Part shown: positions 1 through 63,648 of the stretch, one piece after another | Layout of the letters: each line of letters opens with the position of its first letter | How positions within the stretch are numbered: position 1 is the first letter of the stretch | Virus record (IMG/VR): IMGVR_UViG_3300025141_000080 | Location: 1 to 63,648 of that record | Source: a virus | Strand: one strand, 5' to 3' | Length of the DNA stretch: 63,648 nt | The notes under the pieces: model-generated | What the model saw: only the letters and a program-made list of their open reading frames with translations | What the model was told of the DNA's origin: nothing | Database searches by the model: none | Translations under genes and position numbers: made by a program

Positions 1-99
1 CCAACCATCATCCAAATACTAAAGTCCAGATTCCAACAAGTGTCAATGACAGGTAAACCTGATTATGTTGAGTTAGGTAAAGGATACGATTTAAACTAA
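1..99 (+). CDS. C-terminal end of an unidentified upstream gene (partial)
   Basis: An open frame runs from the first base of the window to a TAA at 97-99, giving 32 residues that end in GKGYDLN. The start lies outside the window. The next gene begins 35 bases later on the same strand, with only an A-rich leader between, so this is probably the preceding member of the same structural operon. Thirty-two residues show no recognisable domain and no function is assigned. That it is coding is inferred from the absence of stops and its position directly upstream of a virion gene. Confidence 0.55.
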   Translation, partial: PTIIQILKSRFQQVSMTGKPDYVELGKGYDLN

Positions 100-134
100 A
101 AAGAGTAGTTAGATAATTATTAAAAAAGATATAA

Positions 135-3100
135 ATGCCACAAAATACAAATAATTTAAATTCTTTAAGTTTTCAAGGAACTGATTACTTAAGAAAGTTA
201 ATGCTTACGAAAAATCTACCAATTCGAGATGCATTAGGACCTTATGGTAATTATACCCCTGGAAGTTATTCTATAGAAGACACTAGAGAATTAAATGTTG
301 TAGAACAGCCAGATGTGGATTTAGCTGGTGAATTTTTTATTGATAAATCTTATTTGGCTAACGCATACGGTCCACCAGGTGGGTACGATACCTGGACTCA
401 GATATATACATCCTCACAAAGTTTAGGCAAAGTAAATTTTGGATTATACCCTAACTTTGAAGCACCGGAAACAGGAGCAGGATTATTTGGGGCAAATCCA
501 TTTATGACTGTAGGACAATATTATTCTCCTTTACAGATATTGACAAGTGTAAGTTCAGAAGGTTTATTATCAGGCAATTTATTAGATGATAGTTTATTAC
601 AACAATATGGTGCACAACAACTAAGAAAAGAATTTGAAAACAGGATAGCGTTTGAACTCTACCAACAAACAGTTGGGAGATTGAATTTTGTAGACGCTAT
701 GAAAGACCCATACAATGCATTAGACATTGTTACAGGTAGAGAATCACTAATTGAAAGAGACAATCATATCACAGTTCCCAAAGGACTTGTTGGTAAAGGT
801 TTAGATTTTGTATCCCGATTAACGGGCGTGTATGTTCCCTTTTCTTATATACCAGGAGATTATTTTGAGTTAGAACCTGCTCGTGGATTATCAACGGCCG
901 GTAAAATAGTATCAGATATAACTGGAATATTAGGAAGTTTAGTGGGTATACCAAGGAGAAGACAATCCCCATCTCAAAGATTTTTAGAATATACAGCGGG
1001 AGGAACTAAATCATCATTATTTAAACATATCCGATATAACAAATATGGACCTAACTATGGTGAAGGTGCACAAGCACAGACAGCGGTAGGAGCAGCGATA
1101 GGTGAAGTTATAGATTTTGTTGGTGGAGGAATACTAGGTTTTGGAAATCAACCACCTAATATGCCTGAATATGTCGGTGGCCCAAGAAATCGTATACAAG
1201 ATATGACAAGTCCACCGGACAACACGTATGCTGGTAAAAATTACGTACCAATATACGGTCCAGACGCGGTAGCAAAAGAATTTGATTCTAACGAATATGA
1301 TTTTGGGATGAAAGGTATTGCCTATGCCAATCAAGGAAATGTTCCTGGAGGATTTACATGGTATACAGAGAACACCCCATCAGGAGGTTTTTTACAACAA
1401 GTGGGTCAATTTTTAGGTTTTGGTGAAAAACCACCAGGACCACAAGTGCCCGGGACAACTCAAGGATTCGAAGGGTCTACCGATGATACGGCAACCTATG
1501 ATACTCCAGGTGGTTACGATAATACAAGGTCCACCAACTATAAATTTAGAGACGACTCTATTATGGACGCAACTCAACAAATTATAGATTCTATTCCTAA
1601 AGGTGGTGCCCGGTTAAAATCTGTTTCACACGCTATGAATCAAGTTAGTAAAGTTTTTAATGATGGGTATAAAGAACTAACAAAAGGTTCTAGAGTTAGA
1701 AGGTTTATTAACTCAGACCCAACTTCAGGCAAAGGTGTAGAACAACCTAGAGAATATTGTAGAATATGGACCAAAGATGTTCCATATTACAATTATAGTA
1801 AACTAGTTAAAAATGAAATGAATCATAGGTTTGAAACCTATTCAGTATTAGATAGTCCTTATAATTTAAATGTAGCACCTTGGAGAACAGATGAATCGGG
1901 TAAAGGGTCCACCAATATCGTAGACTCTAAAGTTAAGAAATATATGTTCTCAATTGAGAATTTAGCTTGGAGAACAAGTACTCAAAAAGGACTCACATAT
2001 AATGATTTACCTGCTTGTGAAAGAGGACCAAATGGAGGAAGAATTATGTGGTTTCCTCCTTATGACTTATCCGTTGATGAAGCCAGCCAACCAAACTGGA
2101 CAGGTAATCAATTTATAGGTAGACCAGAACCCATATATACTTATAACCATACAGACAGAAGTGGTACATTAAAATTTAAAATAGTTGTTGACCATCCTAG
2201 TATTTTAAATCTACTAGTAAGAAAAGAATTACAAAAATTAGGACCAAAAGAGACAGATGAAATTTTAGACTCATTTTTTGCGGGATGTAAAAAATACGAC
2301 ATTTTTGATTTAGCTAGAAAATGGCAACAATTTTCAGTTAATGAATTAACACAATACCAAGAAATGTTAAATACTCCTGGTATGGACAGTGAAACAATAC
2401 AAGAAATATTGGTTGAAACAACAGATGGTGAACCTGGAAAAACAGTACCTACGGACAACATACCCGATTTACAAAGTTACATCCAACCACCACTAGCTTT
2501 CTTTTTCGATAACGACTACCCAAATCCAAACACCACACAAACCACATCTAGTGTGAGTTATACTGAATGTGCGGCGGGTAGTATGTCAAAGTTTGGGGGA
2601 TATCTATCTTCTACTAATTCTGTTACCCAACACCTTAATAGAGCACCTAATGAAGAAGCTAAAGCAGCTTTACAGAATTTCTTTGAGGATGGTAGTGGGG
2701 CAAAAAATGAATGGTTGACTAGATGGCCCGCTTTCGCTAAAGCTCTTAAAGAAGTTTTAGATACCGGTCTTTATACAGTAATATTAAATATGGAGGGGTC
2801 TGCAAGTTCTATTGCCAGTCAAAGTTATAATCTTAATTTATCTAAAAGAAGACTAGACTCTGTTGAGAAAATGTTCAAAGAATATATTTTAGATGGTGGT
2901 GCAGCTTTTAAAACATATATGGAGAATGGAAGACTCCAATTTCCAGGACCGACCGCATTAGGGGAGAATTTATGTTCATCGGATGAAAGTGGTGCTAACG
3001 CTGTTTATACGGCTGGTGCAGCAGACTGTAGAGCGGTAAGAATTACTGGTGTTGAGGTACTAAAAGACCCTACACCACCAGAACCACCTAAACCACCAAG

Positions 3101-5204
3101 AAGAATAGAAAGACCAACACCACCTGAAATTAAGGAAAAAGAAAAAAGACAAAAAAATACTAGAAGAGAGATAGCGAATAAAGTATTAATGAAAATGGTT
3201 ACCGAATGTGATTATTTTGATTTAATACAAGAAGAAAATGAATTTATTTATGATACCCTTAAACAAAAATTTAAATTTTTCCATCCAGCATTTCATTCTA
3301 TAACACCTGAAGGATTAAACAGTAGACTAACATTTTTAAATCAATGTGTAAGACCAGGAGCAACAATTCCAACTAAAACAGCCGACGGAATCCTATCAAC
3401 AGAAGACGCTGCAAGAAACACTGCATTTGGAGCTCCACCTATATGTGTGTTAAGAATTGGGGATTTCTATAATACTAAGATTGCCATACAACAATTGAGT
3501 ATTAGTTATGATGATAATTTGTTTGATTTAAATCCAGAAGGGATTGGTGTACAACCTATGATAGCTTCTGTTAATATTACCTTTAATTATATTGGTGGAC
3601 AAGGATTAAAAGAACCCGTTAATAGATTACAAAACGCTCTTTCATTTAATTATTACGCAAATACTGAAATGTTTGATGATAGGGCAGTTTTAACTGTAAC
3701 TGATGATGATGTGGACGAACAAGCGTGGTTAGCGGCAAATCAAGACTTAATAGGACAGACACAAGGAAGTGGTGCGGGCAATCAAGAAGATGAAGCGGCA
3801 TTAGAAGACGCGTTAGATAGTTCAGAACAAGACGGATTAACTATCGGAGATAGACAAAATCCAACCATAACAACAAGTGGAGAATCAGGGTTTATAACTT
3901 ATAAGTCGGTTTATAGTGACTTTAACACATCTGCATTTGATTATATGACATCAACAACCAACCAAGTAGACAATATTATGAAGAACTATAATAATGGTTG
4001 GCTACAGGTATTAACAAATGAAAAGGAATGGGTTGATGGGGAATATTATATAGGTACGTCAGTGGGTGCATATAACACTGTAAATGGTAAACTAGTCGGA
4101 GTACCCATAAATTGGCAAAATAATTTTAATGACTTTTTTGATAGTTTCGTAGAAGATATAGATGACGATTTAACTTATATACAACAACAACATGCTACAG
4201 TTAACCCATCTAATAAAAATAAAAGAAGGTTAAGAAATTTCTTAAAAGATAAAGCGGAAGAGATAGCAAGAGAAATTGGGGGTGTATTACAAGCTGCACA
4301 ATCAGAACTTAAAAATAAGTCTTTAGCCTACATAAGTAATGTTAATAAAATAAATGCATTAGGAAGAGGGTGTGATGGTTATATCACTAATGGAAAAACC
4401 ACCGTATTTAGTTTGTCGGGAGAAACCACAACAGTGCACTCAACGTCACCAACCACGTCAACAGACACTTTAATAGAAATGGGTACAGATTATGAATACA
4501 CTACAAATGTTACCACTTATTATTCTGAAGTTTATAATGGAGAGACTAGTGTAGGTTGTTATTCACAAGGAGCTTTATGTGTACACGCCAATAGTAGTAT
4601 AAGTGAGATGTTCAATTTAACTAAATCCGGTAGATTCACAAACCCAGATACCACCGCCTGGACAACCAATCCATCAACTATAGGGATAGAAATAGCCCCA
4701 ACTCAAAGCACCAAACTTACAGCAGATAAATCGGACGTATTTGTTTTTTCACATATAGCCATGGAAAAATCCATTGTAGACTCTACAATGACCGGTAATT
4801 TACAATATTTTAAAGAAAATTATAACCCTTATAAAAATAATAGTAATTCTTTATGGACAGGAATTCGTGATGCATTAAAAATTACTTCTGTTGACCCAGA
4901 TTGGTTAAAAGACTGTATTGTTGCTTTTAGTGACGCTATTTCATTAAATGAAAATTATTTCTTAGGACAAATGGTTACAGCTCAACAACAAGTTACCCAA
5001 AGATTTGCTCCTGAGGGACAAACTAACATTGTTGAAGGTCTTTCTATTGCTGGAGATTCTACGAGTATCACTGAAGTTAAAATAGAAAAAGAGAGAAAAT
5101 TATATTATGACAAAGTGACAGACACTAGTTATGAAGAAATAATAAGAAGAGTACATACTACAACAAATGAGGGTAATACTAACTTTAATTTAAAATTTAA
5201 TTAA
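135..5204 (+). CDS. Large baseplate/tail virion protein with OmpA-like motif
   Basis: A 1689-residue protein, two bases upstream of the gp53-like gene and so in a baseplate operon. Residues 883-920 carry an OmpA C-terminal-type peptidoglycan-binding signature: N899-x-x-L-S-x-R-R-x-x-S-V910, preceded by a strand and a Gly/Ser turn. The usual Asp of the OmpA GHTD loop is not evident. A proline-rich linker with PPEPPKPP and a Lys/Glu-rich stretch follows at about 978-1015. Around 1098-1190 a conserved-looking domain (LRIGDFYNTKIAIQ, then IGGQG and SFNYYANTEMFDD) resembles segments common in large-phage tail and baseplate proteins. The N-terminal third is Gly/Tyr/Pro-rich and unidentified. The virion role is inferred from context. 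The OmpA motif suggests contact with the cell wall, but this is a motif-level call only. Confidence 0.7.
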   Translation: MPQNTNNLNSLSFQGTDYLRKLMLTKNLPIRDALGPYGNYTPGSYSIEDTRELNVVEQPDVDLAGEFFIDKSYLANAYGPPGGYDTWTQIYTSSQSLGKVNFGLYPNFEAPETGAGLFGANPFMTVGQYYSPLQILTSVSSEGLLSGNLLDDSLLQQYGAQQLRKEFENRIAFELYQQTVGRLNFVDAMKDPYNALDIVTGRESLIERDNHITVPKGLVGKGLDFVSRLTGVYVPFSYIPGDYFELEPARGLSTAGKIVSDITGILGSLVGIPRRRQSPSQRFLEYTAGGTKSSLFKHIRYNKYGPNYGEGAQAQTAVGAAIGEVIDFVGGGILGFGNQPPNMPEYVGGPRNRIQDMTSPPDNTYAGKNYVPIYGPDAVAKEFDSNEYDFGMKGIAYANQGNVPGGFTWYTENTPSGGFLQQVGQFLGFGEKPPGPQVPGTTQGFEGSTDDTATYDTPGGYDNTRSTNYKFRDDSIMDATQQIIDSIPKGGARLKSVSHAMNQVSKVFNDGYKELTKGSRVRRFINSDPTSGKGVEQPREYCRIWTKDVPYYNYSKLVKNEMNHRFETYSVLDSPYNLNVAPWRTDESGKGSTNIVDSKVKKYMFSIENLAWRTSTQKGLTYNDLPACERGPNGGRIMWFPPYDLSVDEASQPNWTGNQFIGRPEPIYTYNHTDRSGTLKFKIVVDHPSILNLLVRKELQKLGPKETDEILDSFFAGCKKYDIFDLARKWQQFSVNELTQYQEMLNTPGMDSETIQEILVETTDGEPGKTVPTDNIPDLQSYIQPPLAFFFDNDYPNPNTTQTTSSVSYTECAAGSMSKFGGYLSSTNSVTQHLNRAPNEEAKAALQNFFEDGSGAKNEWLTRWPAFAKALKEVLDTGLYTVILNMEGSASSIASQSYNLNLSKRRLDSVEKMFKEYILDGGAAFKTYMENGRLQFPGPTALGENLCSSDESGANAVYTAGAADCRAVRITGVEVLKDPTPPEPPKPPRRIERPTPPEIKEKEKRQKNTRREIANKVLMKMVTECDYFDLIQEENEFIYDTLKQKFKFFHPAFHSITPEGLNSRLTFLNQCVRPGATIPTKTADGILSTEDAARNTAFGAPPICVLRIGDFYNTKIAIQQLSISYDDNLFDLNPEGIGVQPMIASVNITFNYIGGQGLKEPVNRLQNALSFNYYANTEMFDDRAVLTVTDDDVDEQAWLAANQDLIGQTQGSGAGNQEDEAALEDALDSSEQDGLTIGDRQNPTITTSGESGFITYKSVYSDFNTSAFDYMTSTTNQVDNIMKNYNNGWLQVLTNEKEWVDGEYYIGTSVGAYNTVNGKLVGVPINWQNNFNDFFDSFVEDIDDDLTYIQQQHATVNPSNKNKRRLRNFLKDKAEEIAREIGGVLQAAQSELKNKSLAYISNVNKINALGRGCDGYITNGKTTVFSLSGETTTVHSTSPTTSTDTLIEMGTDYEYTTNVTTYYSEVYNGETSVGCYSQGALCVHANSSISEMFNLTKSGRFTNPDTTAWTTNPSTIGIEIAPTQSTKLTADKSDVFVFSHIAMEKSIVDSTMTGNLQYFKENYNPYKNNSNSLWTGIRDALKITSVDPDWLKDCIVAFSDAISLNENYFLGQMVTAQQQVTQRFAPEGQTNIVEGLSIAGDSTSITEVKIEKERKLYYDKVTDTSYEEIIRRVHTTTNEGNTNFNLKFN

Positions 5205-5206
5205 AA

Positions 5207-5569
5207 ATGGCAGATTACTACGATAGATACAAACAATTTATTATAAATGGAAAAAATAAACCAGTACCATTTATAAGGATAAAGTCAAAACCATCAGACA
5301 AGAAAGTTATATATAAAGTAGGGCAATCTAGATTAGATAAAATTAGTCAAGAATATTATGGCACACCTTATTTTGGCTGGTTAATATTACAAGCGAATCC
5401 AGATGTTGGTGGCTTAGAATGGGACATAAATGATGGAAGAGTATTGACTGTTCCATATCCTTTAGTAGCTTCATTACAACAATATAAACAATCAGTTGAT
5501 GACTACTATTTTTATTATGGTAAATCAGATGAGGACTTAAAGGACCCTAATGGAACCACTTCATATTAG
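5207..5569 (+). CDS. Baseplate wedge protein, gp53/LysM-like
   Basis: A 120-residue protein in the size range of small LysM-like wedge proteins; T4 gp53 itself is larger. Residues 34-90 show the LysM-like pattern: VIYKVGQSRLDKISQEYYGTP, then FGWLILQANP and a terminal RVLTVPYP. This matches the layout of phage gp53-family and LysM baseplate proteins, in which a short LysM fold plugs into the wedge. In T4, gp53 connects adjacent wedges around the hub. Here the gene sits between two giant baseplate proteins with gaps of 2 and 9 bases, as expected for a co-translated baseplate unit. The start ATG follows directly on the upstream stop in an A-rich context without a Shine-Dalgarno sequence. Confidence 0.8.
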   Translation: MADYYDRYKQFIINGKNKPVPFIRIKSKPSDKKVIYKVGQSRLDKISQEYYGTPYFGWLILQANPDVGGLEWDINDGRVLTVPYPLVASLQQYKQSVDDYYFYYGKSDEDLKDPNGTTSY

Positions 5570-5578
5570 TAAACTAAC

Positions 5579-8500
5579 ATGGCGAATGAAATTTATAATA
5601 ACGATAACATACTTGTCGAACTAGCAGAAAACAATGTAGTTCTTCTCGACCCAAACAAAGTTGTGGATGTTAACGGTAAACCACAAGACAGACTTGTAAG
5701 CCAAGAAAATTTAACTATATACGCTAATTTACAGGCAAGAGTAGTGCCTAGAAGTAAAGTTATTACTGGTTCTGGAATGGAAACCGAATCATTAGTTGAT
5801 GTTTTTGAAGGTAAAATTAACTTTTTAAAACCAGGAGGAAAAGACTATATGACTAGTGATTGGACTGACACCGAAACAGGTGGGTCCAATCAAGACGGAC
5901 CATATAATCAGAAGGTATTCATCACAAAGAAAGACCCTTTTATGGGTAATACGGAGAATAAAACTGAGAGCATAAAGAATAGATTAGATAACGAATCTTT
6001 TGGTATATCCAACATTAGTGTAACTTATGACCGTTCATATGTTCCACAAGTAAGCATGACCTTTATCGATGTTAGAGGAAAAACTTTATTTGAAATGGGA
6101 AATAATTCTGCTTATGCAGTATTTTTTAATCTTCCATATCCATTATTTCTTTTAACATTAAAAGGTTATTACGGAAAAGCGGTCCAATACCAACTAATGT
6201 TAAGAAAATTTAACGCTAATTTTGACCCCGAAACCGGTAATTATACGGTTACTTGTGATTTTATAGGTAGAATAGCGGCCTTACTCGCAGATATAAATGT
6301 GTCACAATTACTTAACGCTCCTTATATGTACGCCAGAAGTTATGGGGTAACTAATGTAGAGAATGATGATGTAGACACATTCACCACCACCAAAGGATAT
6401 CAAACACTTAATGAAGTTTTTGTAACCTATAAAAGAAATAATTTATTAGGTCCTAATGTACCACATTTAACATTAAGGCAATTAGCAACTAAAGCTAAAA
6501 CTTTAGAGGAAGCTATAGAAAAAGAATTAAAGAAACAAAATTTAAAAGCGTTAGATGATATCGATAAGTATGAAAAGGTTCTAGATTCGTATCTAGCAAA
6601 AGTAATGGATAGTGGTGGATGGAGACGAACCTATATGGATGTCGGTGGACTTAATGAATATTATGATGAAATTAAGGATTTAACTTATTATAGTTGGAAA
6701 AAAACATACCAAGACGACCTACCAAAAAGAGAATCAGGTAGGGATAAATTAAAAAAGGAGATTAGTGAACATAATGCGGCACTATTAGAAAACCCAACAT
6801 TCGGAAAAAGTGGGACACACTCTATTCCAGTAGACATCGGTTACCAAAACTTCACTGTTTTACCACCAGAAGGTAGAGAAAATAATGGGTTGGAGTGGTT
6901 TATGTTTGAAGGTGTCCCTTCTTCATTTGAGACTAAAATTAACAATATTTTTACTAAATTTAACGAAAAAAGACAGATTGTAGAGAAAAATCTAACCGAT
7001 GTTGTTAACGAAGTTATAGAAAGTGAACAAGGATTAGGGTTTAGACCTACAGTTAGAAACTTATTTGGTATAGTTATCGCAAATGCAGATACTTTCTTGA
7101 GACTTATGAACGATGTTCATTTAGACGCAATGAATCAGAGAAATAACCCTGATAGATTAAACGCTGTTAAAGGAAACGGTAAAGCGTCTACCAGCTCAGA
7201 ATTACCAGAAGATAATTTTATTTATCCGTGGCCTCATTATTATGTTAGAGAAGAAAATGAAGATGGTGGAACGTCTTTTGTTACCACATATCCAGGAGCC
7301 ATTAAAGTTATATCTAGTACAAAAGCATATAAAAGTGAGTCGTGGCCCGAAGTAGAGTTTGTAGAAGAATTTCTTAAAGCTTCTACTATTAAAGATACTG
7401 GACAAAACCAATTTAACTTCGGAGTGTCAACACTAGGTGAGAATTGGGTACCCACAACATCTTTTGATGTATTTGAAACCCAAAGTTATTTAAAAGTAAG
7501 TGAAGTAGATTTTAGTTATGAAGTGTGGGATAGGTCCACAATACACGGTTTCTTTTCAGGAATACAATTTAGATATAATAAAAACACTTCGGATTTACTA
7601 TTAAAAAATATATCAAAATTTGAATCAGTTACTATACAGGAAAAAACAAACGGATTCTTTGATTTACAAGAATTGTTGAAAAACCAAACATGGAGTTATA
7701 ATAGTTTTCTGGAGTATTTGAAAGCTATAGCTCCTCTTACTGATTATCAGCTACTTGTAAGAGACGAATATGTTACTCCATATATTAGAGAAAAAATTAA
7801 TAATGCTAGATTTAAAATCTATCCATACACCCTTTTAGTAGGAGCACAATATCAGTCAAGAGATATAGATATTCAGAATCAGATTGAGACTATGAATGAA
7901 TCTATACTCACCCAATCAGCAGAAGATAACATCTTAGACACCTACCCATTAGTGGATTTTGATTTTACACAAGGAGAAGACATAGATGGGAGTACAGGAG
8001 AATACATTTATGGTCCATGGACAAAAATGAACTTAGCTAACGGTCACAATTTACCTTCTAAACAAGAACTTAATAAATTAAGTAATTCCTTGGTTTATGG
8101 TAGTGATGTTAAATCTTATACTTCTTTATTAAGTGCAGCTGAAGGAGTAGAAGATAGTATATGTATAACCCCACCACACTTCTTTTGTGATGCATGGTGG
8201 ACAACACCAACCATGATTAACGACTACTCTACTATTCTGGAAAAAAGAACAATTAATATTTTAAATACATCACTCAGTTGGAAATTATTTTTTGAAGATA
8301 TTAATACAAGAGAAAAAACACCTTACTATACTCCTGTAACACCAGAAAATACATCTATTAATAATGGGTTATTTTTAACTGAAGGAGCGGTGGATTATAG
8401 TGAAATATATATTAATGGTAAGACATTTGACAAACAATTAACATCAATGCTAAACACACCTTATTTTACTAACGCGATGATTGAAGGTGTGATGAACGAA

Positions 8501-11500
8501 TTAACCGGTGCACCTAACCCATACATTAGTGCCTCTTATTTATTTTTAAATTCATTACCTTTAGCAAGTTTAAAAGAATTAACAATTAAACAATTAAAAG
8601 AGGGCGGTCAAATGCCAGAATTTGGTGACTATGTTTTTACAACCCTTAACCAACTTTCAGCAGTACACCCCCTACCGTACGCATGGATTTTAAAATATGG
8701 AAGTATATGGCATAGATATAAGAATTTTATAGAGAACGGGATAGACATTCTAGATTCAGTATGGAAGGATTTCGACGCCAACAAGTATTTTAACGATACT
8801 TCAGGATTAATAAATCAATATTCATTGAATATTGGTGAAAATAATACCCAAATACTATTTTCTGGGGATTGGAATATAGGGGGTAATTTTAGAAAGATAA
8901 ATGTAGGGTTCTATCCTGAATTAAATAATTTAATGCATTATTTTGTTACAGGAGACCTACTTTATAATTCAGTACCTGTAACAGGTGTGCCGTTATCTAG
9001 TATAGAGGTAAATAATTTTATAAACATTGGTGCCCTAAATGTCAAACACTCAACAGACTTAGATATATCCCCAGCACAGAGTCCAACACAAGGAGATGTT
9101 AATTGTCAGTTTTGGTACACTTATTATGACACCAGTAGAGATGTCTTTACGAGTGGATATACACCCCAATATATTTTATATCCGGGAGGTGCTATTAAAA
9201 AAGAACAACTCAGTTTTGAAGTAGACCCATTTAACTTAACAAATAATCCTACAACACATAATGGTAATGTGAGGTTTTGTTGGGGGATGTCTAATTATGG
9301 ATATTTTGAACATACACCAACAAGTAAACCTTCATATAACGAATATTGTAAGAAAATTAATAACCTACAAAAAGAACAAAGAGCTTTTCATATTTCTTCT
9401 TTAGGTGATTATAGTAGTATAGATGAGATATTTGACGTGTTTTCACCAGAAATATTAGACACATTTGAAGAATATTTTCTTAATTTTTCTCAGAAAGATG
9501 TTGATTTTAACCCCGCTTTAAACGCTTTTAGTGCAACTACTGACTCACAGGACTCCACAGATGTGTGGGGAAATAAAATAGGTGAGACCGACTTAAAAAC
9601 TCTACAATCGGTTATAAGAAATATGATGACAGTAAGTCAAGATAGTGTGACACCGGCAGATACGGCTACAGAATTTGGGTATAATTTAGCAAAAACACAA
9701 CTTAATAAAAGTAATAGAATTTTAGGGTTGTTTATGGCAGATACCGTCGCATTTAATTTCTATAACCCAAAAGATATTAATATAAAAGCTTTAAGGACTT
9801 TTGTAGGAGACCAGAAATATTATGATTGGGGAGAATATAAAGGTAATTTACCTCCAGAAGTGCCATTTGCCACCTCCCAACTCAATCATCCACAAGAATG
9901 GAAAGACTTACAATTACACATAGGACAAATCGGAGATTCTTCACATCTAAGTTTAGTGTACAGTGATTATGGGTCGGAGATAACTGACTTTTTTAGAGAA
10001 ATGAATATTGATTTCACTTCAGAGAATATTAAATTACTTAGAAAAATTATTAAAATATATGTTACTGAAAGAATAAAAAATGGTTCCACCACAAATAGTC
10101 TTAATTTTACCACCGTCGCTTCTGCCCTTACTCCGGTAGCAGCTCCCGCAAATTTTAATAGTGAATTTATTCAGAAGATAAAAAATGAGATAGTGGAAAA
10201 GTTAGATGACGGACAATACCAACACCTAAATCAACTATTCTTTAATTTAAAACAAGATTTACCCGAGATACCAAACGAAGGACTTATAGATGATTTTAAG
10301 GATGAAAGTGCAATACAAAGCGATGAGTTAAAATTAGATTTATACAATACATTTAGAGTAATAAATGATAAATGGATTTCTGGAGAAGAAATAGAGAGAA
10401 AACTTATATTTGAAGATTTTTTATTTTTAGATATAGCTAATAGGGACATCGGGGACACCGCTATTCTAGGGTTAGACGCCTTTAAATCATTAACAAATCC
10501 AGCAAATGGAAGTTTAAATTTATTAGGTCTTATAGGTTCTATTTTAGATAATCAGAATTTTAATTTTTTACCCCTACCGTCGTATATTAATTTTTATGGG
10601 GTAACCAGTGACGGTAAAGAATACTCAAAATACAACACCACCGACGAAGCTAATTCTTTATTTGGAACCCATTTAGAAGTAGATTATTTGGAGTCTTCAC
10701 CTAAATTTGTGTGTCAATATGTAGGAGAAACATCTTCATTACCTGATGTTAAAAACCCCATAAATCGATATAACAGTGATTCATTTTTAATGGGAAGAAC
10801 CGCAGACAACCCTCTTTTTTCTAATTGTGCAGACCCCAAGAGGTGTAACAAAGTAATGTCTTTTGCGGTAGACTTCGGTATAGATAATCAAAATATATTT
10901 AAAGGAGTAAATTTAGACACTTCTGATACCAAACCAACAGCGGAAAGTTTTGTGGTTGAAGAACAATTAGCACAATCAGCAAATGATAAAACTATCGCGA
11001 CCCAAGGACTAAGTTTATTTAATGTATACAGAACTCGTTCTTATACTTGTAAAGTTAGCGCAATGGGTAATGTATGTATCCAACCCACAATGTATTTTTC
11101 ATTAAGAAATGTACCTATGTTCACGGGACCATACCTAATTATGACAGTTGAACATTCGATACAACCAAATACCATGACTACCACATTTACAGGTGTAAGG
11201 GTACCATTCCACCGATTACCAAACGTGGAGAATTTTGTGGCTAAATTAGCAAAATCATTTGTAAAGAAGGTAAGAGTTAAACAAAAAACAGATAATAAAC
11301 AAGAGAGAGAAGGAGGATTTCATCCTGAAGGTACGGAACAAAATACAGATGGTAATGCAAAAGCACCACGGTTTAGTGGACCATCGGATGTTAAATCTAT
11401 TATTGTACACGTTACAGCTGGTACCGATTATGGGAATAAACCAGTTGAAACTATAGACAAACAACATAAGAATAGAGATTTTTCTGGTATTGGGTACCAT

Positions 11501-12163
11501 TATTTAATATCTAGAGGAACAGGTGGTAGTCCGGGTAATGGAACAATTTTAAAAGCTAGACCAACAAAGTATCAAGGAGCACATACTCGTGGAGCAAACG
11601 CCTATAGTATAGGGATAGCTCTGATAGCCAATTGTTCAAAAATGGGAACTTACGATTCAAGTGGTGGAGACTACGCTACTCACCCTCAAAAAGACTCCTT
11701 AGAAGACTTAATGTTATATATTGCCTTTCAATACGGACTTTTACAATTAAGAAGAACTGCTAATACTACGGAAGCGACCACACTATGGGTGGGAGGGTCT
11801 ATTACCCCTATTAACTTAGGACCTATAGCAAGTGCACCCGCTAAAGTAACCGCAGAACAGTTTGCTCGTATATTCTACGGTCATAATCAGTTCAGTAATA
11901 AAAGATGTCCATGTTTCCAAATGAAAAATGCATTAGCGGGAACACTAGGAAGAAATTTGAGAAGTAAACTAGGTACCATGATAAATAAGATAGAATTTGA
12001 TGTTGATACTGACGGAGACAGTTGGGAAGATGTTTCATCAACAATGTATTATAGTTTAAAACCATCAACTTTTTTACATATGATTGCTCCCGCTGTTAAT
12101 GCTAGTCCATATGAAGGAACAAGAAATTTCGATGGGGTAGGGGAATATGTTGATAGTAACTAG
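5579..12163 (+). CDS. Giant baseplate hub-like protein with C-terminal amidase
   Basis: A 2194-residue protein. Residues about 135-235 (ISNISVTYD, FEMGNNSAYAVFFNLPYP, LTLKGYYGKAVQY) and about 1820-1895 (YTCKVSAMGNVCIQP, GPYLIMTVEHSIQ) look like hub or tube-interface segments of large myoviruses. A charged linker follows, then an N-acetylmuramoyl-L-alanine amidase domain of the T7-lysozyme/PGRP type from about 1940 to 2130. Candidate zinc ligands are His1944, His2102 and Cys2110, with Tyr1973 and Lys2108. Their spacings (H to Y 29, H to C 8, K two before C) equal those of T7 lysozyme H17, Y46, H122, K128 and C130. It would cut the peptidoglycan stem-peptide bond during DNA entry, analogous in role to the T4 gp5 lysozyme. 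The middle 1500 residues are unidentified. Hub assignment is inference; the amidase call is strong. Confidence 0.85.
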   Translation: MANEIYNNDNILVELAENNVVLLDPNKVVDVNGKPQDRLVSQENLTIYANLQARVVPRSKVITGSGMETESLVDVFEGKINFLKPGGKDYMTSDWTDTETGGSNQDGPYNQKVFITKKDPFMGNTENKTESIKNRLDNESFGISNISVTYDRSYVPQVSMTFIDVRGKTLFEMGNNSAYAVFFNLPYPLFLLTLKGYYGKAVQYQLMLRKFNANFDPETGNYTVTCDFIGRIAALLADINVSQLLNAPYMYARSYGVTNVENDDVDTFTTTKGYQTLNEVFVTYKRNNLLGPNVPHLTLRQLATKAKTLEEAIEKELKKQNLKALDDIDKYEKVLDSYLAKVMDSGGWRRTYMDVGGLNEYYDEIKDLTYYSWKKTYQDDLPKRESGRDKLKKEISEHNAALLENPTFGKSGTHSIPVDIGYQNFTVLPPEGRENNGLEWFMFEGVPSSFETKINNIFTKFNEKRQIVEKNLTDVVNEVIESEQGLGFRPTVRNLFGIVIANADTFLRLMNDVHLDAMNQRNNPDRLNAVKGNGKASTSSELPEDNFIYPWPHYYVREENEDGGTSFVTTYPGAIKVISSTKAYKSESWPEVEFVEEFLKASTIKDTGQNQFNFGVSTLGENWVPTTSFDVFETQSYLKVSEVDFSYEVWDRSTIHGFFSGIQFRYNKNTSDLLLKNISKFESVTIQEKTNGFFDLQELLKNQTWSYNSFLEYLKAIAPLTDYQLLVRDEYVTPYIREKINNARFKIYPYTLLVGAQYQSRDIDIQNQIETMNESILTQSAEDNILDTYPLVDFDFTQGEDIDGSTGEYIYGPWTKMNLANGHNLPSKQELNKLSNSLVYGSDVKSYTSLLSAAEGVEDSICITPPHFFCDAWWTTPTMINDYSTILEKRTINILNTSLSWKLFFEDINTREKTPYYTPVTPENTSINNGLFLTEGAVDYSEIYINGKTFDKQLTSMLNTPYFTNAMIEGVMNELTGAPNPYISASYLFLNSLPLASLKELTIKQLKEGGQMPEFGDYVFTTLNQLSAVHPLPYAWILKYGSIWHRYKNFIENGIDILDSVWKDFDANKYFNDTSGLINQYSLNIGENNTQILFSGDWNIGGNFRKINVGFYPELNNLMHYFVTGDLLYNSVPVTGVPLSSIEVNNFINIGALNVKHSTDLDISPAQSPTQGDVNCQFWYTYYDTSRDVFTSGYTPQYILYPGGAIKKEQLSFEVDPFNLTNNPTTHNGNVRFCWGMSNYGYFEHTPTSKPSYNEYCKKINNLQKEQRAFHISSLGDYSSIDEIFDVFSPEILDTFEEYFLNFSQKDVDFNPALNAFSATTDSQDSTDVWGNKIGETDLKTLQSVIRNMMTVSQDSVTPADTATEFGYNLAKTQLNKSNRILGLFMADTVAFNFYNPKDINIKALRTFVGDQKYYDWGEYKGNLPPEVPFATSQLNHPQEWKDLQLHIGQIGDSSHLSLVYSDYGSEITDFFREMNIDFTSENIKLLRKIIKIYVTERIKNGSTTNSLNFTTVASALTPVAAPANFNSEFIQKIKNEIVEKLDDGQYQHLNQLFFNLKQDLPEIPNEGLIDDFKDESAIQSDELKLDLYNTFRVINDKWISGEEIERKLIFEDFLFLDIANRDIGDTAILGLDAFKSLTNPANGSLNLLGLIGSILDNQNFNFLPLPSYINFYGVTSDGKEYSKYNTTDEANSLFGTHLEVDYLESSPKFVCQYVGETSSLPDVKNPINRYNSDSFLMGRTADNPLFSNCADPKRCNKVMSFAVDFGIDNQNIFKGVNLDTSDTKPTAESFVVEEQLAQSANDKTIATQGLSLFNVYRTRSYTCKVSAMGNVCIQPTMYFSLRNVPMFTGPYLIMTVEHSIQPNTMTTTFTGVRVPFHRLPNVENFVAKLAKSFVKKVRVKQKTDNKQEREGGFHPEGTEQNTDGNAKAPRFSGPSDVKSIIVHVTAGTDYGNKPVETIDKQHKNRDFSGIGYHYLISRGTGGSPGNGTILKARPTKYQGAHTRGANAYSIGIALIANCSKMGTYDSSGGDYATHPQKDSLEDLMLYIAFQYGLLQLRRTANTTEATTLWVGGSITPINLGPIASAPAKVTAEQFARIFYGHNQFSNKRCPCFQMKNALAGTLGRNLRSKLGTMINKIEFDVDTDGDSWEDVSSTMYYSLKPSTFLHMIAPAVNASPYEGTRNFDGVGEYVDSN

Positions 12164-12190
12164 AAATATACTTAACTTTCTTACACTATA

Positions 12191-12204
12191 AGATATTTAT
12201 AATA
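12191..12204 (+). promoter_or_regulatory. Recurrent AGATATTTATAATA motif (candidate phage promoter)
   Basis: AGATATTTATAATA lies in the 50-base gap before the 67-residue gene, ending 9 bases from its ATG. The identical 14-mer is found at 16712-16725, and the core (A/G)ATATTTATA recurs in other gaps. TATTTATA is the reverse complement of the T4 late promoter -10 element TATAAATA. Function is inferred from position and recurrence only. Confidence 0.4.
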
Positions 12205-12213
12205 AAAAACACT

Positions 12214-12417
12214 ATGGAAAACTTAAAAAGTAAATTAGACAAGTACCTAGGAAACCAACCAGAGAAAAAAGCACCTACAGTTGAAGAAGAGGGATATGAA
12301 GAAGTATGTGATTTAAAAACTGGAGAATGCTATACTATCAAAACTAAAGACGGTTTGATAGAAAGAGTAAATAAGAAAATGGTAACCGAAGACGGTAGAA
12401 CCTTATTAATGGATTAA
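12214..12417 (+). CDS. Small acidic/lysine-rich protein of unknown function
   Basis: A 67-residue charged protein with no recognisable domain. It has a Lys-rich N-terminus (MENLKSKLDKYLG), a Glu-rich middle and a compact C-terminal part with CDLKTGECYTIKTKDGLIERV. The two cysteines flanking KTGE look like a beta-hairpin turn, perhaps a disulphide or metal pair, but two residues are not enough to call a site. It is preceded by the recurrent ATATTTATA motif and followed one base later by the acidic 276-residue gene, so the two are probably expressed together. A virion or assembly role is only inferred from location at the end of the structural block. Confidence 0.6.
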   Translation: MENLKSKLDKYLGNQPEKKAPTVEEEGYEEVCDLKTGECYTIKTKDGLIERVNKKMVTEDGRTLLMD

Positions 12418-12418
12418 A

Positions 12419-13249
12419 ATGAATATAGAAAACCAAATAAGTGAGGAGTTAAAACGTTATTCTAAAATTACTGACTATGTGGAAATGTTAGAAGAAACAT
12501 CACAAGGAAGTTTAAGTAGCGTAGGCTCCGGATTTGTGAACACCCAAGGTCAATCAGGCAGACTAGAAGCGTTTAATAAACGCCAACGAGATATGAGTGA
12601 ACAAGAAGGAGATGCTCCAGCTGATTTAGAAGGGGGAGATGAAGAAGAACTAGATATGGATGTTGAAGGTGGTGACGAAGGTGGTGAAGAAGAACTAGAT
12701 ATGGATGTTGAAGGTGGTGAAGACTTAGAAGGAGAAGAAGATGTTGCAGCTGATTTAGAAGGTGGAGACGTAGAAGGTGTAGAAGGAGCTGAAGAGGAAT
12801 CTGAAGTTGAGGAGTTAGATGTGACAGACATAGTAACTATGACAAAGGAAACAGGGGAAAAAGCTGACACAGTTTCCCAAGAAATAACAACCCAAAGTCA
12901 AAGAATAAGTGATTTAATGGGTAAATTAGATTCTCTAGAAACTCAGTTAGGCTCAATGGATAAGGTTTTAGACCAAATGAATAATTTAGAAAATAAGTTT
13001 GCAGAACTAAAACCAGAAACTCCGACCGAAAAATTAGAACTCAGATACTTAGACAGTGGACCATTTACAAAAAAACCACATGAATTTTGGGACGAAAAAA
13101 ACGCAGAACTTAAAAAACACCCTAATAAACATGAGTATGTTTTAACACAAGATGAGGTAGATGAATATAATGATACCGATATAAAAAATAGTTGGGTTCC
13201 AGATGAAGAGGAAGAAGAAGATATTTCCGTATTAGGAAATAGAGCATAA
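12419..13249 (+). CDS. Highly acidic coiled-coil protein, unknown function
   Basis: A 276-residue protein in three parts. Residues 1-60 are mixed. Residues about 62-140 are extremely acidic, built from repeats of EEELDMDVEGG and ADLEGG. Residues about 145-200 read as an amphipathic coiled coil (SQRISDLMGKLDSLETQLG, then VLDQMNNLENKF). The C-terminal tail ends DEEEEEDISVLGNRA. There is no catalytic motif. Acidic-plus-coiled-coil architecture occurs in phage scaffolds, chaperones and internal virion proteins, so an assembly role is possible but unproven. It is the last gene before the strong terminator. An opposite-strand Ser-rich frame over the acidic repeats is an artefact of the repeat. Confidence 0.65.
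   Translation: MNIENQISEELKRYSKITDYVEMLEETSQGSLSSVGSGFVNTQGQSGRLEAFNKRQRDMSEQEGDAPADLEGGDEEELDMDVEGGDEGGEEELDMDVEGGEDLEGEEDVAADLEGGDVEGVEGAEEESEVEELDVTDIVTMTKETGEKADTVSQEITTQSQRISDLMGKLDSLETQLGSMDKVLDQMNNLENKFAELKPETPTEKLELRYLDSGPFTKKPHEFWDEKNAELKKHPNKHEYVLTQDEVDEYNDTDIKNSWVPDEEEEEDISVLGNRA
12644..12720 (+). repeat. Imperfect 45-base tandem repeat in the acidic gene
   Basis: A 32-base segment starting GAAGAACTAGATATGG occurs exactly at 12644-12675 and 12689-12720, with a period of 45 bases (15 codons). It encodes EELDMDVEGG twice. In-frame period and exact identity suggest recent duplication by slippage or recombination inside the acidic domain. Confidence 0.85.
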
Positions 13250-13273
13250 AATATATTATAAATAACTTATTTT

Positions 13274-13311
13274 AAACGGGTAATCAGTTGACTTACCCGT
13301 TTTTTGTTTTT
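13274..13311 (+). terminator. Rho-independent terminator closing the first structural block
   Basis: A perfect 10-base inverted repeat, AAACGGGTAA (13274-13283) and TTACCCGTTT (13293-13302), encloses a 9-base loop and runs into a T-rich tract (TTTTTGTTTTT). It lies 25 bases after the acidic gene and before the SSB gene, so it should end the structural transcript and insulate the replication block. Confidence 0.85.
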
Positions 13312-13335
13312 ATATTTTATTGTAAATTAATTTAG
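13304..13335 (+). promoter_or_regulatory. Possible Bacteroidota-type promoter for the SSB gene
   Basis: TTG at 13304-13306 is followed after 21 bases by TAATTTAG at 13328-13335. That fits five of six fixed positions of the Bacteroidota -7 element TAnnTTTG, and spacing is in the usual range. The ATG of the SSB gene is 20 bases downstream. The region is very AT-rich, so chance matches are likely. Confidence 0.3.
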
Positions 13336-13355
13336 TAAAAAATAAAAAAAATATT

Positions 13356-14210
13356 ATGAGTTTAGAAGCAATATTAAAACAGTACGAAAACACACAAAAA
13401 GCTAGCACTTCCGATAAACCCTTTATTAGTAATGAAGAAAGATTAAAAAAATATTTTGCAACTTTTCTTCCTAAAGGTCAAACAGAAGGCGAAAAAACAA
13501 TTAGAATCCTACCTACAGCAGATGGTAGTTCACCATTTAAAGAAGTATTTTTTCACGAAGTACAAGTAGATGGTAGATGGGTAAAATTAATGGACCCAGG
13601 AAAGAACGGAGACGGTTCCCCAACAGGTGATAGAAGCCCACTTAATGAAGTAGAAGAGGCTTTAAGATTAACTGGTAATGATAAAGATAAAGAGTTAGCG
13701 AGACAATATCGTTCACGTAAATTTTATATCGTTAAATTAGTTGATAGAAACAATGAAGAAGACGGTGTTAAATTTTGGAGATTTAAACACAATTGGAAAG
13801 GTGACGGGACATTAGATAAAATTATTCCAATCTTTCAAAAACGTGGTGATATAACTAATGTTACTGAAGGAAGAGATTTAACTCTTATGTTAAAATCTGT
13901 ACCACTACCAAGTGGAAAAGGAAACTATACGGTAGTTTCTATGGTTATGGCAGAAGACCCAAGTCCTCTATCAACAGACACACAAAAAACAAAAGAATGG
14001 ACAGAAAACGCTGAAGTATGGAAAGATGTTTATGCTCAAAAACCAGTAGAGTATCTTGAAGCGGTTTCTAAAGGTGAAACACCTAATTGGGACAATAATT
14101 TGAAGAAATATACATATGGTGATAGTACAGAAACTACTGTAGATGTAACACCACCCCCTTCACCAGACCCACAAGCAACACAAAAAGTAGACGAAGATTT
14201 ACCATTTTAA
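13356..14210 (+). CDS. Single-stranded DNA-binding protein, T4 gp32-like
   Basis: A 284-residue protein, close to the 301 of T4 gp32. It has a basic N-terminal arm (MSLEAILKQYENTQKA), a central OB-type domain with TIRILPTADGSSPFKEVFFHEV, then RSRKFYIVKLVDR and GVKFWRFKHNWKGDGT, as in the gp32 family. A Pro/Thr linker leads to an acidic tip ending DEDLPF, the hallmark through which SSBs contact replication partners. The protein contains no cysteine, so the zinc ribbon of T4 gp32 is absent. Its place immediately upstream of a UvsX-like recombinase and near helicase and 5' nuclease genes fits its job of coating ssDNA in replication and recombination. Confidence 0.88.
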   Translation: MSLEAILKQYENTQKASTSDKPFISNEERLKKYFATFLPKGQTEGEKTIRILPTADGSSPFKEVFFHEVQVDGRWVKLMDPGKNGDGSPTGDRSPLNEVEEALRLTGNDKDKELARQYRSRKFYIVKLVDRNNEEDGVKFWRFKHNWKGDGTLDKIIPIFQKRGDITNVTEGRDLTLMLKSVPLPSGKGNYTVVSMVMAEDPSPLSTDTQKTKEWTENAEVWKDVYAQKPVEYLEAVSKGETPNWDNNLKKYTYGDSTETTVDVTPPPSPDPQATQKVDEDLPF

Positions 14211-14221
14211 TATAATTGACG

Positions 14222-15217
14222 ATGGCTATAAAAAAGAAAAATTTTAAAGACATTAAGTCTAAGTTTTCTAAGAAAGCTGCATTCAAACCAGATAGATTTT
14301 TGGATTTGGGTGAAGCTTTTTTAGATGCAACAGGATTACCTGGACCTGCTATGGGACATATAAACATGTTTTTAGGACATAGTGACACAGGAAAAACAAC
14401 AGCACTAGTTAAAACCGCTGTGGATGCACAAAGAAAAGAAATTTTACCTGTTTTTATAATTACCGAACAAAAGTGGGATTTTGAACACGCTAAACTTATG
14501 GGTTTAGATTGTGATGTAAATAAAGATGGTGAGTGGGACGGTTTCTTTTTATTTAATAATGATTTCCAATATATAGAACAGATTACAGACTATATTAATG
14601 AGTTATTAGACGCTCAAATTAAGGGAGACCTAGATTATGATTTATTATTTTTATGGGATTCTGTGGGGTCTGTGCCATGTAAAATGACCTTTGATGGTAA
14701 AGGAGGTAAACAACATAATGCAGCAGTATTCGCTGATAAAATTGGAATGGGAATCAATCAAAGAATTACAGGTTCAAGAAAACAGAGTTGTAAGTTTTTA
14801 AACACTTTGGTTACTGTAAATCAACCATGGGTAGAGTTGCCAGATAACCCATTTAGTCAACCAAAAATTAAAGCTAAAGGCGGTGAATCACTCTGGCTAA
14901 ACTCTACCATAGTATTTTTATACGGGAATCAAAAAAATGCTGGGATATCAAAAATAACTGCTACAAAAGATAAGAGAAAAGTTAAATTTGCTACCCGAAC
15001 CAAAATATCTATCCTTAAAAATCATGTAAACGGTCTCGGGTATGAAGACGGTAAAATCTTAGTAACCCCACACGGGTTTTTAAAAGGAAAAGATAGTACA
15101 GAACAGAAAAAATCTATTGAAAAATATAAAGCTGAGAACGCAGAATATTGGAAAAATATTATTGGGTCAGAAGGCGATTATAATTTAGCAGTAGAAGATA
15201 CAGGAGAATTGTTTTAG
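14222..15217 (+). CDS. UvsX/RecA-like strand-exchange recombinase
   Basis: RecA-fold ATPase, 331 residues from the ATG at 14222. A TTG six bases earlier (14216) is in frame, but the ATG is the more natural start. Walker A is GHSDTGKT at residues 52-59. EQKWDFEHAK follows, Walker B-like hydrophobic LLFLWDSVGSVPC lies at about 138-151, and a loop region contains VTVNQPWVELPDNP and KAKGGESLWLNS. This order matches T4-type UvsX and related phage RecA proteins. It would pair a 3' ssDNA end with duplex DNA in recombination-dependent replication, working with the adjacent SSB and with gp46/47 encoded at the other end of the window. It is shorter than T4 UvsX (391 residues). Confidence 0.88.
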   Translation: MAIKKKNFKDIKSKFSKKAAFKPDRFLDLGEAFLDATGLPGPAMGHINMFLGHSDTGKTTALVKTAVDAQRKEILPVFIITEQKWDFEHAKLMGLDCDVNKDGEWDGFFLFNNDFQYIEQITDYINELLDAQIKGDLDYDLLFLWDSVGSVPCKMTFDGKGGKQHNAAVFADKIGMGINQRITGSRKQSCKFLNTLVTVNQPWVELPDNPFSQPKIKAKGGESLWLNSTIVFLYGNQKNAGISKITATKDKRKVKFATRTKISILKNHVNGLGYEDGKILVTPHGFLKGKDSTEQKKSIEKYKAENAEYWKNIIGSEGDYNLAVEDTGELF

Positions 15218-15242
15218 TTATTAACCTTTAAACAGAAAAAAA

Positions 15243-16250
15243 TTGAACACTTTATTGATTGATGGTAATAGCTTACTACAAACAGGCTTTCACGGAGTAA
15301 AAGATTACTTTCATAATGGCAAACATTTCGGAGCCATATTTCATTTTTTAAATACAATTAGAAAACATCTAGTAGAACAAGATTACAATAAAGTAGTGGT
15401 ATTCTGGGATGGTAAAAATAATGCAAAATATAGACAAGATATTTTGAGTGAATATAAAATAAATAGACGAAAACGACTTACACCTGAACAAGAAAACGAT
15501 TTATTTAGACAAAAACATAGAATAACCCAATACCTAGAAGAGGTATTTGTAAGACAAGCAGAGTTTAATAATTGTGAAGCGGATGATTGCATAGCTTATT
15601 ATTGTGCTAACACGGAGGACGAAAATAAATTAATATTAACTAATGATAAAGATTTAAGCCAATTAGTTAATGAAAAAACTACTATTAAATTCTTAAATGA
15701 CGGTAAAATAATAGACGAAAATCAAAAAATAACCATATCTAAATTAAGTGTGCCAACTAATAATGTTACCTTAATTAAAATTTTATTGGGAGACAAAAGT
15801 GACAACATAAAGGGAATTAGGTTTTTAGGTGAAAAAACTTTAAAAACATATTTTCCCGAAATAGAAGAAAAAACAATAACCTTGAAAGAGGTATTAGATA
15901 AAGCTAAAATATTAGTGGACGAACAACATGTAAAAAACAAAGGAATAAATAACCTTGTTAAAGGATTTTGTGTGGACGGAAGAATAGGTGACGAATTCTT
16001 TAAAACTAATAAAGAACTTGTTGATTTAGAAAAAGTTTTTTTAAACGACAATGCAAAAAAAGATATTATATCTTTAATTAATGAAAATCTTGACCCTGAA
16101 GGAAGAAATTATGAAAATATAGTGACAATGATGTTGGAAGATGGTATATTTAATGTACTTCCTAAAAAGGATGATGGGTGGACAGAATTTTACAAACCAT
16201 TTATAAGACTAACCAAAAAAGAAATTAAAAGTTATGAGAGAAAAAACTAA
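15243..16250 (+). CDS. 5'-3' exonuclease / RNase H (FEN family)
   Basis: A 335-residue FEN/PIN-like nuclease. The N-terminal strand LLIDGN (Asp7) is the first catalytic site. VVVFWDGKNN, NCEADDCIAYY and ILTNDKDLSQLV supply the remaining acidic residues, and LGDKSDNIKGIRFLGEKTL is the helix-hairpin-helix-like (H3TH) DNA-binding motif. T4 RNase H has the same layout and removes RNA primers and flaps. The start is a TTG: the catalytic strand begins three codons later, and an in-frame TAA at 15222-15224 excludes any upstream ATG. It sits between the recombinase and the helicase and its 3' end overlaps the next gene by 17 bases. Confidence 0.85.
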   Translation: MNTLLIDGNSLLQTGFHGVKDYFHNGKHFGAIFHFLNTIRKHLVEQDYNKVVVFWDGKNNAKYRQDILSEYKINRRKRLTPEQENDLFRQKHRITQYLEEVFVRQAEFNNCEADDCIAYYCANTEDENKLILTNDKDLSQLVNEKTTIKFLNDGKIIDENQKITISKLSVPTNNVTLIKILLGDKSDNIKGIRFLGEKTLKTYFPEIEEKTITLKEVLDKAKILVDEQHVKNKGINNLVKGFCVDGRIGDEFFKTNKELVDLEKVFLNDNAKKDIISLINENLDPEGRNYENIVTMMLEDGIFNVLPKKDDGWTEFYKPFIRLTKKEIKSYERKN

Positions 16251-16710
16251 TTGGAAATTTGAAGAAAAGAAATCAGTAGTTAAATGTGAATTTCTACTTA
16301 CATTAAATGAAAATATTATATGCCAAAGATATTTTAATGTTAGAAACTACAACCCAAAAACAAAGAATTCGTTAGATTTGTATTATACAATTTCAGATAT
16401 AGCAGAGGAATTAAAATATAATCTAAAAAATAAGGCGTTTGATTATATGTATGACAGGTATAATCAACATACGAATTATGTAAATTTGTCAGACCAAGAC
16501 CTTGAAAGAAGTGAGGATGAAGTCTTTCATTTATATGTAAAACAGAATACAGATATACTAATACACAAAATTATTCCTTCTGATGTTTACCCAGGAAGGA
16601 TAAGATATACTGTGGACATTAGGCCTCTAGTACCACAAATTTTAGGAGACTTAACTGACACCCTGTCAAGAAAAAAAATAGCTAGAAAATATCTGAATTT
16701 AGAACTCTAA
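16234..16710 (+). CDS. Unknown protein in the replication operon
   Basis: A 158-residue protein whose ATG overlaps the end of the 5' nuclease gene by 17 bases, implying translational coupling. The sequence starts MREKTNWKFEEKK, continues as alternating strands (CEFLLTLNENIICQRYFNV) and ends in the basic LSRKKIARKYLNLEL. No domain is recognised and there is no catalytic motif. Position between nuclease and helicase suggests a replication accessory role. A helicase-loader role (as T4 gp59) would be attractive, but nothing in the sequence shows it. Confidence 0.65.
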   Translation: MREKTNWKFEEKKSVVKCEFLLTLNENIICQRYFNVRNYNPKTKNSLDLYYTISDIAEELKYNLKNKAFDYMYDRYNQHTNYVNLSDQDLERSEDEVFHLYVKQNTDILIHKIIPSDVYPGRIRYTVDIRPLVPQILGDLTDTLSRKKIARKYLNLEL

Positions 16711-16711
16711 A

Positions 16712-16725
16712 AGATATTTATAATA
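16712..16725 (+). promoter_or_regulatory. Recurrent AGATATTTATAATA motif upstream of helicase
   Basis: Identical over 14 bases to 12191-12204. It lies directly after the stop of the upstream gene and ends 21 bases before the helicase ATG, a plausible -10 element and short leader. Proposed as a phage promoter from recurrence alone. Confidence 0.4.
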
Positions 16726-16746
16726 GCCTAAAAAAACATAAGATAA

Positions 16747-18120
16747 ATGAATAAAAACTCTAACTTCGGTTATCTGGGATATAACTTCCAGATTAAATTA
16801 TTAAATCAAATTATAACTGACAAAAAATATTGTCAGAGTATAATTGATGTCATTGACGCAAAGTATTTTGACAACCAATACTTTAAAATAATTGCACAAA
16901 TGACAAAAGAATACCATGAGAAATATCAAACACCACCTAACTTTGACACACTCAATCAACTAACTAAAATTGAGGTTAGTAGTGAAATGGCAAAAAAGAC
17001 TATATTTGATATGATTTTGGACGTACAAAATGCATCTTTAGATGATTATTTGTGGGTTCAAGAAAAAGGATTAAAATTTTGTAAACAACAAGAATTAAAA
17101 AAAGCAATAAGTAAGGTTAATAAAATTCTAGAAAAAGGTGATTTTGAATCTTATGATAAATGTGAAGAGTATATAAGAGAAGCGATTAGAGTTGGTGAAA
17201 ATACTGATGGTGCATTAGATGTTTTTGAAGATATCGCAGAAGCATTAGAAGAAGATTATCGGGACCCTATACCTACAGGAATAAATGGTATAGACAATCT
17301 TTTAGATGGTGGATTAGCTAAAGGAGAAATAGGTGTGTTTTTAGCACCTACAGGTGTTGGAAAAACAACAGTATTAACCAAACTTGCTAATACCGCATAT
17401 AATCTAGGGTTTAATGTTCTACAAATTTTCTTTGAAGACAACCCCAAAGTCATCCAAAGAAAACATATTACATGCTGGACTCAAATACCCCAAAGGAAGC
17501 AGGTAGAGAAAAAAGAAGAAGTATTAGAAAAATTAACTGCATATAGAGATAGAGGTAAACTTATATTAGAAAAATTACCGTCAGATAGAATAACTATTAA
17601 TACTATAAAAAATAAGATTAGGAAGTTAATGGCGGAAGGAAATAAATTTGATATGATATTATTAGATTATATAGATTGTGTAGTTCCGGATAGAGGATTT
17701 AGTGATGAATGGAAAGGAGAAGGTCTGGTTATGAGACAATTTGAGACTATGTGTAATGAATTTGATGTGGTAGGATGGACCGCGGCACAAGGTAATAGGA
17801 CATCAATTAGTTCAGAGGTAGTTACAAATGATATGATGGGAGGCTCAATTAAAAAAGCACAAGTAGGACACGTAATAATATCGATAGCTAAAACCCTACA
17901 ACAGAAAGAATTAGGGTTAGCTACTATCGCACTTACAAAATCACGAATAGGTAAAGACGGTGTAGTATTTGAAAATTGTAAATTTGATAACGAATTATTA
18001 ACAATAGATACAGAACAGTCACAAACTTTATTAGACCTAGAACATAATAGAGAACAAAGAAATGCACAAAGAGTAAGGCAAGCTCTAGAAAGAAGACAAG
18101 AACAAATAAACAATCAATAA
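16747..18120 (+). CDS. Replicative DNA helicase, DnaB/gp41-like
   Basis: A 457-residue DnaB-family helicase, near the 475 of T4 gp41. Residues 1-150 form the helical N-terminal domain. The RecA-like core has PIPTGINGIDNLLDGGLAKGE, then Walker A (PTGVGKTT, about 201-208), then QIFFEDNPKVIQRKHI and Walker B-like DMILLDYIDCVVP. WTAAQGNR and a Gly/Ser loop (MMGGSIKKAQVGHVIISIA) are DnaB motifs H3 and H4. The C-terminus is a Gln/Arg-rich helix (RRQEQINNQ). It would unwind the fork in a 5'-3' direction with the primase encoded at 56956-57882. It begins a new unit after the ATATTTATA motif and is followed after 16 bases by the ribonucleotide reductase. Confidence 0.88.
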   Translation: MNKNSNFGYLGYNFQIKLLNQIITDKKYCQSIIDVIDAKYFDNQYFKIIAQMTKEYHEKYQTPPNFDTLNQLTKIEVSSEMAKKTIFDMILDVQNASLDDYLWVQEKGLKFCKQQELKKAISKVNKILEKGDFESYDKCEEYIREAIRVGENTDGALDVFEDIAEALEEDYRDPIPTGINGIDNLLDGGLAKGEIGVFLAPTGVGKTTVLTKLANTAYNLGFNVLQIFFEDNPKVIQRKHITCWTQIPQRKQVEKKEEVLEKLTAYRDRGKLILEKLPSDRITINTIKNKIRKLMAEGNKFDMILLDYIDCVVPDRGFSDEWKGEGLVMRQFETMCNEFDVVGWTAAQGNRTSISSEVVTNDMMGGSIKKAQVGHVIISIAKTLQQKELGLATIALTKSRIGKDGVVFENCKFDNELLTIDTEQSQTLLDLEHNREQRNAQRVRQALERRQEQINNQ

Positions 18121-18136
18121 AATAAAAAGTTAAAAT

Positions 18137-20062
18137 ATGGAAATTTCAAATAAAATTTTATCGGATATTACTGTTTATATGAAATACGCTAAGTATATTC
18201 CAGAATTAAACAGAAGAGAGACGTGGGAAGAGCTAGTAACGCGTAATAAAAATATGCATATAAAAGCTTATCCTCATATTAAGGAAGAGATAGAAGAAAA
18301 ATACAAATCAGTATACGATAAAAAGGTATTACCATCAATGAGAAGTATGCAATTTGGAGGTAAACCAATTGACATAAGTCCAAATAGAATTTATAACTGT
18401 GCATATATGCCTGTTGACCATATTGACTCATTTTCAGAGTGCATGTTCTTATTATTAGGAGGTACAGGTGTTGGGTACTCAGTCCAAAAACATCATGTCT
18501 CTAAATTGCCTGTAATACAAAAACCATACCCAAAAAGAAAGAAAAGATTTTTAATTGGAGATTCTATTGAAGGTTGGGCAGACTCCATTAAAGTGTTAAT
18601 GAAGTCATACATGAATGGTGGTGGTAGTAAAATTGAATTTGATTATTCGGATATTAGACCAAAAGGAGCTAGACTTATTACATCCGGCGGTAAAGCTCCT
18701 GGACCTCAACCACTAAAAGAATGTTTGGTTAAAGTAGAAGGGTTATTAAGTCAGAAAGAAAATGGAGAACAAATAACTACCCTGGAAGCTCATGATATTG
18801 TATGTCATATTGCTGACGCTGTATTAGCTGGAGGAATTAGAAGAGCTGCCTTAATTTCGTTATTTAGTGCGGATGATGACGCAATGATTGGATGTAAAGC
18901 TGGTAACTGGTGGGAATTGAATCCACAAAGAGGTAGAGCTAATAATTCAGCCTGTTTAATGAGACATAAAATTACTAAAGAATTCTTTATGGATTTATGG
19001 AAAAGGGTTGAATTAAGTGGAGCCGGAGAACCAGGAATATACCTTAATAATGATAAAGATTGGGGCACTAATCCATGTTGTGAAATTGCTTTGAGACCAT
19101 ATCAATTTTGTAATCTTTGTGAAGTAAATGTAAGTAATATAGAATCACAAGAAGACTTAAATGAAAGAGTTAAGACTGCAGCATTCATAGGAACACTTCA
19201 AGCAGGATATACTAATTTCCATTACTTAAGAGAAGTATGGCAAGAGACAACAGAAAAAGATGCTTTAATAGGTGTGAGTATGACGGGTATAGGTAGTGGA
19301 AAAGTTTTAGGGTATGATATGTCTAAAGCGGCAAGTTTAGTTAAGAGAGAAAATACACGAGTATCAAAATTACTAGGAATAAATCAAGCAGCGAGAACAA
19401 CAACAGTAAAACCTGCAGGAACCACTTCATTAACATTAGGAACTTCTTCAGGTATCCATGCATGGCACAATGATTATTATATAAGAAGAATTAGAGTTGG
19501 TAAGAATGAAGCAATATACAGTTATTTAGCGGTTTATCACCCAGAGCTAGTAGAAGACGAATATTTCAGGCCACATGATACTGCAGTAATTAGCATACCA
19601 CAAAAAGCACCAGAAGGGTCAATATTAAGAACAGAATCACCATTCCAGTTATTAGAAAGAGTAAAAAAAGTAGCGTGTGAATGGGTAAACGCAGGTCATA
19701 GAAAAGGTTCTAATTCTCATAATGTTTCAGCAACAATTTCATTAAGAGACCATGAATGGGATGCTGCTGGAGAATGGATGTGGGAAAATAGAAAATTCTA
19801 TAACGGTCTTTCTGTTTTACCATATAATGGAGGAACCTATAAACAGGCTCCATTTGAGGATTGTACTAGAGAAGAGTACGAAGAAATGTTAACAGCATTA
19901 AAATCAGTTGATTTGTCTAATGTAGTAGAATTAGACGACAATACAGATTTATCGGGTGAATTAGCGTGTGCAGGAGGAACTTGTGAAATAGATGTTGACT
20001 TAAAAGAAATAAATTCAAACGGCAAAGTAAAAGAAATAGAAATTAGTGAAACACAAATATAG
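18137..20062 (+). CDS. nrdJ: Class II (B12-dependent) ribonucleotide reductase
   Basis: A 641-residue single-chain reductase of the adenosylcobalamin-dependent NrdJ/RTPR type, which makes deoxynucleotides with or without oxygen. The substrate-site cysteine is Cys88 (NRIYNCAYMPV). The thiyl-radical loop NPCCEIALRPYQFC supplies Cys314, Glu316 and Cys325, with the same spacing as C408, E410 and C419 of the Lactobacillus leichmannii enzyme. The C-terminal redox pair CAGGTC is Cys611 and Cys616. MRSMQFGGKPI, GGTGVGYSVQ and PAGTTSLTLGTSSGIH are further family blocks. No intein or intron interrupts it. The 3' end overlaps a small zinc-ribbon gene. It needs cobalamin from the host. Confidence 0.93.
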   Translation: MEISNKILSDITVYMKYAKYIPELNRRETWEELVTRNKNMHIKAYPHIKEEIEEKYKSVYDKKVLPSMRSMQFGGKPIDISPNRIYNCAYMPVDHIDSFSECMFLLLGGTGVGYSVQKHHVSKLPVIQKPYPKRKKRFLIGDSIEGWADSIKVLMKSYMNGGGSKIEFDYSDIRPKGARLITSGGKAPGPQPLKECLVKVEGLLSQKENGEQITTLEAHDIVCHIADAVLAGGIRRAALISLFSADDDAMIGCKAGNWWELNPQRGRANNSACLMRHKITKEFFMDLWKRVELSGAGEPGIYLNNDKDWGTNPCCEIALRPYQFCNLCEVNVSNIESQEDLNERVKTAAFIGTLQAGYTNFHYLREVWQETTEKDALIGVSMTGIGSGKVLGYDMSKAASLVKRENTRVSKLLGINQAARTTTVKPAGTTSLTLGTSSGIHAWHNDYYIRRIRVGKNEAIYSYLAVYHPELVEDEYFRPHDTAVISIPQKAPEGSILRTESPFQLLERVKKVACEWVNAGHRKGSNSHNVSATISLRDHEWDAAGEWMWENRKFYNGLSVLPYNGGTYKQAPFEDCTREEYEEMLTALKSVDLSNVVELDDNTDLSGELACAGGTCEIDVDLKEINSNGKVKEIEISETQI

Positions 20063-20219
20063 TAAAGAAACTTTATATCATTTTAATTGTGGTAAATGTA
20101 ACAAATGGTGGTCAATAGCTGACTACCATTTATTGTCTATTAACGAATCAACTAGTGTAACATGCCCTCATTGTAGTTTTAAAGAAGAAACAAAAGAAGT
20201 AAAAAATGAAAAGAGCTGA
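20046..20219 (+). CDS. Small zinc-ribbon protein, GTG start
   Basis: A 57-residue reading frame that starts with GTG inside the last codons of the reductase gene and ends with TGA at 20217-20219, overlapping the next ATG (20206). It fills an otherwise empty 143-base gap. Two CxxC pairs, NCGKCNKWW and TCPHCSF, flank a 23-residue spacer, the classic zinc-ribbon layout. The frame has a stop (TAG) three codons upstream of the GTG and no internal ATG, so GTG is the only reasonable start. Function is unknown; small zinc ribbons often bind nucleic acid or tune transcription or a partner enzyme. Overlap on both sides supports translational coupling. Confidence 0.7.
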   Translation: MKHKYSKETLYHFNCGKCNKWWSIADYHLLSINESTSVTCPHCSFKEETKEVKNEKS

Positions 20220-20481
20220 CGACTGGATTACAGAATTACACCATAAAGAATCAATGGGTGGCAATGTCTTGGATTTATATGGACATAAAGTGGAGGACAT
20301 CCATACTATAGTAGATTCTTTTGTTTACGAACACCTCAAACTTAACACTAAAGACATTTCTATTTTTTTAGGCTCGAACAATAATCTGACCAAAGGAATA
20401 GTGTGTGACATTATTAAAATCTATGGTCTTAATTACACAGAATGTGTTTACAACCCCTCACTCCTTAAAATTTCTAGTTAA
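20206..20481 (+). CDS. Small Smr-domain-like protein
   Basis: A 91-residue protein. NVLDLYGHKVEDIHTIVDSFV resembles the N-terminal block of Smr domains (DLHG-x-x-x-x-E-A), followed by a strand-like DISIFLGSNN in place of the GKG loop, and a C-terminal helix GIVCDIIKIYGLNY. Smr domains bind or nick branched DNA or RNA. Two signature positions differ here (DLYG for DLHG, GSN for GKG), so nuclease activity is doubtful. It follows the zinc-ribbon gene by overlap and ends the replication block. Identification is by pattern only and could be wrong. Confidence 0.6.
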   Translation: MKRADDWITELHHKESMGGNVLDLYGHKVEDIHTIVDSFVYEHLKLNTKDISIFLGSNNNLTKGIVCDIIKIYGLNYTECVYNPSLLKISS

Positions 20482-20524
20482 AATATTTATATAGATAATA
20501 GAATTGAACTCTCTAATATTTATA
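20482..20524 (+). promoter_or_regulatory. Two AATATTTATA motifs before the gp25-like gene
   Basis: AATATTTATA occurs at 20482-20491 and 20515-20524 in the 56-base gap between the Smr-like gene and the gp25-like gene (ATG at 20538). The gap marks the switch from replication to tail genes, where a late promoter would be expected. Two copies in one short gap strengthen the case, although the region is AT-rich. Confidence 0.4.
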
Positions 20525-20537
20525 TATAAAACTTATT

Positions 20538-20996
20538 ATGCCAGAGAATGGAACATACGGAATAGATTTCCCTTTTAGAGAGAGTAGATTAGGGTACTTT
20601 TTAGAATTAACTGAAACTCCCGAAGATGAAATTAAATCCGATTTAATACACTTACTTTTAACCAGGAAAGGTAGTAGGTATTTTTTACCAGATTTTGGTA
20701 CACGTTTATATGAGTTCATTTTCGAACCATTAGACTCCCCAACATTTAATTCTATAGATTCAGAAATAAGACAACAAGTGGAAAAATACATCCCTAATTT
20801 AAAAATAACTAATATAGATATTAGTCCTGCTTTAGAAACAGAAGAAACAACAGGAACAATAGTATCTGATAACGACCCTAGAGTTTATAGAATTGCGGGT
20901 CAAGGGACTAAAGAACATACTGCGGTGGTAAAAATAGATTATACTATTGTTAACGCTGCATTTGAAACTAGAGATTTTGTTATAATTAATATATAA
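20538..20996 (+). CDS. Baseplate wedge protein, gp25-like
   Basis: A 152-residue GPW/gp25-family protein, similar in size to T4 gp25 (132). The family block is clear: GIDFPFRES, then IKSDLIHLLLTRKGSRYFLPDFGTRLYEFIFEP at about 32-65, including the conserved PDFG-T-L turn, then a helix IDSEIRQQVEKYIP and a strand LKITNIDI. gp25 is the sheath-initiating wedge component with the lysozyme-like EPR fold. A short Thr/Glu loop and a C-terminal strand (AFETRDFVIINI) follow. It is the first gene of the second tail block and is separated by one base from the gp6-like gene, the typical gp25-gp6 pairing. Confidence 0.9.
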   Translation: MPENGTYGIDFPFRESRLGYFLELTETPEDEIKSDLIHLLLTRKGSRYFLPDFGTRLYEFIFEPLDSPTFNSIDSEIRQQVEKYIPNLKITNIDISPALETEETTGTIVSDNDPRVYRIAGQGTKEHTAVVKIDYTIVNAAFETRDFVIINI

Positions 20997-20997
20997 T

Positions 20998-22836
20998 ATG
21001 GCTAACAATAAAATATCATACACGGAAAGAGACTTTGTAGGGATTAGAACTGAACTACTTAGATATACTAAAGAACAATACCCAGATTTAATAAAGAATT
21101 CGAATGACGCTTCTATATTTTCTGTATTTTTAGATTTAAATGCGGCAGTTGCGGATAATTTACATTATCATATAGATAGAAGCTTACAAGAAACAGTATT
21201 ACAATTTGCACACCAAAGGTCTTCTTTATATAATATTGCAAGAACTTATGGGTTGAAGATTCCAGGAAATAGACCTGCTGTTTCAGTAGCAGATTTCTCC
21301 ATTATAGTGCCAGTAGCAGGGGATAAAGAGAATTTTAGTTATTTAGGGACACTTAGAAGAAACTCACAAGTTAAGGGAGCGGGACAAGTTTTTGAAACGA
21401 AATATGACGTGGATTTTTCCTCACCATTTGACGCCACTGGTTTTCCAAATAGAACTAAAGTACCTAATTTTGATTCTAATAACAATATAGTTAGTTATAC
21501 AATGACTAAAAGAGAAGTGGTGATAAATGGGGTTACCAAGGTCTTTAAACGAGTATTGACAGATAGTGACGTTAAACCTTTCCTAAAGATATTTTTACCA
21601 GAAAAGAACGTATTAGGAGTAACTTCAGTAATAGAAAAAAGTGGAACCAACATACAAGCATTACCTAAAGCTACTGAATTTATAAACTCACCAAATCAAT
21701 GGTATGAAGTAGAAGCTTTAGCACAAGACAAGGTATTTGCACTCGACCCAACAAAGAACAGTGATTCACCGGGATTAAAAATAGGTAAGTGGAAAAAAGT
21801 AGACAAAAGATTTACTACGGAGTATACTCCCGAAGGATTTTTTCATTTAACATTAGGTGGGGGAACATCTTCAGGACAAGACTCTTTAGATGATTTTACT
21901 AGTCAAGGTCTAGCGATGGATTTAAGTAAATATCTAAACAATTTATCATTAGGTAAAACGGCACAAGCAAATAGTACTTTATTTATACAATATCGAATAG
22001 GTGGGGGGACCGCTACAAATGTAGGCCCTAATTCGATAACCTCATTAGGACAAGTAGAATTCATCGTTAATGGTCCTGTTGATGGAATTAATCAACAAGT
22101 TAAAAACTCCTTAAAAGTTAATAATATAACTGCTGCGGTAGGTGGAGCAAATCAACCAACAGTAGAAGAAATAAGAAATTATGTAAGTTTTAATTTTTCT
22201 GCACAACATAGAGCTGTTACAGTTTCTGATTATAAATCTATTATAGATACGATGCCTGGTGTATTTGGAGCACCAGCTAAAGTTGGTATAGTAGAAGAAG
22301 AAAATAAGATTTTAGTAAATTTATTGTCCTACTCTGATTCAGGTAAGTTAAGTTCTAAGGTTAGTACTTCATTAATGTCTAATATAGCAGAATATTTATC
22401 TGATTATAGAATGTTAAATGATTATATTACTATTAAATCTGCAGAAGTGGTGGACTTAGCGTTGGAAATCGACATCTTAGCAGACCCAACATTTAATCAA
22501 GGAGAAATCGTAACCAATATCGTTAATCAAGTAGATGATTTCTTTACCCCTAATAGAAAAGAAATGGGACAAAATTGTTATATAGGTCAATTATCTAAAA
22601 CCATCTCCCAACAACAAGGTGTTATAAATCTAATAGATTTACGTGTAGTTAATAAAGTTGGTGGACAATATTCTGGTAATGAAGTTTCACAACGTTATTC
22701 TGACCCCCAAACTAAACAAATAGAATTAATTGACGGAGTGATATTTGCACAACCCAACCAAAGTTTTCAAGTGCAATTTCCAGAGAAGGATGTGAGCATA
22801 AGAATAAAGAGTAACGCCCATACTTCTATATCCTAA
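20998..22836 (+). CDS. Baseplate wedge protein, gp6/Baseplate_J-like
   Basis: A 612-residue protein, close to the 660 of T4 gp6. The N-terminus (YTERDFVGIRTELLRYTKEQYPDL, then SIFSVFLDLNAAVADNLHYHID) and the central RAVTVSDYKSIIDTMPGVFGAPAKV block are characteristic of the gp6/Baseplate_J family, which forms the inner baseplate ring that triggers sheath contraction. A Gly-rich loop with GGGTSSGQDSLDDF and a C-terminal ring domain (LALEIDILADPTFNQGEIVTN) follow. It is directly downstream of gp25 with a one-base gap. The gene is followed by a 75-base regulatory gap. Confidence 0.88.
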   Translation: MANNKISYTERDFVGIRTELLRYTKEQYPDLIKNSNDASIFSVFLDLNAAVADNLHYHIDRSLQETVLQFAHQRSSLYNIARTYGLKIPGNRPAVSVADFSIIVPVAGDKENFSYLGTLRRNSQVKGAGQVFETKYDVDFSSPFDATGFPNRTKVPNFDSNNNIVSYTMTKREVVINGVTKVFKRVLTDSDVKPFLKIFLPEKNVLGVTSVIEKSGTNIQALPKATEFINSPNQWYEVEALAQDKVFALDPTKNSDSPGLKIGKWKKVDKRFTTEYTPEGFFHLTLGGGTSSGQDSLDDFTSQGLAMDLSKYLNNLSLGKTAQANSTLFIQYRIGGGTATNVGPNSITSLGQVEFIVNGPVDGINQQVKNSLKVNNITAAVGGANQPTVEEIRNYVSFNFSAQHRAVTVSDYKSIIDTMPGVFGAPAKVGIVEEENKILVNLLSYSDSGKLSSKVSTSLMSNIAEYLSDYRMLNDYITIKSAEVVDLALEIDILADPTFNQGEIVTNIVNQVDDFFTPNRKEMGQNCYIGQLSKTISQQQGVINLIDLRVVNKVGGQYSGNEVSQRYSDPQTKQIELIDGVIFAQPNQSFQVQFPEKDVSIRIKSNAHTSIS

Positions 22837-22852
22837 TTTTTATTTACATAAT

Positions 22853-22876
22853 TATCTTTTTAGATATTTTTGTTTT
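22853..22876 (+). terminator. Weak AT-rich hairpin with T tract after the gp6-like gene
   Basis: TATCT (22853-22857) pairs with AGATA (22862-22866) over a four-T loop and is followed by TTTTTGTTTT. The stem is only five pairs with one GC pair, so this is at best a leaky terminator. It sits in the 75-base gap between tail genes. Confidence 0.25.
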
Positions 22877-22884
22877 AAGACCCT

Positions 22885-22898
22885 AAATATTTATTATT
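22885..22898 (+). promoter_or_regulatory. AAATATTTATTATT motif and purine-rich RBS
   Basis: AATATTTAT at 22886-22894 matches the core of the recurrent intergenic motif. It is followed by AAAAGGAAAGG directly before the ATG at 22912, one of the few Shine-Dalgarno-like leaders in the window. Together they suggest a separate transcription start for the large membrane-segment protein. Confidence 0.35.
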
Positions 22899-22911
22899 TA
22901 AAAGGAAAGGA

Positions 22912-25900
22912 ATGCCAAAATCTATTAGAATAAGAACACAACCTGGAAAGGAGCAAAATATACATGTAAAGTTAGAACAAGATTTCGACTTATTAGAGGT
23001 ATTAAGCTTAAAAATGACTCAAGATGATGTCTATTCTAGAATGTGTGGAGATTATGGGGTTGTTGTGGGTAGAGTGCTGGCAAACGGAGGTTTTGGGGTT
23101 CCTAACGCTAAGGTTTCCGTCTTTATACCCCTAACTGATGAAGATGAACAAGATGAAGTAATTAAATCTTTTTATCCTTATAAAGAAGTTACCGATAAGG
23201 ATGAAGAAGGGTATAAGTATAATCTACTACCCCAAGAAAAACAAAGTTGTAATCACTCACCAACAGGAACATTTCCATTACCTGACGAAATATTAAACAT
23301 CCCAACTCTTCTAGAAGTTTATAAAAAGTATTATAAATACACTACAAAAACTAATGAAAGTGGTGATTTTATGATATGGGGAGTCCCATTAGGGAATCAA
23401 ACTATACATTGTTCCGTAGATGTGAGTGATATCGGTTGCTATTCGATGCACCCTTACGATTTTATAAATCAAGGAAAACCTTTAGAGGAATTTGTAAGTG
23501 CATTAGAATTCAACACATCTGAAAATTTAGATTCTTTACCCCAGATTATATTACAAAATAAAACCTTAGAAGTAGTACCATTTTGGGGTGATGATGATTT
23601 ATGTAATGTAGGGATAACACGGGTAGATTTTGATTTAAGAGATTCTTCAGTAGAAATAGTTCCTTCTGCAACGTTTATAGGTTCTATAATTACTGACGAC
23701 GATTCCAATTATGTAGACTCTAATGGATTACCTAGTAAATACATAGGTAATTTATGTAATTTAACTACGGGAACTGGCCTTATAGAAACTATTCGAGAAA
23801 CAATACAATTAGAAGACGATGGGTGTACCCCTAAATTAGAAAAATTCCCTTTAAAAAATGGGGGTAAAGTTATAGACGGAAATGGGGCGTGGGTCACTCA
23901 ATTACCAATGAACCTGGATTTTATAATAACTAATGAATATGGAGAACAAGTTATATCTGATAATCCGAATTTTGGAATACCGACTAGAGCAAAATATAGA
24001 TTTAGAATAGGGTTTGACAATAAAGGGTCAACGATTAGAAATGGTAACTATCTAGTTCCTAATCTAAGAGAATATAGCATAGCGAATCCACAACCTTCAG
24101 ATTACGCCGCTTCATATGTTTTTAGTACTAATTATAGTGATTATCCAGAAATGGGGCCAGTTACTTTTGACAATACTCCAGCTTATAATGCAGAAGATTA
24201 TTTTTATGAATTTAGACCTAACAGGGTATACACAATATCTTCCTTTATTGACAATTATAGAAAAACATCCCAACGAGGAGACACAAATAATAGATGGAGA
24301 TTTCTGGGAATAAAAGGTATAAATCCACCAACAGAACAACGGTGTACTGATATCACTAAAGAATTTCCATCCAATGATGTGTTTAGGGGAGGTTCATTTT
24401 TATTTGGTATAACACAAACACAATTAATTATTCAACAGATAACTATCCTTCTTACTTGTGTATTAGTGGCATTTAACGCGTTATCCATGTTAATGAACGC
24501 GTATAATATGGCTTTACAAGGAGCCAACGCGTCTACCTGGATGAGTGCCGCCTATATTGGTGCTGTTGCACCATGGGACACCATAATTGGAGCAGCATTA
24601 GGGTCTGCATTTTTAGCTGCATATATTGCGACTGCTGTCGCATTAGTGATAATGATAATATTCTTTTATTCTCCTTTATTTTATATTTTAGTAAACAATT
24701 TTAAAATTATGCTAAAATTGACAAGGTATCCCGATTGCGAACCCTGTGTATGTGAAGAAGACCAATATGAGTTTAAAATTCCTATTATAACATTTTTTGT
24801 TGGTGATGATAATAAAATCTCCGAAGATACGACAGATGCTCCTGACACAGTCCCTGAATGTACCATGAATGGATTTAGTGATAACGCCTTTTATTGGCAA
24901 GGAAAAAATGGCGATATGCCTAAAGGATGTTATAAATTACAATTTAGAAATGGGGTATGGATTGTGTTTTACTCTATGATGGTTGTAATGGGAGTTTTGG
25001 TGTGGGTACCATGGGGAGGGACAATTGCTTTAAATATTGCAGCTGGAGTACTAGCAACATTAGAATTTGGTTTAATAATTGATAATCTATGGAAGATGTT
25101 TGTTAGTTTAAATCAGTGGAGGGTCTTAAAGAATATATATAATGGGTTATGTCAGGGAGTATTTAATATGAAATTTAGTAATGGTTGGATAAATGGTACA
25201 CTATATCATTTTAAATTCAAAAGAGTAAAAGACGAGGCCGACGTAACCAATGACGATTACCCTCAAAAATTAGTCCACCAACACGTAGAACTAGACAGTT
25301 ACCCCGCAGGGACCCCAACTGGTAATGTTTTCTTTTATTATAGAAGCTGTCCTTATCTTCAAGCTCTAGGGTTTCAGATGGACAACACAGCTGTAGACGG
25401 TGATGATGGTTGGAACCACAAAGGAATAAATTATCCTACCACTATAACAGAATTAGGGCCTTTAGATGAATGCACCAATCAACTCTGCAATGAAGAATTA
25501 GAAGATTGTTATTTTGTAGATAAATTAGCACCATCGAGTTATCAATACGCAGACTATGTATTAGGTAAACTCATAGAACAGAAAATAGAAATACAATCAT
25601 TTTCTAATTTTATATGGTCAGGAGTTAATAAATTTTTTGGTGCTGATGGAGACCCAAGTAAATCATGGGTATTTAATGATGGTAATAGAAGGTGGGGCTC
25701 TCCAGACATGTCTAATATGGGATATTTTAGAGCAAGACCTGCACGACTAATAGATGGTGATATATCAGCTTTAATTGCCACAAATAATCAATTAGGAGTT
25801 GAACCATATTTACCAGGTATAGACAATCCATATTATCCGGCTACTCTTCCTACAAGCCAAATTACTCCTATCTCCACTCCTCTTAATATTATTATGAATG

Positions 25901-26316
25901 ACCCAACATTAGTAGGGTGTTTACAAGGAGGACCTTTTGGGATTGACCAAACTCAACTTAAACCATTTTATCCATGGAGAAAAGTAGGAGCGTTACCTTA
26001 TGGTGGTTGGAACAGTGATTGGTCTTCAGCTGGAAGCCAACCTTCATTATCTACAACAGGCAACCAACAAGGAACGGTTACACCAGCCCCTCAAGCTCCA
26101 ATACCAGGAACACAAATGGCACCACCTAGATATTGGCAAACTACGGGTAATCAACTAGAAAATGGAAACTATGGTTTATCCCCCGCTATCCCTACCCCAC
26201 CAACAGGAGCCAGTATAAAATTGGGAACACATCAATATTTTTATTTTGGATTAAGACAAGGGTCAACAGCCTATGATATATTCCTAAACAAATATTTAAA
26301 AGCTGATAATAGTTAA
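22912..26316 (+). CDS. Large tail-region protein with hydrophobic helices
   Basis: An 1134-residue protein in the tail cluster. Residues about 45-165 resemble a carboxypeptidase-regulatory-like beta domain (VVVGRVLANGGFGVPNAKVSVFI, then ESGDFMIWGVPLGNQTI). The middle is unusual: about 505-530 (ITILLTCVLVAFNALSMLM), about 550-590 (LGSAFLAAYIATAVALVIMI, FFYSPLFYILV) and about 682-725 (VFYSMMVVMGVLVWVPWG, IAAGVLATLEFGLIID) are long hydrophobic stretches that read as three or four transmembrane helices. Cys-rich DCEPCVCEED follows the second. The C-terminal part (about 760-1134) is soluble and Pro/Gly-rich. It may be a tail component that inserts in the host membrane, but this is inference. The start has a purine-rich ribosome site. 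Confidence 0.7.
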   Translation: MPKSIRIRTQPGKEQNIHVKLEQDFDLLEVLSLKMTQDDVYSRMCGDYGVVVGRVLANGGFGVPNAKVSVFIPLTDEDEQDEVIKSFYPYKEVTDKDEEGYKYNLLPQEKQSCNHSPTGTFPLPDEILNIPTLLEVYKKYYKYTTKTNESGDFMIWGVPLGNQTIHCSVDVSDIGCYSMHPYDFINQGKPLEEFVSALEFNTSENLDSLPQIILQNKTLEVVPFWGDDDLCNVGITRVDFDLRDSSVEIVPSATFIGSIITDDDSNYVDSNGLPSKYIGNLCNLTTGTGLIETIRETIQLEDDGCTPKLEKFPLKNGGKVIDGNGAWVTQLPMNLDFIITNEYGEQVISDNPNFGIPTRAKYRFRIGFDNKGSTIRNGNYLVPNLREYSIANPQPSDYAASYVFSTNYSDYPEMGPVTFDNTPAYNAEDYFYEFRPNRVYTISSFIDNYRKTSQRGDTNNRWRFLGIKGINPPTEQRCTDITKEFPSNDVFRGGSFLFGITQTQLIIQQITILLTCVLVAFNALSMLMNAYNMALQGANASTWMSAAYIGAVAPWDTIIGAALGSAFLAAYIATAVALVIMIIFFYSPLFYILVNNFKIMLKLTRYPDCEPCVCEEDQYEFKIPIITFFVGDDNKISEDTTDAPDTVPECTMNGFSDNAFYWQGKNGDMPKGCYKLQFRNGVWIVFYSMMVVMGVLVWVPWGGTIALNIAAGVLATLEFGLIIDNLWKMFVSLNQWRVLKNIYNGLCQGVFNMKFSNGWINGTLYHFKFKRVKDEADVTNDDYPQKLVHQHVELDSYPAGTPTGNVFFYYRSCPYLQALGFQMDNTAVDGDDGWNHKGINYPTTITELGPLDECTNQLCNEELEDCYFVDKLAPSSYQYADYVLGKLIEQKIEIQSFSNFIWSGVNKFFGADGDPSKSWVFNDGNRRWGSPDMSNMGYFRARPARLIDGDISALIATNNQLGVEPYLPGIDNPYYPATLPTSQITPISTPLNIIMNDPTLVGCLQGGPFGIDQTQLKPFYPWRKVGALPYGGWNSDWSSAGSQPSLSTTGNQQGTVTPAPQAPIPGTQMAPPRYWQTTGNQLENGNYGLSPAIPTPPTGASIKLGTHQYFYFGLRQGSTAYDIFLNKYLKADNS

Positions 26317-26320
26317 TGTT

Positions 26321-27985
26321 ATGAAAATAGTACCAGGAAGTAAAAAGTTTAAAGGGAATGTGGATAATGATAATGCGTTACAAATTGCTTTAGAATCTAC
26401 TCAACTACCTCTAATAGAAGGGGATAGGTCGGTGCCGTTAGACATAGCAGTTAGATTTAATCAGGAAAGACAAGAATGTGACACTTATCGAATATATGGT
26501 AAATTAGAACCCTTTGTAGACAATCCTTATTTTGGTGTTGCAAATCCTACCGAATCCACATTATTTTTTGATTTATTTTATGTGCAACCAGCGAGCTCTA
26601 TAACGGGTTGGGCAGGATATCCCCAAGCAAAAGAGTTAGATTTTATAAGGGATGATGTAGATGAAAGTGTAGCCCACACCACTAATTGGGGGGTGTATAT
26701 TAGTTATCCTTCACAATGTGTTGAGAACCAAGTTATGGAATACCATTTAAGTAGTGGTGGGCCTAGTTTAGTGTTTAATTCCGCTGATGGCATACCATTT
26801 TCAGTAAAGAACACCAACGTTAACGGAAGGGATTTGGTAGAACTTCATTGTCCGGTAGAACACGGGCTATCTAAAGGTGAATATGTTCAGGTTACCATAA
26901 CAAACCCTGCTTATGTGTTTCCAAATGGGACTAAGACTTTTCCAGTTTATAGTTTAGGTACTGGAAAAAGAGGTTCAGAAAAGAAAGTAGTTAATATTGT
27001 AGTACCCGCTACCCTACTCAATCCTATTACCGAGGATAGTTTAGGAACATTAAGAAGAGTGGTAGGGTTAAATAATGTAGATGCTGTGTCTACTTATTTT
27101 GTAGTTCAGAATGAAATTATTACCAGAATTGAAGATAGTGTAATAACTAGATGTGGGTTTGCGGAAGGAGTATTTAACGATGTTACCCAAATAGAACTAG
27201 CCCCTAATACACCGGATTACACTGAAAGAGTTTCTACTAAAAATACTTATCCTCACCATGTTTACACATTTACTAAGGATATTAAAGTAAAACAATACTT
27301 AGATTACTTGCAACGACCATTATCTAAATTATATGTAACAGTTTTTCTAAGAAATAATAAAGGATATTTTAATACCCCATCCAACCCACAACCACAATAT
27401 GGTTGGGACTGGAACTTTCCATATGATTTTTTAGACCCCTCTTTAAATAATAATAATGTTACAGACCCCCAGCCTTCAGGACCAATACATCAACTATTCG
27501 GTACAACTAAAGTGAGTGGAGTTCCTCTTAAACCAGGTGATAAACTTAGAGGAGCATTTATGGAATATAATAAAAGTGAATTAAAAGAAAGAGTAGTTAG
27601 TGACATTCACCATCACTTTAATTTTAATCCTATAGTTTTTGCTTCTAATTCCCAAGGGTTTCAATATAAACCTCATTATGAAGTGGAAATAAGAGCTTTT
27701 TCTAATTATATAGAAAGCGGAGACCCGGATGAGGTAGTGGATGTTCCCAATTACTCAACTTATTTTACTGATGAAAAAACTTGGAAATGGAGAGATATGT
27801 ATGAGATAGGATTTATAGACGATGGTGTGGGTGTTGATTATCCTTTTTTAAATAATGCACATTATCCTAAAAAGGATATAACATTTGTAGTACAGAGACA
27901 GATACTAGCTGACGGTATAGCATTAAGTGCAATTACCGCTTCAGAATTAACTATAGAAAATATGATAATAGATGGGTGTGAATAA
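26321..27985 (+). CDS. Tail/baseplate structural protein, unknown
   Basis: A 554-residue, mostly beta-rich soluble protein beginning MKIVPGSKKFKGNVDND. No catalytic motif or known domain is recognised. The middle includes VELHCPVEHGLSKGEYVQVTI and a GDKLRGAFMEYNKSELKERVVSDIHHHF stretch with a His-rich turn (DIHHHFNFNP) that could bind metal. It follows the hydrophobic-helix protein by four bases, overlaps the next gene by 14, and belongs to the run of tail genes. A role as baseplate or fibre-attachment protein is inferred from context alone. Confidence 0.65.
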   Translation: MKIVPGSKKFKGNVDNDNALQIALESTQLPLIEGDRSVPLDIAVRFNQERQECDTYRIYGKLEPFVDNPYFGVANPTESTLFFDLFYVQPASSITGWAGYPQAKELDFIRDDVDESVAHTTNWGVYISYPSQCVENQVMEYHLSSGGPSLVFNSADGIPFSVKNTNVNGRDLVELHCPVEHGLSKGEYVQVTITNPAYVFPNGTKTFPVYSLGTGKRGSEKKVVNIVVPATLLNPITEDSLGTLRRVVGLNNVDAVSTYFVVQNEIITRIEDSVITRCGFAEGVFNDVTQIELAPNTPDYTERVSTKNTYPHHVYTFTKDIKVKQYLDYLQRPLSKLYVTVFLRNNKGYFNTPSNPQPQYGWDWNFPYDFLDPSLNNNNVTDPQPSGPIHQLFGTTKVSGVPLKPGDKLRGAFMEYNKSELKERVVSDIHHHFNFNPIVFASNSQGFQYKPHYEVEIRAFSNYIESGDPDEVVDVPNYSTYFTDEKTWKWRDMYEIGFIDDGVGVDYPFLNNAHYPKKDITFVVQRQILADGIALSAITASELTIENMIIDGCE

Positions 27986-28982
27986 GATTAGATTAAAAAT
28001 AGATGATAAGGATAAAAATCTTATCATTCCACTACAAACTAGTTTTGATGAGACAGGTAGAGGGGATTTGATTAATGAGTACGAACATGAACAAGTAGCC
28101 AAATTAGTTAATATCACCAAAGATTTTGAAGCCACACAATATCGTCATGCAGCTTGTGAGGATGCACTAGGACCTCCTGGAGCATTTAGTATTGGATGTG
28201 AGGACCCAAGTCCTAATATTTTTTATAATTTTGTATTTGCGGATAAAACAACCTCACCAACGACATGGATTCCTAATATACCAGGGTACCCAGGAGGCAC
28301 ACCGGTACCTGTACCACAGAACCTCTACCCAATGTCTACAGGAATGAATGGAGTAGCTCCCTGTGTACCTGAGGACTATACAAATTGGCCTATTTATCAG
28401 GATGTACAATATGGATATGATTTTATGGGGTTTACTCCACAGGAAATATACATGAGTAATAAGGATTTTGTAAAAAGTTTCTTTAAATTAGATTTTTATG
28501 ATAGTGTTAATAGAGACACACAGAAATTATATATTTCTATAATATTAAATCCGGTAAATGGAACTAAATTTGGTAGACCTACATTTGATTTGTCTTGTGA
28601 TGGTGGACTAGACGGTATTTTTAATTGTTTTCCTAATGCAGAAAGACATATACAAGTGCCTAAATTTGAGTTAGATATGTTGGATAACAATGACGGATAT
28701 TTTATTTACTGGTTAAAAGAAAATACTTTTTTGAATCTTAACACTTTTTATATGTCATGTAAATTCTATAATGCAAGAACAGGTAAAACACATAGAATGA
28801 TTAATACCCCACCTGCCGCTTTATATAACGAATATAATTTTGATAGAGAAAAGAGATTGTATTATAGGGTAGAGTTGAATCAAGCAACTTATACCTACAC
28901 TGTGTATGATGTAAATACAAATTTAAGAGTAGGATTAGATTTAACAAACGAAATAATGTTTTATGAATATGATAATATCTAA
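27972..28982 (+). CDS. Tail-region structural protein, unknown
   Basis: A 336-residue protein starting MGVNKIRLKIDDKDKNLIIPLQ, with its ATG inside the last codons of the preceding gene. Pro/Gly/Tyr-rich loops (IPGYPGGTPVPVPQNLYP) sit between beta-like segments. The C-terminal third (FDREKRLYYRVELNQATYTY) is strand-rich. There are scattered cysteines but no recognisable domain. The one-base overlap with the next gene (stop and start share an A) indicates coupled expression of consecutive tail components. Confidence 0.62.
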   Translation: MGVNKIRLKIDDKDKNLIIPLQTSFDETGRGDLINEYEHEQVAKLVNITKDFEATQYRHAACEDALGPPGAFSIGCEDPSPNIFYNFVFADKTTSPTTWIPNIPGYPGGTPVPVPQNLYPMSTGMNGVAPCVPEDYTNWPIYQDVQYGYDFMGFTPQEIYMSNKDFVKSFFKLDFYDSVNRDTQKLYISIILNPVNGTKFGRPTFDLSCDGGLDGIFNCFPNAERHIQVPKFELDMLDNNDGYFIYWLKENTFLNLNTFYMSCKFYNARTGKTHRMINTPPAALYNEYNFDREKRLYYRVELNQATYTYTVYDVNTNLRVGLDLTNEIMFYEYDNI

Positions 28983-30604
28983 TGGAGAAATATAATTTTA
29001 AAATAAAAAGAAGATTTTATCCGGGAGGTAAAGAAGTTATTTCATCTACATTACCAAATGATTATGTTTATAAAGATGATGGTAACGCTCCTCTTACACA
29101 AAGTTGTACTAATTGTTATTTTAATAATGCAGGCTTTTGTGAGTATTGGAAATCAACCATTAGAAGTGACTATTGGTGTGGGGAATGGACTAGTCAGTTA
29201 ACACCCTTTAACGATTTACCAGAACCTGCACCTTGTTTAACGGGATACACTCTTCCCATACTATTAACACAAGATTTTAACGATATCGGAGTCTATACAC
29301 CTTGGGACGGATTGGTATTACAAAGAGACGTTGTAAATAATTTTGTTTATACTGGATATGGACAGAGTATTTGTGTCTTTAATACGTCGGAAGTAGAGTT
29401 AAAAAGATTTTTAACGTTTGCAGACTATAGAATTGATTGGGGTGACGGCTCACCCTTAACCTTTCTCACCCTACCAAATACGAGAGCATGCCACAATTAT
29501 ATAGGAAACCCTACTACGGGACATACTATCACCTTAAGTCAATCTAATCCTTGGGGAACAACACACATTAAGAAAATAGTAAATACGCCTTATTATGAAA
29601 ACCCTATCATACCTAATGTATTTGGCACTATTAGTTTTGCACCACCCAATATGGGTGACCCTGTAGGGTGTGAATATATAGAACAAAATTATATATTTAG
29701 TGGTGATAGTAATCCGGACGTTTACGACCATTTCTCAAGTAGGTATGTAAATACACCAATTCCAGTAACAGGTTACACAGACATCCCTAAGATACACTTA
29801 TTTGGACAATATGGTCCTAATTATTTACCACCTATTGGAGTACAAATAGATTTACCAGATGAATCTTATGGGACTATACATGAAATAACAGACGCTTATA
29901 CTTCATACACCATAAATTATATAAACTATATTGATTATCCTAATGGCAGTACGTATTTTGAAGCAATGAGTTTTGGACTCAATGAAAATAATTTAGACTA
30001 TGTGTGTTGTACGGATGAAGAAGAAGGGTGTGATTGTAAAAGAAATCCTAACTTAGATTGTTGGATGTGCCATCAAGGTGGTCTGTGTCTGACAATATAC
30101 GATTATCTACAGGGTGGGGGTCCTGGCTGTGTAGGTATGACTACACAAGAATGTTTTGATAGTTGGGCTTATCAGCTCCCAGATGGTACTTGGCAGGGTG
30201 GGAGTGGACAAGAATTTTTCTGCACTGAAAATGAATGTAGACGTGGTTGTGGAGGAAGTGAGGGTTATAGAACAAACGTAACAACACAAAATAATGTAAA
30301 TTCTAATTATTCACCATACTCAACAAGAGTAGGATATAGTGTGGGAAATGTGGTAACTTATCATAGTACGCTTTATAGATATATGGGCAATACTACATAT
30401 GGAACATTAAGTGAGAATACCACAAATGAAGTAATGATAGATTTAAGATACGACGTAGGTAGTAGGCAGCTCAACTACATAAATCAAAATGGTGAGCCTT
30501 ACGGGGAATGCCTATCAACTCCACCTGAGTTTGACCCACAACATTGGCAGACCCAGACAGGAGAACAATATAATGGATATGTAACAATATGGGAATTAAT
30601 TTAA
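28982..30604 (+). CDS. Cys-rich tail protein with PKD-like segment
   Basis: A 540-residue protein. Near the N-terminus four cysteines (C42, C45, C53, C66; SCTNCYFNNAGFCEYW and DYWCGEW) form a C-x2-C-x7-C-x12-C pattern ending in WC-x-x-W, reminiscent of small HiPIP-like or zinc sites. Residues about 148-200 contain YRIDWGDGS and a following ACHNY, a PKD-like beta-sandwich signature. About 350-425 is very Cys-rich (CCTDEEEGCDCKR, CWMCHQGGLC). About 452-470 (YSVGNVVTYHSTLYRYMG) looks like a carbohydrate-binding CBM5/12-type turn. A fibre or adhesin role is inferred. The 3' end overlaps the next gene by 16 bases. Confidence 0.65.
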   Translation: MEKYNFKIKRRFYPGGKEVISSTLPNDYVYKDDGNAPLTQSCTNCYFNNAGFCEYWKSTIRSDYWCGEWTSQLTPFNDLPEPAPCLTGYTLPILLTQDFNDIGVYTPWDGLVLQRDVVNNFVYTGYGQSICVFNTSEVELKRFLTFADYRIDWGDGSPLTFLTLPNTRACHNYIGNPTTGHTITLSQSNPWGTTHIKKIVNTPYYENPIIPNVFGTISFAPPNMGDPVGCEYIEQNYIFSGDSNPDVYDHFSSRYVNTPIPVTGYTDIPKIHLFGQYGPNYLPPIGVQIDLPDESYGTIHEITDAYTSYTINYINYIDYPNGSTYFEAMSFGLNENNLDYVCCTDEEEGCDCKRNPNLDCWMCHQGGLCLTIYDYLQGGGPGCVGMTTQECFDSWAYQLPDGTWQGGSGQEFFCTENECRRGCGGSEGYRTNVTTQNNVNSNYSPYSTRVGYSVGNVVTYHSTLYRYMGNTTYGTLSENTTNEVMIDLRYDVGSRQLNYINQNGEPYGECLSTPPEFDPQHWQTQTGEQYNGYVTIWELI

Positions 30605-32979
30605 ATATATATAAACCACTCTATAAGCCCTATGCAAAATTCATATGTAGAGGTAATGATAAGAGTCCTTGTGGAGCTCATGGAAATGTTACATCCGATT
30701 GGGGTGCGGGCTGTCATAATAATAGTCAATTTGACGACTTTTCATGTACCGAGCAAGACGGGTATTGTTGTGATATGTTAAGTAGAAGTCCAGAGCAAGG
30801 AGGACAAGCAGTAGGAGGATGGGCCTCATCACTGAACTATAAAAAATATGATACCGCATTTGGAATAAAAGGGGACTGCACAGGTTGTCCAGTAGACACT
30901 TGTTCTAACCACACCTCTACTAATTGTAAAAGACCTTGTAGAACTCTTTGGGTTAATTGTGGTTACTGTAGTGGTATCATTTGTCATAAATATTATTGGC
31001 ATCCTTGTCATTTTAGAATAGAGGTAGGATGTACCAATCCCAACTCCTATCTAGGAGGAGCACCTAATGGTACTTGTAAAGAGAATTGTATACAAGCACC
31101 GAAATATGTTACTGATGGGTTACCTGCTGGATACGGTTCAGATGAAGACATATGTAGTTTTAATCGGAACGCGAATTTTGATTGTGAAAAAGCATCCGCA
31201 GATGAGGATGGTGGTCAAGAATGGCCGAGTGGACCAAAAATGATATTTACAAACATTAATAGCACTTACAAGTGGGGAAACACCACCTCAGGAGGTTCAT
31301 CTAGATGGAGAAGAAAGGGACCTGAAACCGCGGCGCGAGGAAATGATGGTTATGATGGGTGTTGTACTTATCTAAGTTTTGGTTGTCCCGACCCTAATTT
31401 TGGTAGTTATAATGCACAGGCTCAATTAGATTGTAATGGAAATTATATAGGTTCAGCCGCTTATCTTAATCAACCACAACTAACTAATATACAAACTAAT
31501 GACCCTTATTATAACCCACCCGTTGTAACAACATGGAATCCTGACCCAGGACCATGGGCTGTACAACAAAATGGTCTGTTTGATTTGGCAACGGATGTAA
31601 ACGGAATCGCGATTAACACAACTTGGGAACCAAAAATAGACTGTGAAAGATGTTATGACACTACCAGTCAACCACCAGTTCCATGTACTGGCCCCGGTGA
31701 CCCCGCATGTGCGCAAACAGGAACTAATCCTGGTTGTAATGCAGCGATTTGGGACGCATGTGGGATGGACGGAACTTTTAAAGGTGGAGTTCCTCTCTCT
31801 AGCTATATATGTTCGAGCTCTAGACTTTTTGATGGTGATGATGAAACTAGTAGTTATAGTTCACCTACTGCTGCTAATTTGAATGCGGTACCTTGTATAT
31901 GTAACAATTCTGGATGTATGGATAGTAGTCAGATAAACGGTTCTTACGCTAATGGATTTAGTCCATTAAATACTTTAGATTGTACAAATGTTCTAGTTCC
32001 AGGAACTACCTCAAACTATTCAGACCCTACAGGTTGTTGTAATTGGACTGTTTATGGATGTACGGACCCAACCGCTATTGTAAATGGAAATAATAATTAT
32101 TTTTGTTGTCAAGGTGACGACTCAACTGCAGGTACTGGTTCTAGTAATTGGATGGGAGACTATTGCAGCACCAACCCAAATCAAGTGTTTATTGGAGACA
32201 ATACTTTTGGTGGATGGGGAGACGGTACAGTTAATGCCGGAAATTGTGCAGGAGCTACAGAGGTAACTAACATTACTTTAGTTGATGACGGAAGTTGTTC
32301 ACTCAATATCACACCAGGATGTATGGATGATGGTGGACCATTAGCTGGTGGAAGTTGGCCCTCACCTATCTATCCTGGGTACGCAGCCTCTAATTTTGAC
32401 CCCACCGCTACTGTTCATGTACAAAGTAGCTGTATATATAATAAAGGATGTATAGACCCATTGGCACTAGGGGTTACTCCTACTCTCGGTACTTTATGTG
32501 GAGGAGGTACTTTTACTATTCCATCTTCAACAGTGATACCTAGTTCAGAATGTTGTGACTATGATTTACAAGGTGTAGGCCCAGGATGTACTGACCCTAT
32601 GGCTTTAAATTATAACCCTTTAGCAGACCCTGATGACGGAAGTTGTTTATACCCAACGGAAGGATGTACGGACCCTAACGCAATAAATTTTAATCCAGCA
32701 GCTATACTAGATGACGGAAGTTGTGAGTATTTAACAGATTATCCAGAAGTAGGAACTAACTTTTTAGACGGGACACCTATTGAGTTATGTATGGAACCAC
32801 TAACAAAAGAAGAGGTATTAATAAACGTTTGTCAACCCACAGAAATACAATCGGATGTATTTATTGAAAGAGGTAAACAATCTGTGCTTTCACCCAACCA
32901 AAGACTTGGAGAAGTTAAAACAATAGGTGGTTTAGAAGATTACGGTTATGGCTACTATAACATAAAAAACGAAGGATAA
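30589..32979 (+). CDS. Cys-rich adhesin-like protein with GCTDP repeats
   Basis: A 796-residue, strongly Cys/Gly/Asn-rich protein. The C-terminal half has degenerate repeats of the form GCxDP...NxNP...DDGSC. The two clearest start at residues 666 (GCTDPMALNYNP, DDGSC) and 692 (GCTDPNAINFNP, DDGSC). More divergent copies start with GCTNPNS, GCPDPNF, GCMDSSQ, GCTDPTA, GCMDDGG and GCIDPLA. This repeat is familiar from secreted proteins of marine Bacteroidota and their viruses. The N-terminal third is Cys-rich without a known fold. A C-terminal 90-residue segment without cysteine-rich repeats (LTKEEVLINVCQP, QSVLSPNQRLGEV) probably anchors it to the tail. Likely a fibre or adhesin; disulphides or metal binding are possible. 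Confidence 0.72.
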   Translation: MGINLNIYKPLYKPYAKFICRGNDKSPCGAHGNVTSDWGAGCHNNSQFDDFSCTEQDGYCCDMLSRSPEQGGQAVGGWASSLNYKKYDTAFGIKGDCTGCPVDTCSNHTSTNCKRPCRTLWVNCGYCSGIICHKYYWHPCHFRIEVGCTNPNSYLGGAPNGTCKENCIQAPKYVTDGLPAGYGSDEDICSFNRNANFDCEKASADEDGGQEWPSGPKMIFTNINSTYKWGNTTSGGSSRWRRKGPETAARGNDGYDGCCTYLSFGCPDPNFGSYNAQAQLDCNGNYIGSAAYLNQPQLTNIQTNDPYYNPPVVTTWNPDPGPWAVQQNGLFDLATDVNGIAINTTWEPKIDCERCYDTTSQPPVPCTGPGDPACAQTGTNPGCNAAIWDACGMDGTFKGGVPLSSYICSSSRLFDGDDETSSYSSPTAANLNAVPCICNNSGCMDSSQINGSYANGFSPLNTLDCTNVLVPGTTSNYSDPTGCCNWTVYGCTDPTAIVNGNNNYFCCQGDDSTAGTGSSNWMGDYCSTNPNQVFIGDNTFGGWGDGTVNAGNCAGATEVTNITLVDDGSCSLNITPGCMDDGGPLAGGSWPSPIYPGYAASNFDPTATVHVQSSCIYNKGCIDPLALGVTPTLGTLCGGGTFTIPSSTVIPSSECCDYDLQGVGPGCTDPMALNYNPLADPDDGSCLYPTEGCTDPNAINFNPAAILDDGSCEYLTDYPEVGTNFLDGTPIELCMEPLTKEEVLINVCQPTEIQSDVFIERGKQSVLSPNQRLGEVKTIGGLEDYGYGYYNIKNEG
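32584..32723 (+). repeat. Tandem GCTDP...DDGSC protein repeat, two best copies
   Basis: Two in-frame copies with a period of 78 bases (26 residues) start at 32584 and 32662. Each encodes GCTDP, then N(Y/F)NP, then DDGSC. At least six weaker copies precede them in the same gene. Confidence 0.8.
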
Positions 32980-32989
32980 AAAATAGAAT

Positions 32990-33895
32990 ATGGCTTTAGG
33001 AACATATGGAATTAAAAGACCAGCTGATGTATCACCAGAAGATGTAGAAGTAATAATGGTCTATACCCCTTCTAGGGATTCAGTAGAGGGGGCTACAGTA
33101 AAAAAATTAAATGCAGCAAGCATATTAACACCTTATTACCACAATAGTAATACGTCAGGTGGAGACGGTATAGAACTCTTAGGTGGGTTATATAATTTAA
33201 AATTACCAGCGGTAGAATTTGGGGAAAAAGGAATCTACACCTTGTATGTAAAACCACTAGAGGTAAGAACTACAATAACAGATTGTGGGGTTCTTTCATC
33301 ATTACCTAACGTCAAAGGACTTGTTTTTGATATAAATAATGTGCCCGCATCTCAAAGAAATAAATTTGTTAATAATGGGTTAGTTGGGTTTAGAATTGAA
33401 TATTTAAACTCGGACGGAACTAAAATACCTAATTTTTATAGAATAGTAACATCTTCTTTTTTCTGTGAACCAATCACTCAGAATTTAACAAATAGTAACC
33501 AAAAAGCAGTAAGATATAGATACATCAACGGAGGTAGTAATTTATTATTCGCCACATTAACCCCTACTTCTGCTCCTAGTAACAAACCAACCGCTTTACC
33601 TTATATTGGTCAACCATCCCAAAACGTTATAATAAGTAATACTTATTTTAATCCCATAAGTATAGAAATAGAAATGGTGGACTATGATATTGATAGCTTA
33701 GGTATAGCTTTATATGGAAATCAAACTAAATCATTAGCAGACGGAATTTATACCATCTATGATAGTAATGATAACATTTATAAACAATATAATTTATTTG
33801 AAACACGTGACCAATTTGGAGAACCATTATACGAGGTAAGACAAGATAGAGGTAATAATATAGATTTCACTAAAGCTTTTAATAATATTGCTTAA
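32990..33895 (+). CDS. Tail-region structural protein, unknown
   Basis: A 301-residue protein starting MALGTYGIKRPADVSPEDVEVIMVY. It is beta-rich, with few cysteines, unlike its neighbours. Segments such as KGIYTLYVKPLEVRTTI and GLVGFRIEYLNSDGTKIPNFYRIV look like an adaptor or connector fold. No domain is recognised. It lies 10 bases after the GCTDP-repeat protein and three bases before the 3162-residue protein. A connector between fibre and baseplate is a guess from its size and position. Confidence 0.62.
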   Translation: MALGTYGIKRPADVSPEDVEVIMVYTPSRDSVEGATVKKLNAASILTPYYHNSNTSGGDGIELLGGLYNLKLPAVEFGEKGIYTLYVKPLEVRTTITDCGVLSSLPNVKGLVFDINNVPASQRNKFVNNGLVGFRIEYLNSDGTKIPNFYRIVTSSFFCEPITQNLTNSNQKAVRYRYINGGSNLLFATLTPTSAPSNKPTALPYIGQPSQNVIISNTYFNPISIEIEMVDYDIDSLGIALYGNQTKSLADGIYTIYDSNDNIYKQYNLFETRDQFGEPLYEVRQDRGNNIDFTKAFNNIA

Positions 33896-33898
33896 TAA

Positions 33899-36800
33899 AT
33901 GGCAAATGGATATAACAATATAGGAAGTGGTAGTGATACTTTTGGTGATAAGTTAGTTGGACAACAATTTACTGACGCAACCGCCCAATTTACACTAGGA
34001 AACTTTGGTATCACGTCTGGAGCAAAGGCAAAAGATAGTCGTGAATTTTCGTTTGGGAATTTTTCTGAACCAATCACTCTATCGACTTTAAATTTTACAT
34101 CCACAGAAGAAGCACGAAAAGCTGCTAGTAACAGTTTAGAGGTATTCATTAATTATGATAGAAGCAAGGTTAGTAACTTTGTTTTATATGGTTCATTAAG
34201 AGATAGATTACGAGTTGCAGTTAATAATGTAATTAAGAATTTTCCTGCCGCATTAGTCTTCACTAAACTAAGAAAAAACTTCCTTACCGGTAATACTGCT
34301 ACCAATATAGTATTTGACGCGATAGAAAACGAAACTACACTTAATCTAGAATTATTAAATGTAGACAATCCTTTTAGTATAGATTTTACTAAAATAGGTA
34401 AGGTTTATACGGACCCAGACGCTAACCCTCTTAGAAATTTAACTCAGTTATACGGTAAATATTCTCTTTTTATTCGTGACCAAGAATACCCATTAACTTT
34501 CATAACCCCAACTACCGGAAATACTGTCACTGACACTCTTTCTATAGAAGTATACGGTAATCCTTTTACCGGACAAACTGCTACTACTGAGAATTTCTAT
34601 ATAAAACCTAATACCCATGAAACAGAAGAAATATTTAATAAATTAGAAGATGTTGAGAAATTTTTAATAGAGAGAGACACTGTTCCTATCTATACTTCTA
34701 AATTTGATATTCCTTCCCAAACGGATAGTGGACAATTTGTTCAAAACACAACCTCAATTACTTGGCCGTCCACTAATAATTGGAATTTACAAATTACAGG
34801 AGCCTCTTTTAATGTTTATTTAAGTAAATTATTAGATGTTGCAGATACTTTTGACGCTTATAAAACTAATCTAGTTTCGAGATTTTTAACTACCGCATCC
34901 TTTAAAGAATTTGATACCGAAGATGAGAAAGTAGACCAGATACTTAAGATTTATGGTAGAAGTTTTGATAATATAAAAACATACATTGAAGGATTAGCTT
35001 ACATGACTAATGTAACTTATGATTCTAAAAACAATATACCTAATGAGATACTAAGTAATTTTGCTCATACATTAGGATGGAAAACACCGTCTGCAATAGA
35101 AACAGAAGGATTCTTAGAATCTATTTTAAAAAGAGGAAATTCCGAATATGCGGGAGAAGCACAAACTAAAACACCTACGGAACTTAATAGTGAGTTATAC
35201 CGAAGATTGTTAGTTAACACCTCTTATCTCTTTAAAACAAAGGGAACCAGAAAAGGTATTGAGTTTTTATTAAGATTTGTCGGGGCACCGGAAGCACTAA
35301 TAGAATTTAATGAGCACGTTTATGTGGCAGGACAGAAAATCAATATGAATAAGTTCAACCAACGAATGGGAGTCATATCTGGTGGCTCTTATGTTGAAGA
35401 AACAATTATTAATAATCAATTCTTTTCTGCGGCTACACCTACTTTTCCACCCGTAATAGTTACGGGATATACTTTTGGTACTCAACCAGTAACAATAGAT
35501 ACTACTGTTACCCGAGCACAATTTCCAGTAAGCTCCCAAGGGTACCCTTTAGCTCCTACATTTAATGAAAATGGATTTTTCCAAGCAGGTGCAGGATGGT
35601 TTGAAGAAACTGTGGAACATAGAGGAAAAGAGATGGTTAATTTGGCCACTTCCGTTTTTACGGGAAACACACCAAATGTTAAAACCAAACTCAACAAATT
35701 TAGTTATGGTGAACCATATTTAGATTTATATAGAAATTTTCCAGATACAAATCTAGGGTTTGATATAATAAGGACTACAGATAATAAAAAATCATGGGTT
35801 TATAAAGAAGATAAACAAAGTAAAAGATTATATACATTTGAGGATAGGGGTACTAGATATTTTACCACTGACGAAAGATTAGTTATAAATGTAAAAAATG
35901 TTGATTTATTTTTAAATGTAGGTCAAGGATTAACCTGGGACGTGTGGAATATGTCTAATAAATTTGGTTGTCCTTTTGGTAAAGACCCATTAGGTGCACC
36001 TTATCCAGACGTAGATGGTCCTGACTGGACTCAAATTCAGATAGACGCATCTAAAATGCCGTTTGTAGAATTTTCGGACCAATTCTGGCAAATACTCATT
36101 AATGTAAAAAATAGACAAACTATAGATGATGGACACGCAGGTGGGTATCCTACCTTATTAAGTATTTATCTTGACTACCTTAATAGTGATGTTGCTTGTG
36201 GAATCCCTAGTAATAAGTACACCTACCAAAAAATGATTGATTATATAGAAGGAATAGGTGATTACTGGATAAGATTAGTGGAACAATTTGTTCCAGCTAC
36301 CACTATCTGGCAAGGAGGAACTAGATTTGAAAATTCAGAATTTCATAGATACAAATACGCTTATAAACATGAACCATTATGTGATGATTTAGAGTGTTTT
36401 GGTTCATTTATAGAATGTACTGGACCTAATTTTAATCAACAATTAGTTGACGGTTTCTTAGGGTGTCAAGGTACTATTTTTAGTGGAGCAACTTGGTCTA
36501 ATAGATTAACATTAGGTGGCACAGTATATAACGGAAGTGCTGGTGGAGGAATTTATTACTCCAGTACAACTCTGTCGGACATTCCTAGCACCCAAAATTG
36601 GTTAGACGACGTAATTTCTATACTAAGTGGTATAACCCAAGATATTAGTGACCCTAATAATTCTTTGACCTGGTATGTGTTTGACGATACACCTACTGAC
36701 CCAGATTTACCACCTATAGATAATCCTAAAACTATAATAGTCCAAGGCCCGTGTAGTGGAGGGACAGATATGTGGAATGCTTTAAACGGTCCAGACCCAC

Positions 36801-39800
36801 ATTACTTTTCATTAGAAACATGTTTAGATATGGATGTTCAGAGAACGTCTTCTATTGGTGCAAATACGGATATCTTTGTATATTATGACAGTACATCTAT
36901 GGGTCAGGCAGTTGCAAATAATGCAAAAACTACAATATCAACCTGGACTGCTGGTATGACAGACTGGACAGGAAATTTATATCATATTGTTACTAAGAAT
37001 GAAAGATGGTTATGTAATGTCCAATATCCGTGGACAGGACAAATGAACTGTAGAGGACCATTTAACAATAACTTCAATGACGGAATTACATGGGGGGAAT
37101 GGTCGAATTTCTGTGAATTACCAAATCCAAATTCAGACCCTTATGGACTACCTATGACTATAAGCACTACAAACGATTACAATGCCTCTTACGGTAATGT
37201 CGCGGGTAGTATTATTGGTTGGACCGGAGGAAGTAAAGATGTTTTAAATATTGTTTTACAAGATGAGACGGAGTTCATGTATCATGGAGCTCGTCGTAAT
37301 ATTGGACCAAGTGGTGATGTACTGTGTTATGGATTTGCAAGTAGTAGTACGGGGCCAGGATTTGGGGTTAATGCTCCAGTAGGTGATGTAGAAGACTGGA
37401 ATTCTGGAGCTAATAGTAATTGGGCCATCAGAGGTCCTGCTATTAGAATAGGAATAACCAATCAAGGTTGTCCACCATACCCCATGAAGATTCCTGGATA
37501 TCCAAATACTTTTGAAAATCCATTTAATTCTAATTATGTACAGCCTGGTTCCGCCTATGGAGGTGTATCTGCAGGTGCAGATGGTGTAGGAAATGCATCT
37601 GGACATGGACTAGGTGGAGGATTTCCACGATTTACAGTTTTAAATAGTGGAAGTAATGCCTACCCAATTGGTGGTGGATTGGCTCCTGACCCTACGATTA
37701 CGAGTGTTATTCAACCTACCATCCCATATTCTGCAGATTTTTATACATTTAGACATATATACACTAATTTTGATAACTTTAAGGCGTTTGTTTATCCGAT
37801 TGTTAGAGATAGTCAAGCGGCTAGAACTTCTTTTCCATTACACGTATATGGAGCAATGGAAAGAAATACTGTAGGTCTAGACGTTTTAAAAGTAAACCCA
37901 ACAGTTGACGCTTTAGGTGGTAGTTTCTCTGCTATAACAAAATATAACCCATATTCAGGATTAACGATGTATAAATCCTTATATCCGGACCAAGCTACTA
38001 GTGCAGTTACAATAATTAATACAATTGCTTCTACAGTAACAGGGTATACCGCTACCACATGTTTTATAAGTGGTGCAACTTGGGGACCAGGAACACCAGC
38101 ACTCGTAACTAACCAACCTTCAGGTATTTTTGAATATAGTTGTGATGCAAATGGAGACCCCGCCACCGGAACGGTATGGACTGCTAATTTTGACAGTGCT
38201 GTTGCAGATTTACAAATAAATTATACTGGCATGACAGCAGATGGTAGAAATGAATCAATCTACTCTCTAACCGGTTCTACACCAGAATTTGCAGTTAATA
38301 CTGGAGCTACCGCAAATCAGTTAGCTTGTCAAAATCCACCTAAATGTTTTTATTCAGCGGATACCACATATAAAGTTTATGTGTCTAACGCAGGATTAGC
38401 ACCTGATTTAGGACCAAACGTTCTTACTGCTACTACTAGTATAGAATTAGGAAGATTAGAAATGAATTGTAGTGGATTAGATTCAGGTTTAGAATCTTTT
38501 GGATGGGGATGGCAGCATAATTTAGGACCTACAGGAACAAGAACGCAGACCACCCAACCTAACGGGTGTTCCTTCACTAACGTAACTCAAAACGGAGTGT
38601 CTATAGCTAACAGTAATCCAACCTACTCGAATTCTTCAGGTGTAGTTGGACCATTAGCTGGTAATGATAGTGCATTTTTTACTGGTGATGTGTTCCTTAA
38701 TGACTTAAACAGCTTTTTATCAGGAGATACAGTAGGAGCTGTAACTGGATGTACCATATGTCTACCTACATGTACAGCGGGATGTGAAGATGCAGAAACA
38801 TGGAGCCCCACAAGACAATACTCACAAGGAGATATGGTATTAGGGTATCATGGAGATTGTTTTATAATGATTGAAATGGGCCCATCGTATACCAGCAATC
38901 CAGAATATAATTGGAATAGTGAAAATCCAGGAATAACTAAACAATGGAATAGACTTAATGATGGAATGGGAATTCCATTTCTAGGGGGTAATAATTTTAG
39001 ACCAGCGGATGATTGTACCGATTTTGAAGAAGTGATAATACCAGAAAATCCAGGTGGAACTGGTAACACCACGACAACTTCACCACCTATTTTTAAAGAC
39101 GGTATTTTTAATGTTGGAGGTCAAGATTGTTTTGAATCAAGATACTCCCCTTGTTTAGCTGGAGCTAACCCTTCTAGTAACATATGTGCATGTGATGCAA
39201 TAGATGATAATACTGAATTTGAATATAGAGTTGGTAATATTGTTTGTTGCCCAGAAGGCACATCTGGATACATTGCTGGGGTTAAGTGGATACTTCAAGC
39301 ACAGTCCACAACTGTTCCACCATATAATTGTGGACAACAAATTTTTAGTTACGACTCTTTTTGTGAAAATTATGTTGAAGGGAGTACACCTACTGACGGA
39401 TGCTGGACACCATGTACTGAAATGGTAGCAATGCTTCCGAGCATTACTAGTCAAAATGAATTAAGGAAAGAAACCTTATCATTAATAGTTAATGACCCAG
39501 AAGACCCTTGTAACCCTACTGTTACAGGACAGGGAACATCAGGAAGTCTACCTACTGGCGGAGATGGTGGTAGAGAAGACCCAATTGACCCAGAACCGGG
39601 GTTATGTAATTGCATCTCTAATAATACAACCACATTAGAGTTAAATATGACTCAAATTCCTTGGGGAGATATACCACCTGCGGTTATGAATTTTAGAATG
39701 GGTAATAGTAATCCAGATTACGGTGATACCGATTTAGCTAATAGTTTATATCACGGACCCAATAAATCAAATTGTTATCAAGCTAACATGTCCTTATGTT

Positions 39801-42800
39801 GTTTAACTGACTATTTTAGATTACATGCACATATGTTTGTAAAAGGGTCTACTAATGGGGATGGTTATGTTGAGACTAGAACTTTTGAAATGACCGGTAT
39901 AGATGATAACACTATAGTACAGATTTATTTCATACAAGGGTCAGTTGACTCTGTTGCTAGTCCCCAGAATGATAAGTTATTTTTACATATTCCTACTAGT
40001 GATTTTAATTCCCAAGTTACTAGTGGAACATATGGTACACCTGGTACTTTTGTAAATGCAGGTCAAATTGCGGGAGCAGCGGGATGGTCTACTAATGTAA
40101 ATCAAATTACCATACAAATTCCACAGAATCAACCTAACGCAGGCATTACCGGACCATATATTTTAGAAAGGTTATTTAATGATGTTAACAATGGTTCCAG
40201 CACCTATTTAACTAAAGGAGGTGTTACATGGGATACCTCCCTATCCTCACCAACAGAAGATGATGGATATTGGGAAATGGGGCCACCTGCAATTGCAGAT
40301 GGAGCCATATCAAATTATCAGGTAGGTACTAGTGTTAATAATAATTCTATCACTAAGGTTCTATCGGATGCAAATGGTGGGCCTAATATTAGTACAAATC
40401 CTACCCAAGATTGGCGTACTTATTCATTTAATATAGAATTACAGTTAGACTGCCAAGGTTCTACACCTAATATGGTTGAAATTATACCTCTGGTGCCAGC
40501 TTATAGTGTAGGTACAACCATTAGTACTAGTTCTGCTGTACCGGTTACACAACCATGTCCCGTTAATCCAGCGGCTCTTCCTTTACCAAGAATGGGAATA
40601 GTGCAACCCGAATCCGTCAGTATGTCTACATTACAAGCGAGTGGTGGTGCTGTACGTATAACATTACAAGACATCGTAAACCAAAGCGGAGAGAATTTAT
40701 CACCGTATAATTATGAGATTACCCAATCCCAAGTTTATATTGTAGAAAACACACCCAATTTCAATACTAGTAATGAAATAGAATATAATAACCCAGCTCT
40801 TGCAACCCCGGATGGTGTTAATACTTTTAGACCAACATATAAAACTTTTATAGATAGTAGTGGAAATGAAGTAACTCAACTTAATTGGTTACAAGAAAAA
40901 GCAGATAATTTAGGAGATGGTAAATTAGTTATAAGTTTTGTTGACGAACCACAGAGAGATTCTTTTGAAAGAAATTTAAAAATAAAACAAATAGGTAATG
41001 TAGAAACTACCACAACATCCAACGGGATATACGTCCCACCTGCTAGAGGAGCGAGCAGTACTAGAACCCGTAATAGTATTCCAGGATATAAGACAGAAAA
41101 AATAAAAGATACATATGGAGGTTTAAGTGATTGGATAGTAAGGTCTGTTGGACCTAATTTATTTGGTGACACTAAGGTTATCTATAATGAAAACGGCACA
41201 TTTAATAGTTTCGAAATTAGAAAATCACCAAAAACTCGACAAAAAGTAGGTTGGGCACCAATAGATAATACCAGTAAAGAAATTTTTGCTTCTACTTATA
41301 GTTCGTGGGGAGAATTTAAAGAAGCATTTAAAACCACATCTATAAGTGGTATAACTACGGATGCATATACAGGCTATACTAATTTTAGTGCTTATACCGA
41401 TAGTAGAGGCAATTGTTTGTCTTCAGATTTAGTATTTGATTTACACTTTCCATTTTCTGCATTTACAGGAACAACGGTAGTACCAGTTTACAGACATTAT
41501 TCAGGTGATACATTAATGCCCCAAAGAGTTATTACTGATAGTGAGGGTGTTGACGAATTAGACCCACGAAACCGAAGTTATACATATATTGGAACCAAAG
41601 ACCGTGGTATAACACCAATGATTTTACCACCAGTTTTAGCATATAATGACGGTCCTATTAATTTACCACGTGGACCTGAGAATTATTTATACTATGAAGT
41701 TCCAGAAACAACATCGTATAGATTCCAATACAAAGCTTGTTTATATTTTAATTATGAAGATACGGGTTATTGTGATTACTTAAACAATTATAGAAACTTA
41801 ACCCAAGGAACATTCCCATCAAATGATATGGAATACAAGCAATTAATAAATTCTGCATTAATTTATCAAGGAGGTCCTCTAGATGACAGTAATCTACAAT
41901 ATGCAGAAGGTACAATCGCCAAAACATACACCAACACAGCAAAGTATGGTAGGAAAAACACTCCTACCTTTGGGTTTAATAGTGGTGAAGGTATCCAAAA
42001 CTTTAAAGCCAGAGTTTACTTGGAGAATACTTTATCTGGAACCAGTTCGGCAGTAACTATGACTGAATTTACTGTAGGATTAAACGAATTAAGTTCGCCG
42101 GACGCTAATGAATACTTAACGTTGGAAATCCTACCAACAGATAATGAAACTAATTACTATAATTGTAGTGGAAGTACCAATATCTTTACTAGAAAATTTG
42201 ATATCTATTTGGATAGTGATGTGGTAAACCTTACTAAAGGAGATGTGGTTAAACTAAAATTAGAGACACAATTTATGTGTACTACTAAAAATATTAATAC
42301 AGGATACACTAGTAATATTAAATTATCTTTAGGACAAGACACTTATAGTACTACCGATTGGGTTTACAAACCGTGGTATAGAATTACTCATTACCCATCT
42401 ACCGCTATTACTACAACACAGAAATTTTATTGGAATCCTATAAAAAAAGCAAGAGCAGCAACTTATGTAAGTGGAGGTACCGCAATAAGTGTGGCTGAAA
42501 CAGGAACTTTATCATTAGTGGGAAGAAGAAAGTCTAGTGAGGTAGTATACTCTAATAATGAATTAAACACTGCAAGATTTAATAACTTAACTTTCTTGGA
42601 TATTCCTACTAAAGACTATGTGGGACCATTAACTCTAATTCCTACAACTAAACCTACGAATTATTGGGTAAAGGCAATCGAAAATAGGGAAGACGAAACA
42701 CTTACTCCACGTATTACAGACTACTATATTCAGGCAGACACTATGGTACAAAGAGATTGTATCGGATATAATTGTGATTCTGTTTATTGGAATGTACCAA

Positions 42801-43387
42801 TCTCTGACCACAATCAAATAAACGACCCATTCTCCAATCCACGAAATACTCTTATAGTTCAGAATAGAGTTAGGGTAAAAGGAAAGAATGACGTTACTAC
42901 GGTATATAATGCTTATAATCCTACAGTAGATAACGAAATTTCTAATTATAATGTAACTCCTAACCCAAGAACTACTTTTGATACTATTGAGATTGTAAGT
43001 CAAAATTGTAAGACAGATGAAGATAAAACAATATACTTTAAAGATAATTCACTTATCATTGATGGAAAAGTAGTGGATATTCAATCTAATAGTTATGATA
43101 TTTCTACACCTAGTAATAATCCTTTACGAAAAGAATACTGTAAATGTGGGAGTGATACCTATATAGAAGTAAATCCGAGTTCATTAGAAGGATGTCTTAC
43201 ATGGTGTTGTGCAAATGCACCTAAGAAGGGATATACCAATGATATTTACGGGTGTGCAGAAACAACTGTTACCCAGAGAGAATTTATAAATAAATTAGGT
43301 CCATCATCTATTAATTATGGAGGAGCGACTGATAAACCTAAAGGCGTGGTGTTAGGTAAAGACCCTAAACAACCTAAAATAATATAA
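33899..43387 (+). CDS. Giant 3162-residue tail/baseplate protein
   Basis: The largest gene in the window, 9.5 kb. Residues about 330-480 (EDEKVDQILKIYGRSFDNIKTYIEG, then YRRLLVNTSYLFKTKGTRKG and IEFLLRFVGAPEALIEF) resemble the P2 gpI-type tail-protein segment of large phages, which ties fibres to the baseplate. A vWA-like module starts at DIFVYYDSTSM (Asp997) and resumes at FVYPIVRDSQAARTSFPLHVYGA (1297), ending near GCTICLPTC. Residues about 1635-1690 (W-SPTRQYSQGDMVLGYHGDCF) look like a chitin-binding CBM5/12-type fold. Later parts are Thr/Gly/Asn-rich and Cys-containing. It is probably a fibre-bearing baseplate protein; the C-terminal half is unidentified. It is followed three bases later by the SprB-like protein. 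Confidence 0.75.
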   Translation: MANGYNNIGSGSDTFGDKLVGQQFTDATAQFTLGNFGITSGAKAKDSREFSFGNFSEPITLSTLNFTSTEEARKAASNSLEVFINYDRSKVSNFVLYGSLRDRLRVAVNNVIKNFPAALVFTKLRKNFLTGNTATNIVFDAIENETTLNLELLNVDNPFSIDFTKIGKVYTDPDANPLRNLTQLYGKYSLFIRDQEYPLTFITPTTGNTVTDTLSIEVYGNPFTGQTATTENFYIKPNTHETEEIFNKLEDVEKFLIERDTVPIYTSKFDIPSQTDSGQFVQNTTSITWPSTNNWNLQITGASFNVYLSKLLDVADTFDAYKTNLVSRFLTTASFKEFDTEDEKVDQILKIYGRSFDNIKTYIEGLAYMTNVTYDSKNNIPNEILSNFAHTLGWKTPSAIETEGFLESILKRGNSEYAGEAQTKTPTELNSELYRRLLVNTSYLFKTKGTRKGIEFLLRFVGAPEALIEFNEHVYVAGQKINMNKFNQRMGVISGGSYVEETIINNQFFSAATPTFPPVIVTGYTFGTQPVTIDTTVTRAQFPVSSQGYPLAPTFNENGFFQAGAGWFEETVEHRGKEMVNLATSVFTGNTPNVKTKLNKFSYGEPYLDLYRNFPDTNLGFDIIRTTDNKKSWVYKEDKQSKRLYTFEDRGTRYFTTDERLVINVKNVDLFLNVGQGLTWDVWNMSNKFGCPFGKDPLGAPYPDVDGPDWTQIQIDASKMPFVEFSDQFWQILINVKNRQTIDDGHAGGYPTLLSIYLDYLNSDVACGIPSNKYTYQKMIDYIEGIGDYWIRLVEQFVPATTIWQGGTRFENSEFHRYKYAYKHEPLCDDLECFGSFIECTGPNFNQQLVDGFLGCQGTIFSGATWSNRLTLGGTVYNGSAGGGIYYSSTTLSDIPSTQNWLDDVISILSGITQDISDPNNSLTWYVFDDTPTDPDLPPIDNPKTIIVQGPCSGGTDMWNALNGPDPHYFSLETCLDMDVQRTSSIGANTDIFVYYDSTSMGQAVANNAKTTISTWTAGMTDWTGNLYHIVTKNERWLCNVQYPWTGQMNCRGPFNNNFNDGITWGEWSNFCELPNPNSDPYGLPMTISTTNDYNASYGNVAGSIIGWTGGSKDVLNIVLQDETEFMYHGARRNIGPSGDVLCYGFASSSTGPGFGVNAPVGDVEDWNSGANSNWAIRGPAIRIGITNQGCPPYPMKIPGYPNTFENPFNSNYVQPGSAYGGVSAGADGVGNASGHGLGGGFPRFTVLNSGSNAYPIGGGLAPDPTITSVIQPTIPYSADFYTFRHIYTNFDNFKAFVYPIVRDSQAARTSFPLHVYGAMERNTVGLDVLKVNPTVDALGGSFSAITKYNPYSGLTMYKSLYPDQATSAVTIINTIASTVTGYTATTCFISGATWGPGTPALVTNQPSGIFEYSCDANGDPATGTVWTANFDSAVADLQINYTGMTADGRNESIYSLTGSTPEFAVNTGATANQLACQNPPKCFYSADTTYKVYVSNAGLAPDLGPNVLTATTSIELGRLEMNCSGLDSGLESFGWGWQHNLGPTGTRTQTTQPNGCSFTNVTQNGVSIANSNPTYSNSSGVVGPLAGNDSAFFTGDVFLNDLNSFLSGDTVGAVTGCTICLPTCTAGCEDAETWSPTRQYSQGDMVLGYHGDCFIMIEMGPSYTSNPEYNWNSENPGITKQWNRLNDGMGIPFLGGNNFRPADDCTDFEEVIIPENPGGTGNTTTTSPPIFKDGIFNVGGQDCFESRYSPCLAGANPSSNICACDAIDDNTEFEYRVGNIVCCPEGTSGYIAGVKWILQAQSTTVPPYNCGQQIFSYDSFCENYVEGSTPTDGCWTPCTEMVAMLPSITSQNELRKETLSLIVNDPEDPCNPTVTGQGTSGSLPTGGDGGREDPIDPEPGLCNCISNNTTTLELNMTQIPWGDIPPAVMNFRMGNSNPDYGDTDLANSLYHGPNKSNCYQANMSLCCLTDYFRLHAHMFVKGSTNGDGYVETRTFEMTGIDDNTIVQIYFIQGSVDSVASPQNDKLFLHIPTSDFNSQVTSGTYGTPGTFVNAGQIAGAAGWSTNVNQITIQIPQNQPNAGITGPYILERLFNDVNNGSSTYLTKGGVTWDTSLSSPTEDDGYWEMGPPAIADGAISNYQVGTSVNNNSITKVLSDANGGPNISTNPTQDWRTYSFNIELQLDCQGSTPNMVEIIPLVPAYSVGTTISTSSAVPVTQPCPVNPAALPLPRMGIVQPESVSMSTLQASGGAVRITLQDIVNQSGENLSPYNYEITQSQVYIVENTPNFNTSNEIEYNNPALATPDGVNTFRPTYKTFIDSSGNEVTQLNWLQEKADNLGDGKLVISFVDEPQRDSFERNLKIKQIGNVETTTTSNGIYVPPARGASSTRTRNSIPGYKTEKIKDTYGGLSDWIVRSVGPNLFGDTKVIYNENGTFNSFEIRKSPKTRQKVGWAPIDNTSKEIFASTYSSWGEFKEAFKTTSISGITTDAYTGYTNFSAYTDSRGNCLSSDLVFDLHFPFSAFTGTTVVPVYRHYSGDTLMPQRVITDSEGVDELDPRNRSYTYIGTKDRGITPMILPPVLAYNDGPINLPRGPENYLYYEVPETTSYRFQYKACLYFNYEDTGYCDYLNNYRNLTQGTFPSNDMEYKQLINSALIYQGGPLDDSNLQYAEGTIAKTYTNTAKYGRKNTPTFGFNSGEGIQNFKARVYLENTLSGTSSAVTMTEFTVGLNELSSPDANEYLTLEILPTDNETNYYNCSGSTNIFTRKFDIYLDSDVVNLTKGDVVKLKLETQFMCTTKNINTGYTSNIKLSLGQDTYSTTDWVYKPWYRITHYPSTAITTTQKFYWNPIKKARAATYVSGGTAISVAETGTLSLVGRRKSSEVVYSNNELNTARFNNLTFLDIPTKDYVGPLTLIPTTKPTNYWVKAIENREDETLTPRITDYYIQADTMVQRDCIGYNCDSVYWNVPISDHNQINDPFSNPRNTLIVQNRVRVKGKNDVTTVYNAYNPTVDNEISNYNVTPNPRTTFDTIEIVSQNCKTDEDKTIYFKDNSLIIDGKVVDIQSNSYDISTPSNNPLRKEYCKCGSDTYIEVNPSSLEGCLTWCCANAPKKGYTNDIYGCAETTVTQREFINKLGPSSINYGGATDKPKGVVLGKDPKQPKII

Positions 43388-43390
43388 TTA

Positions 43391-46300
43391 ATGTCCACAA
43401 CAAGTACTTACATACCAGGAGCTCCCTTTATTAGGTCTTATAATGTTTCTCCAACAACACAAGGCGCTAATAATGGTAGTATACTTAATGTGACTATCAC
43501 CGGAGGAACCCCACCTTATAGTGTGGTATGGAATGGAGGAACTCCTCCTGGGTCATATACTACTACTGGTTTGACGTTAACTAGTTTAGCAAGTGCTTCT
43601 TATAGTGGTACGGTAACAGACACCCAATCATCTGCATCTACTACAGTTATAGAAGTACCTGCAACCCCTATAGTGGCCTTTACAGCTTCTACTACGGTGA
43701 GTGCTTGTACTAACAACATCAATAAATTTTGTCAAGTAACCGTGTCCGCTTTTACCCATACTCAATGGCCATTTTATTATGAACTATATAAAGATGGTGA
43801 TTTATTTGAGACTTATGTGGGACGAGAGGTTGGTGATGAGTTTCATGTATTTGATGATTTACCACAAGGATTTTATAGTTTAACCGCTTATGATGGAAAT
43901 ATGGTAAAATATAGAAGCACACCAATAGAAGGAGTTGGTGGATGTGTTGGTGGAGAAATTGCTACTTCATATACAGGATTGTCGGCTGAATATCTATTTA
44001 AAAATTATGATTACTATCAACCCTTCTCTAAAGGTTTTATACAATTTATAAATGGTAGAGGGCCCGGAGCTATTACTGGTGCTACTGTTAATTTTCCTAC
44101 AGGTTTATTAAAAAATGGTACAATAGATGTGGACAATCCATATGCATGGTTCTACACAGGTGATACCGGTAATAGAAAAACAGATTCTACATTTAACTGG
44201 TATATGGGAGTTTCTGCAGCAACTACACAAGAAGGTGTTGATATAGGACCAACAGCTTTGGTATCAACAATAGGGAGTAACAATACAGAAAGTGGAAAAT
44301 TTTATTGGAATCCTTTAATAAATAAATTTGTAGGGTTCGATTGTCTAGATGATACTACTTTTGGGTGGGTTACATTTAACCCATCAACACATAATGGAAG
44401 AAACAACCCAGTTGCTTCTCATTATTATACAGGAAACACATTCACATCTCTAAATCTTAATTCTGCCACATTATATCCCACTGTAACTGGTTTAACTACA
44501 AGTACAACAGGCACTAGTGTTATGTCTTCAGCTTTTATTAATGAATCACGAAACCGATTCACCTCAGCAATTAATAATATCTATCCTGTAGGGATGGTCT
44601 CCCAATGTGAATACACAAATTATGTACATGAAGTGACAATAAATTCTACAGATGGTGATGATGACACCATAGGGTTAATATTAGCAGCGATGAGGGATAA
44701 TGATGGATTATTTGGTCCACTTGGAGCATCATATGAGTTAACTATGTTTTTTCGTAACTCGAGTGTAACAGGAGCTGTTGGAGTAAGATATCAAAACATG
44801 TACGGTAATGCATACGCTTTTACAGGAAACACAAACCCAATTAGCGACTGTTCCCAAGACTCTAAGTGCCCCACACAACCATCGGATATTTTAAGCACCA
44901 CACTTATATCCAATGACATAACTAAAAGTCCTTTTAACGCAACAGCTTATAATATTCAAGGAAGTGTAAGAGTAAGGGTAGAAAGACATGGAGCACTGGG
45001 AGAAAACTTTAAAATACAAATGACCGACCAATTTGGTATAGCAGGAATTCCATTAGGAAGTACAGTAGGTTATAACCCAGCATTTGAGATTAATTTTTCT
45101 TTATTAGATAAGAGTACATGGTCCGGAAATACTGCAAGTGCAGCTAGCTACTCCAACAGTCAAGAGCTACAGAAATTTTTAGGAGCACAAAGAGTAGGGT
45201 ACTACACATCTTCACAAGAGGATAGTAATTGGTACCATATTACATTTACCGGAACTCAAACAACTGTTACTTCAGAACTAGAAGAAGTGGGACCTAATAC
45301 CTCACAAACCTTTGACTTATATTCTTCAGACACAGTAGGATTAGAAATGACAGATACTGTTGGGGTAGATTATAGTAAATCATTTGGCAATGCGGAGGTA
45401 GGAAAGGCCGAAGTACCTAGAATACAACCTACTGTCAAAGTAGAAATGCAAACCACCGAATTTCCGGAAGTAAAAATGACCGGTGCAACTAAAATAGCGG
45501 ATATCACAGAAGATTATACTGTACTCACAGATTCTATTATGACAGGACTAACTAATTGTATAAGTTTTAATTTTGAATGGACTACAAATACCCTAGATAT
45601 GATTAATGGAAATATGTATGCAAAATATAGTATACACCATTACCTCCCAACAGAAAACGAGTTCTCGACTTCCCCTATTTTTACCAGAATTTTTGACAGA
45701 CCAACCGATGTTACTGATTCGTATGTTGGTAGGAAAATAATAGGAAAAAAAATAAGTGTTAGTGATTGTGTGGAAACCCATAAACTTGACCTAGGAGATA
45801 ATTACCAGTTTTTAATAAAACCTAGTTTCATTTATACCGATAAACTAGAAAATATACAAACCACTTCGTGTAACACATATCAACCTTTTACTGCGATGAC
45901 CCACCAAACATGGTATGATAATTTAGATTTAAACGATACTCCATCTAATCAATATGGGATATATAATAAAGAAACTGATTTTTATTTTATAGCACCGTCC
46001 ACACCACCGGAAGCAAATGTAGCAACTAGTAATTTTACATATAGTGATAGTACAGGAAATATAAGATTATACAATCAACAGATAGAGGTCGCTTCGGGAA
46101 GTACGACCGGTACCACAGAAGTACCTTTATTAACTTCTGGTAAAACATATACCGTCGTATTAGACTATGTGACCGCTGGAAGTATACAGATTACATTGAA
46201 TGGATTAACCCTATTTCAAGCTTCTGACAATACTTGGAATGATGGAGATTTTTATTTTAACGGAAGTCAAGTTGTAACTTTTCCACCGGATGTGTTAGAA

Positions 46301-47008
46301 GAGTTTGATGTTATGAATTTATATTATATTCCTGGGGCCACATCCCAATCATATTATATAGAAAATTATACTATTCCTTCCCCAATTCCTACAGGAACTA
46401 CAGCAACTGACGGTAGTGCGAATAGTTTTTATACTAATTTATACTATTATTTCTATCAAACTAAATTAAATCCTAGAGGTAGTATAGGAATGACTTTAAA
46501 CGGAACGAGTTTATTAGATGGCACAGATTTTGTGAGAGTTTCAGGAAGAACATTACAATTTTTAACTTTAACTGAACCAGGAGGAATACAGGAGAATGAT
46601 ATATTAACATTATTTTATGTTACTGATATCACCTTAAGAGGTGTAGCTAATAGACAGATACCAGAGGTAAGTGTAGAATATAACTCTAATCCTATTTTTA
46701 ATGAAAAATTAATACTAGATGTTATAGACTTATCAGGAAATACAGTTCATACGGATACAAAACTATTATCTAAAAATGTATTCGGTATTCAAACTGTAGT
46801 CTTAAACGCTAAAGTACCTAAACCTGGAAACTATGAGTACGAAATAAAATCGGTAAGAGAGTATAAACTATTAAATGGTAAAACTCTTACAAAAATGAAT
46901 AAAACTTCTAGGCATCCATTTGAGATGCCAGCGTCTGTTTTTTATGATGCATCAGGAGCTTTTATAGAAAATAATAATAATACAACTTCTCCTTCCCAGT
47001 ATACATAA
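43391..47008 (+). CDS. Tail fibre-like protein with SprB-type N-terminal domain
   Basis: A 1205-residue protein. Residues about 18-92 match the SprB/PKD-like repeat layout of Bacteroidota surface adhesins: NNGSILNVTITGGTPPYSVVWNGG, then a short hydrophobic LTSL and YSGTVTD. The remainder is Thr/Ser/Asn-rich beta structure. About 850-1100 contains repeated FYFNG, TVVLDYVTAGSIQITLNG and YYIPG/FYVTD motifs suggestive of stacked beta domains. A C-terminal region (VSVEYNSNPIFNEKLILDV, then HPFEMPASVFYDAS) resembles a fibre end. SprB is the gliding adhesin of Flavobacterium, so the domain may mimic or bind host surface structures. Function is inferred. Confidence 0.68.
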   Translation: MSTTSTYIPGAPFIRSYNVSPTTQGANNGSILNVTITGGTPPYSVVWNGGTPPGSYTTTGLTLTSLASASYSGTVTDTQSSASTTVIEVPATPIVAFTASTTVSACTNNINKFCQVTVSAFTHTQWPFYYELYKDGDLFETYVGREVGDEFHVFDDLPQGFYSLTAYDGNMVKYRSTPIEGVGGCVGGEIATSYTGLSAEYLFKNYDYYQPFSKGFIQFINGRGPGAITGATVNFPTGLLKNGTIDVDNPYAWFYTGDTGNRKTDSTFNWYMGVSAATTQEGVDIGPTALVSTIGSNNTESGKFYWNPLINKFVGFDCLDDTTFGWVTFNPSTHNGRNNPVASHYYTGNTFTSLNLNSATLYPTVTGLTTSTTGTSVMSSAFINESRNRFTSAINNIYPVGMVSQCEYTNYVHEVTINSTDGDDDTIGLILAAMRDNDGLFGPLGASYELTMFFRNSSVTGAVGVRYQNMYGNAYAFTGNTNPISDCSQDSKCPTQPSDILSTTLISNDITKSPFNATAYNIQGSVRVRVERHGALGENFKIQMTDQFGIAGIPLGSTVGYNPAFEINFSLLDKSTWSGNTASAASYSNSQELQKFLGAQRVGYYTSSQEDSNWYHITFTGTQTTVTSELEEVGPNTSQTFDLYSSDTVGLEMTDTVGVDYSKSFGNAEVGKAEVPRIQPTVKVEMQTTEFPEVKMTGATKIADITEDYTVLTDSIMTGLTNCISFNFEWTTNTLDMINGNMYAKYSIHHYLPTENEFSTSPIFTRIFDRPTDVTDSYVGRKIIGKKISVSDCVETHKLDLGDNYQFLIKPSFIYTDKLENIQTTSCNTYQPFTAMTHQTWYDNLDLNDTPSNQYGIYNKETDFYFIAPSTPPEANVATSNFTYSDSTGNIRLYNQQIEVASGSTTGTTEVPLLTSGKTYTVVLDYVTAGSIQITLNGLTLFQASDNTWNDGDFYFNGSQVVTFPPDVLEEFDVMNLYYIPGATSQSYYIENYTIPSPIPTGTTATDGSANSFYTNLYYYFYQTKLNPRGSIGMTLNGTSLLDGTDFVRVSGRTLQFLTLTEPGGIQENDILTLFYVTDITLRGVANRQIPEVSVEYNSNPIFNEKLILDVIDLSGNTVHTDTKLLSKNVFGIQTVVLNAKVPKPGNYEYEIKSVREYKLLNGKTLTKMNKTSRHPFEMPASVFYDASGAFIENNNNTTSPSQYT

Positions 47009-47020
47009 AAGGAGAATTAT

Positions 47021-47030
47021 AATATTTATA
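47021..47030 (+). promoter_or_regulatory. AATATTTATA motif before the 818-residue tail gene
   Basis: AATATTTATA lies 24 bases upstream of the ATG at 47055 in a 46-base gap, the largest within the tail-fibre run up to that point. It is the same core as at 12191, 16712, 20482, 20515 and 22886. Proposed as a promoter element by recurrence. Confidence 0.35.
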
Positions 47031-47054
47031 AAATAAAACTAAAATAAAAACAAA

Positions 47055-49511
47055 ATGGGAACAGGTTATATATTAAAACAAGGAAGTTCAGGTCTACTAA
47101 GTGTTAGATTAACTGATGCCGGCAGGAAAAAATTGTCACAAGGACAATTAACTCTTTCACTATTCCAACTAGGAGATAGTGAAATGTGTTACGATTGTTA
47201 TACTGACGTGTTGAATCAAACACCAGGTATATTTGTAACAGAACCAAAATGGAACGCACAAAATATTTCTAATTCTTCGTGTGAACTTAATAAAATGAAT
47301 GTAAAGTATCCGGTACCAATACTTGAAACGAGTACTGGAGCAACGTATGGTCTGTTAACTCCTGCCCACACAGAAAATGCGGTTTATAATAGAGCTAGAA
47401 CTAGAGGATTTTTTAGTGGTAACACTACAGTAGGTTTTTCAGCAATCACAAATGGTTCATATATGCACTCCAGTAATTGGTGTTTCCCACTAACCGGAAT
47501 GACTGGAGGTTCACAAATGTTACTCTATAGTGGTGCTTGTAATACAATAAATTATAACCCACAAGTTGGGGATTTAATAATGGTACAATACCAAAACCCA
47601 TTTGTTGGTAATTTCTTAAATCCTGGATGTAATAGTGGGACTCTCGATATACCTTTAAATTATCCTGCTCCTTATTTATTTTATAATGTAGTTTCTGGTG
47701 TTACAAGTGGTAGTACAGCCACCGCAATTAACATAACAGTTGATAGGGATTTACCTAATTTTAATTGGTATCACTTAAACTCTATGTTTACCGATGCTAT
47801 AAGTGCTAATACTGGTTGTGCGAAAGTAATAGTTTATCCAGCTGGAGGAATGTTAAATTTCTATGGTGCGGATACCCCAATTCCATATTGGTCTCCAGGT
47901 TCTTTATCATTTGATAATAACTGTGATGTTTCGGTTAAAGATGTGAATGTATGGAATATGAACATCAACTGGACTCAATGGGATGGAAATACAATCAATT
48001 CTGGAACGGTTGCTGGTGTAAATAGCACCACTTATGAAGATGTTAATGGTTATGGTTCTACCGGTTATTGTAGTACAAAAGAATATTTAGGTTATAATAG
48101 TGATGACGGTCAAACTGATAGTAATACTCAGGCGGATTATTATGGCTCAAATAATATCTTAGGGTATGAACCAGAATTATCCGGAACGTATGTTAGGGAT
48201 TCATTTGGTAAAATTAGAACAATTTTACCTTCTGAGCAAAGATGTATAGGTATTCTACACTACACCAACCAAACTATCTCTAATTTTTATGGTGAAAAAT
48301 TTGCATTAGAGTCAAACTATACTTTATTGAATGGTATAGGAGAAATGAGAAACTTTAAGATTCATATGCCAACATTAATGTGGCATAAAAAGAAAGGAGG
48401 AACTGAAGGTAGTGGTGATGGAACTGGAAAAGGAGATGAATGTACACTAGGCCAAACTTTTTATGTAAGTCCTCCTGGATTTACAGATAGTATATCTCAA
48501 TGTCAATTTGTTGCTTCTGTACCAAATTTAGATATGAACGAACCAGGTATTAGATACTATAATTTATGGGATGATAATTTAGCTACTACAAGTGGTGAAA
48601 CTTCTTTACCTAATAGAGTAGGTAAAGTATGGCCTGATTTACAAATTATAACTATAGATGACCAAGAATTAGTTGCTGCGATGTCTTATAAATCTAATAG
48701 AAATTGGACCTTACCTATGCCGAAATTAGAATTAATTCCAGCAGGGACTAATTGTTCAGGGTCAGTAATGGAAACTGGATTCTTTAATGGATTACCTAAC
48801 GCGGAAGTCTTACATTTTACTTATATGTTAGAAAGTACCTCTGGCTACACCTCAGGAATGCATTGTAATTATTACAACACAATTATTGGAGATACTTCAT
48901 CGGGAGCGAGAGATGTTACTGTTGCATTTGGACCGGAATTTCCATACATCCGTCCATATGATGATGACACATGTTCTTATTCTGGTACTGGGGTTCAAGT
49001 AGATAAATTGAAAGTTATTATGCAAAAAACTAGTTACGGTATAGCTCCTACTCCAGGTAGTTGGGTTGTAAATGACATAACTAGTCAGATAACTAATCAT
49101 ACTAGTGGTGCACCTATAACAGCAGGAGGATTAATTAATAGTAATTGTAGTTTCTATTTAAATTATGATGTGTATACTGGTGCAAGTACCTATACTCTTC
49201 ATGATTATATAAATGTTCCTTTAAATAACAACCAAGAACCAGGAGTCTTACAGTTTGGAGACGAATACTTTTTCTACGGTAACTTAGAAAGTGATATTAT
49301 GGCAACCATTTATGAAATGCGTTACAATATAGGGGTTAGTAGCAATCAATTTACCACATCAACCAACCCTACATGGTCCGTAACTGATAAAGTAAGAATA
49401 ACAGAAGTAGGGTTATATGACCAGTCAAAAGACTTAATGGCAATTGCAAAATTAAAAAGTCCACAAAAAAGAACAGGCGCTCAACAATTTGTTATTAAAA
49501 TAGATTATTAA
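47055..49511 (+). CDS. Tail fibre-family protein with shared N- and C-terminal motifs
   Basis: An 818-residue protein. The N-terminus (SGLLSVRLTDAGRKKLSQGQL, then LFQLGDSE) shares the LTxxGRxxL...F.LGD pattern with the proteins starting at 49521 and 53027, marking a paralogous attachment domain. The C-terminus (VRITEVGLYDQSKDLMAIAKL) matches the ITEIGLYD...AIAKP end of the protein at 55221, a motif typical of phage fibre and collar proteins. The middle is Gly/Asn/Tyr-rich, with a Lys/Gly spacer (HKKKGGTEGSGDGTGKGDEC). It is likely a fibre or fibre-adaptor subunit. The nine-base gap to the next paralogue implies co-expression. Confidence 0.68.
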   Translation: MGTGYILKQGSSGLLSVRLTDAGRKKLSQGQLTLSLFQLGDSEMCYDCYTDVLNQTPGIFVTEPKWNAQNISNSSCELNKMNVKYPVPILETSTGATYGLLTPAHTENAVYNRARTRGFFSGNTTVGFSAITNGSYMHSSNWCFPLTGMTGGSQMLLYSGACNTINYNPQVGDLIMVQYQNPFVGNFLNPGCNSGTLDIPLNYPAPYLFYNVVSGVTSGSTATAINITVDRDLPNFNWYHLNSMFTDAISANTGCAKVIVYPAGGMLNFYGADTPIPYWSPGSLSFDNNCDVSVKDVNVWNMNINWTQWDGNTINSGTVAGVNSTTYEDVNGYGSTGYCSTKEYLGYNSDDGQTDSNTQADYYGSNNILGYEPELSGTYVRDSFGKIRTILPSEQRCIGILHYTNQTISNFYGEKFALESNYTLLNGIGEMRNFKIHMPTLMWHKKKGGTEGSGDGTGKGDECTLGQTFYVSPPGFTDSISQCQFVASVPNLDMNEPGIRYYNLWDDNLATTSGETSLPNRVGKVWPDLQIITIDDQELVAAMSYKSNRNWTLPMPKLELIPAGTNCSGSVMETGFFNGLPNAEVLHFTYMLESTSGYTSGMHCNYYNTIIGDTSSGARDVTVAFGPEFPYIRPYDDDTCSYSGTGVQVDKLKVIMQKTSYGIAPTPGSWVVNDITSQITNHTSGAPITAGGLINSNCSFYLNYDVYTGASTYTLHDYINVPLNNNQEPGVLQFGDEYFFYGNLESDIMATIYEMRYNIGVSSNQFTTSTNPTWSVTDKVRITEVGLYDQSKDLMAIAKLKSPQKRTGAQQFVIKIDY

Positions 49512-49520
49512 TAATTTCAA

Positions 49521-52500
49521 ATGGGGTATTTAGATTTACAACGACTTAATACACTAGAACTTTTTCTTACCGACAAAGGAAAGGAACTAATGATGAGAGA
49601 AAACGGATTAGGTTTCGCCGACCTGTGTGTGCAGTTTTCTTTGGATGACCCCGATTATGATTATAGAAGAACTAGCTATGTTTGGGTAGATGGTATTTCA
49701 CCAAATCCTCCGGGACCTGGTGGTTGGTACCCAAACCCATATGGTAGTACTGAAACTCATTCGAATCACAGTTCAGGGCCGCAATGGTTTGAAGAACTAA
49801 GTAATAATAACCCATGTCGTTCATGTGATGGATGTAGTACACCATTATCAGGGGATTGTTGGTATGATATGCCCGATGTTAGAGGGTCTAGAGGAAGAAC
49901 TATTGTTAGTTGTCACCCAGTTACAGGAACAACTACAGGACTAACAAATTGTACTAATATTTATGCGTTTTATGATGCTACCTCAGTTTATCTCCAAGAT
50001 GCACAAGCGGCGAAAGTAGGGCTAACCCATTGGTTTAGTGGGGTGACGGCCTCAACAATTACAACCGCTAACCCTCATGGTTCATATACGGGTAAGTTAT
50101 TTCATATTCCGGTGTTTGGGGAAAGGTGGTTGAATACCGCTTATTATCCTTGGCATGGAGAACTAGATACAGTTGATTATAATGGACAGGGAAACAGCCT
50201 TAATAGTTTAGCTCTTGCGCCCCGCACACAACCCCTGGACCCAAACGGAGGACTCTATGACGGAACAGGAGTATATGCTTCAGCTGGAGTAACGGGATTA
50301 TATTTACATGTAGATAACTCACAAAACACAGGAAATTGGTCAGGATTCCAGGTTCTTCCTCCAGGAGCATTTGGAGAAACAGGAAATTTTGGGCAAGGTT
50401 CAAGAGCGGAATTTTTTGCAACAGGATGTACTCAAAATAGTGATGATTGCTTCTTCAACACCGGGATAATACATCAACTTCCATATGGTGTTAACCACCC
50501 CATCCCATGTGAAACCGAAGTTTGGCATACAGAGACTCTGCCCAATATCCTATACTCTGCTAATAGTACTACTACAGTATATAAAATGAAAGACGGCTCT
50601 TGGGGTACAGGAATGGAAACTTGGACCACTCAACCTTATATAAACAAATATGGATGGTGGGACTACCACACCAACCTACTTGCTGACTTCAGCATATATG
50701 TAAACGAGACTGTCCGATATAATACGATTACAGGGCTGACTAATCACGAACAGTATAATCTACCTGAGAATGTAGGCCCTCTAATTTGGGAGAGTGATGT
50801 GGGCAGTGGATGTAAACTTAATTGTTGTAATACGAGAGAAAACTCCGGAACATTTAACTACCAACTTAGTGGTGGTACAGGAGGGCCTTTAGGAACAGTC
50901 GTAACTGGAGGAACTAGAATGGAAAGTGAATCATTTAGTAAAGATGATGATTCATTAGAAAATACCGGAAGTCAATTTGGTTGCATGGAGTGTAATCCAT
51001 TTGATAATTTTGTACCATATGAAACAGGACATACCTACAGTATTCAAGGGGCTTTAGGTCTTATGGAAGCTTTTGAAGAACCGGATGGAACAGTTACCTC
51101 CGTAACTGGAAACTGTGGTGTTCGTATATGGTATTTGTCTGGTCCTTGTAAAAAATATAAAGGAGGGGATAAAAATGTAATGGTTGTAAGTATAGTCGAC
51201 GAAGTTAGTTCTATGACTTGCAATGCGACTTCATGGGGAGGAGTCCTTCCTTTGGATTATAAAAACGTTTATAATGGTAATGGAATCTCGGACTACACAT
51301 TGAACAATGACTTTGACCAATTCTCTCCTGGTGCTTCGATGCCACTAAGTCGACAAAAACGTAGAGGATACCACGCAAAAGGAGTATACACCCCAAGCCC
51401 AAGTACATGTCCAGACCCTATGAATGGTCCTGGTTGTACCGGAAATGCAGGTTATCGTGGACCTTATGGGTGTGATGGTACCGCAGCAGATAATTACCCA
51501 ACTCAGTGTGAGATAGTTTCAGGAGTGCATCAAAATGACTGGTCAGCTGGAGGACATCCACAACCAACAATGGATTTTAAATTTGCACAAGATTTATTTA
51601 TGAGGACTCTTCCTTTTTATAATAGTTTTATAGGCTTTTTATACCCTGTAGTAAAAAATCTCGCTAATGCAAGGGCTGAATTTGCTTTACATGCTTATGG
51701 TGCTATAGTAGGAACAACGGTGGACCCCGCAGATTTAATAGAGAACCAAACGGTAGAATCTCAAGGAGGGACTTTCTCCGCAATTACTAAGTCTAACCCA
51801 TATAGTCAAATAAACCCAATTGTATATAATAGACCTACAGTTCCTTTTTCACCAACTAGTTCACCTGCATGGTATAGTGGACAACAATTATACCCTAATT
51901 CATTTGTTCCTCCCTTCCATGTTACACATGGTGTTCAACCGTCAGCCCTAGGAGCTCCTGGTTTAGGTAACTATAATTGGGGAGTTAATCTGTCGGTAGG
52001 GTGTTCAGTTAACGCTCCTTCAGCTGTTGGTTGTTCTAGTTGTAATATATGTTGTAGTTCGGGAGATATATTTTCTGGAGGAACATTTAATAATGACTTA
52101 ACTGAATTTATAAAAGGTGGAGCTTTTAAGATTATTACTACCACCACTGGGTGTACCGAGTGTCAATGTTTACCAGCTGTATTTAGAAGTAATACAGGAC
52201 CACCAATTGTAATTGAGGATGAGGGATGTCCATGTCCTGGTGGAGGATTTGACCCTATATGTTGTATAGGCCCTAGTGGATGTCCATGTGGAGATGGTAG
52301 TTATAGTCCAAGTTGTTGTCCGGACCCAGAAGGACCTGGAGAAAGTATTTGTGGTCCTGCTGCAAGTATCAGTGGGGGACAGGGAGAAACACCATCTACT
52401 GGTGGGGGACAACCAAGCGGAGGAATTGGTGAGGGATTAACACCAAATGGAGGGTTTAGGACTACATCCAACATGAGTGCACCAGTTAGTAACGCTTCTT

Positions 52501-52958
52501 TCCGAGAAAACTTAAATATTCAAAACAATGTTAACTTTAATGTAAACTTACATCAGTTCGTCTATATGGAAAACGGAGAACAAAAGATAGATTATGATAT
52601 TGAATTTGCAAGCACATCCACAGCAAATGGACAAATTATAAAAGAGAATGAAGCATTATTCTATTGGAAAATTGATAACGGAATTATTTCATATGACCCA
52701 AAAGGCAATCCAACCACTCAACCATGTACTTCACTAGAGTGGGCTGCATTAAATCAAAGATATACCGCGAGAGGAGCATATCCTTTTGTGTTCTTAAATT
52801 CTTATAGGAATGGAGACCCCGCCTATTGGAAATATAATAAAGAAGAGTATTGTATTACTTTAGGGGTACATAAGGATAATCAAGTAATGATGGTTACAAA
52901 AAGAATAAGAATTACGGGGGATAATACCTTTGGTTGGCAGTTAAAAATGCTAACATAA
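49521..52958 (+). CDS. Tail fibre-family protein with vWA-like module
   Basis: An 1145-residue protein. The N-terminus (LELFLTDKGKELMM, then FSLDDPDYDYR) is paralogous to its neighbours. A vWA-like module begins at NIYAFYDATSV (Asp152), continues through KLFHIPVFGERWLNTAYYPWHG, and after a long insertion resumes at FLYPVVKNLANARAEFALHAYGA (706) and ends near CTECQCLP. The same three blocks in the same order occur in the 3162-residue protein. A Cys/Gly/Pro-rich segment (GCPCPGGG, CCIGPSGCPCGDG) and a Gly/Ser linker precede a C-terminal domain with HQFVYMENGEQKIDYDIEF. A fibre or adhesin role is inferred; the MIDAS-like DxTS suggests a metal ion. Followed by a 68-base gap. Confidence 0.7.
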   Translation: MGYLDLQRLNTLELFLTDKGKELMMRENGLGFADLCVQFSLDDPDYDYRRTSYVWVDGISPNPPGPGGWYPNPYGSTETHSNHSSGPQWFEELSNNNPCRSCDGCSTPLSGDCWYDMPDVRGSRGRTIVSCHPVTGTTTGLTNCTNIYAFYDATSVYLQDAQAAKVGLTHWFSGVTASTITTANPHGSYTGKLFHIPVFGERWLNTAYYPWHGELDTVDYNGQGNSLNSLALAPRTQPLDPNGGLYDGTGVYASAGVTGLYLHVDNSQNTGNWSGFQVLPPGAFGETGNFGQGSRAEFFATGCTQNSDDCFFNTGIIHQLPYGVNHPIPCETEVWHTETLPNILYSANSTTTVYKMKDGSWGTGMETWTTQPYINKYGWWDYHTNLLADFSIYVNETVRYNTITGLTNHEQYNLPENVGPLIWESDVGSGCKLNCCNTRENSGTFNYQLSGGTGGPLGTVVTGGTRMESESFSKDDDSLENTGSQFGCMECNPFDNFVPYETGHTYSIQGALGLMEAFEEPDGTVTSVTGNCGVRIWYLSGPCKKYKGGDKNVMVVSIVDEVSSMTCNATSWGGVLPLDYKNVYNGNGISDYTLNNDFDQFSPGASMPLSRQKRRGYHAKGVYTPSPSTCPDPMNGPGCTGNAGYRGPYGCDGTAADNYPTQCEIVSGVHQNDWSAGGHPQPTMDFKFAQDLFMRTLPFYNSFIGFLYPVVKNLANARAEFALHAYGAIVGTTVDPADLIENQTVESQGGTFSAITKSNPYSQINPIVYNRPTVPFSPTSSPAWYSGQQLYPNSFVPPFHVTHGVQPSALGAPGLGNYNWGVNLSVGCSVNAPSAVGCSSCNICCSSGDIFSGGTFNNDLTEFIKGGAFKIITTTTGCTECQCLPAVFRSNTGPPIVIEDEGCPCPGGGFDPICCIGPSGCPCGDGSYSPSCCPDPEGPGESICGPAASISGGQGETPSTGGGQPSGGIGEGLTPNGGFRTTSNMSAPVSNASFRENLNIQNNVNFNVNLHQFVYMENGEQKIDYDIEFASTSTANGQIIKENEALFYWKIDNGIISYDPKGNPTTQPCTSLEWAALNQRYTARGAYPFVFLNSYRNGDPAYWKYNKEEYCITLGVHKDNQVMMVTKRIRITGDNTFGWQLKMLT

Positions 52959-53026
52959 TAATTAATTATGGTTTACATTCAGGAATTGGAATTTAAAATA
53001 ATTATATAATATAAAAAGAAAGTAAA

Positions 53027-54703
53027 ATGGGATATATAAGTAGTGCTACAACAACAGCTTTAGATTTACATATGACTTCGTATGGAAGAAAATATCTATT
53101 AGAAGGAAGTTTAGCCGATGCAATCATAAAATTCGCGTTGGGGGACCCCGATGCAGATTATAGAAATTCTATAAGATTACCATCTGGGTATGTACCAGAT
53201 GTTACCGGGTCTCATCTTAATTGTATTTTTGAAGTGAATGATGGGTATGAACAGAAAGATAAGATAATTTACATGGATGATAATAGCTCTATAAATGCTA
53301 TTACTAATGATAAAACGACAGTAGTTGGAATTAGAAACATAAGTGGAGATTACGATTGGAGTAGTCGGGCTTCCGTCAATGTATATGTACATGACTATCT
53401 TGGATTAATGGTAGGGATGGCACAGTCACAAGCTGGTAATCACCGATTTGGTAATTTTTCTGCCACGTCCCAAACAAATTACTTCACAACAATCAACAAT
53501 ACTTCTAACCAAGCATACTCCCAAAACATGCCTGGTTTATACGCCGACTTAGAACAACAAGGTAGAAGTTTAATAACCAATATATTTGACCAGGTAATGG
53601 TAAAAGATGGTGGTAGATATGTTCCTGCTAATATTTCATTAAGGTTTGTTGCCGAAAAAGACAGAAATATGTTTGAAAAGTTATCGGGAGCGGCCTGGAT
53701 AGATTCGAAGAACGAACCGGTAGTTTCTAAAACAGGAGCAGAAAGAGGTATACGTAAAAAGAGACAAGTAGCTTCTCCCTTTACATTTATAAATAATACC
53801 TACACAGACTCAACAGGAAGAGCTTATATGGGAGCGTCTAATTTTGGATTTGGTTTTGGAAGATATGAATATGGGTATAACGTATCTAATGTTATAGACC
53901 CTAACGCAAACTATTACCCAAGTTATGGGTTTAATAATGATTTTGGTGGACTATATTCCCAATATTTAGTAGAGAATCCGTCGTTCAACAAACAGTTAGA
54001 TAGTAGTAACTTAAACGCTGTTATTCCCGCTGCAAAAATTAACTTAGATAATAATATTAATAGCAATGCTTATTATATCTTACAAACTAATCAATTAAAA
54101 ACCTTAAGTAAATCTGATAATTTTAGAGCTAATCCTAATTCGAATAGGGTAGGTTCTACTATAACTGAATCAAGTTTTGCGTTAGAAACATTCTTAGCCT
54201 TCGCAGCTGGTACGGCGGAGTACCAAGTAACTTCTAACTCTAAAGGGTATGATAAAGGTTTTGAAAAAGTCCAACCCAATAGTAATTACGAACCTTATAC
54301 TATGATAACTAGATTAGTTAGTGATACTGTAGATTTCTTTAGTGCATTACAAGAAGATAACACAGTTGGAAAATTTATAACGAAGAGTGGTACTTCTCTC
54401 ACTGAGAGTGTGTACCAAGTGCCGTTATCATTTTTAGTAGACAATACAGGTGACCCAGCATGTAAATCAGCAACACTAACTCTTAATTTTATATTTAGTG
54501 TTCCCGCTTTACTAGAAAATGTTAAATACGACCCAGCCACACCAACGACTCCAGCACGATACAGAATGTACGCGGATGATAGAACAACCCCTAGATTCTT
54601 TGGTGGAGACTACACAATGATGGGTGGTGCTTACACAATAAATCCGGTAGATAGTGCCACACCTAGTGGTTCTACTATCTTTAGAAAAACTACATTAAAT
54701 TAA
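53027..54703 (+). CDS. Tail fibre-family structural protein
   Basis: A 558-residue protein whose first 45 residues (LDLHMTSYGRKYLLEG, then IKFALGDPDADYRNS) carry the same N-terminal pattern as the two preceding genes. The body is Asn/Ser/Tyr-rich with NFGFGFGRYEYGYN and FAAGTAEYQVTSNSKGY segments. The C-terminus (GGDYTMMGGAYTINP) is strand-rich. It has no catalytic motif and few cysteines, unlike the fibre proteins before it. It follows a 68-base AT-rich gap containing ATTATATAATATA, which may hold a start site but lacks the ATATTTATA core. The next gene starts six bases later. Confidence 0.68.
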   Translation: MGYISSATTTALDLHMTSYGRKYLLEGSLADAIIKFALGDPDADYRNSIRLPSGYVPDVTGSHLNCIFEVNDGYEQKDKIIYMDDNSSINAITNDKTTVVGIRNISGDYDWSSRASVNVYVHDYLGLMVGMAQSQAGNHRFGNFSATSQTNYFTTINNTSNQAYSQNMPGLYADLEQQGRSLITNIFDQVMVKDGGRYVPANISLRFVAEKDRNMFEKLSGAAWIDSKNEPVVSKTGAERGIRKKRQVASPFTFINNTYTDSTGRAYMGASNFGFGFGRYEYGYNVSNVIDPNANYYPSYGFNNDFGGLYSQYLVENPSFNKQLDSSNLNAVIPAAKINLDNNINSNAYYILQTNQLKTLSKSDNFRANPNSNRVGSTITESSFALETFLAFAAGTAEYQVTSNSKGYDKGFEKVQPNSNYEPYTMITRLVSDTVDFFSALQEDNTVGKFITKSGTSLTESVYQVPLSFLVDNTGDPACKSATLTLNFIFSVPALLENVKYDPATPTTPARYRMYADDRTTPRFFGGDYTMMGGAYTINPVDSATPSGSTIFRKTTLN

Positions 54704-54709
54704 TAAACT

Positions 54710-55195
54710 ATGGCAAATCAAACATCACAAGCTTTAATAGATATGAGGGCAAATTTCCCCGACAATTTCTTTAGTACCGTTCCAAACGGTAAAATAAAAT
54801 ACCAAAAAGGTATAATATTTAATGACATTTCTACAAGTAATTCATCAAAAGCCCCAGTCATTGACGATAATACTCCAGGAGAAGTAAAAACTAATGTTGG
54901 TTTTTCTAAATTTATATCAGTTACAAATCCAACATACGACACCTCTTCAGGAGGTAAAATAATGTTGTGTTATAGTCCTGATGCAATAAATTATCAAAGG
55001 GACAATAATGGACAAATTACTGACGCGAGAGTCAATAGAAGATTTTTCTTTCCGGGGGTAGCTTATTTAAAAGTAAGTCCAGACGGTAAGTCATTAACCA
55101 GTGCAGGAGGAGCCCGAACAGTATTAAGTCCAGCAGCCACTACTACTGTAACTAGTGCAAGAATAAGTTCTCAGATTGGTGGGGGGAGATACTAA
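54710..55195 (+). CDS. Small tail-cluster structural protein, unknown
   Basis: A 161-residue protein starting MANQTSQALIDMRANFPDNFF. Residues about 23-60 (VPNGKIKYQKGIIFNDISTS) and the C-terminal AGGARTVLSPAATTTVTSARISSQIGGG look like beta-structured adaptor sequence with a Thr/Ser/Gly-rich end. No domain is recognised. It lies between two fibre-family genes with gaps of 6 and 25 bases. A tail or fibre accessory role is inferred from context. Confidence 0.62.
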   Translation: MANQTSQALIDMRANFPDNFFSTVPNGKIKYQKGIIFNDISTSNSSKAPVIDDNTPGEVKTNVGFSKFISVTNPTYDTSSGGKIMLCYSPDAINYQRDNNGQITDARVNRRFFFPGVAYLKVSPDGKSLTSAGGARTVLSPAATTTVTSARISSQIGGGRY

Positions 55196-55220
55196 TAAAA
55201 AATATATTAAATAAAATAAA

Positions 55221-56327
55221 ATGGAATTTAAATCAGTAACATCAAAAAACGTATATTCAGAAATAATACCTTTTGGTACATTAAACCCTGCTTTTAATGG
55301 GTACAATCAAATCAATGGGTCTAGTTTAAAAATGACAGTAGCTCAAAGGGACCCTAACAATGGGAGAGCTTTTTCTAATTTATATTCCTCATTCTCTTTA
55401 CCTGCAGCTAATTTCCAAGTTACAGGATGGGATATAGATTGGACTAATAATGCTATCCAAAATATAGATGACGCGAATGAGGTTGTAGTTGTAGAAATAC
55501 CTAAAAATACATACGGTGAACTAATTGACGGTCGAACTATAAAGTTAGATTTACCCATAGTTAGTGCTACTACTACCTTAACATGTTATAGTTCGTACTA
55601 TCAAACATATAACGCTTCAAGTGACCCAAGCCCAGAGGCCGAAGTATTTGGACATACATCAGCTCTAAGTCAAGGGTTAACGCCAGATATAGAAACACCA
55701 AGCACTAATGTTTCTTTTCTATTCTCCGACCAAATAGATTTACCTGTTAACGGGGGGTCTTGGGCAGATGGTTACACTACTTCTTCACCACCAAAAGGAT
55801 ATCCAGACGGAACTACTGAATTTTCATTTGACAACACGAAAAAAGTTGCAGCAGCAACTGACACAGGTAGTGGCCTAGATAAACCTATTGGGATTTGTTA
55901 TTTGGATAAAGGATTTATTGTTATAACACATAATGTGGTAAAAGATATGATAGCATGGTCAGGAGCTACCACTTTAACTGGAGGTACATTTGGTACTAGT
56001 TTGGTGAGTGGAGCAACTCAAGTATATTGGTCAACTGGTAGTGATTTAACCTTTTATAGTTTTGAAAAACAATGGGTTCTAGATGTATTATGTCAAGCAG
56101 ACCCAGGTGAATTTTATATTACTTCTAACCCTACCGCCGCAGACTTAAATCCAACAGTGACACCAGGAGGAAATTACGATTTACAAAGTGTAAGTAAACC
56201 TGTTTACATTACTGAAATTGGGTTGTATGATTCATTAGGTCATATGGTTGCCATAGCAAAACCAGATAAACCGATTGAAAAATACTATAATAACCCATCG
56301 TATTTCAATCTAAAGTTTAGATTTTAA
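55221..56327 (+). CDS. Tail fibre-like protein with ITEIGLYD C-terminal motif
   Basis: A 368-residue protein, the last tail gene of the block. The C-terminus (VYITEIGLYDSLGHMVAIAK) is shared with the protein at 47055-49511 and is typical of phage fibre and collar ends. Internal segments (VVVVEIPKNTYGELIDGRTIKLD, then YFLDKGFIVITHNVVKD-like strands) indicate beta-sandwich folding. It has no catalytic residues. Its stop codon overlaps the ATG of the RuvC-like gene by one base (TAATG), joining the tail operon to the recombination operon without a visible terminator. Confidence 0.68.
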   Translation: MEFKSVTSKNVYSEIIPFGTLNPAFNGYNQINGSSLKMTVAQRDPNNGRAFSNLYSSFSLPAANFQVTGWDIDWTNNAIQNIDDANEVVVVEIPKNTYGELIDGRTIKLDLPIVSATTTLTCYSSYYQTYNASSDPSPEAEVFGHTSALSQGLTPDIETPSTNVSFLFSDQIDLPVNGGSWADGYTTSSPPKGYPDGTTEFSFDNTKKVAAATDTGSGLDKPIGICYLDKGFIVITHNVVKDMIAWSGATTLTGGTFGTSLVSGATQVYWSTGSDLTFYSFEKQWVLDVLCQADPGEFYITSNPTAADLNPTVTPGGNYDLQSVSKPVYITEIGLYDSLGHMVAIAKPDKPIEKYYNNPSYFNLKFRF

Positions 56328-56920
56328 TGGATTTTAACACCCCTAAAGTATTAGGATTAGACGTATCAACAAAAACAATAGGTTGGGCTCTCTTTGATTG
56401 GCAGAGTGAAGAATTGTTAGAATTAACACATTTCTCACCACGCATCAAACCACAACCCACTGATAAGATAGAATTATTAATAAAAAAATCGGATGCGTTT
56501 AGTGAAAAACTAAAAGAAGTAAAAAATTTTGGCATACTTAAGGTAATTGTGGAAGAACCATTACTAACATCTAATAATATCTATACGGTAGGAACTTTAC
56601 TTAGATATAATTCCATGATTGTTAAAACTGTACATGATGTGTTAGGTATAGTGCCACATTTTATATCCACTTACGATTCTAGAAAATTTGCCCACCCAAA
56701 TCTCTACTCTGAAAATAAGAAAGGGAAGAAAGTATTATTTGGGGGTCACCCGAAAGGATGTGATAAAAAACAAATTGTATGGGAACAAGTGCAACCTCAA
56801 GAACCACAGATTAAATGGTTATACACTAAAAATAATACTCTTAAAAAAGAGTGTTATGACATGGCAGACGCATATACATGTGTAAAAGGATTTATGAGAA
56901 AAGAAGGCATCTGGGGGTAG
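56327..56920 (+). CDS. RuvC-like Holliday junction resolvase
   Basis: A 197-residue RNase H-fold resolvase. The first strand VLGLDVSTKTIGWALFD gives Asp12. KVIVEEPLL gives Glu76 or Glu77. The C-terminal helix CYDMADAYTC supplies Asp178 and Asp181, together the acidic set of the RuvC family. RuvC cuts four-way junctions symmetrically; T4 uses the unrelated endonuclease VII, and phages with RuvC-type enzymes use them to resolve replication and packaging branches. It follows the last fibre gene with a one-base overlap and precedes the primase. The 35-base gap after it is AT-rich with no clear promoter. Confidence 0.82.
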   Translation: MDFNTPKVLGLDVSTKTIGWALFDWQSEELLELTHFSPRIKPQPTDKIELLIKKSDAFSEKLKEVKNFGILKVIVEEPLLTSNNIYTVGTLLRYNSMIVKTVHDVLGIVPHFISTYDSRKFAHPNLYSENKKGKKVLFGGHPKGCDKKQIVWEQVQPQEPQIKWLYTKNNTLKKECYDMADAYTCVKGFMRKEGIWG

Positions 56921-56955
56921 TTTACAAACCCAACAATTTCTTTTATATTTAATTT

Positions 56956-57882
56956 GTGAATGATTTCGACCTTACCATAGAAGTATTAGAATCCATATTT
57001 GGAGAACATAAAAACCATTATGCAAATAAAGGACAGATATCTTTTGACTGCCCTGTATGTTCTTATGATATTAAAGGATTAGATAGTGGAGACGGAAAGG
57101 GGAATCTAGAAGTAAATTACTACCAAGGAGTATTTAAATGTTGGGCGTGTTCTGAAACTAACAACACTAAAGGAGGAATTTGGAAATTAATAAGAAAATA
57201 TGGTGATAAGAATCAGAAACAGTTATTTGAATTATCTTACCCCGAAGAACCCCCTCAACTACGACACAATGTTTATAAAAAATTACAATTACCCGAAGAT
57301 TTTATTTATTTAGATGAAGCTAACACTAATGATTTAATTGTTAAACAGGCTCTTAATTATTTACGTAAAAGAAATATAAGTGAAGAAGTAATTAAGAAAT
57401 ATCGTATTGGGTATTGTAGTACCGGAGCACATAAATTAAGAATAATTGTACCTTCTTATGATAGTAATGGTAAAATGAATTATTTTGTCGCTAGAAGTTT
57501 TGTTAAAACAAAATTAAAATATAAGAATCCTCAAGTACAAAAAGACACTATAATATTTAATGAACCTAATATAGATTGGGAAAAAGACATATACTTGGTT
57601 GAAGGAGTATTTGATATGTTTTTTTTAGATAACGCAATACCTATTTTAGGTAAAGTTATTTCAGATAAATTATGGCAAAAACTATATGAAGATTCCCAAA
57701 GTGATATTATTATATGTTTGGACGGTGACGCGTGGAGAGATGGTGTAAAGTTATATGATAAGTTAAACGGGGGTAAATTAAGAGGAAGAATAAAAATAGT
57801 TAAGATGCCTAAAGATAAAGATGTAGCAGATTTAGGTGGTAAAATAAATAAAGAGAATATTGTATCATTAGAAAAAAATTAA
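56956..57882 (+). CDS. DNA primase (zinc finger plus TOPRIM)
   Basis: A 308-residue DnaG-type primase, close to T4 gp61 (342). The N-terminal zinc ribbon uses Cys32, Cys35 (DCPVC) and Cys62, Cys65 (KCWAC). The TOPRIM core has IYLVEGVFDMFFLD with the conserved Glu, and IICLDGDAWRDG with the DxD pair that binds magnesium. It would make RNA primers with the gp41-like helicase encoded at 16747. The start is GTG: the zinc ribbon lies 32 residues in and no ATG fits the frame upstream. The next gene begins two bases after its stop. Confidence 0.86.
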   Translation: MNDFDLTIEVLESIFGEHKNHYANKGQISFDCPVCSYDIKGLDSGDGKGNLEVNYYQGVFKCWACSETNNTKGGIWKLIRKYGDKNQKQLFELSYPEEPPQLRHNVYKKLQLPEDFIYLDEANTNDLIVKQALNYLRKRNISEEVIKKYRIGYCSTGAHKLRIIVPSYDSNGKMNYFVARSFVKTKLKYKNPQVQKDTIIFNEPNIDWEKDIYLVEGVFDMFFLDNAIPILGKVISDKLWQKLYEDSQSDIIICLDGDAWRDGVKLYDKLNGGKLRGRIKIVKMPKDKDVADLGGKINKENIVSLEKN

Positions 57883-57883
57883 T

Positions 57884-58654
57884 ATGGATATAAGTGTAGA
57901 GCTCAGTGTGTTCAATAATATAAAGTATTACGATAAACCACATGAATATTATATTGACGGTGTAAGTATGTTGTCCGCTACTAGATTAATTGGAAGATTT
58001 AAACAAGATTTCGATAGTGAGTATTGGTCAGAGAGAAAAGCAAAAGAAAGAAATATAACTAAGGAAGAGATACTCCAAGAGTGGAAGTATAAAGCGGATT
58101 ACGCATGTGAAAAAGGAACCTTGTTCCATGATTATGCGGAAAACTATTTAAATAATAAAATTTTTCCCTACCCAAAAGATAAAGTATTAAAAATATTAGG
58201 TAATAATGATGTGGAGAAAGACTTCGATAAGCTAGTTACATTATTTAATAAGTTCTACCAAGACTCTTACGGTAAGTTAATACCAATAAAATCAGAGCTT
58301 ATAGTTGGAGATGAGGAGTTAGGTATTTGTGGAATGGTAGACCAACTATATTGGAATAATAAATCTAATGAATTACAAATATGGGATTGGAAGACTAATA
58401 AGGAAATTAAAAGAAATAATAGATGGCAAAAGTTTAAAGCACCTATTTCACATTTGGACGTATGTGAGTTTAACACTTATTCTTTACAATTATCCTTATA
58501 TAGATTTATAATTGAAAAAAATACAGAATTAAAATTGGGTGATTCCTATATTGTATGGTTTAATGAAAAAAATGAAGACTACGAACCAATAAAATGTAGA
58601 GATTATCGAGAGGAAATAGAATTAATGATAGAAGAAATTAAAAAGGATGATTAA
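57884..58654 (+). CDS. PD-(D/E)XK nuclease, RecB/Cas4-like
   Basis: A 256-residue nuclease of the PD-(D/E)XK type. ACEKGTLFHDYAENYL is the helix preceding the core. GICGMVDQLYW gives the metal-binding Asp, LQIWDWKTNK the (D/E)xK pair, and YSLQLSLYRFII the conserved Gln-x-x-x-Tyr helix. This arrangement occurs in RecB-like exonucleases, Cas4 and lambda-type relatives. There is no iron-sulphur cysteine set as in Cas4. Its position between primase and the gp47-like gene, with an 8-base overlap to the latter, suggests a part in recombination or DNA end processing. Which substrate it cuts cannot be told from the sequence. Confidence 0.8.
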   Translation: MDISVELSVFNNIKYYDKPHEYYIDGVSMLSATRLIGRFKQDFDSEYWSERKAKERNITKEEILQEWKYKADYACEKGTLFHDYAENYLNNKIFPYPKDKVLKILGNNDVEKDFDKLVTLFNKFYQDSYGKLIPIKSELIVGDEELGICGMVDQLYWNNKSNELQIWDWKTNKEIKRNNRWQKFKAPISHLDVCEFNTYSLQLSLYRFIIEKNTELKLGDSYIVWFNEKNEDYEPIKCRDYREEIELMIEEIKKDD

Positions 58655-59429
58655 TACTATAGTACATTTTTCTGATTTACATTTGAAATTATATAAGGAC
58701 CATACCCATTATAGAGATATATTGGAATCATGTTTTAAATTATGGAAAGAAATAAACCCAGATAGAATTGTTTTTACTGGTGATTTAGTACATTCAAAAA
58801 ATCAAATGACTCCTGAATTAATAGAAATGATTAGGTGGGTACTTATGGAATGTAGTGAGATAGCCACAACCTTAGTGTTAATAGGTAATCACGATTTTTT
58901 AGAAAATAACTTAGATAGGTTAGACGCAATAAGTCCTGTTTTATCCGCTATAAATGATGATAATATTATTTATTTAAAAGATAGAGGGATAGTAGAGGAT
59001 GAGAACGTAACTTGGTGTGTGTATTCTTTAATGGACCACAACAAAAGACCTGATTTTACAAATAAAGGAGATTCACATTATATAGGGTTGTTTCATGGAG
59101 CTATACAAGGGTCCTCAACTGACATGGGGTTTGCATTTGAAGACGGGTACGATACTAATGAGTTTAGTGGGTGTGACGTAGTATTAGCTGGAGACATACA
59201 CAAGAGACAAATACTAGACATACCCAACGGTAAAAAGGCATACATGGTTGGGTCATTAATTCAACAAAATTTTGGAGAAAACATTAATAACCATGGATTT
59301 GGAATTTACAACATAAAAGAGGGCAAATATTCCTTTAAAGATATTGAAAATTTAGCACCATATGTTAATTTTAAAATAAAAGATATAACAGATATAGAAA
59401 ATGCAAAAGAAACCATCACCAACATCTAA
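58647..59429 (+). CDS. Recombination endonuclease subunit, gp47/SbcD/Mre11-like
   Basis: A 260-residue calcineurin-like phosphoesterase with the Mre11 motif series: HFSDLHL (Asp10, His12), FTGDLVHSKN, LIGNHDFLE, LFHGAIQG and LAGDIHKRQ. T4 gp47, with gp46, resects double-strand ends to produce 3' tails for UvsX. It is shorter than T4 gp47 (339) and has a short C-terminal part, so the capping domain may be small. Its partner gp46 is encoded four genes downstream at 61294. The ATG overlaps the nuclease gene by 8 bases, and its 3' end is overlapped by 29 bases by the next gene. Confidence 0.88.
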   Translation: MINTIVHFSDLHLKLYKDHTHYRDILESCFKLWKEINPDRIVFTGDLVHSKNQMTPELIEMIRWVLMECSEIATTLVLIGNHDFLENNLDRLDAISPVLSAINDDNIIYLKDRGIVEDENVTWCVYSLMDHNKRPDFTNKGDSHYIGLFHGAIQGSSTDMGFAFEDGYDTNEFSGCDVVLAGDIHKRQILDIPNGKKAYMVGSLIQQNFGENINNHGFGIYNIKEGKYSFKDIENLAPYVNFKIKDITDIENAKETITNI

Positions 59430-60036
59430 AGTTCCTAAGGACTTATCATATAAAACTAAAAAAAGAGAATTTTTTGGGTTGGAGTTGCCTAAGGATTTAA
59501 AAAATGAAGTAGAACAATTTTGTAAATTAAATGAAATAGAAGATTGTGATGCATTTCTATTGGGGTGCCTTAAAGGAGGATTCGCTATTGAAAAATTTGG
59601 TAGAACCCCTGTTAGTGCAGGAAAAGAAATTATAGAAAAAGAAGTAGTTAAGGAAGTAGAAAAAGAAGTAGAAAAAATAGTAGAAGTTCCGGTGGAAAAG
59701 ATAGTAGAAAAAATAGTAGAAGTCCCAGTAGAAAAAATAATAGAAGTAGAAAAAACTATTACCGATAATACTAAGATAGAGGAATATTCACAGCAAGCTA
59801 ATGAGTTAAAACTAGAAAATGAAAGATTAAACCAAACTGTGAATATTCTTAATAATACGGTAGAGAATTTAGAAACTCATAGCGAAGATAGTTCTTCGAG
59901 GAAAAAAGAGATTGGAGAATTAAAAAATAAAATAAAAGAATATGAGGAAGTATTAGAACACTTTAGACGATTTAGTAGTCCTACTGCAACTCATCTAAAA
60001 TCATCTAGATTAGATGATGAATATTATAAGGAATAA
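59401..60036 (+). CDS. Coiled-coil protein with VEKIVEVP repeats, unknown
   Basis: A 211-residue protein starting inside the end of the gp47-like gene. Residues about 1-75 are a basic globular part (KKREFFGLELPKDLKNEVEQF). About 78-120 is a low-complexity repeat of VEKIVEVPVEKI. About 125-190 is a Leu/Glu/Asn-rich coiled coil (LKLENERLNQTVNILNNTVENLE). It has no catalytic motif. It separates gp47 from gp46, so it may be an accessory or oligomeric organiser of that complex, but this is only context. The repeat resembles valine/proline stretches in unrelated cytoskeletal proteins; low complexity is the likelier cause. Confidence 0.62.
   Translation: MQKKPSPTSKVPKDLSYKTKKREFFGLELPKDLKNEVEQFCKLNEIEDCDAFLLGCLKGGFAIEKFGRTPVSAGKEIIEKEVVKEVEKEVEKIVEVPVEKIVEKIVEVPVEKIIEVEKTITDNTKIEEYSQQANELKLENERLNQTVNILNNTVENLETHSEDSSSRKKEIGELKNKIKEYEEVLEHFRRFSSPTATHLKSSRLDDEYYKE
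59668..59739 (+). repeat. 36-base tandem repeat coding for VEKIVEVPVEKI
   Basis: Two nearly identical 36-base units, 59668-59703 and 59704-59739, beginning GTAGAAAAAATAGTAGAAGT. They differ at only a few third-codon positions and encode the same 12 residues twice. Confidence 0.85.
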
Positions 60037-60037
60037 A

Positions 60038-60367
60038 ATGGAATTTATAATTTGGATTATAGCAGCGTACGGAATGTCACAAATATTAGTATTTGGAAGT
60101 ATATTTAATAAACCTAGAAAATGGATAAGTCGACACTCTAAATTTTTTGGAGATTTATTAGAATGCATGATGTGTACTTCTACATGGGTAGGGTTCTTTT
60201 TCTCATTAACATTTTTCTCACCCACTCTAGACTTAATAACCATACCTTACACCCATATTTTCTTTGATGGAATGGTAGCAAGTGGTGGTGTATGGGCTAT
60301 AAATGCAATTGTTGAATGGTATGAAGAAAATAAACCGAAGAAAGAGGATGAAGACATTCTTCTATAA
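60038..60367 (+). CDS. Small membrane protein, DUF1360-like
   Basis: A 109-residue protein from the ATG at 60038, one base after the upstream stop. An in-frame ATG at 60014 would overlap the coiled-coil gene and is less likely. FIIWIIAAYGMSQILVFGSIF is a membrane helix. LLECMMCTSTWVGFFFSLTFF has the C-x-x-C-x-x-x-W-x-G-F layout of DUF1360-type small membrane proteins and forms a second helix. VASGGVWAINAIVEWY may be a third. The C-terminus is charged (EENKPKKEDEDILL). Its role is unknown; two to three helices could fit a holin, but DUF1360 resemblance makes that less likely. Overlaps the next gene by 20 bases. Confidence 0.62.
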   Translation: MEFIIWIIAAYGMSQILVFGSIFNKPRKWISRHSKFFGDLLECMMCTSTWVGFFFSLTFFSPTLDLITIPYTHIFFDGMVASGGVWAINAIVEWYEENKPKKEDEDILL

Positions 60368-61304
60368 GGATAGGTTAGAAGTAGGATGTGATGAAGCGGG
60401 GAGAGGACCGTGGGCTGGCCCATTATTTGCCGCAGCGGTTATCTTAAAACCCGGGTTCTCCCACAAACTTATTAGAGACAGTAAAAAACTAAGTCCTAAA
60501 CAAAGGAAGGAAGCAAGAGAGATAATTAAAAAGAATGCAATAGCTTGGAGTATAAGTTCTGTGAGCCCCAAAGTCATAGATAATATTAATGTTCAAAAAG
60601 CTACGATGTTAGCGATACATCGGTGTCTAAAAAAAATAAAAACAAATTTTGATTTAATTTTAATGGACGGCAATGTTTTTAAAAAATATAAAAACGTACA
60701 ACACAAATGTTTAGTGAAGGGAGATTCTAGAATCTATTCAATTGCTGCAGCGTCTATACTCGCGAAGACCGCTAGGGATGAGTACATGATTAAATTATCT
60801 CAAAAATTCCCTGTGTATAAGTGGAATGAAAATAAAGGATATGGGACCCAAGACCACACCCGTGCTATATTAGCTAATGGAGATACTCCCCACCACAGAA
60901 AGTCATTCCTAAAGAATCTATATAGGAAGATGAAAAATAAAAAGAAAAAATTAGAGGCACATGATAAATTTCCATCTATAGGTAAAAAGACAGCTCTGGT
61001 AGACATAGACGAGACTATATGTTTTTATCCAGAAGGAGGAAGAGTTTATGAAAAAGCAATTCCATCCTACAGAAATATAAAAAAAATTAATAAATTATAT
61101 AAAGAGGGATGGGATATCGTTTATTGGACTTCTAGAGGCTCATCCCAACCTAATAACCCACATAGAATGGAATATATTAGAAAATTAACGATAGACTCCT
61201 TAAAGAAATGGGGGTGTAAGTACAAAGAATTACAAATAGGGGATAAAAAACCAGGGTTTAACTTGGTTATAGACGATAAAGCAAAAAGAATTGATGAAAT
61301 ATAA
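60348..61304 (+). CDS. rnhB: RNase HII fused to a HAD-family phosphatase
   Basis: A 318-residue protein from the ATG at 60348; frames from 60303 or 60321 only add basic residues inside the upstream gene. Residues 1-200 are RNase HII: EVGCDEAGRGPWAGPL (Asp15, Glu16), LIRDSKKLSPKQR, LILMDGN and SIAAASILAKTARDEY, with GYGTQDH and HRKSF at the end. After a Lys-rich linker, residues about 212-318 are a HAD phosphatase-like domain: ALVDIDETICF (Asp219, Asp221), YEKAIPSYRNIKKINKLY, IVYWTSRGS and NLVIDDKA. RNase HII removes primers or misinserted ribonucleotides. The HAD part could be a nucleotide or DNA-end phosphatase. The fusion is uncommon and is discussed below. Confidence 0.85.
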   Translation: MKTFFYKDRLEVGCDEAGRGPWAGPLFAAAVILKPGFSHKLIRDSKKLSPKQRKEAREIIKKNAIAWSISSVSPKVIDNINVQKATMLAIHRCLKKIKTNFDLILMDGNVFKKYKNVQHKCLVKGDSRIYSIAAASILAKTARDEYMIKLSQKFPVYKWNENKGYGTQDHTRAILANGDTPHHRKSFLKNLYRKMKNKKKKLEAHDKFPSIGKKTALVDIDETICFYPEGGRVYEKAIPSYRNIKKINKLYKEGWDIVYWTSRGSSQPNNPHRMEYIRKLTIDSLKKWGCKYKELQIGDKKPGFNLVIDDKAKRIDEI

Positions 61305-63600
61305 AAATCCATATATAAAGGTTACCTGGGAAGATACACCTGAAAATTTTACCCAAGAAAAAATAAAAAGGGTAAAGAATTATTTTAGAAAGAAATATAA
61401 TTCCGAAAGAGTTAATTTGGTAACTAAGATATTAGGTTTTGACAGTAAAGAAAACAACCGTATTACTACGGATAATGTGGTAGACCCGGTATACCAACGC
61501 AAGTTAATAAAAGAATTTCTAGAAGAACAGGGAGTTAGTATAGAGTGGGAAAAGTTAATTAGATTAGACAATAAGATTGAAGAAAAAATAGAATCTAATG
61601 AATTAGGAAGAAACAAAAAATGGTTCATTAAGTGGATTGAGTTTAATAATTTTTTATCTTTTGGAGAAAATAATAAGATTGATTTTACTAAGTATGAGGG
61701 ATTAACAGGTATTGATTCCCAACCTTCTAATTTTGGTGGCAAAACTACTTTAACGGTAGACCTCCTGCTGTTCCTATTTTTTAATACCACCACCAAATCC
61801 AATAAAGCTGTGGAAGTATTTAATAGGTTTACGGATAATAATAGAGTGTTAGTAGTAGGAGAAGTAGAAATAGATGGAGAAGATTACATTATAGAACGAG
61901 GTGTAATAAGAAGACTAACCAAGAAAGGGGAGTGGTCAGTTAGAACTGAATTAAATTTTAGCAAAAGACTTGCTGACGGAACACTTCAAAATTTACAGGG
62001 TGAACAAAGAAGAGAGACAGAAGAATTTATAAAAAACTCTATAGGTACAATGGACGATTTTTTATTAACTATCCTCGCAACTGCTAATAATCTAGAAGAT
62101 TTAATAGAAGCGAAACCGACTCATAGAGGACAAATTTTGACGAGATTTATAGGTCTAGAACATTTAAGAAAAAAAGAAGAAACCTGTAAAGAAATATATT
62201 CTTTATGGTCGAAGAGATTAATATCTAATGTTTATGATATCACAACATTAAAGGAGGAAAATCTTACTCTCGCTATAAATAATAAAGAATTAATAACAGA
62301 CACCACAGAAAAAGTAGAAGAGGTAAAAGATATAGATAGTCAGATAAAAGAGTTAGAAGGAGAAAAGGAAAAACTTTTAACAAAAAGACATAAAATAAAT
62401 CCTGAATTAATTATATTGAACCCTACTACACTAGAAGAAGAAATAATAAGTTTAGATAATAAAGTAAGGTCTATTATAAATAAAATTAATGAAATAGAGA
62501 TAATAGAACCTACAAAAGAGTTTAATGACATCAAGTATAAAGAAATACAAAAAGAACTCACATCTAACCAAATAACCTACCAAGTCAACACCAATACTAT
62601 TACTACTCTTGAGAAATTAATTAAGACATTAGAGGAAAGTGAGATATGCCCTACTTGTAAACGTAAATTAGATGATATAGACCATACTAATGAGATTGAA
62701 GATAATATTAAAAAATTAGAAGAGGGTAAAAATAATTTAGAAGCATTACAACATCATATTGATAATCTTCACATAGAGATAAAACACACAGATGTGATTA
62801 AAAAAGAGTGGGAACTTTTTGAGGTTAATAAATTAAGACATGCAAAAAGTCAACTAGAAGCAGACCAATTTAAATTAGAAATAAAAATAAAAAAACAAAA
62901 TCTAAGTAATTGGAAAGACAATGAGAACAAATTAGAAGAAAACAAACGGATAGAAGAAAAATTATTAAGCCTCAAGACCACTATTGATACAACGAATGCA
63001 AACAAAAATAACTTAACCTATATATTACAAACTAATAAAGTAAGGATAGAAGATAATAATAGAAAGATAAAAGAAAATAATGGCAGAATAGAAGAGATAA
63101 AGAAAGAAGAAGAAGTGGATAAAATATTTAAAGCATATCTCATAGCATTTGGAAAGAATGGAATATCTAAATTAGTTCTTAGAAATACAATACCTTATTT
63201 AAATAGTGAATTAAATAGATTATTGTCTGATAGTTGTGAATTTACATTAAACTTACGGATAAATGAGAGAAACGAATTAGAATTTTGGATGATTGATAAT
63301 GATACTTTAATTGAAAAATTAATGTCATCTGGTAGTGGGTATGAAAAAACTTTAGCCTCTCTAGCTTTACGTGCGGTATTAGCTAAAGTATGTGCACTAC
63401 CACAACCTAATGTAGTTTGTTTTGATGAAGCTTTCGGAAAGGTAAGTGATGAAAACCTAGAATTAATGGGAAGATTCTTTATAAAGATAAAAGATTATTT
63501 TGAAAGAATATTTGTTATATCACATAATCCTTTAATAAAAGAATGGTGTGACCAAACTATCACAGTAAAGAAAGAAAATAATATTTCTAAATTAGCTTAA
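61294..63600 (+). CDS. Recombination endonuclease subunit, gp46/SbcC/Rad50-like
   Basis: A 768-residue SMC-like ATPase from the ATG at 61294; the TTG just before it (61291) is not needed. The first about 105 residues are an extra N-terminal segment with no known fold. WIEFNNFLSFGENNKIDF then begins the usual head. The P-loop SQPSNFGGKTT (Lys150) is unusual. The zinc hook CPTC (Cys452, Cys455) sits between two long coiled coils. The signature SSGSGYEKTLASLALRAVLAKV and Walker B VVCFDEAFGKV are near residues 677-715, with a D-loop and H-loop (VISHNPLI). It works with gp47 to resect DNA ends. Its stop overlaps the end of a probable minus-strand gene. Confidence 0.86.
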   Translation: MKYKNPYIKVTWEDTPENFTQEKIKRVKNYFRKKYNSERVNLVTKILGFDSKENNRITTDNVVDPVYQRKLIKEFLEEQGVSIEWEKLIRLDNKIEEKIESNELGRNKKWFIKWIEFNNFLSFGENNKIDFTKYEGLTGIDSQPSNFGGKTTLTVDLLLFLFFNTTTKSNKAVEVFNRFTDNNRVLVVGEVEIDGEDYIIERGVIRRLTKKGEWSVRTELNFSKRLADGTLQNLQGEQRRETEEFIKNSIGTMDDFLLTILATANNLEDLIEAKPTHRGQILTRFIGLEHLRKKEETCKEIYSLWSKRLISNVYDITTLKEENLTLAINNKELITDTTEKVEEVKDIDSQIKELEGEKEKLLTKRHKINPELIILNPTTLEEEIISLDNKVRSIINKINEIEIIEPTKEFNDIKYKEIQKELTSNQITYQVNTNTITTLEKLIKTLEESEICPTCKRKLDDIDHTNEIEDNIKKLEEGKNNLEALQHHIDNLHIEIKHTDVIKKEWELFEVNKLRHAKSQLEADQFKLEIKIKKQNLSNWKDNENKLEENKRIEEKLLSLKTTIDTTNANKNNLTYILQTNKVRIEDNNRKIKENNGRIEEIKKEEEVDKIFKAYLIAFGKNGISKLVLRNTIPYLNSELNRLLSDSCEFTLNLRINERNELEFWMIDNDTLIEKLMSSGSGYEKTLASLALRAVLAKVCALPQPNVVCFDEAFGKVSDENLELMGRFFIKIKDYFERIFVISHNPLIKEWCDQTITVKKENNISKLA

Positions 63601-63648
63601 TTCCAGATTACATTAACTGTTTTATCGTTTAAATCGACTTGTAGCCCT
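63597..63648 (-). CDS. 3' end of a probable convergent minus-strand gene (partial)
   Basis: Reading the minus strand from the window edge gives a stop-free run of 16 codons ending with a TAA at 63599-63597: GLQVDLNDKTVNVIWN. All plus-strand frames in this stretch hit stops quickly. Composition looks protein-like and the stop overlaps the end of the gp46-like gene, as in a compact convergent junction. It is too short to assign a function, and random open frames of this length are not rare. Confidence 0.4.
   Translation of the reverse strand, partial: GLQVDLNDKTVNVIWN

Follow-up and report, generated by a model that had tools for sequence, protein, structure and literature searches.

The window analysed here, which spans 63,648 bases of sequence from an uncultured tailed phage, encodes two giant proteins of 3162 and 1145 residues (the A and B proteins), and it raises the question of what module these proteins have in common, how this module came to lie in both and what it could do on the virion. 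A preliminary description had proposed a vWA-like adhesion domain, recognised as three collinear blocks around one variable insertion and grafted into two fibre proteins.

The A and B proteins share a collinear module

BLASTP comparison of the two proteins aligned residues 1272-1353 of the A protein with residues 681-762 of the B protein (43%, E 5e-14) and residues 990-1050 with residues 145-216 (35%, E 2e-9). Taken alone, the third block (1593-1621 and 850-881) aligned weakly (E 0.04), but all three blocks kept their order in every full-length homologue aligned, for both proteins, and this recurrence argues that the third block is real. The collinearity described earlier was thus confirmed, with Asp997 and Asp152 at the positions given for them. 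The three blocks listed were correct, but the list was incomplete, and our alignment added a strand with Asp-Glu at its end (KDVLNIVLQDE, 1113-1123, and KNVMVVSIVDE, 551-561) and a GG..NPY block (NPTVDALGG...NPYS, 1333-1354, and NQTVESQGG...NPYS, 742-763). Identity between the two copies of the window, named modules A and B after their proteins (Table 1), was 30-52% in the core blocks and 13-19% in the insertions.

The two modules lie about 13 kb apart within one virion gene cluster. Syntenic homologues of both proteins were present in about ten viral contigs, and relatives carry the annotation "virion structural protein". The N-terminal part of the A protein (about 880 residues) was found in 313 viral loci when the N-terminal/module alignment was used for the search. 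Its relatives on freshwater contigs are only 980-1015 residues long and stop where this part ends, while the clade of the window has added to it an extension of about 2000 residues, which starts near module A. A stretch of this N-terminal part showed weak BLASTP similarity to a protein of Flavobacterium phage immuto and of Microcystis phage Mel-JY01 whose gene follows the one for the baseplate wedge, which by gene order suggests proximity to the baseplate. The A protein is accordingly read as a widespread protein of the baseplate region that has been extended at its C terminus, for which "fibre" is a presumptive label, and gene order likewise points to a tail location for both module proteins. 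A gp7/gpI-type wedge protein was considered for the N-terminal part and was backed by no profile. One neighbouring protein had a weak SprB-repeat match.

Table 1. Positions of the two proteins and of the elements of their modules in the window
Feature	Position	Strand	Evidence
ORF of A protein, 3162 aa	33899-43387	+	ORF check
Conserved N-terminal part of A protein, ~residues 1-880	33899..36538	+	313 viral loci, freshwater relatives, weak BLASTP
vWA-like module A, residues 975-1625	36821..38773	+	Alignment, HMM E 5e-92, AlphaFold model, VIA-align
Module A strand A, helix 1, strand B, 990-1047	36866..37039	+	BLASTP, alignment, model
Asp997-Ser-Thr-Ser ending strand A, MIDAS-like loop 1	36887..36898	+	Model (fragment numbering: strand 37-43, Asp = 43)
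Module A strand D ending Asp1122-Glu1123, MIDAS-like loop 3	37235..37267	+	Model (fragment numbering: strand 160-169, Asp = 168)
Module A helix + strand E, 1272-1320, ...FVYPIV...FPLHVYGAM	37712..37858	+	BLASTP E 5e-14 block, model
Module A GG..NPY block, probable strand F, 1333-1354	37895..37960	+	Alignment (strand assignment presumptive)
Module A insertion preceding last helix	37961..38692	+	47-232 aa among A proteins; very low model confidence
Module A last helix FLNDLNSFLSG	38693..38725	+	Alignment; model helix 644-654
ORF of B protein, 1145 aa	49521-52958	+	ORF check
N-terminal segment of B protein, common to neighbouring 558-aa protein	49521..49760	+	BLASTP E 3e-5
vWA-like module B, residues 131-885	49911..52175	+	Alignment, HMM E 1e-101
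Module B strand A, helix 1, strand B, 145-213	49953..50159	+	BLASTP, alignment
Asp152-Ala-Thr-Ser, MIDAS-like loop 1	49974..49985	+	Alignment
Module B large insertion, strand B to strand D	50160..51170	+	239-330 aa among B proteins
Module B strand D ending Asp560-Glu561	51171..51203	+	Alignment
Module B helix + strand E, 681-729	51561..51707	+	BLASTP
Module B GG..NPY block, 742-763	51744..51809	+	Alignment
Module B last helix FNNDLTEFIKG	52086..52118	+	Alignment

Predicted fold of the module

AlphaFold models were made of a compact homologue (333 aa, 19 sequences) and of module A of the window. The compact model reached a pLDDT of 73.5 and a pTM of 0.74, and the core blocks of module A reached a pLDDT of 75-88 with their elements ordered as in the compact model. 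Outside the core the full-length model of module A was poor (pLDDT 46) and no fold is therefore claimed for the insertions.

VIA-align placed vWF A1 on top for the compact model (Z 8.4, rmsd 3.4, 159 aligned), followed by Sec23 (Z 8.3), integrin beta8 (Z 8.2), Cachd1, PilB and MERIT40, and vWA domains made up almost the whole of the top 50. For module A, 50 of the 50 matches listed were vWA-fold chains (Z 7.3-8.3), an assignment that we presume from their titles. The fold neighbours across both models include vWF A1, integrin I and I-like domains, Sec23, Rpn10 and PilB. The tool calls Z values of 7-8 common for unrelated models and cautions that a Z below 8 may reflect a common arrangement; the weight of these results comes from the uniformity of the lists. 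A Rossmann-like core with the strand and helix order of vWA domains, which had been set beforehand as the test of the proposal, was thus predicted in both models, at moderate Z. Foldseek alone gave no significant match against the PDB: its best vWA-type match had an E-value of 0.044, and beta-N-hexosaminidase ranked first without realignment, with lumazine synthase and TIM chains at similarly weak E-values. At permissive thresholds, neither the Pfam VWA profiles nor a PDB sequence search gave a vWA match to the module; the ferredoxin matches obtained in these sequence searches (E about 1) were attributed to chance alignment of cysteines. The models make a vWA fold very likely, and the fold proposed in the preliminary description appears largely right.

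A shortened motif at the predicted metal site

Canonical vWA domains with a MIDAS carry DxSxS after strand A, an Asp after strand D and a Thr in the helix 2/3 loop. In the model of module A, Asp997 was the last residue of the first core strand (37-43 in fragment numbering), where the preliminary description had placed its Asp-x-Thr-Ser, and Asp1122 lay at the end of strand 160-169; the two thus stood where loops 1 and 3 of a MIDAS would be. The DxSxS motif that had been invoked was not borne out. In the 49 aligned modules loop 1 read D-x-[T/S]-S, which is shorter by one residue, and a later strand was followed by a second Asp; position +4 was hydrophobic, Thr or Asn (mostly Met, Thr, Leu and Val) rather than the Ser required by the canonical form. 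No conserved Thr corresponding to the third MIDAS ligand, in loop 2, was found in the variable region aligned between strands B and D.

The second Asp (Asp1122 in module A, Asp560 in module B) was absent from the patterns used to fetch the loci, yet 44 of 48 modules retained it, both copies of the window among them. The first motif, in contrast, formed part of the search pattern, so that its conservation is in part a matter of ascertainment. Both Asp were lost together only in two sequences of the L037/L120 (=L044) clade, and the second Asp was missing in L043/L123 and, as read by eye, in L116 and L117; the metal site is thus not universal, but it is a probable feature of most members as judged from the model and the alignment.

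The canonical form was found only in gp29 of Flavobacterium phage FpV4 (PHROG 15100 segment), which has DRSGS and an Asn in place of the second Asp (VNEA). This protein, without a Pfam hit, matched the module of Cellulophaga phage phi17:2 gp043 over 265 residues (E 4e-10) and is the sole sequence link of the family to the canonical motif. When hhalign aligned the family profile with FpV4 gp29, a gap of one residue fell between Thr and Ser of the motif, and the family may descend from a DxSGS form through the loss of one residue.

Insertions between the core blocks

The preliminary description was right that the insertion is large and of unequal length in the two proteins, but the alignment showed at least three insertion points per module instead of a single one. 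In the copies of the window (A and B, respectively), the insertions measured 60 and 330 residues after the second strand, 142 and 110 residues after the Asp-Glu strand, and 232 and 80 residues before the last helix. Among the homologues aligned, the lengths spanned 29-330 residues after strand B, 25-142 after strand D, 6-82 after strand E and 47-232 after strand F, while the core blocks across helix-to-strand loops varied by 9-11 residues only, so that the expectation that insertions vary far more in length than blocks held. The segment after strand B also includes the helix 2/3 region. Identity followed the same division, with 30-40% in the insertions against 40-60% in the core for pairs of A proteins and 32-34% against 43-60% for pairs of B proteins; the large insertion of module B had a mean identity of 34% among B proteins, against 52-60% in the adjoining core.

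The insertions are predicted to start where the parallel strands B, D, E and F end on their C-terminal side. In the vWA fold these ends face the MIDAS, which would place most insertion points on the metal face. We read these alignment data as variability, from which selection for diversity does not follow, and no DNA repeat pairing of the kind found in diversity-generating retroelements was seen within positions 33899-53000. Part of the insertion preceding the last helix of module A was also present in an unrelated 1089-aa protein (L035).

Relatives and history of the module

Scanning with the module alignment gave 49 loci, some of them in unrelated proteins that carry the module once or twice. 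Tandem copies were found in L140, L142, L143, L150 and L153, and inspection by eye showed collagen-like repeats in one unrelated carrier and a SprB-like N-terminus in another. A search of named phages by tblastn with the whole proteins and a single-sequence scan with the module A region gave no match, and the genome scan with the patterns used gave no cellular or prophage copies. The first block alone pointed weakly to Cellulophaga phages (E 0.3), which was later confirmed by HMM: the first independent block model matched the gp043-type virion structural protein of Cellulophaga phages phi17:2 and phi4:1 (PHROG 37948) with an E-value of 3e-13, and the value was 8e-49 after one iteration that included gp043. 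This protein has FDTTSM and FIDES motifs and its blocks are ordered as in the modules of the window; it differs in carrying one compact copy within 2289 residues of otherwise unrelated sequence, and it has no vWA annotation. The only significant match in the viral structure library was A0A7S9SUN3, an uncharacterised protein of Virus NIOZ-UU157 (E 7e-6, 20% identity over 319 columns). The named relatives infect Cellulophaga and Flavobacterium and, together with the SprB-repeat match of the neighbouring protein, they make a Bacteroidota host likely for the phage of the window.

Comparison of related loci showed that the module can be absent or exchanged. In L011 the B protein is an intact protein of 425 aa that keeps both ends and lacks exactly the module. 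The A proteins of L046/L048 carry a different segment at the site of module A, and their B-type proteins (L116 and L117) retain a divergent copy, while an A-type module sits in other proteins in L124/L129. A tree of 43 core modules grouped the B modules as monophyletic (support 100) and the A modules with those of L124/L129 (support 93), and joined A and B with a support of 73. The recent graft into two proteins that had been suggested is contradicted by this tree: the B clade stands beside A modules plus two outsiders, from which the two copies are read as an old, inherited duplication. Later transfer of the module is seen elsewhere.

Discussion

We propose, with a probability of roughly 0.55, that a divergent vWA-fold domain is present once in each of the two proteins, is probably displayed on the tail or baseplate and binds a ligand on the host surface. 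Host adhesion, taken as the putative function of the module, has about an even chance of being correct and is the best single explanation; it is favoured by the probable metal site, by the exchangeability of the module and by the variable loops of the metal face. The loops after strands A and D would hold a divalent metal, and a protein or glycan ligand would be gripped at this face, with the insertions setting specificity. Modules A and B would go back to an old duplication, and their present spread would result from vertical inheritance with occasional domain loss and transfer.

The module has the predicted strand and helix order of vWF A1, of integrin alpha-I domains and of integrin beta I-like domains, and it resembles them in having Asp after strands A and D at the C-terminal edge. 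Integrin beta I-like domains carry a specificity loop inserted near the metal site, as the module would. The module differs from all of these domains by the shortened motif, by the lack of a recognisable loop-2 Thr, by insertions of up to hundreds of residues and by the absence of detectable sequence similarity.

The vWA fold has been described in tailed viruses, in the MoxR-vWA co-chaperone pairs of jumbo phages (PMC7824862) and in the CobT-like vWA proteins of archaeal tailed viruses (PMC8651126). These proteins act with an AAA+ partner, whereas the module described here is embedded in giant virion proteins. Such precedents in assembly, together with the presence of the non-adhesive vWA domains of Sec23 and Rpn10 among the closest folds, the location of both copies in one virion gene cluster and the retention of the domain by one clade after loss of its metal residues, would fit a structural joint between giant proteins or to the baseplate during assembly, comparable to the role of vWA domains in Sec23/24, in which any metal would be structural only. 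We regard such a joint as a serious but less probable rival: the domain is dispensable in L011, is replaced in the A proteins of L046/L048 and moves between unrelated proteins, its large insertions differ among close relatives, which is more variation than one would expect of an assembly joint, and no MoxR-type ATPase was recognised among the proteins scanned in part of the window, itself a fragment.

A generic alpha/beta domain of Rossmann-like type, such as that of an enzyme, which resembles vWA without belonging to it and whose conserved Asp residues are catalytic or structural, is much less probable. The Foldseek ranking and the silence of the VWA profiles would agree with such a domain, but the best 50 chains after realignment were vWA domains, nearly all for the compact model and all for module A, FpV4 gp29 has a canonical DxSGS at the predicted place, and inspection of the A and B alignments found no His/Cys/Lys catalytic constellation conserved across them. 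Recent gene conversion or copying between neighbouring genes, as the short distance between the two copies in one genome might suggest, is refuted by the separation of A and B modules in the tree and by the low identity of the window copies, in core and insertions alike; moreover, no long DNA repeat connects them.

Metal-site vWA domains are a widespread means of adhesion among surface proteins of animals and bacteria. No vWA adhesion domain in phage fibres was found in the open-licence literature searched. We tentatively suggest that the modules form a phage-specific vWA family with a metal site shortened by one residue, present in one or two copies per giant protein in several lineages, which may act as an exchangeable, integrin-like adhesion module diversifying through its metal-face insertions. 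A vWA family in giant virion proteins that escapes the Pfam VWA profiles would give a concrete attachment candidate for these large phages, with Asp997, Asp1122, Asp152, Asp560 and the loops as candidate sites. It points to a possible means of gripping the hosts, probably Bacteroidota, that has so far gone unrecognised.

Neighbours of the module-bearing proteins

The 1205-aa protein encoded between the two proteins that carry the vWA-like modules (3162 and 1145 residues) gave a tail fibre match among the PHROG families (E 4e-8) and a weak match to the SprB repeat in Pfam (E 0.0026). An N-terminal segment of the 1145-aa protein (49521-49760) recurs in the 558-aa protein that follows it (53027-53300), and this likeness in sequence suggests a shared attachment sequence. 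A C-terminal motif is common to the 818-aa and 368-aa proteins and is also found in fibre-cluster proteins of Microcystis phage Mel-JY01 and Flavobacterium phage immuto.

The C-terminal end of the cysteine-rich 796-aa protein consists of GCTDPxAxNYNPxAxxDDGSC repeats, a motif that is also located at the N-terminus of a module-bearing protein of L144, another viral locus. The tRNA-Cys call is probably spurious.

Features of the window
Feature	Position	Description
tRNA-Cys (predicted)	1753-1850	within long ORF, same strand
2194-aa protein	5579-12163	amidase domain (PF01510), residues 1936-2071
796-aa protein	30589-32979	very cysteine-rich (6.9% Cys)
1205-aa protein	43391-47008	between 3162-aa and 1145-aa proteins
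818-aa protein	47055-49511	
368-aa protein	55221-56327	
333-aa protein	60303-61304	PHROG family of unknown function fused to C-terminal phosphoheptose isomerase match

Insertions in and around module A

In three relatives, from the viral loci L028, L029 and L032, an extra domain of about 260 residues lies directly ahead of module A, the vWA-like domain of the 3162-aa protein. About 100 residues of the insertion within the window's module A (1373-1473) are also present in an unrelated 1089-aa protein of another phage (L035, 56-3325; G006), and pieces of the insertion therefore appear to be mobile as well.
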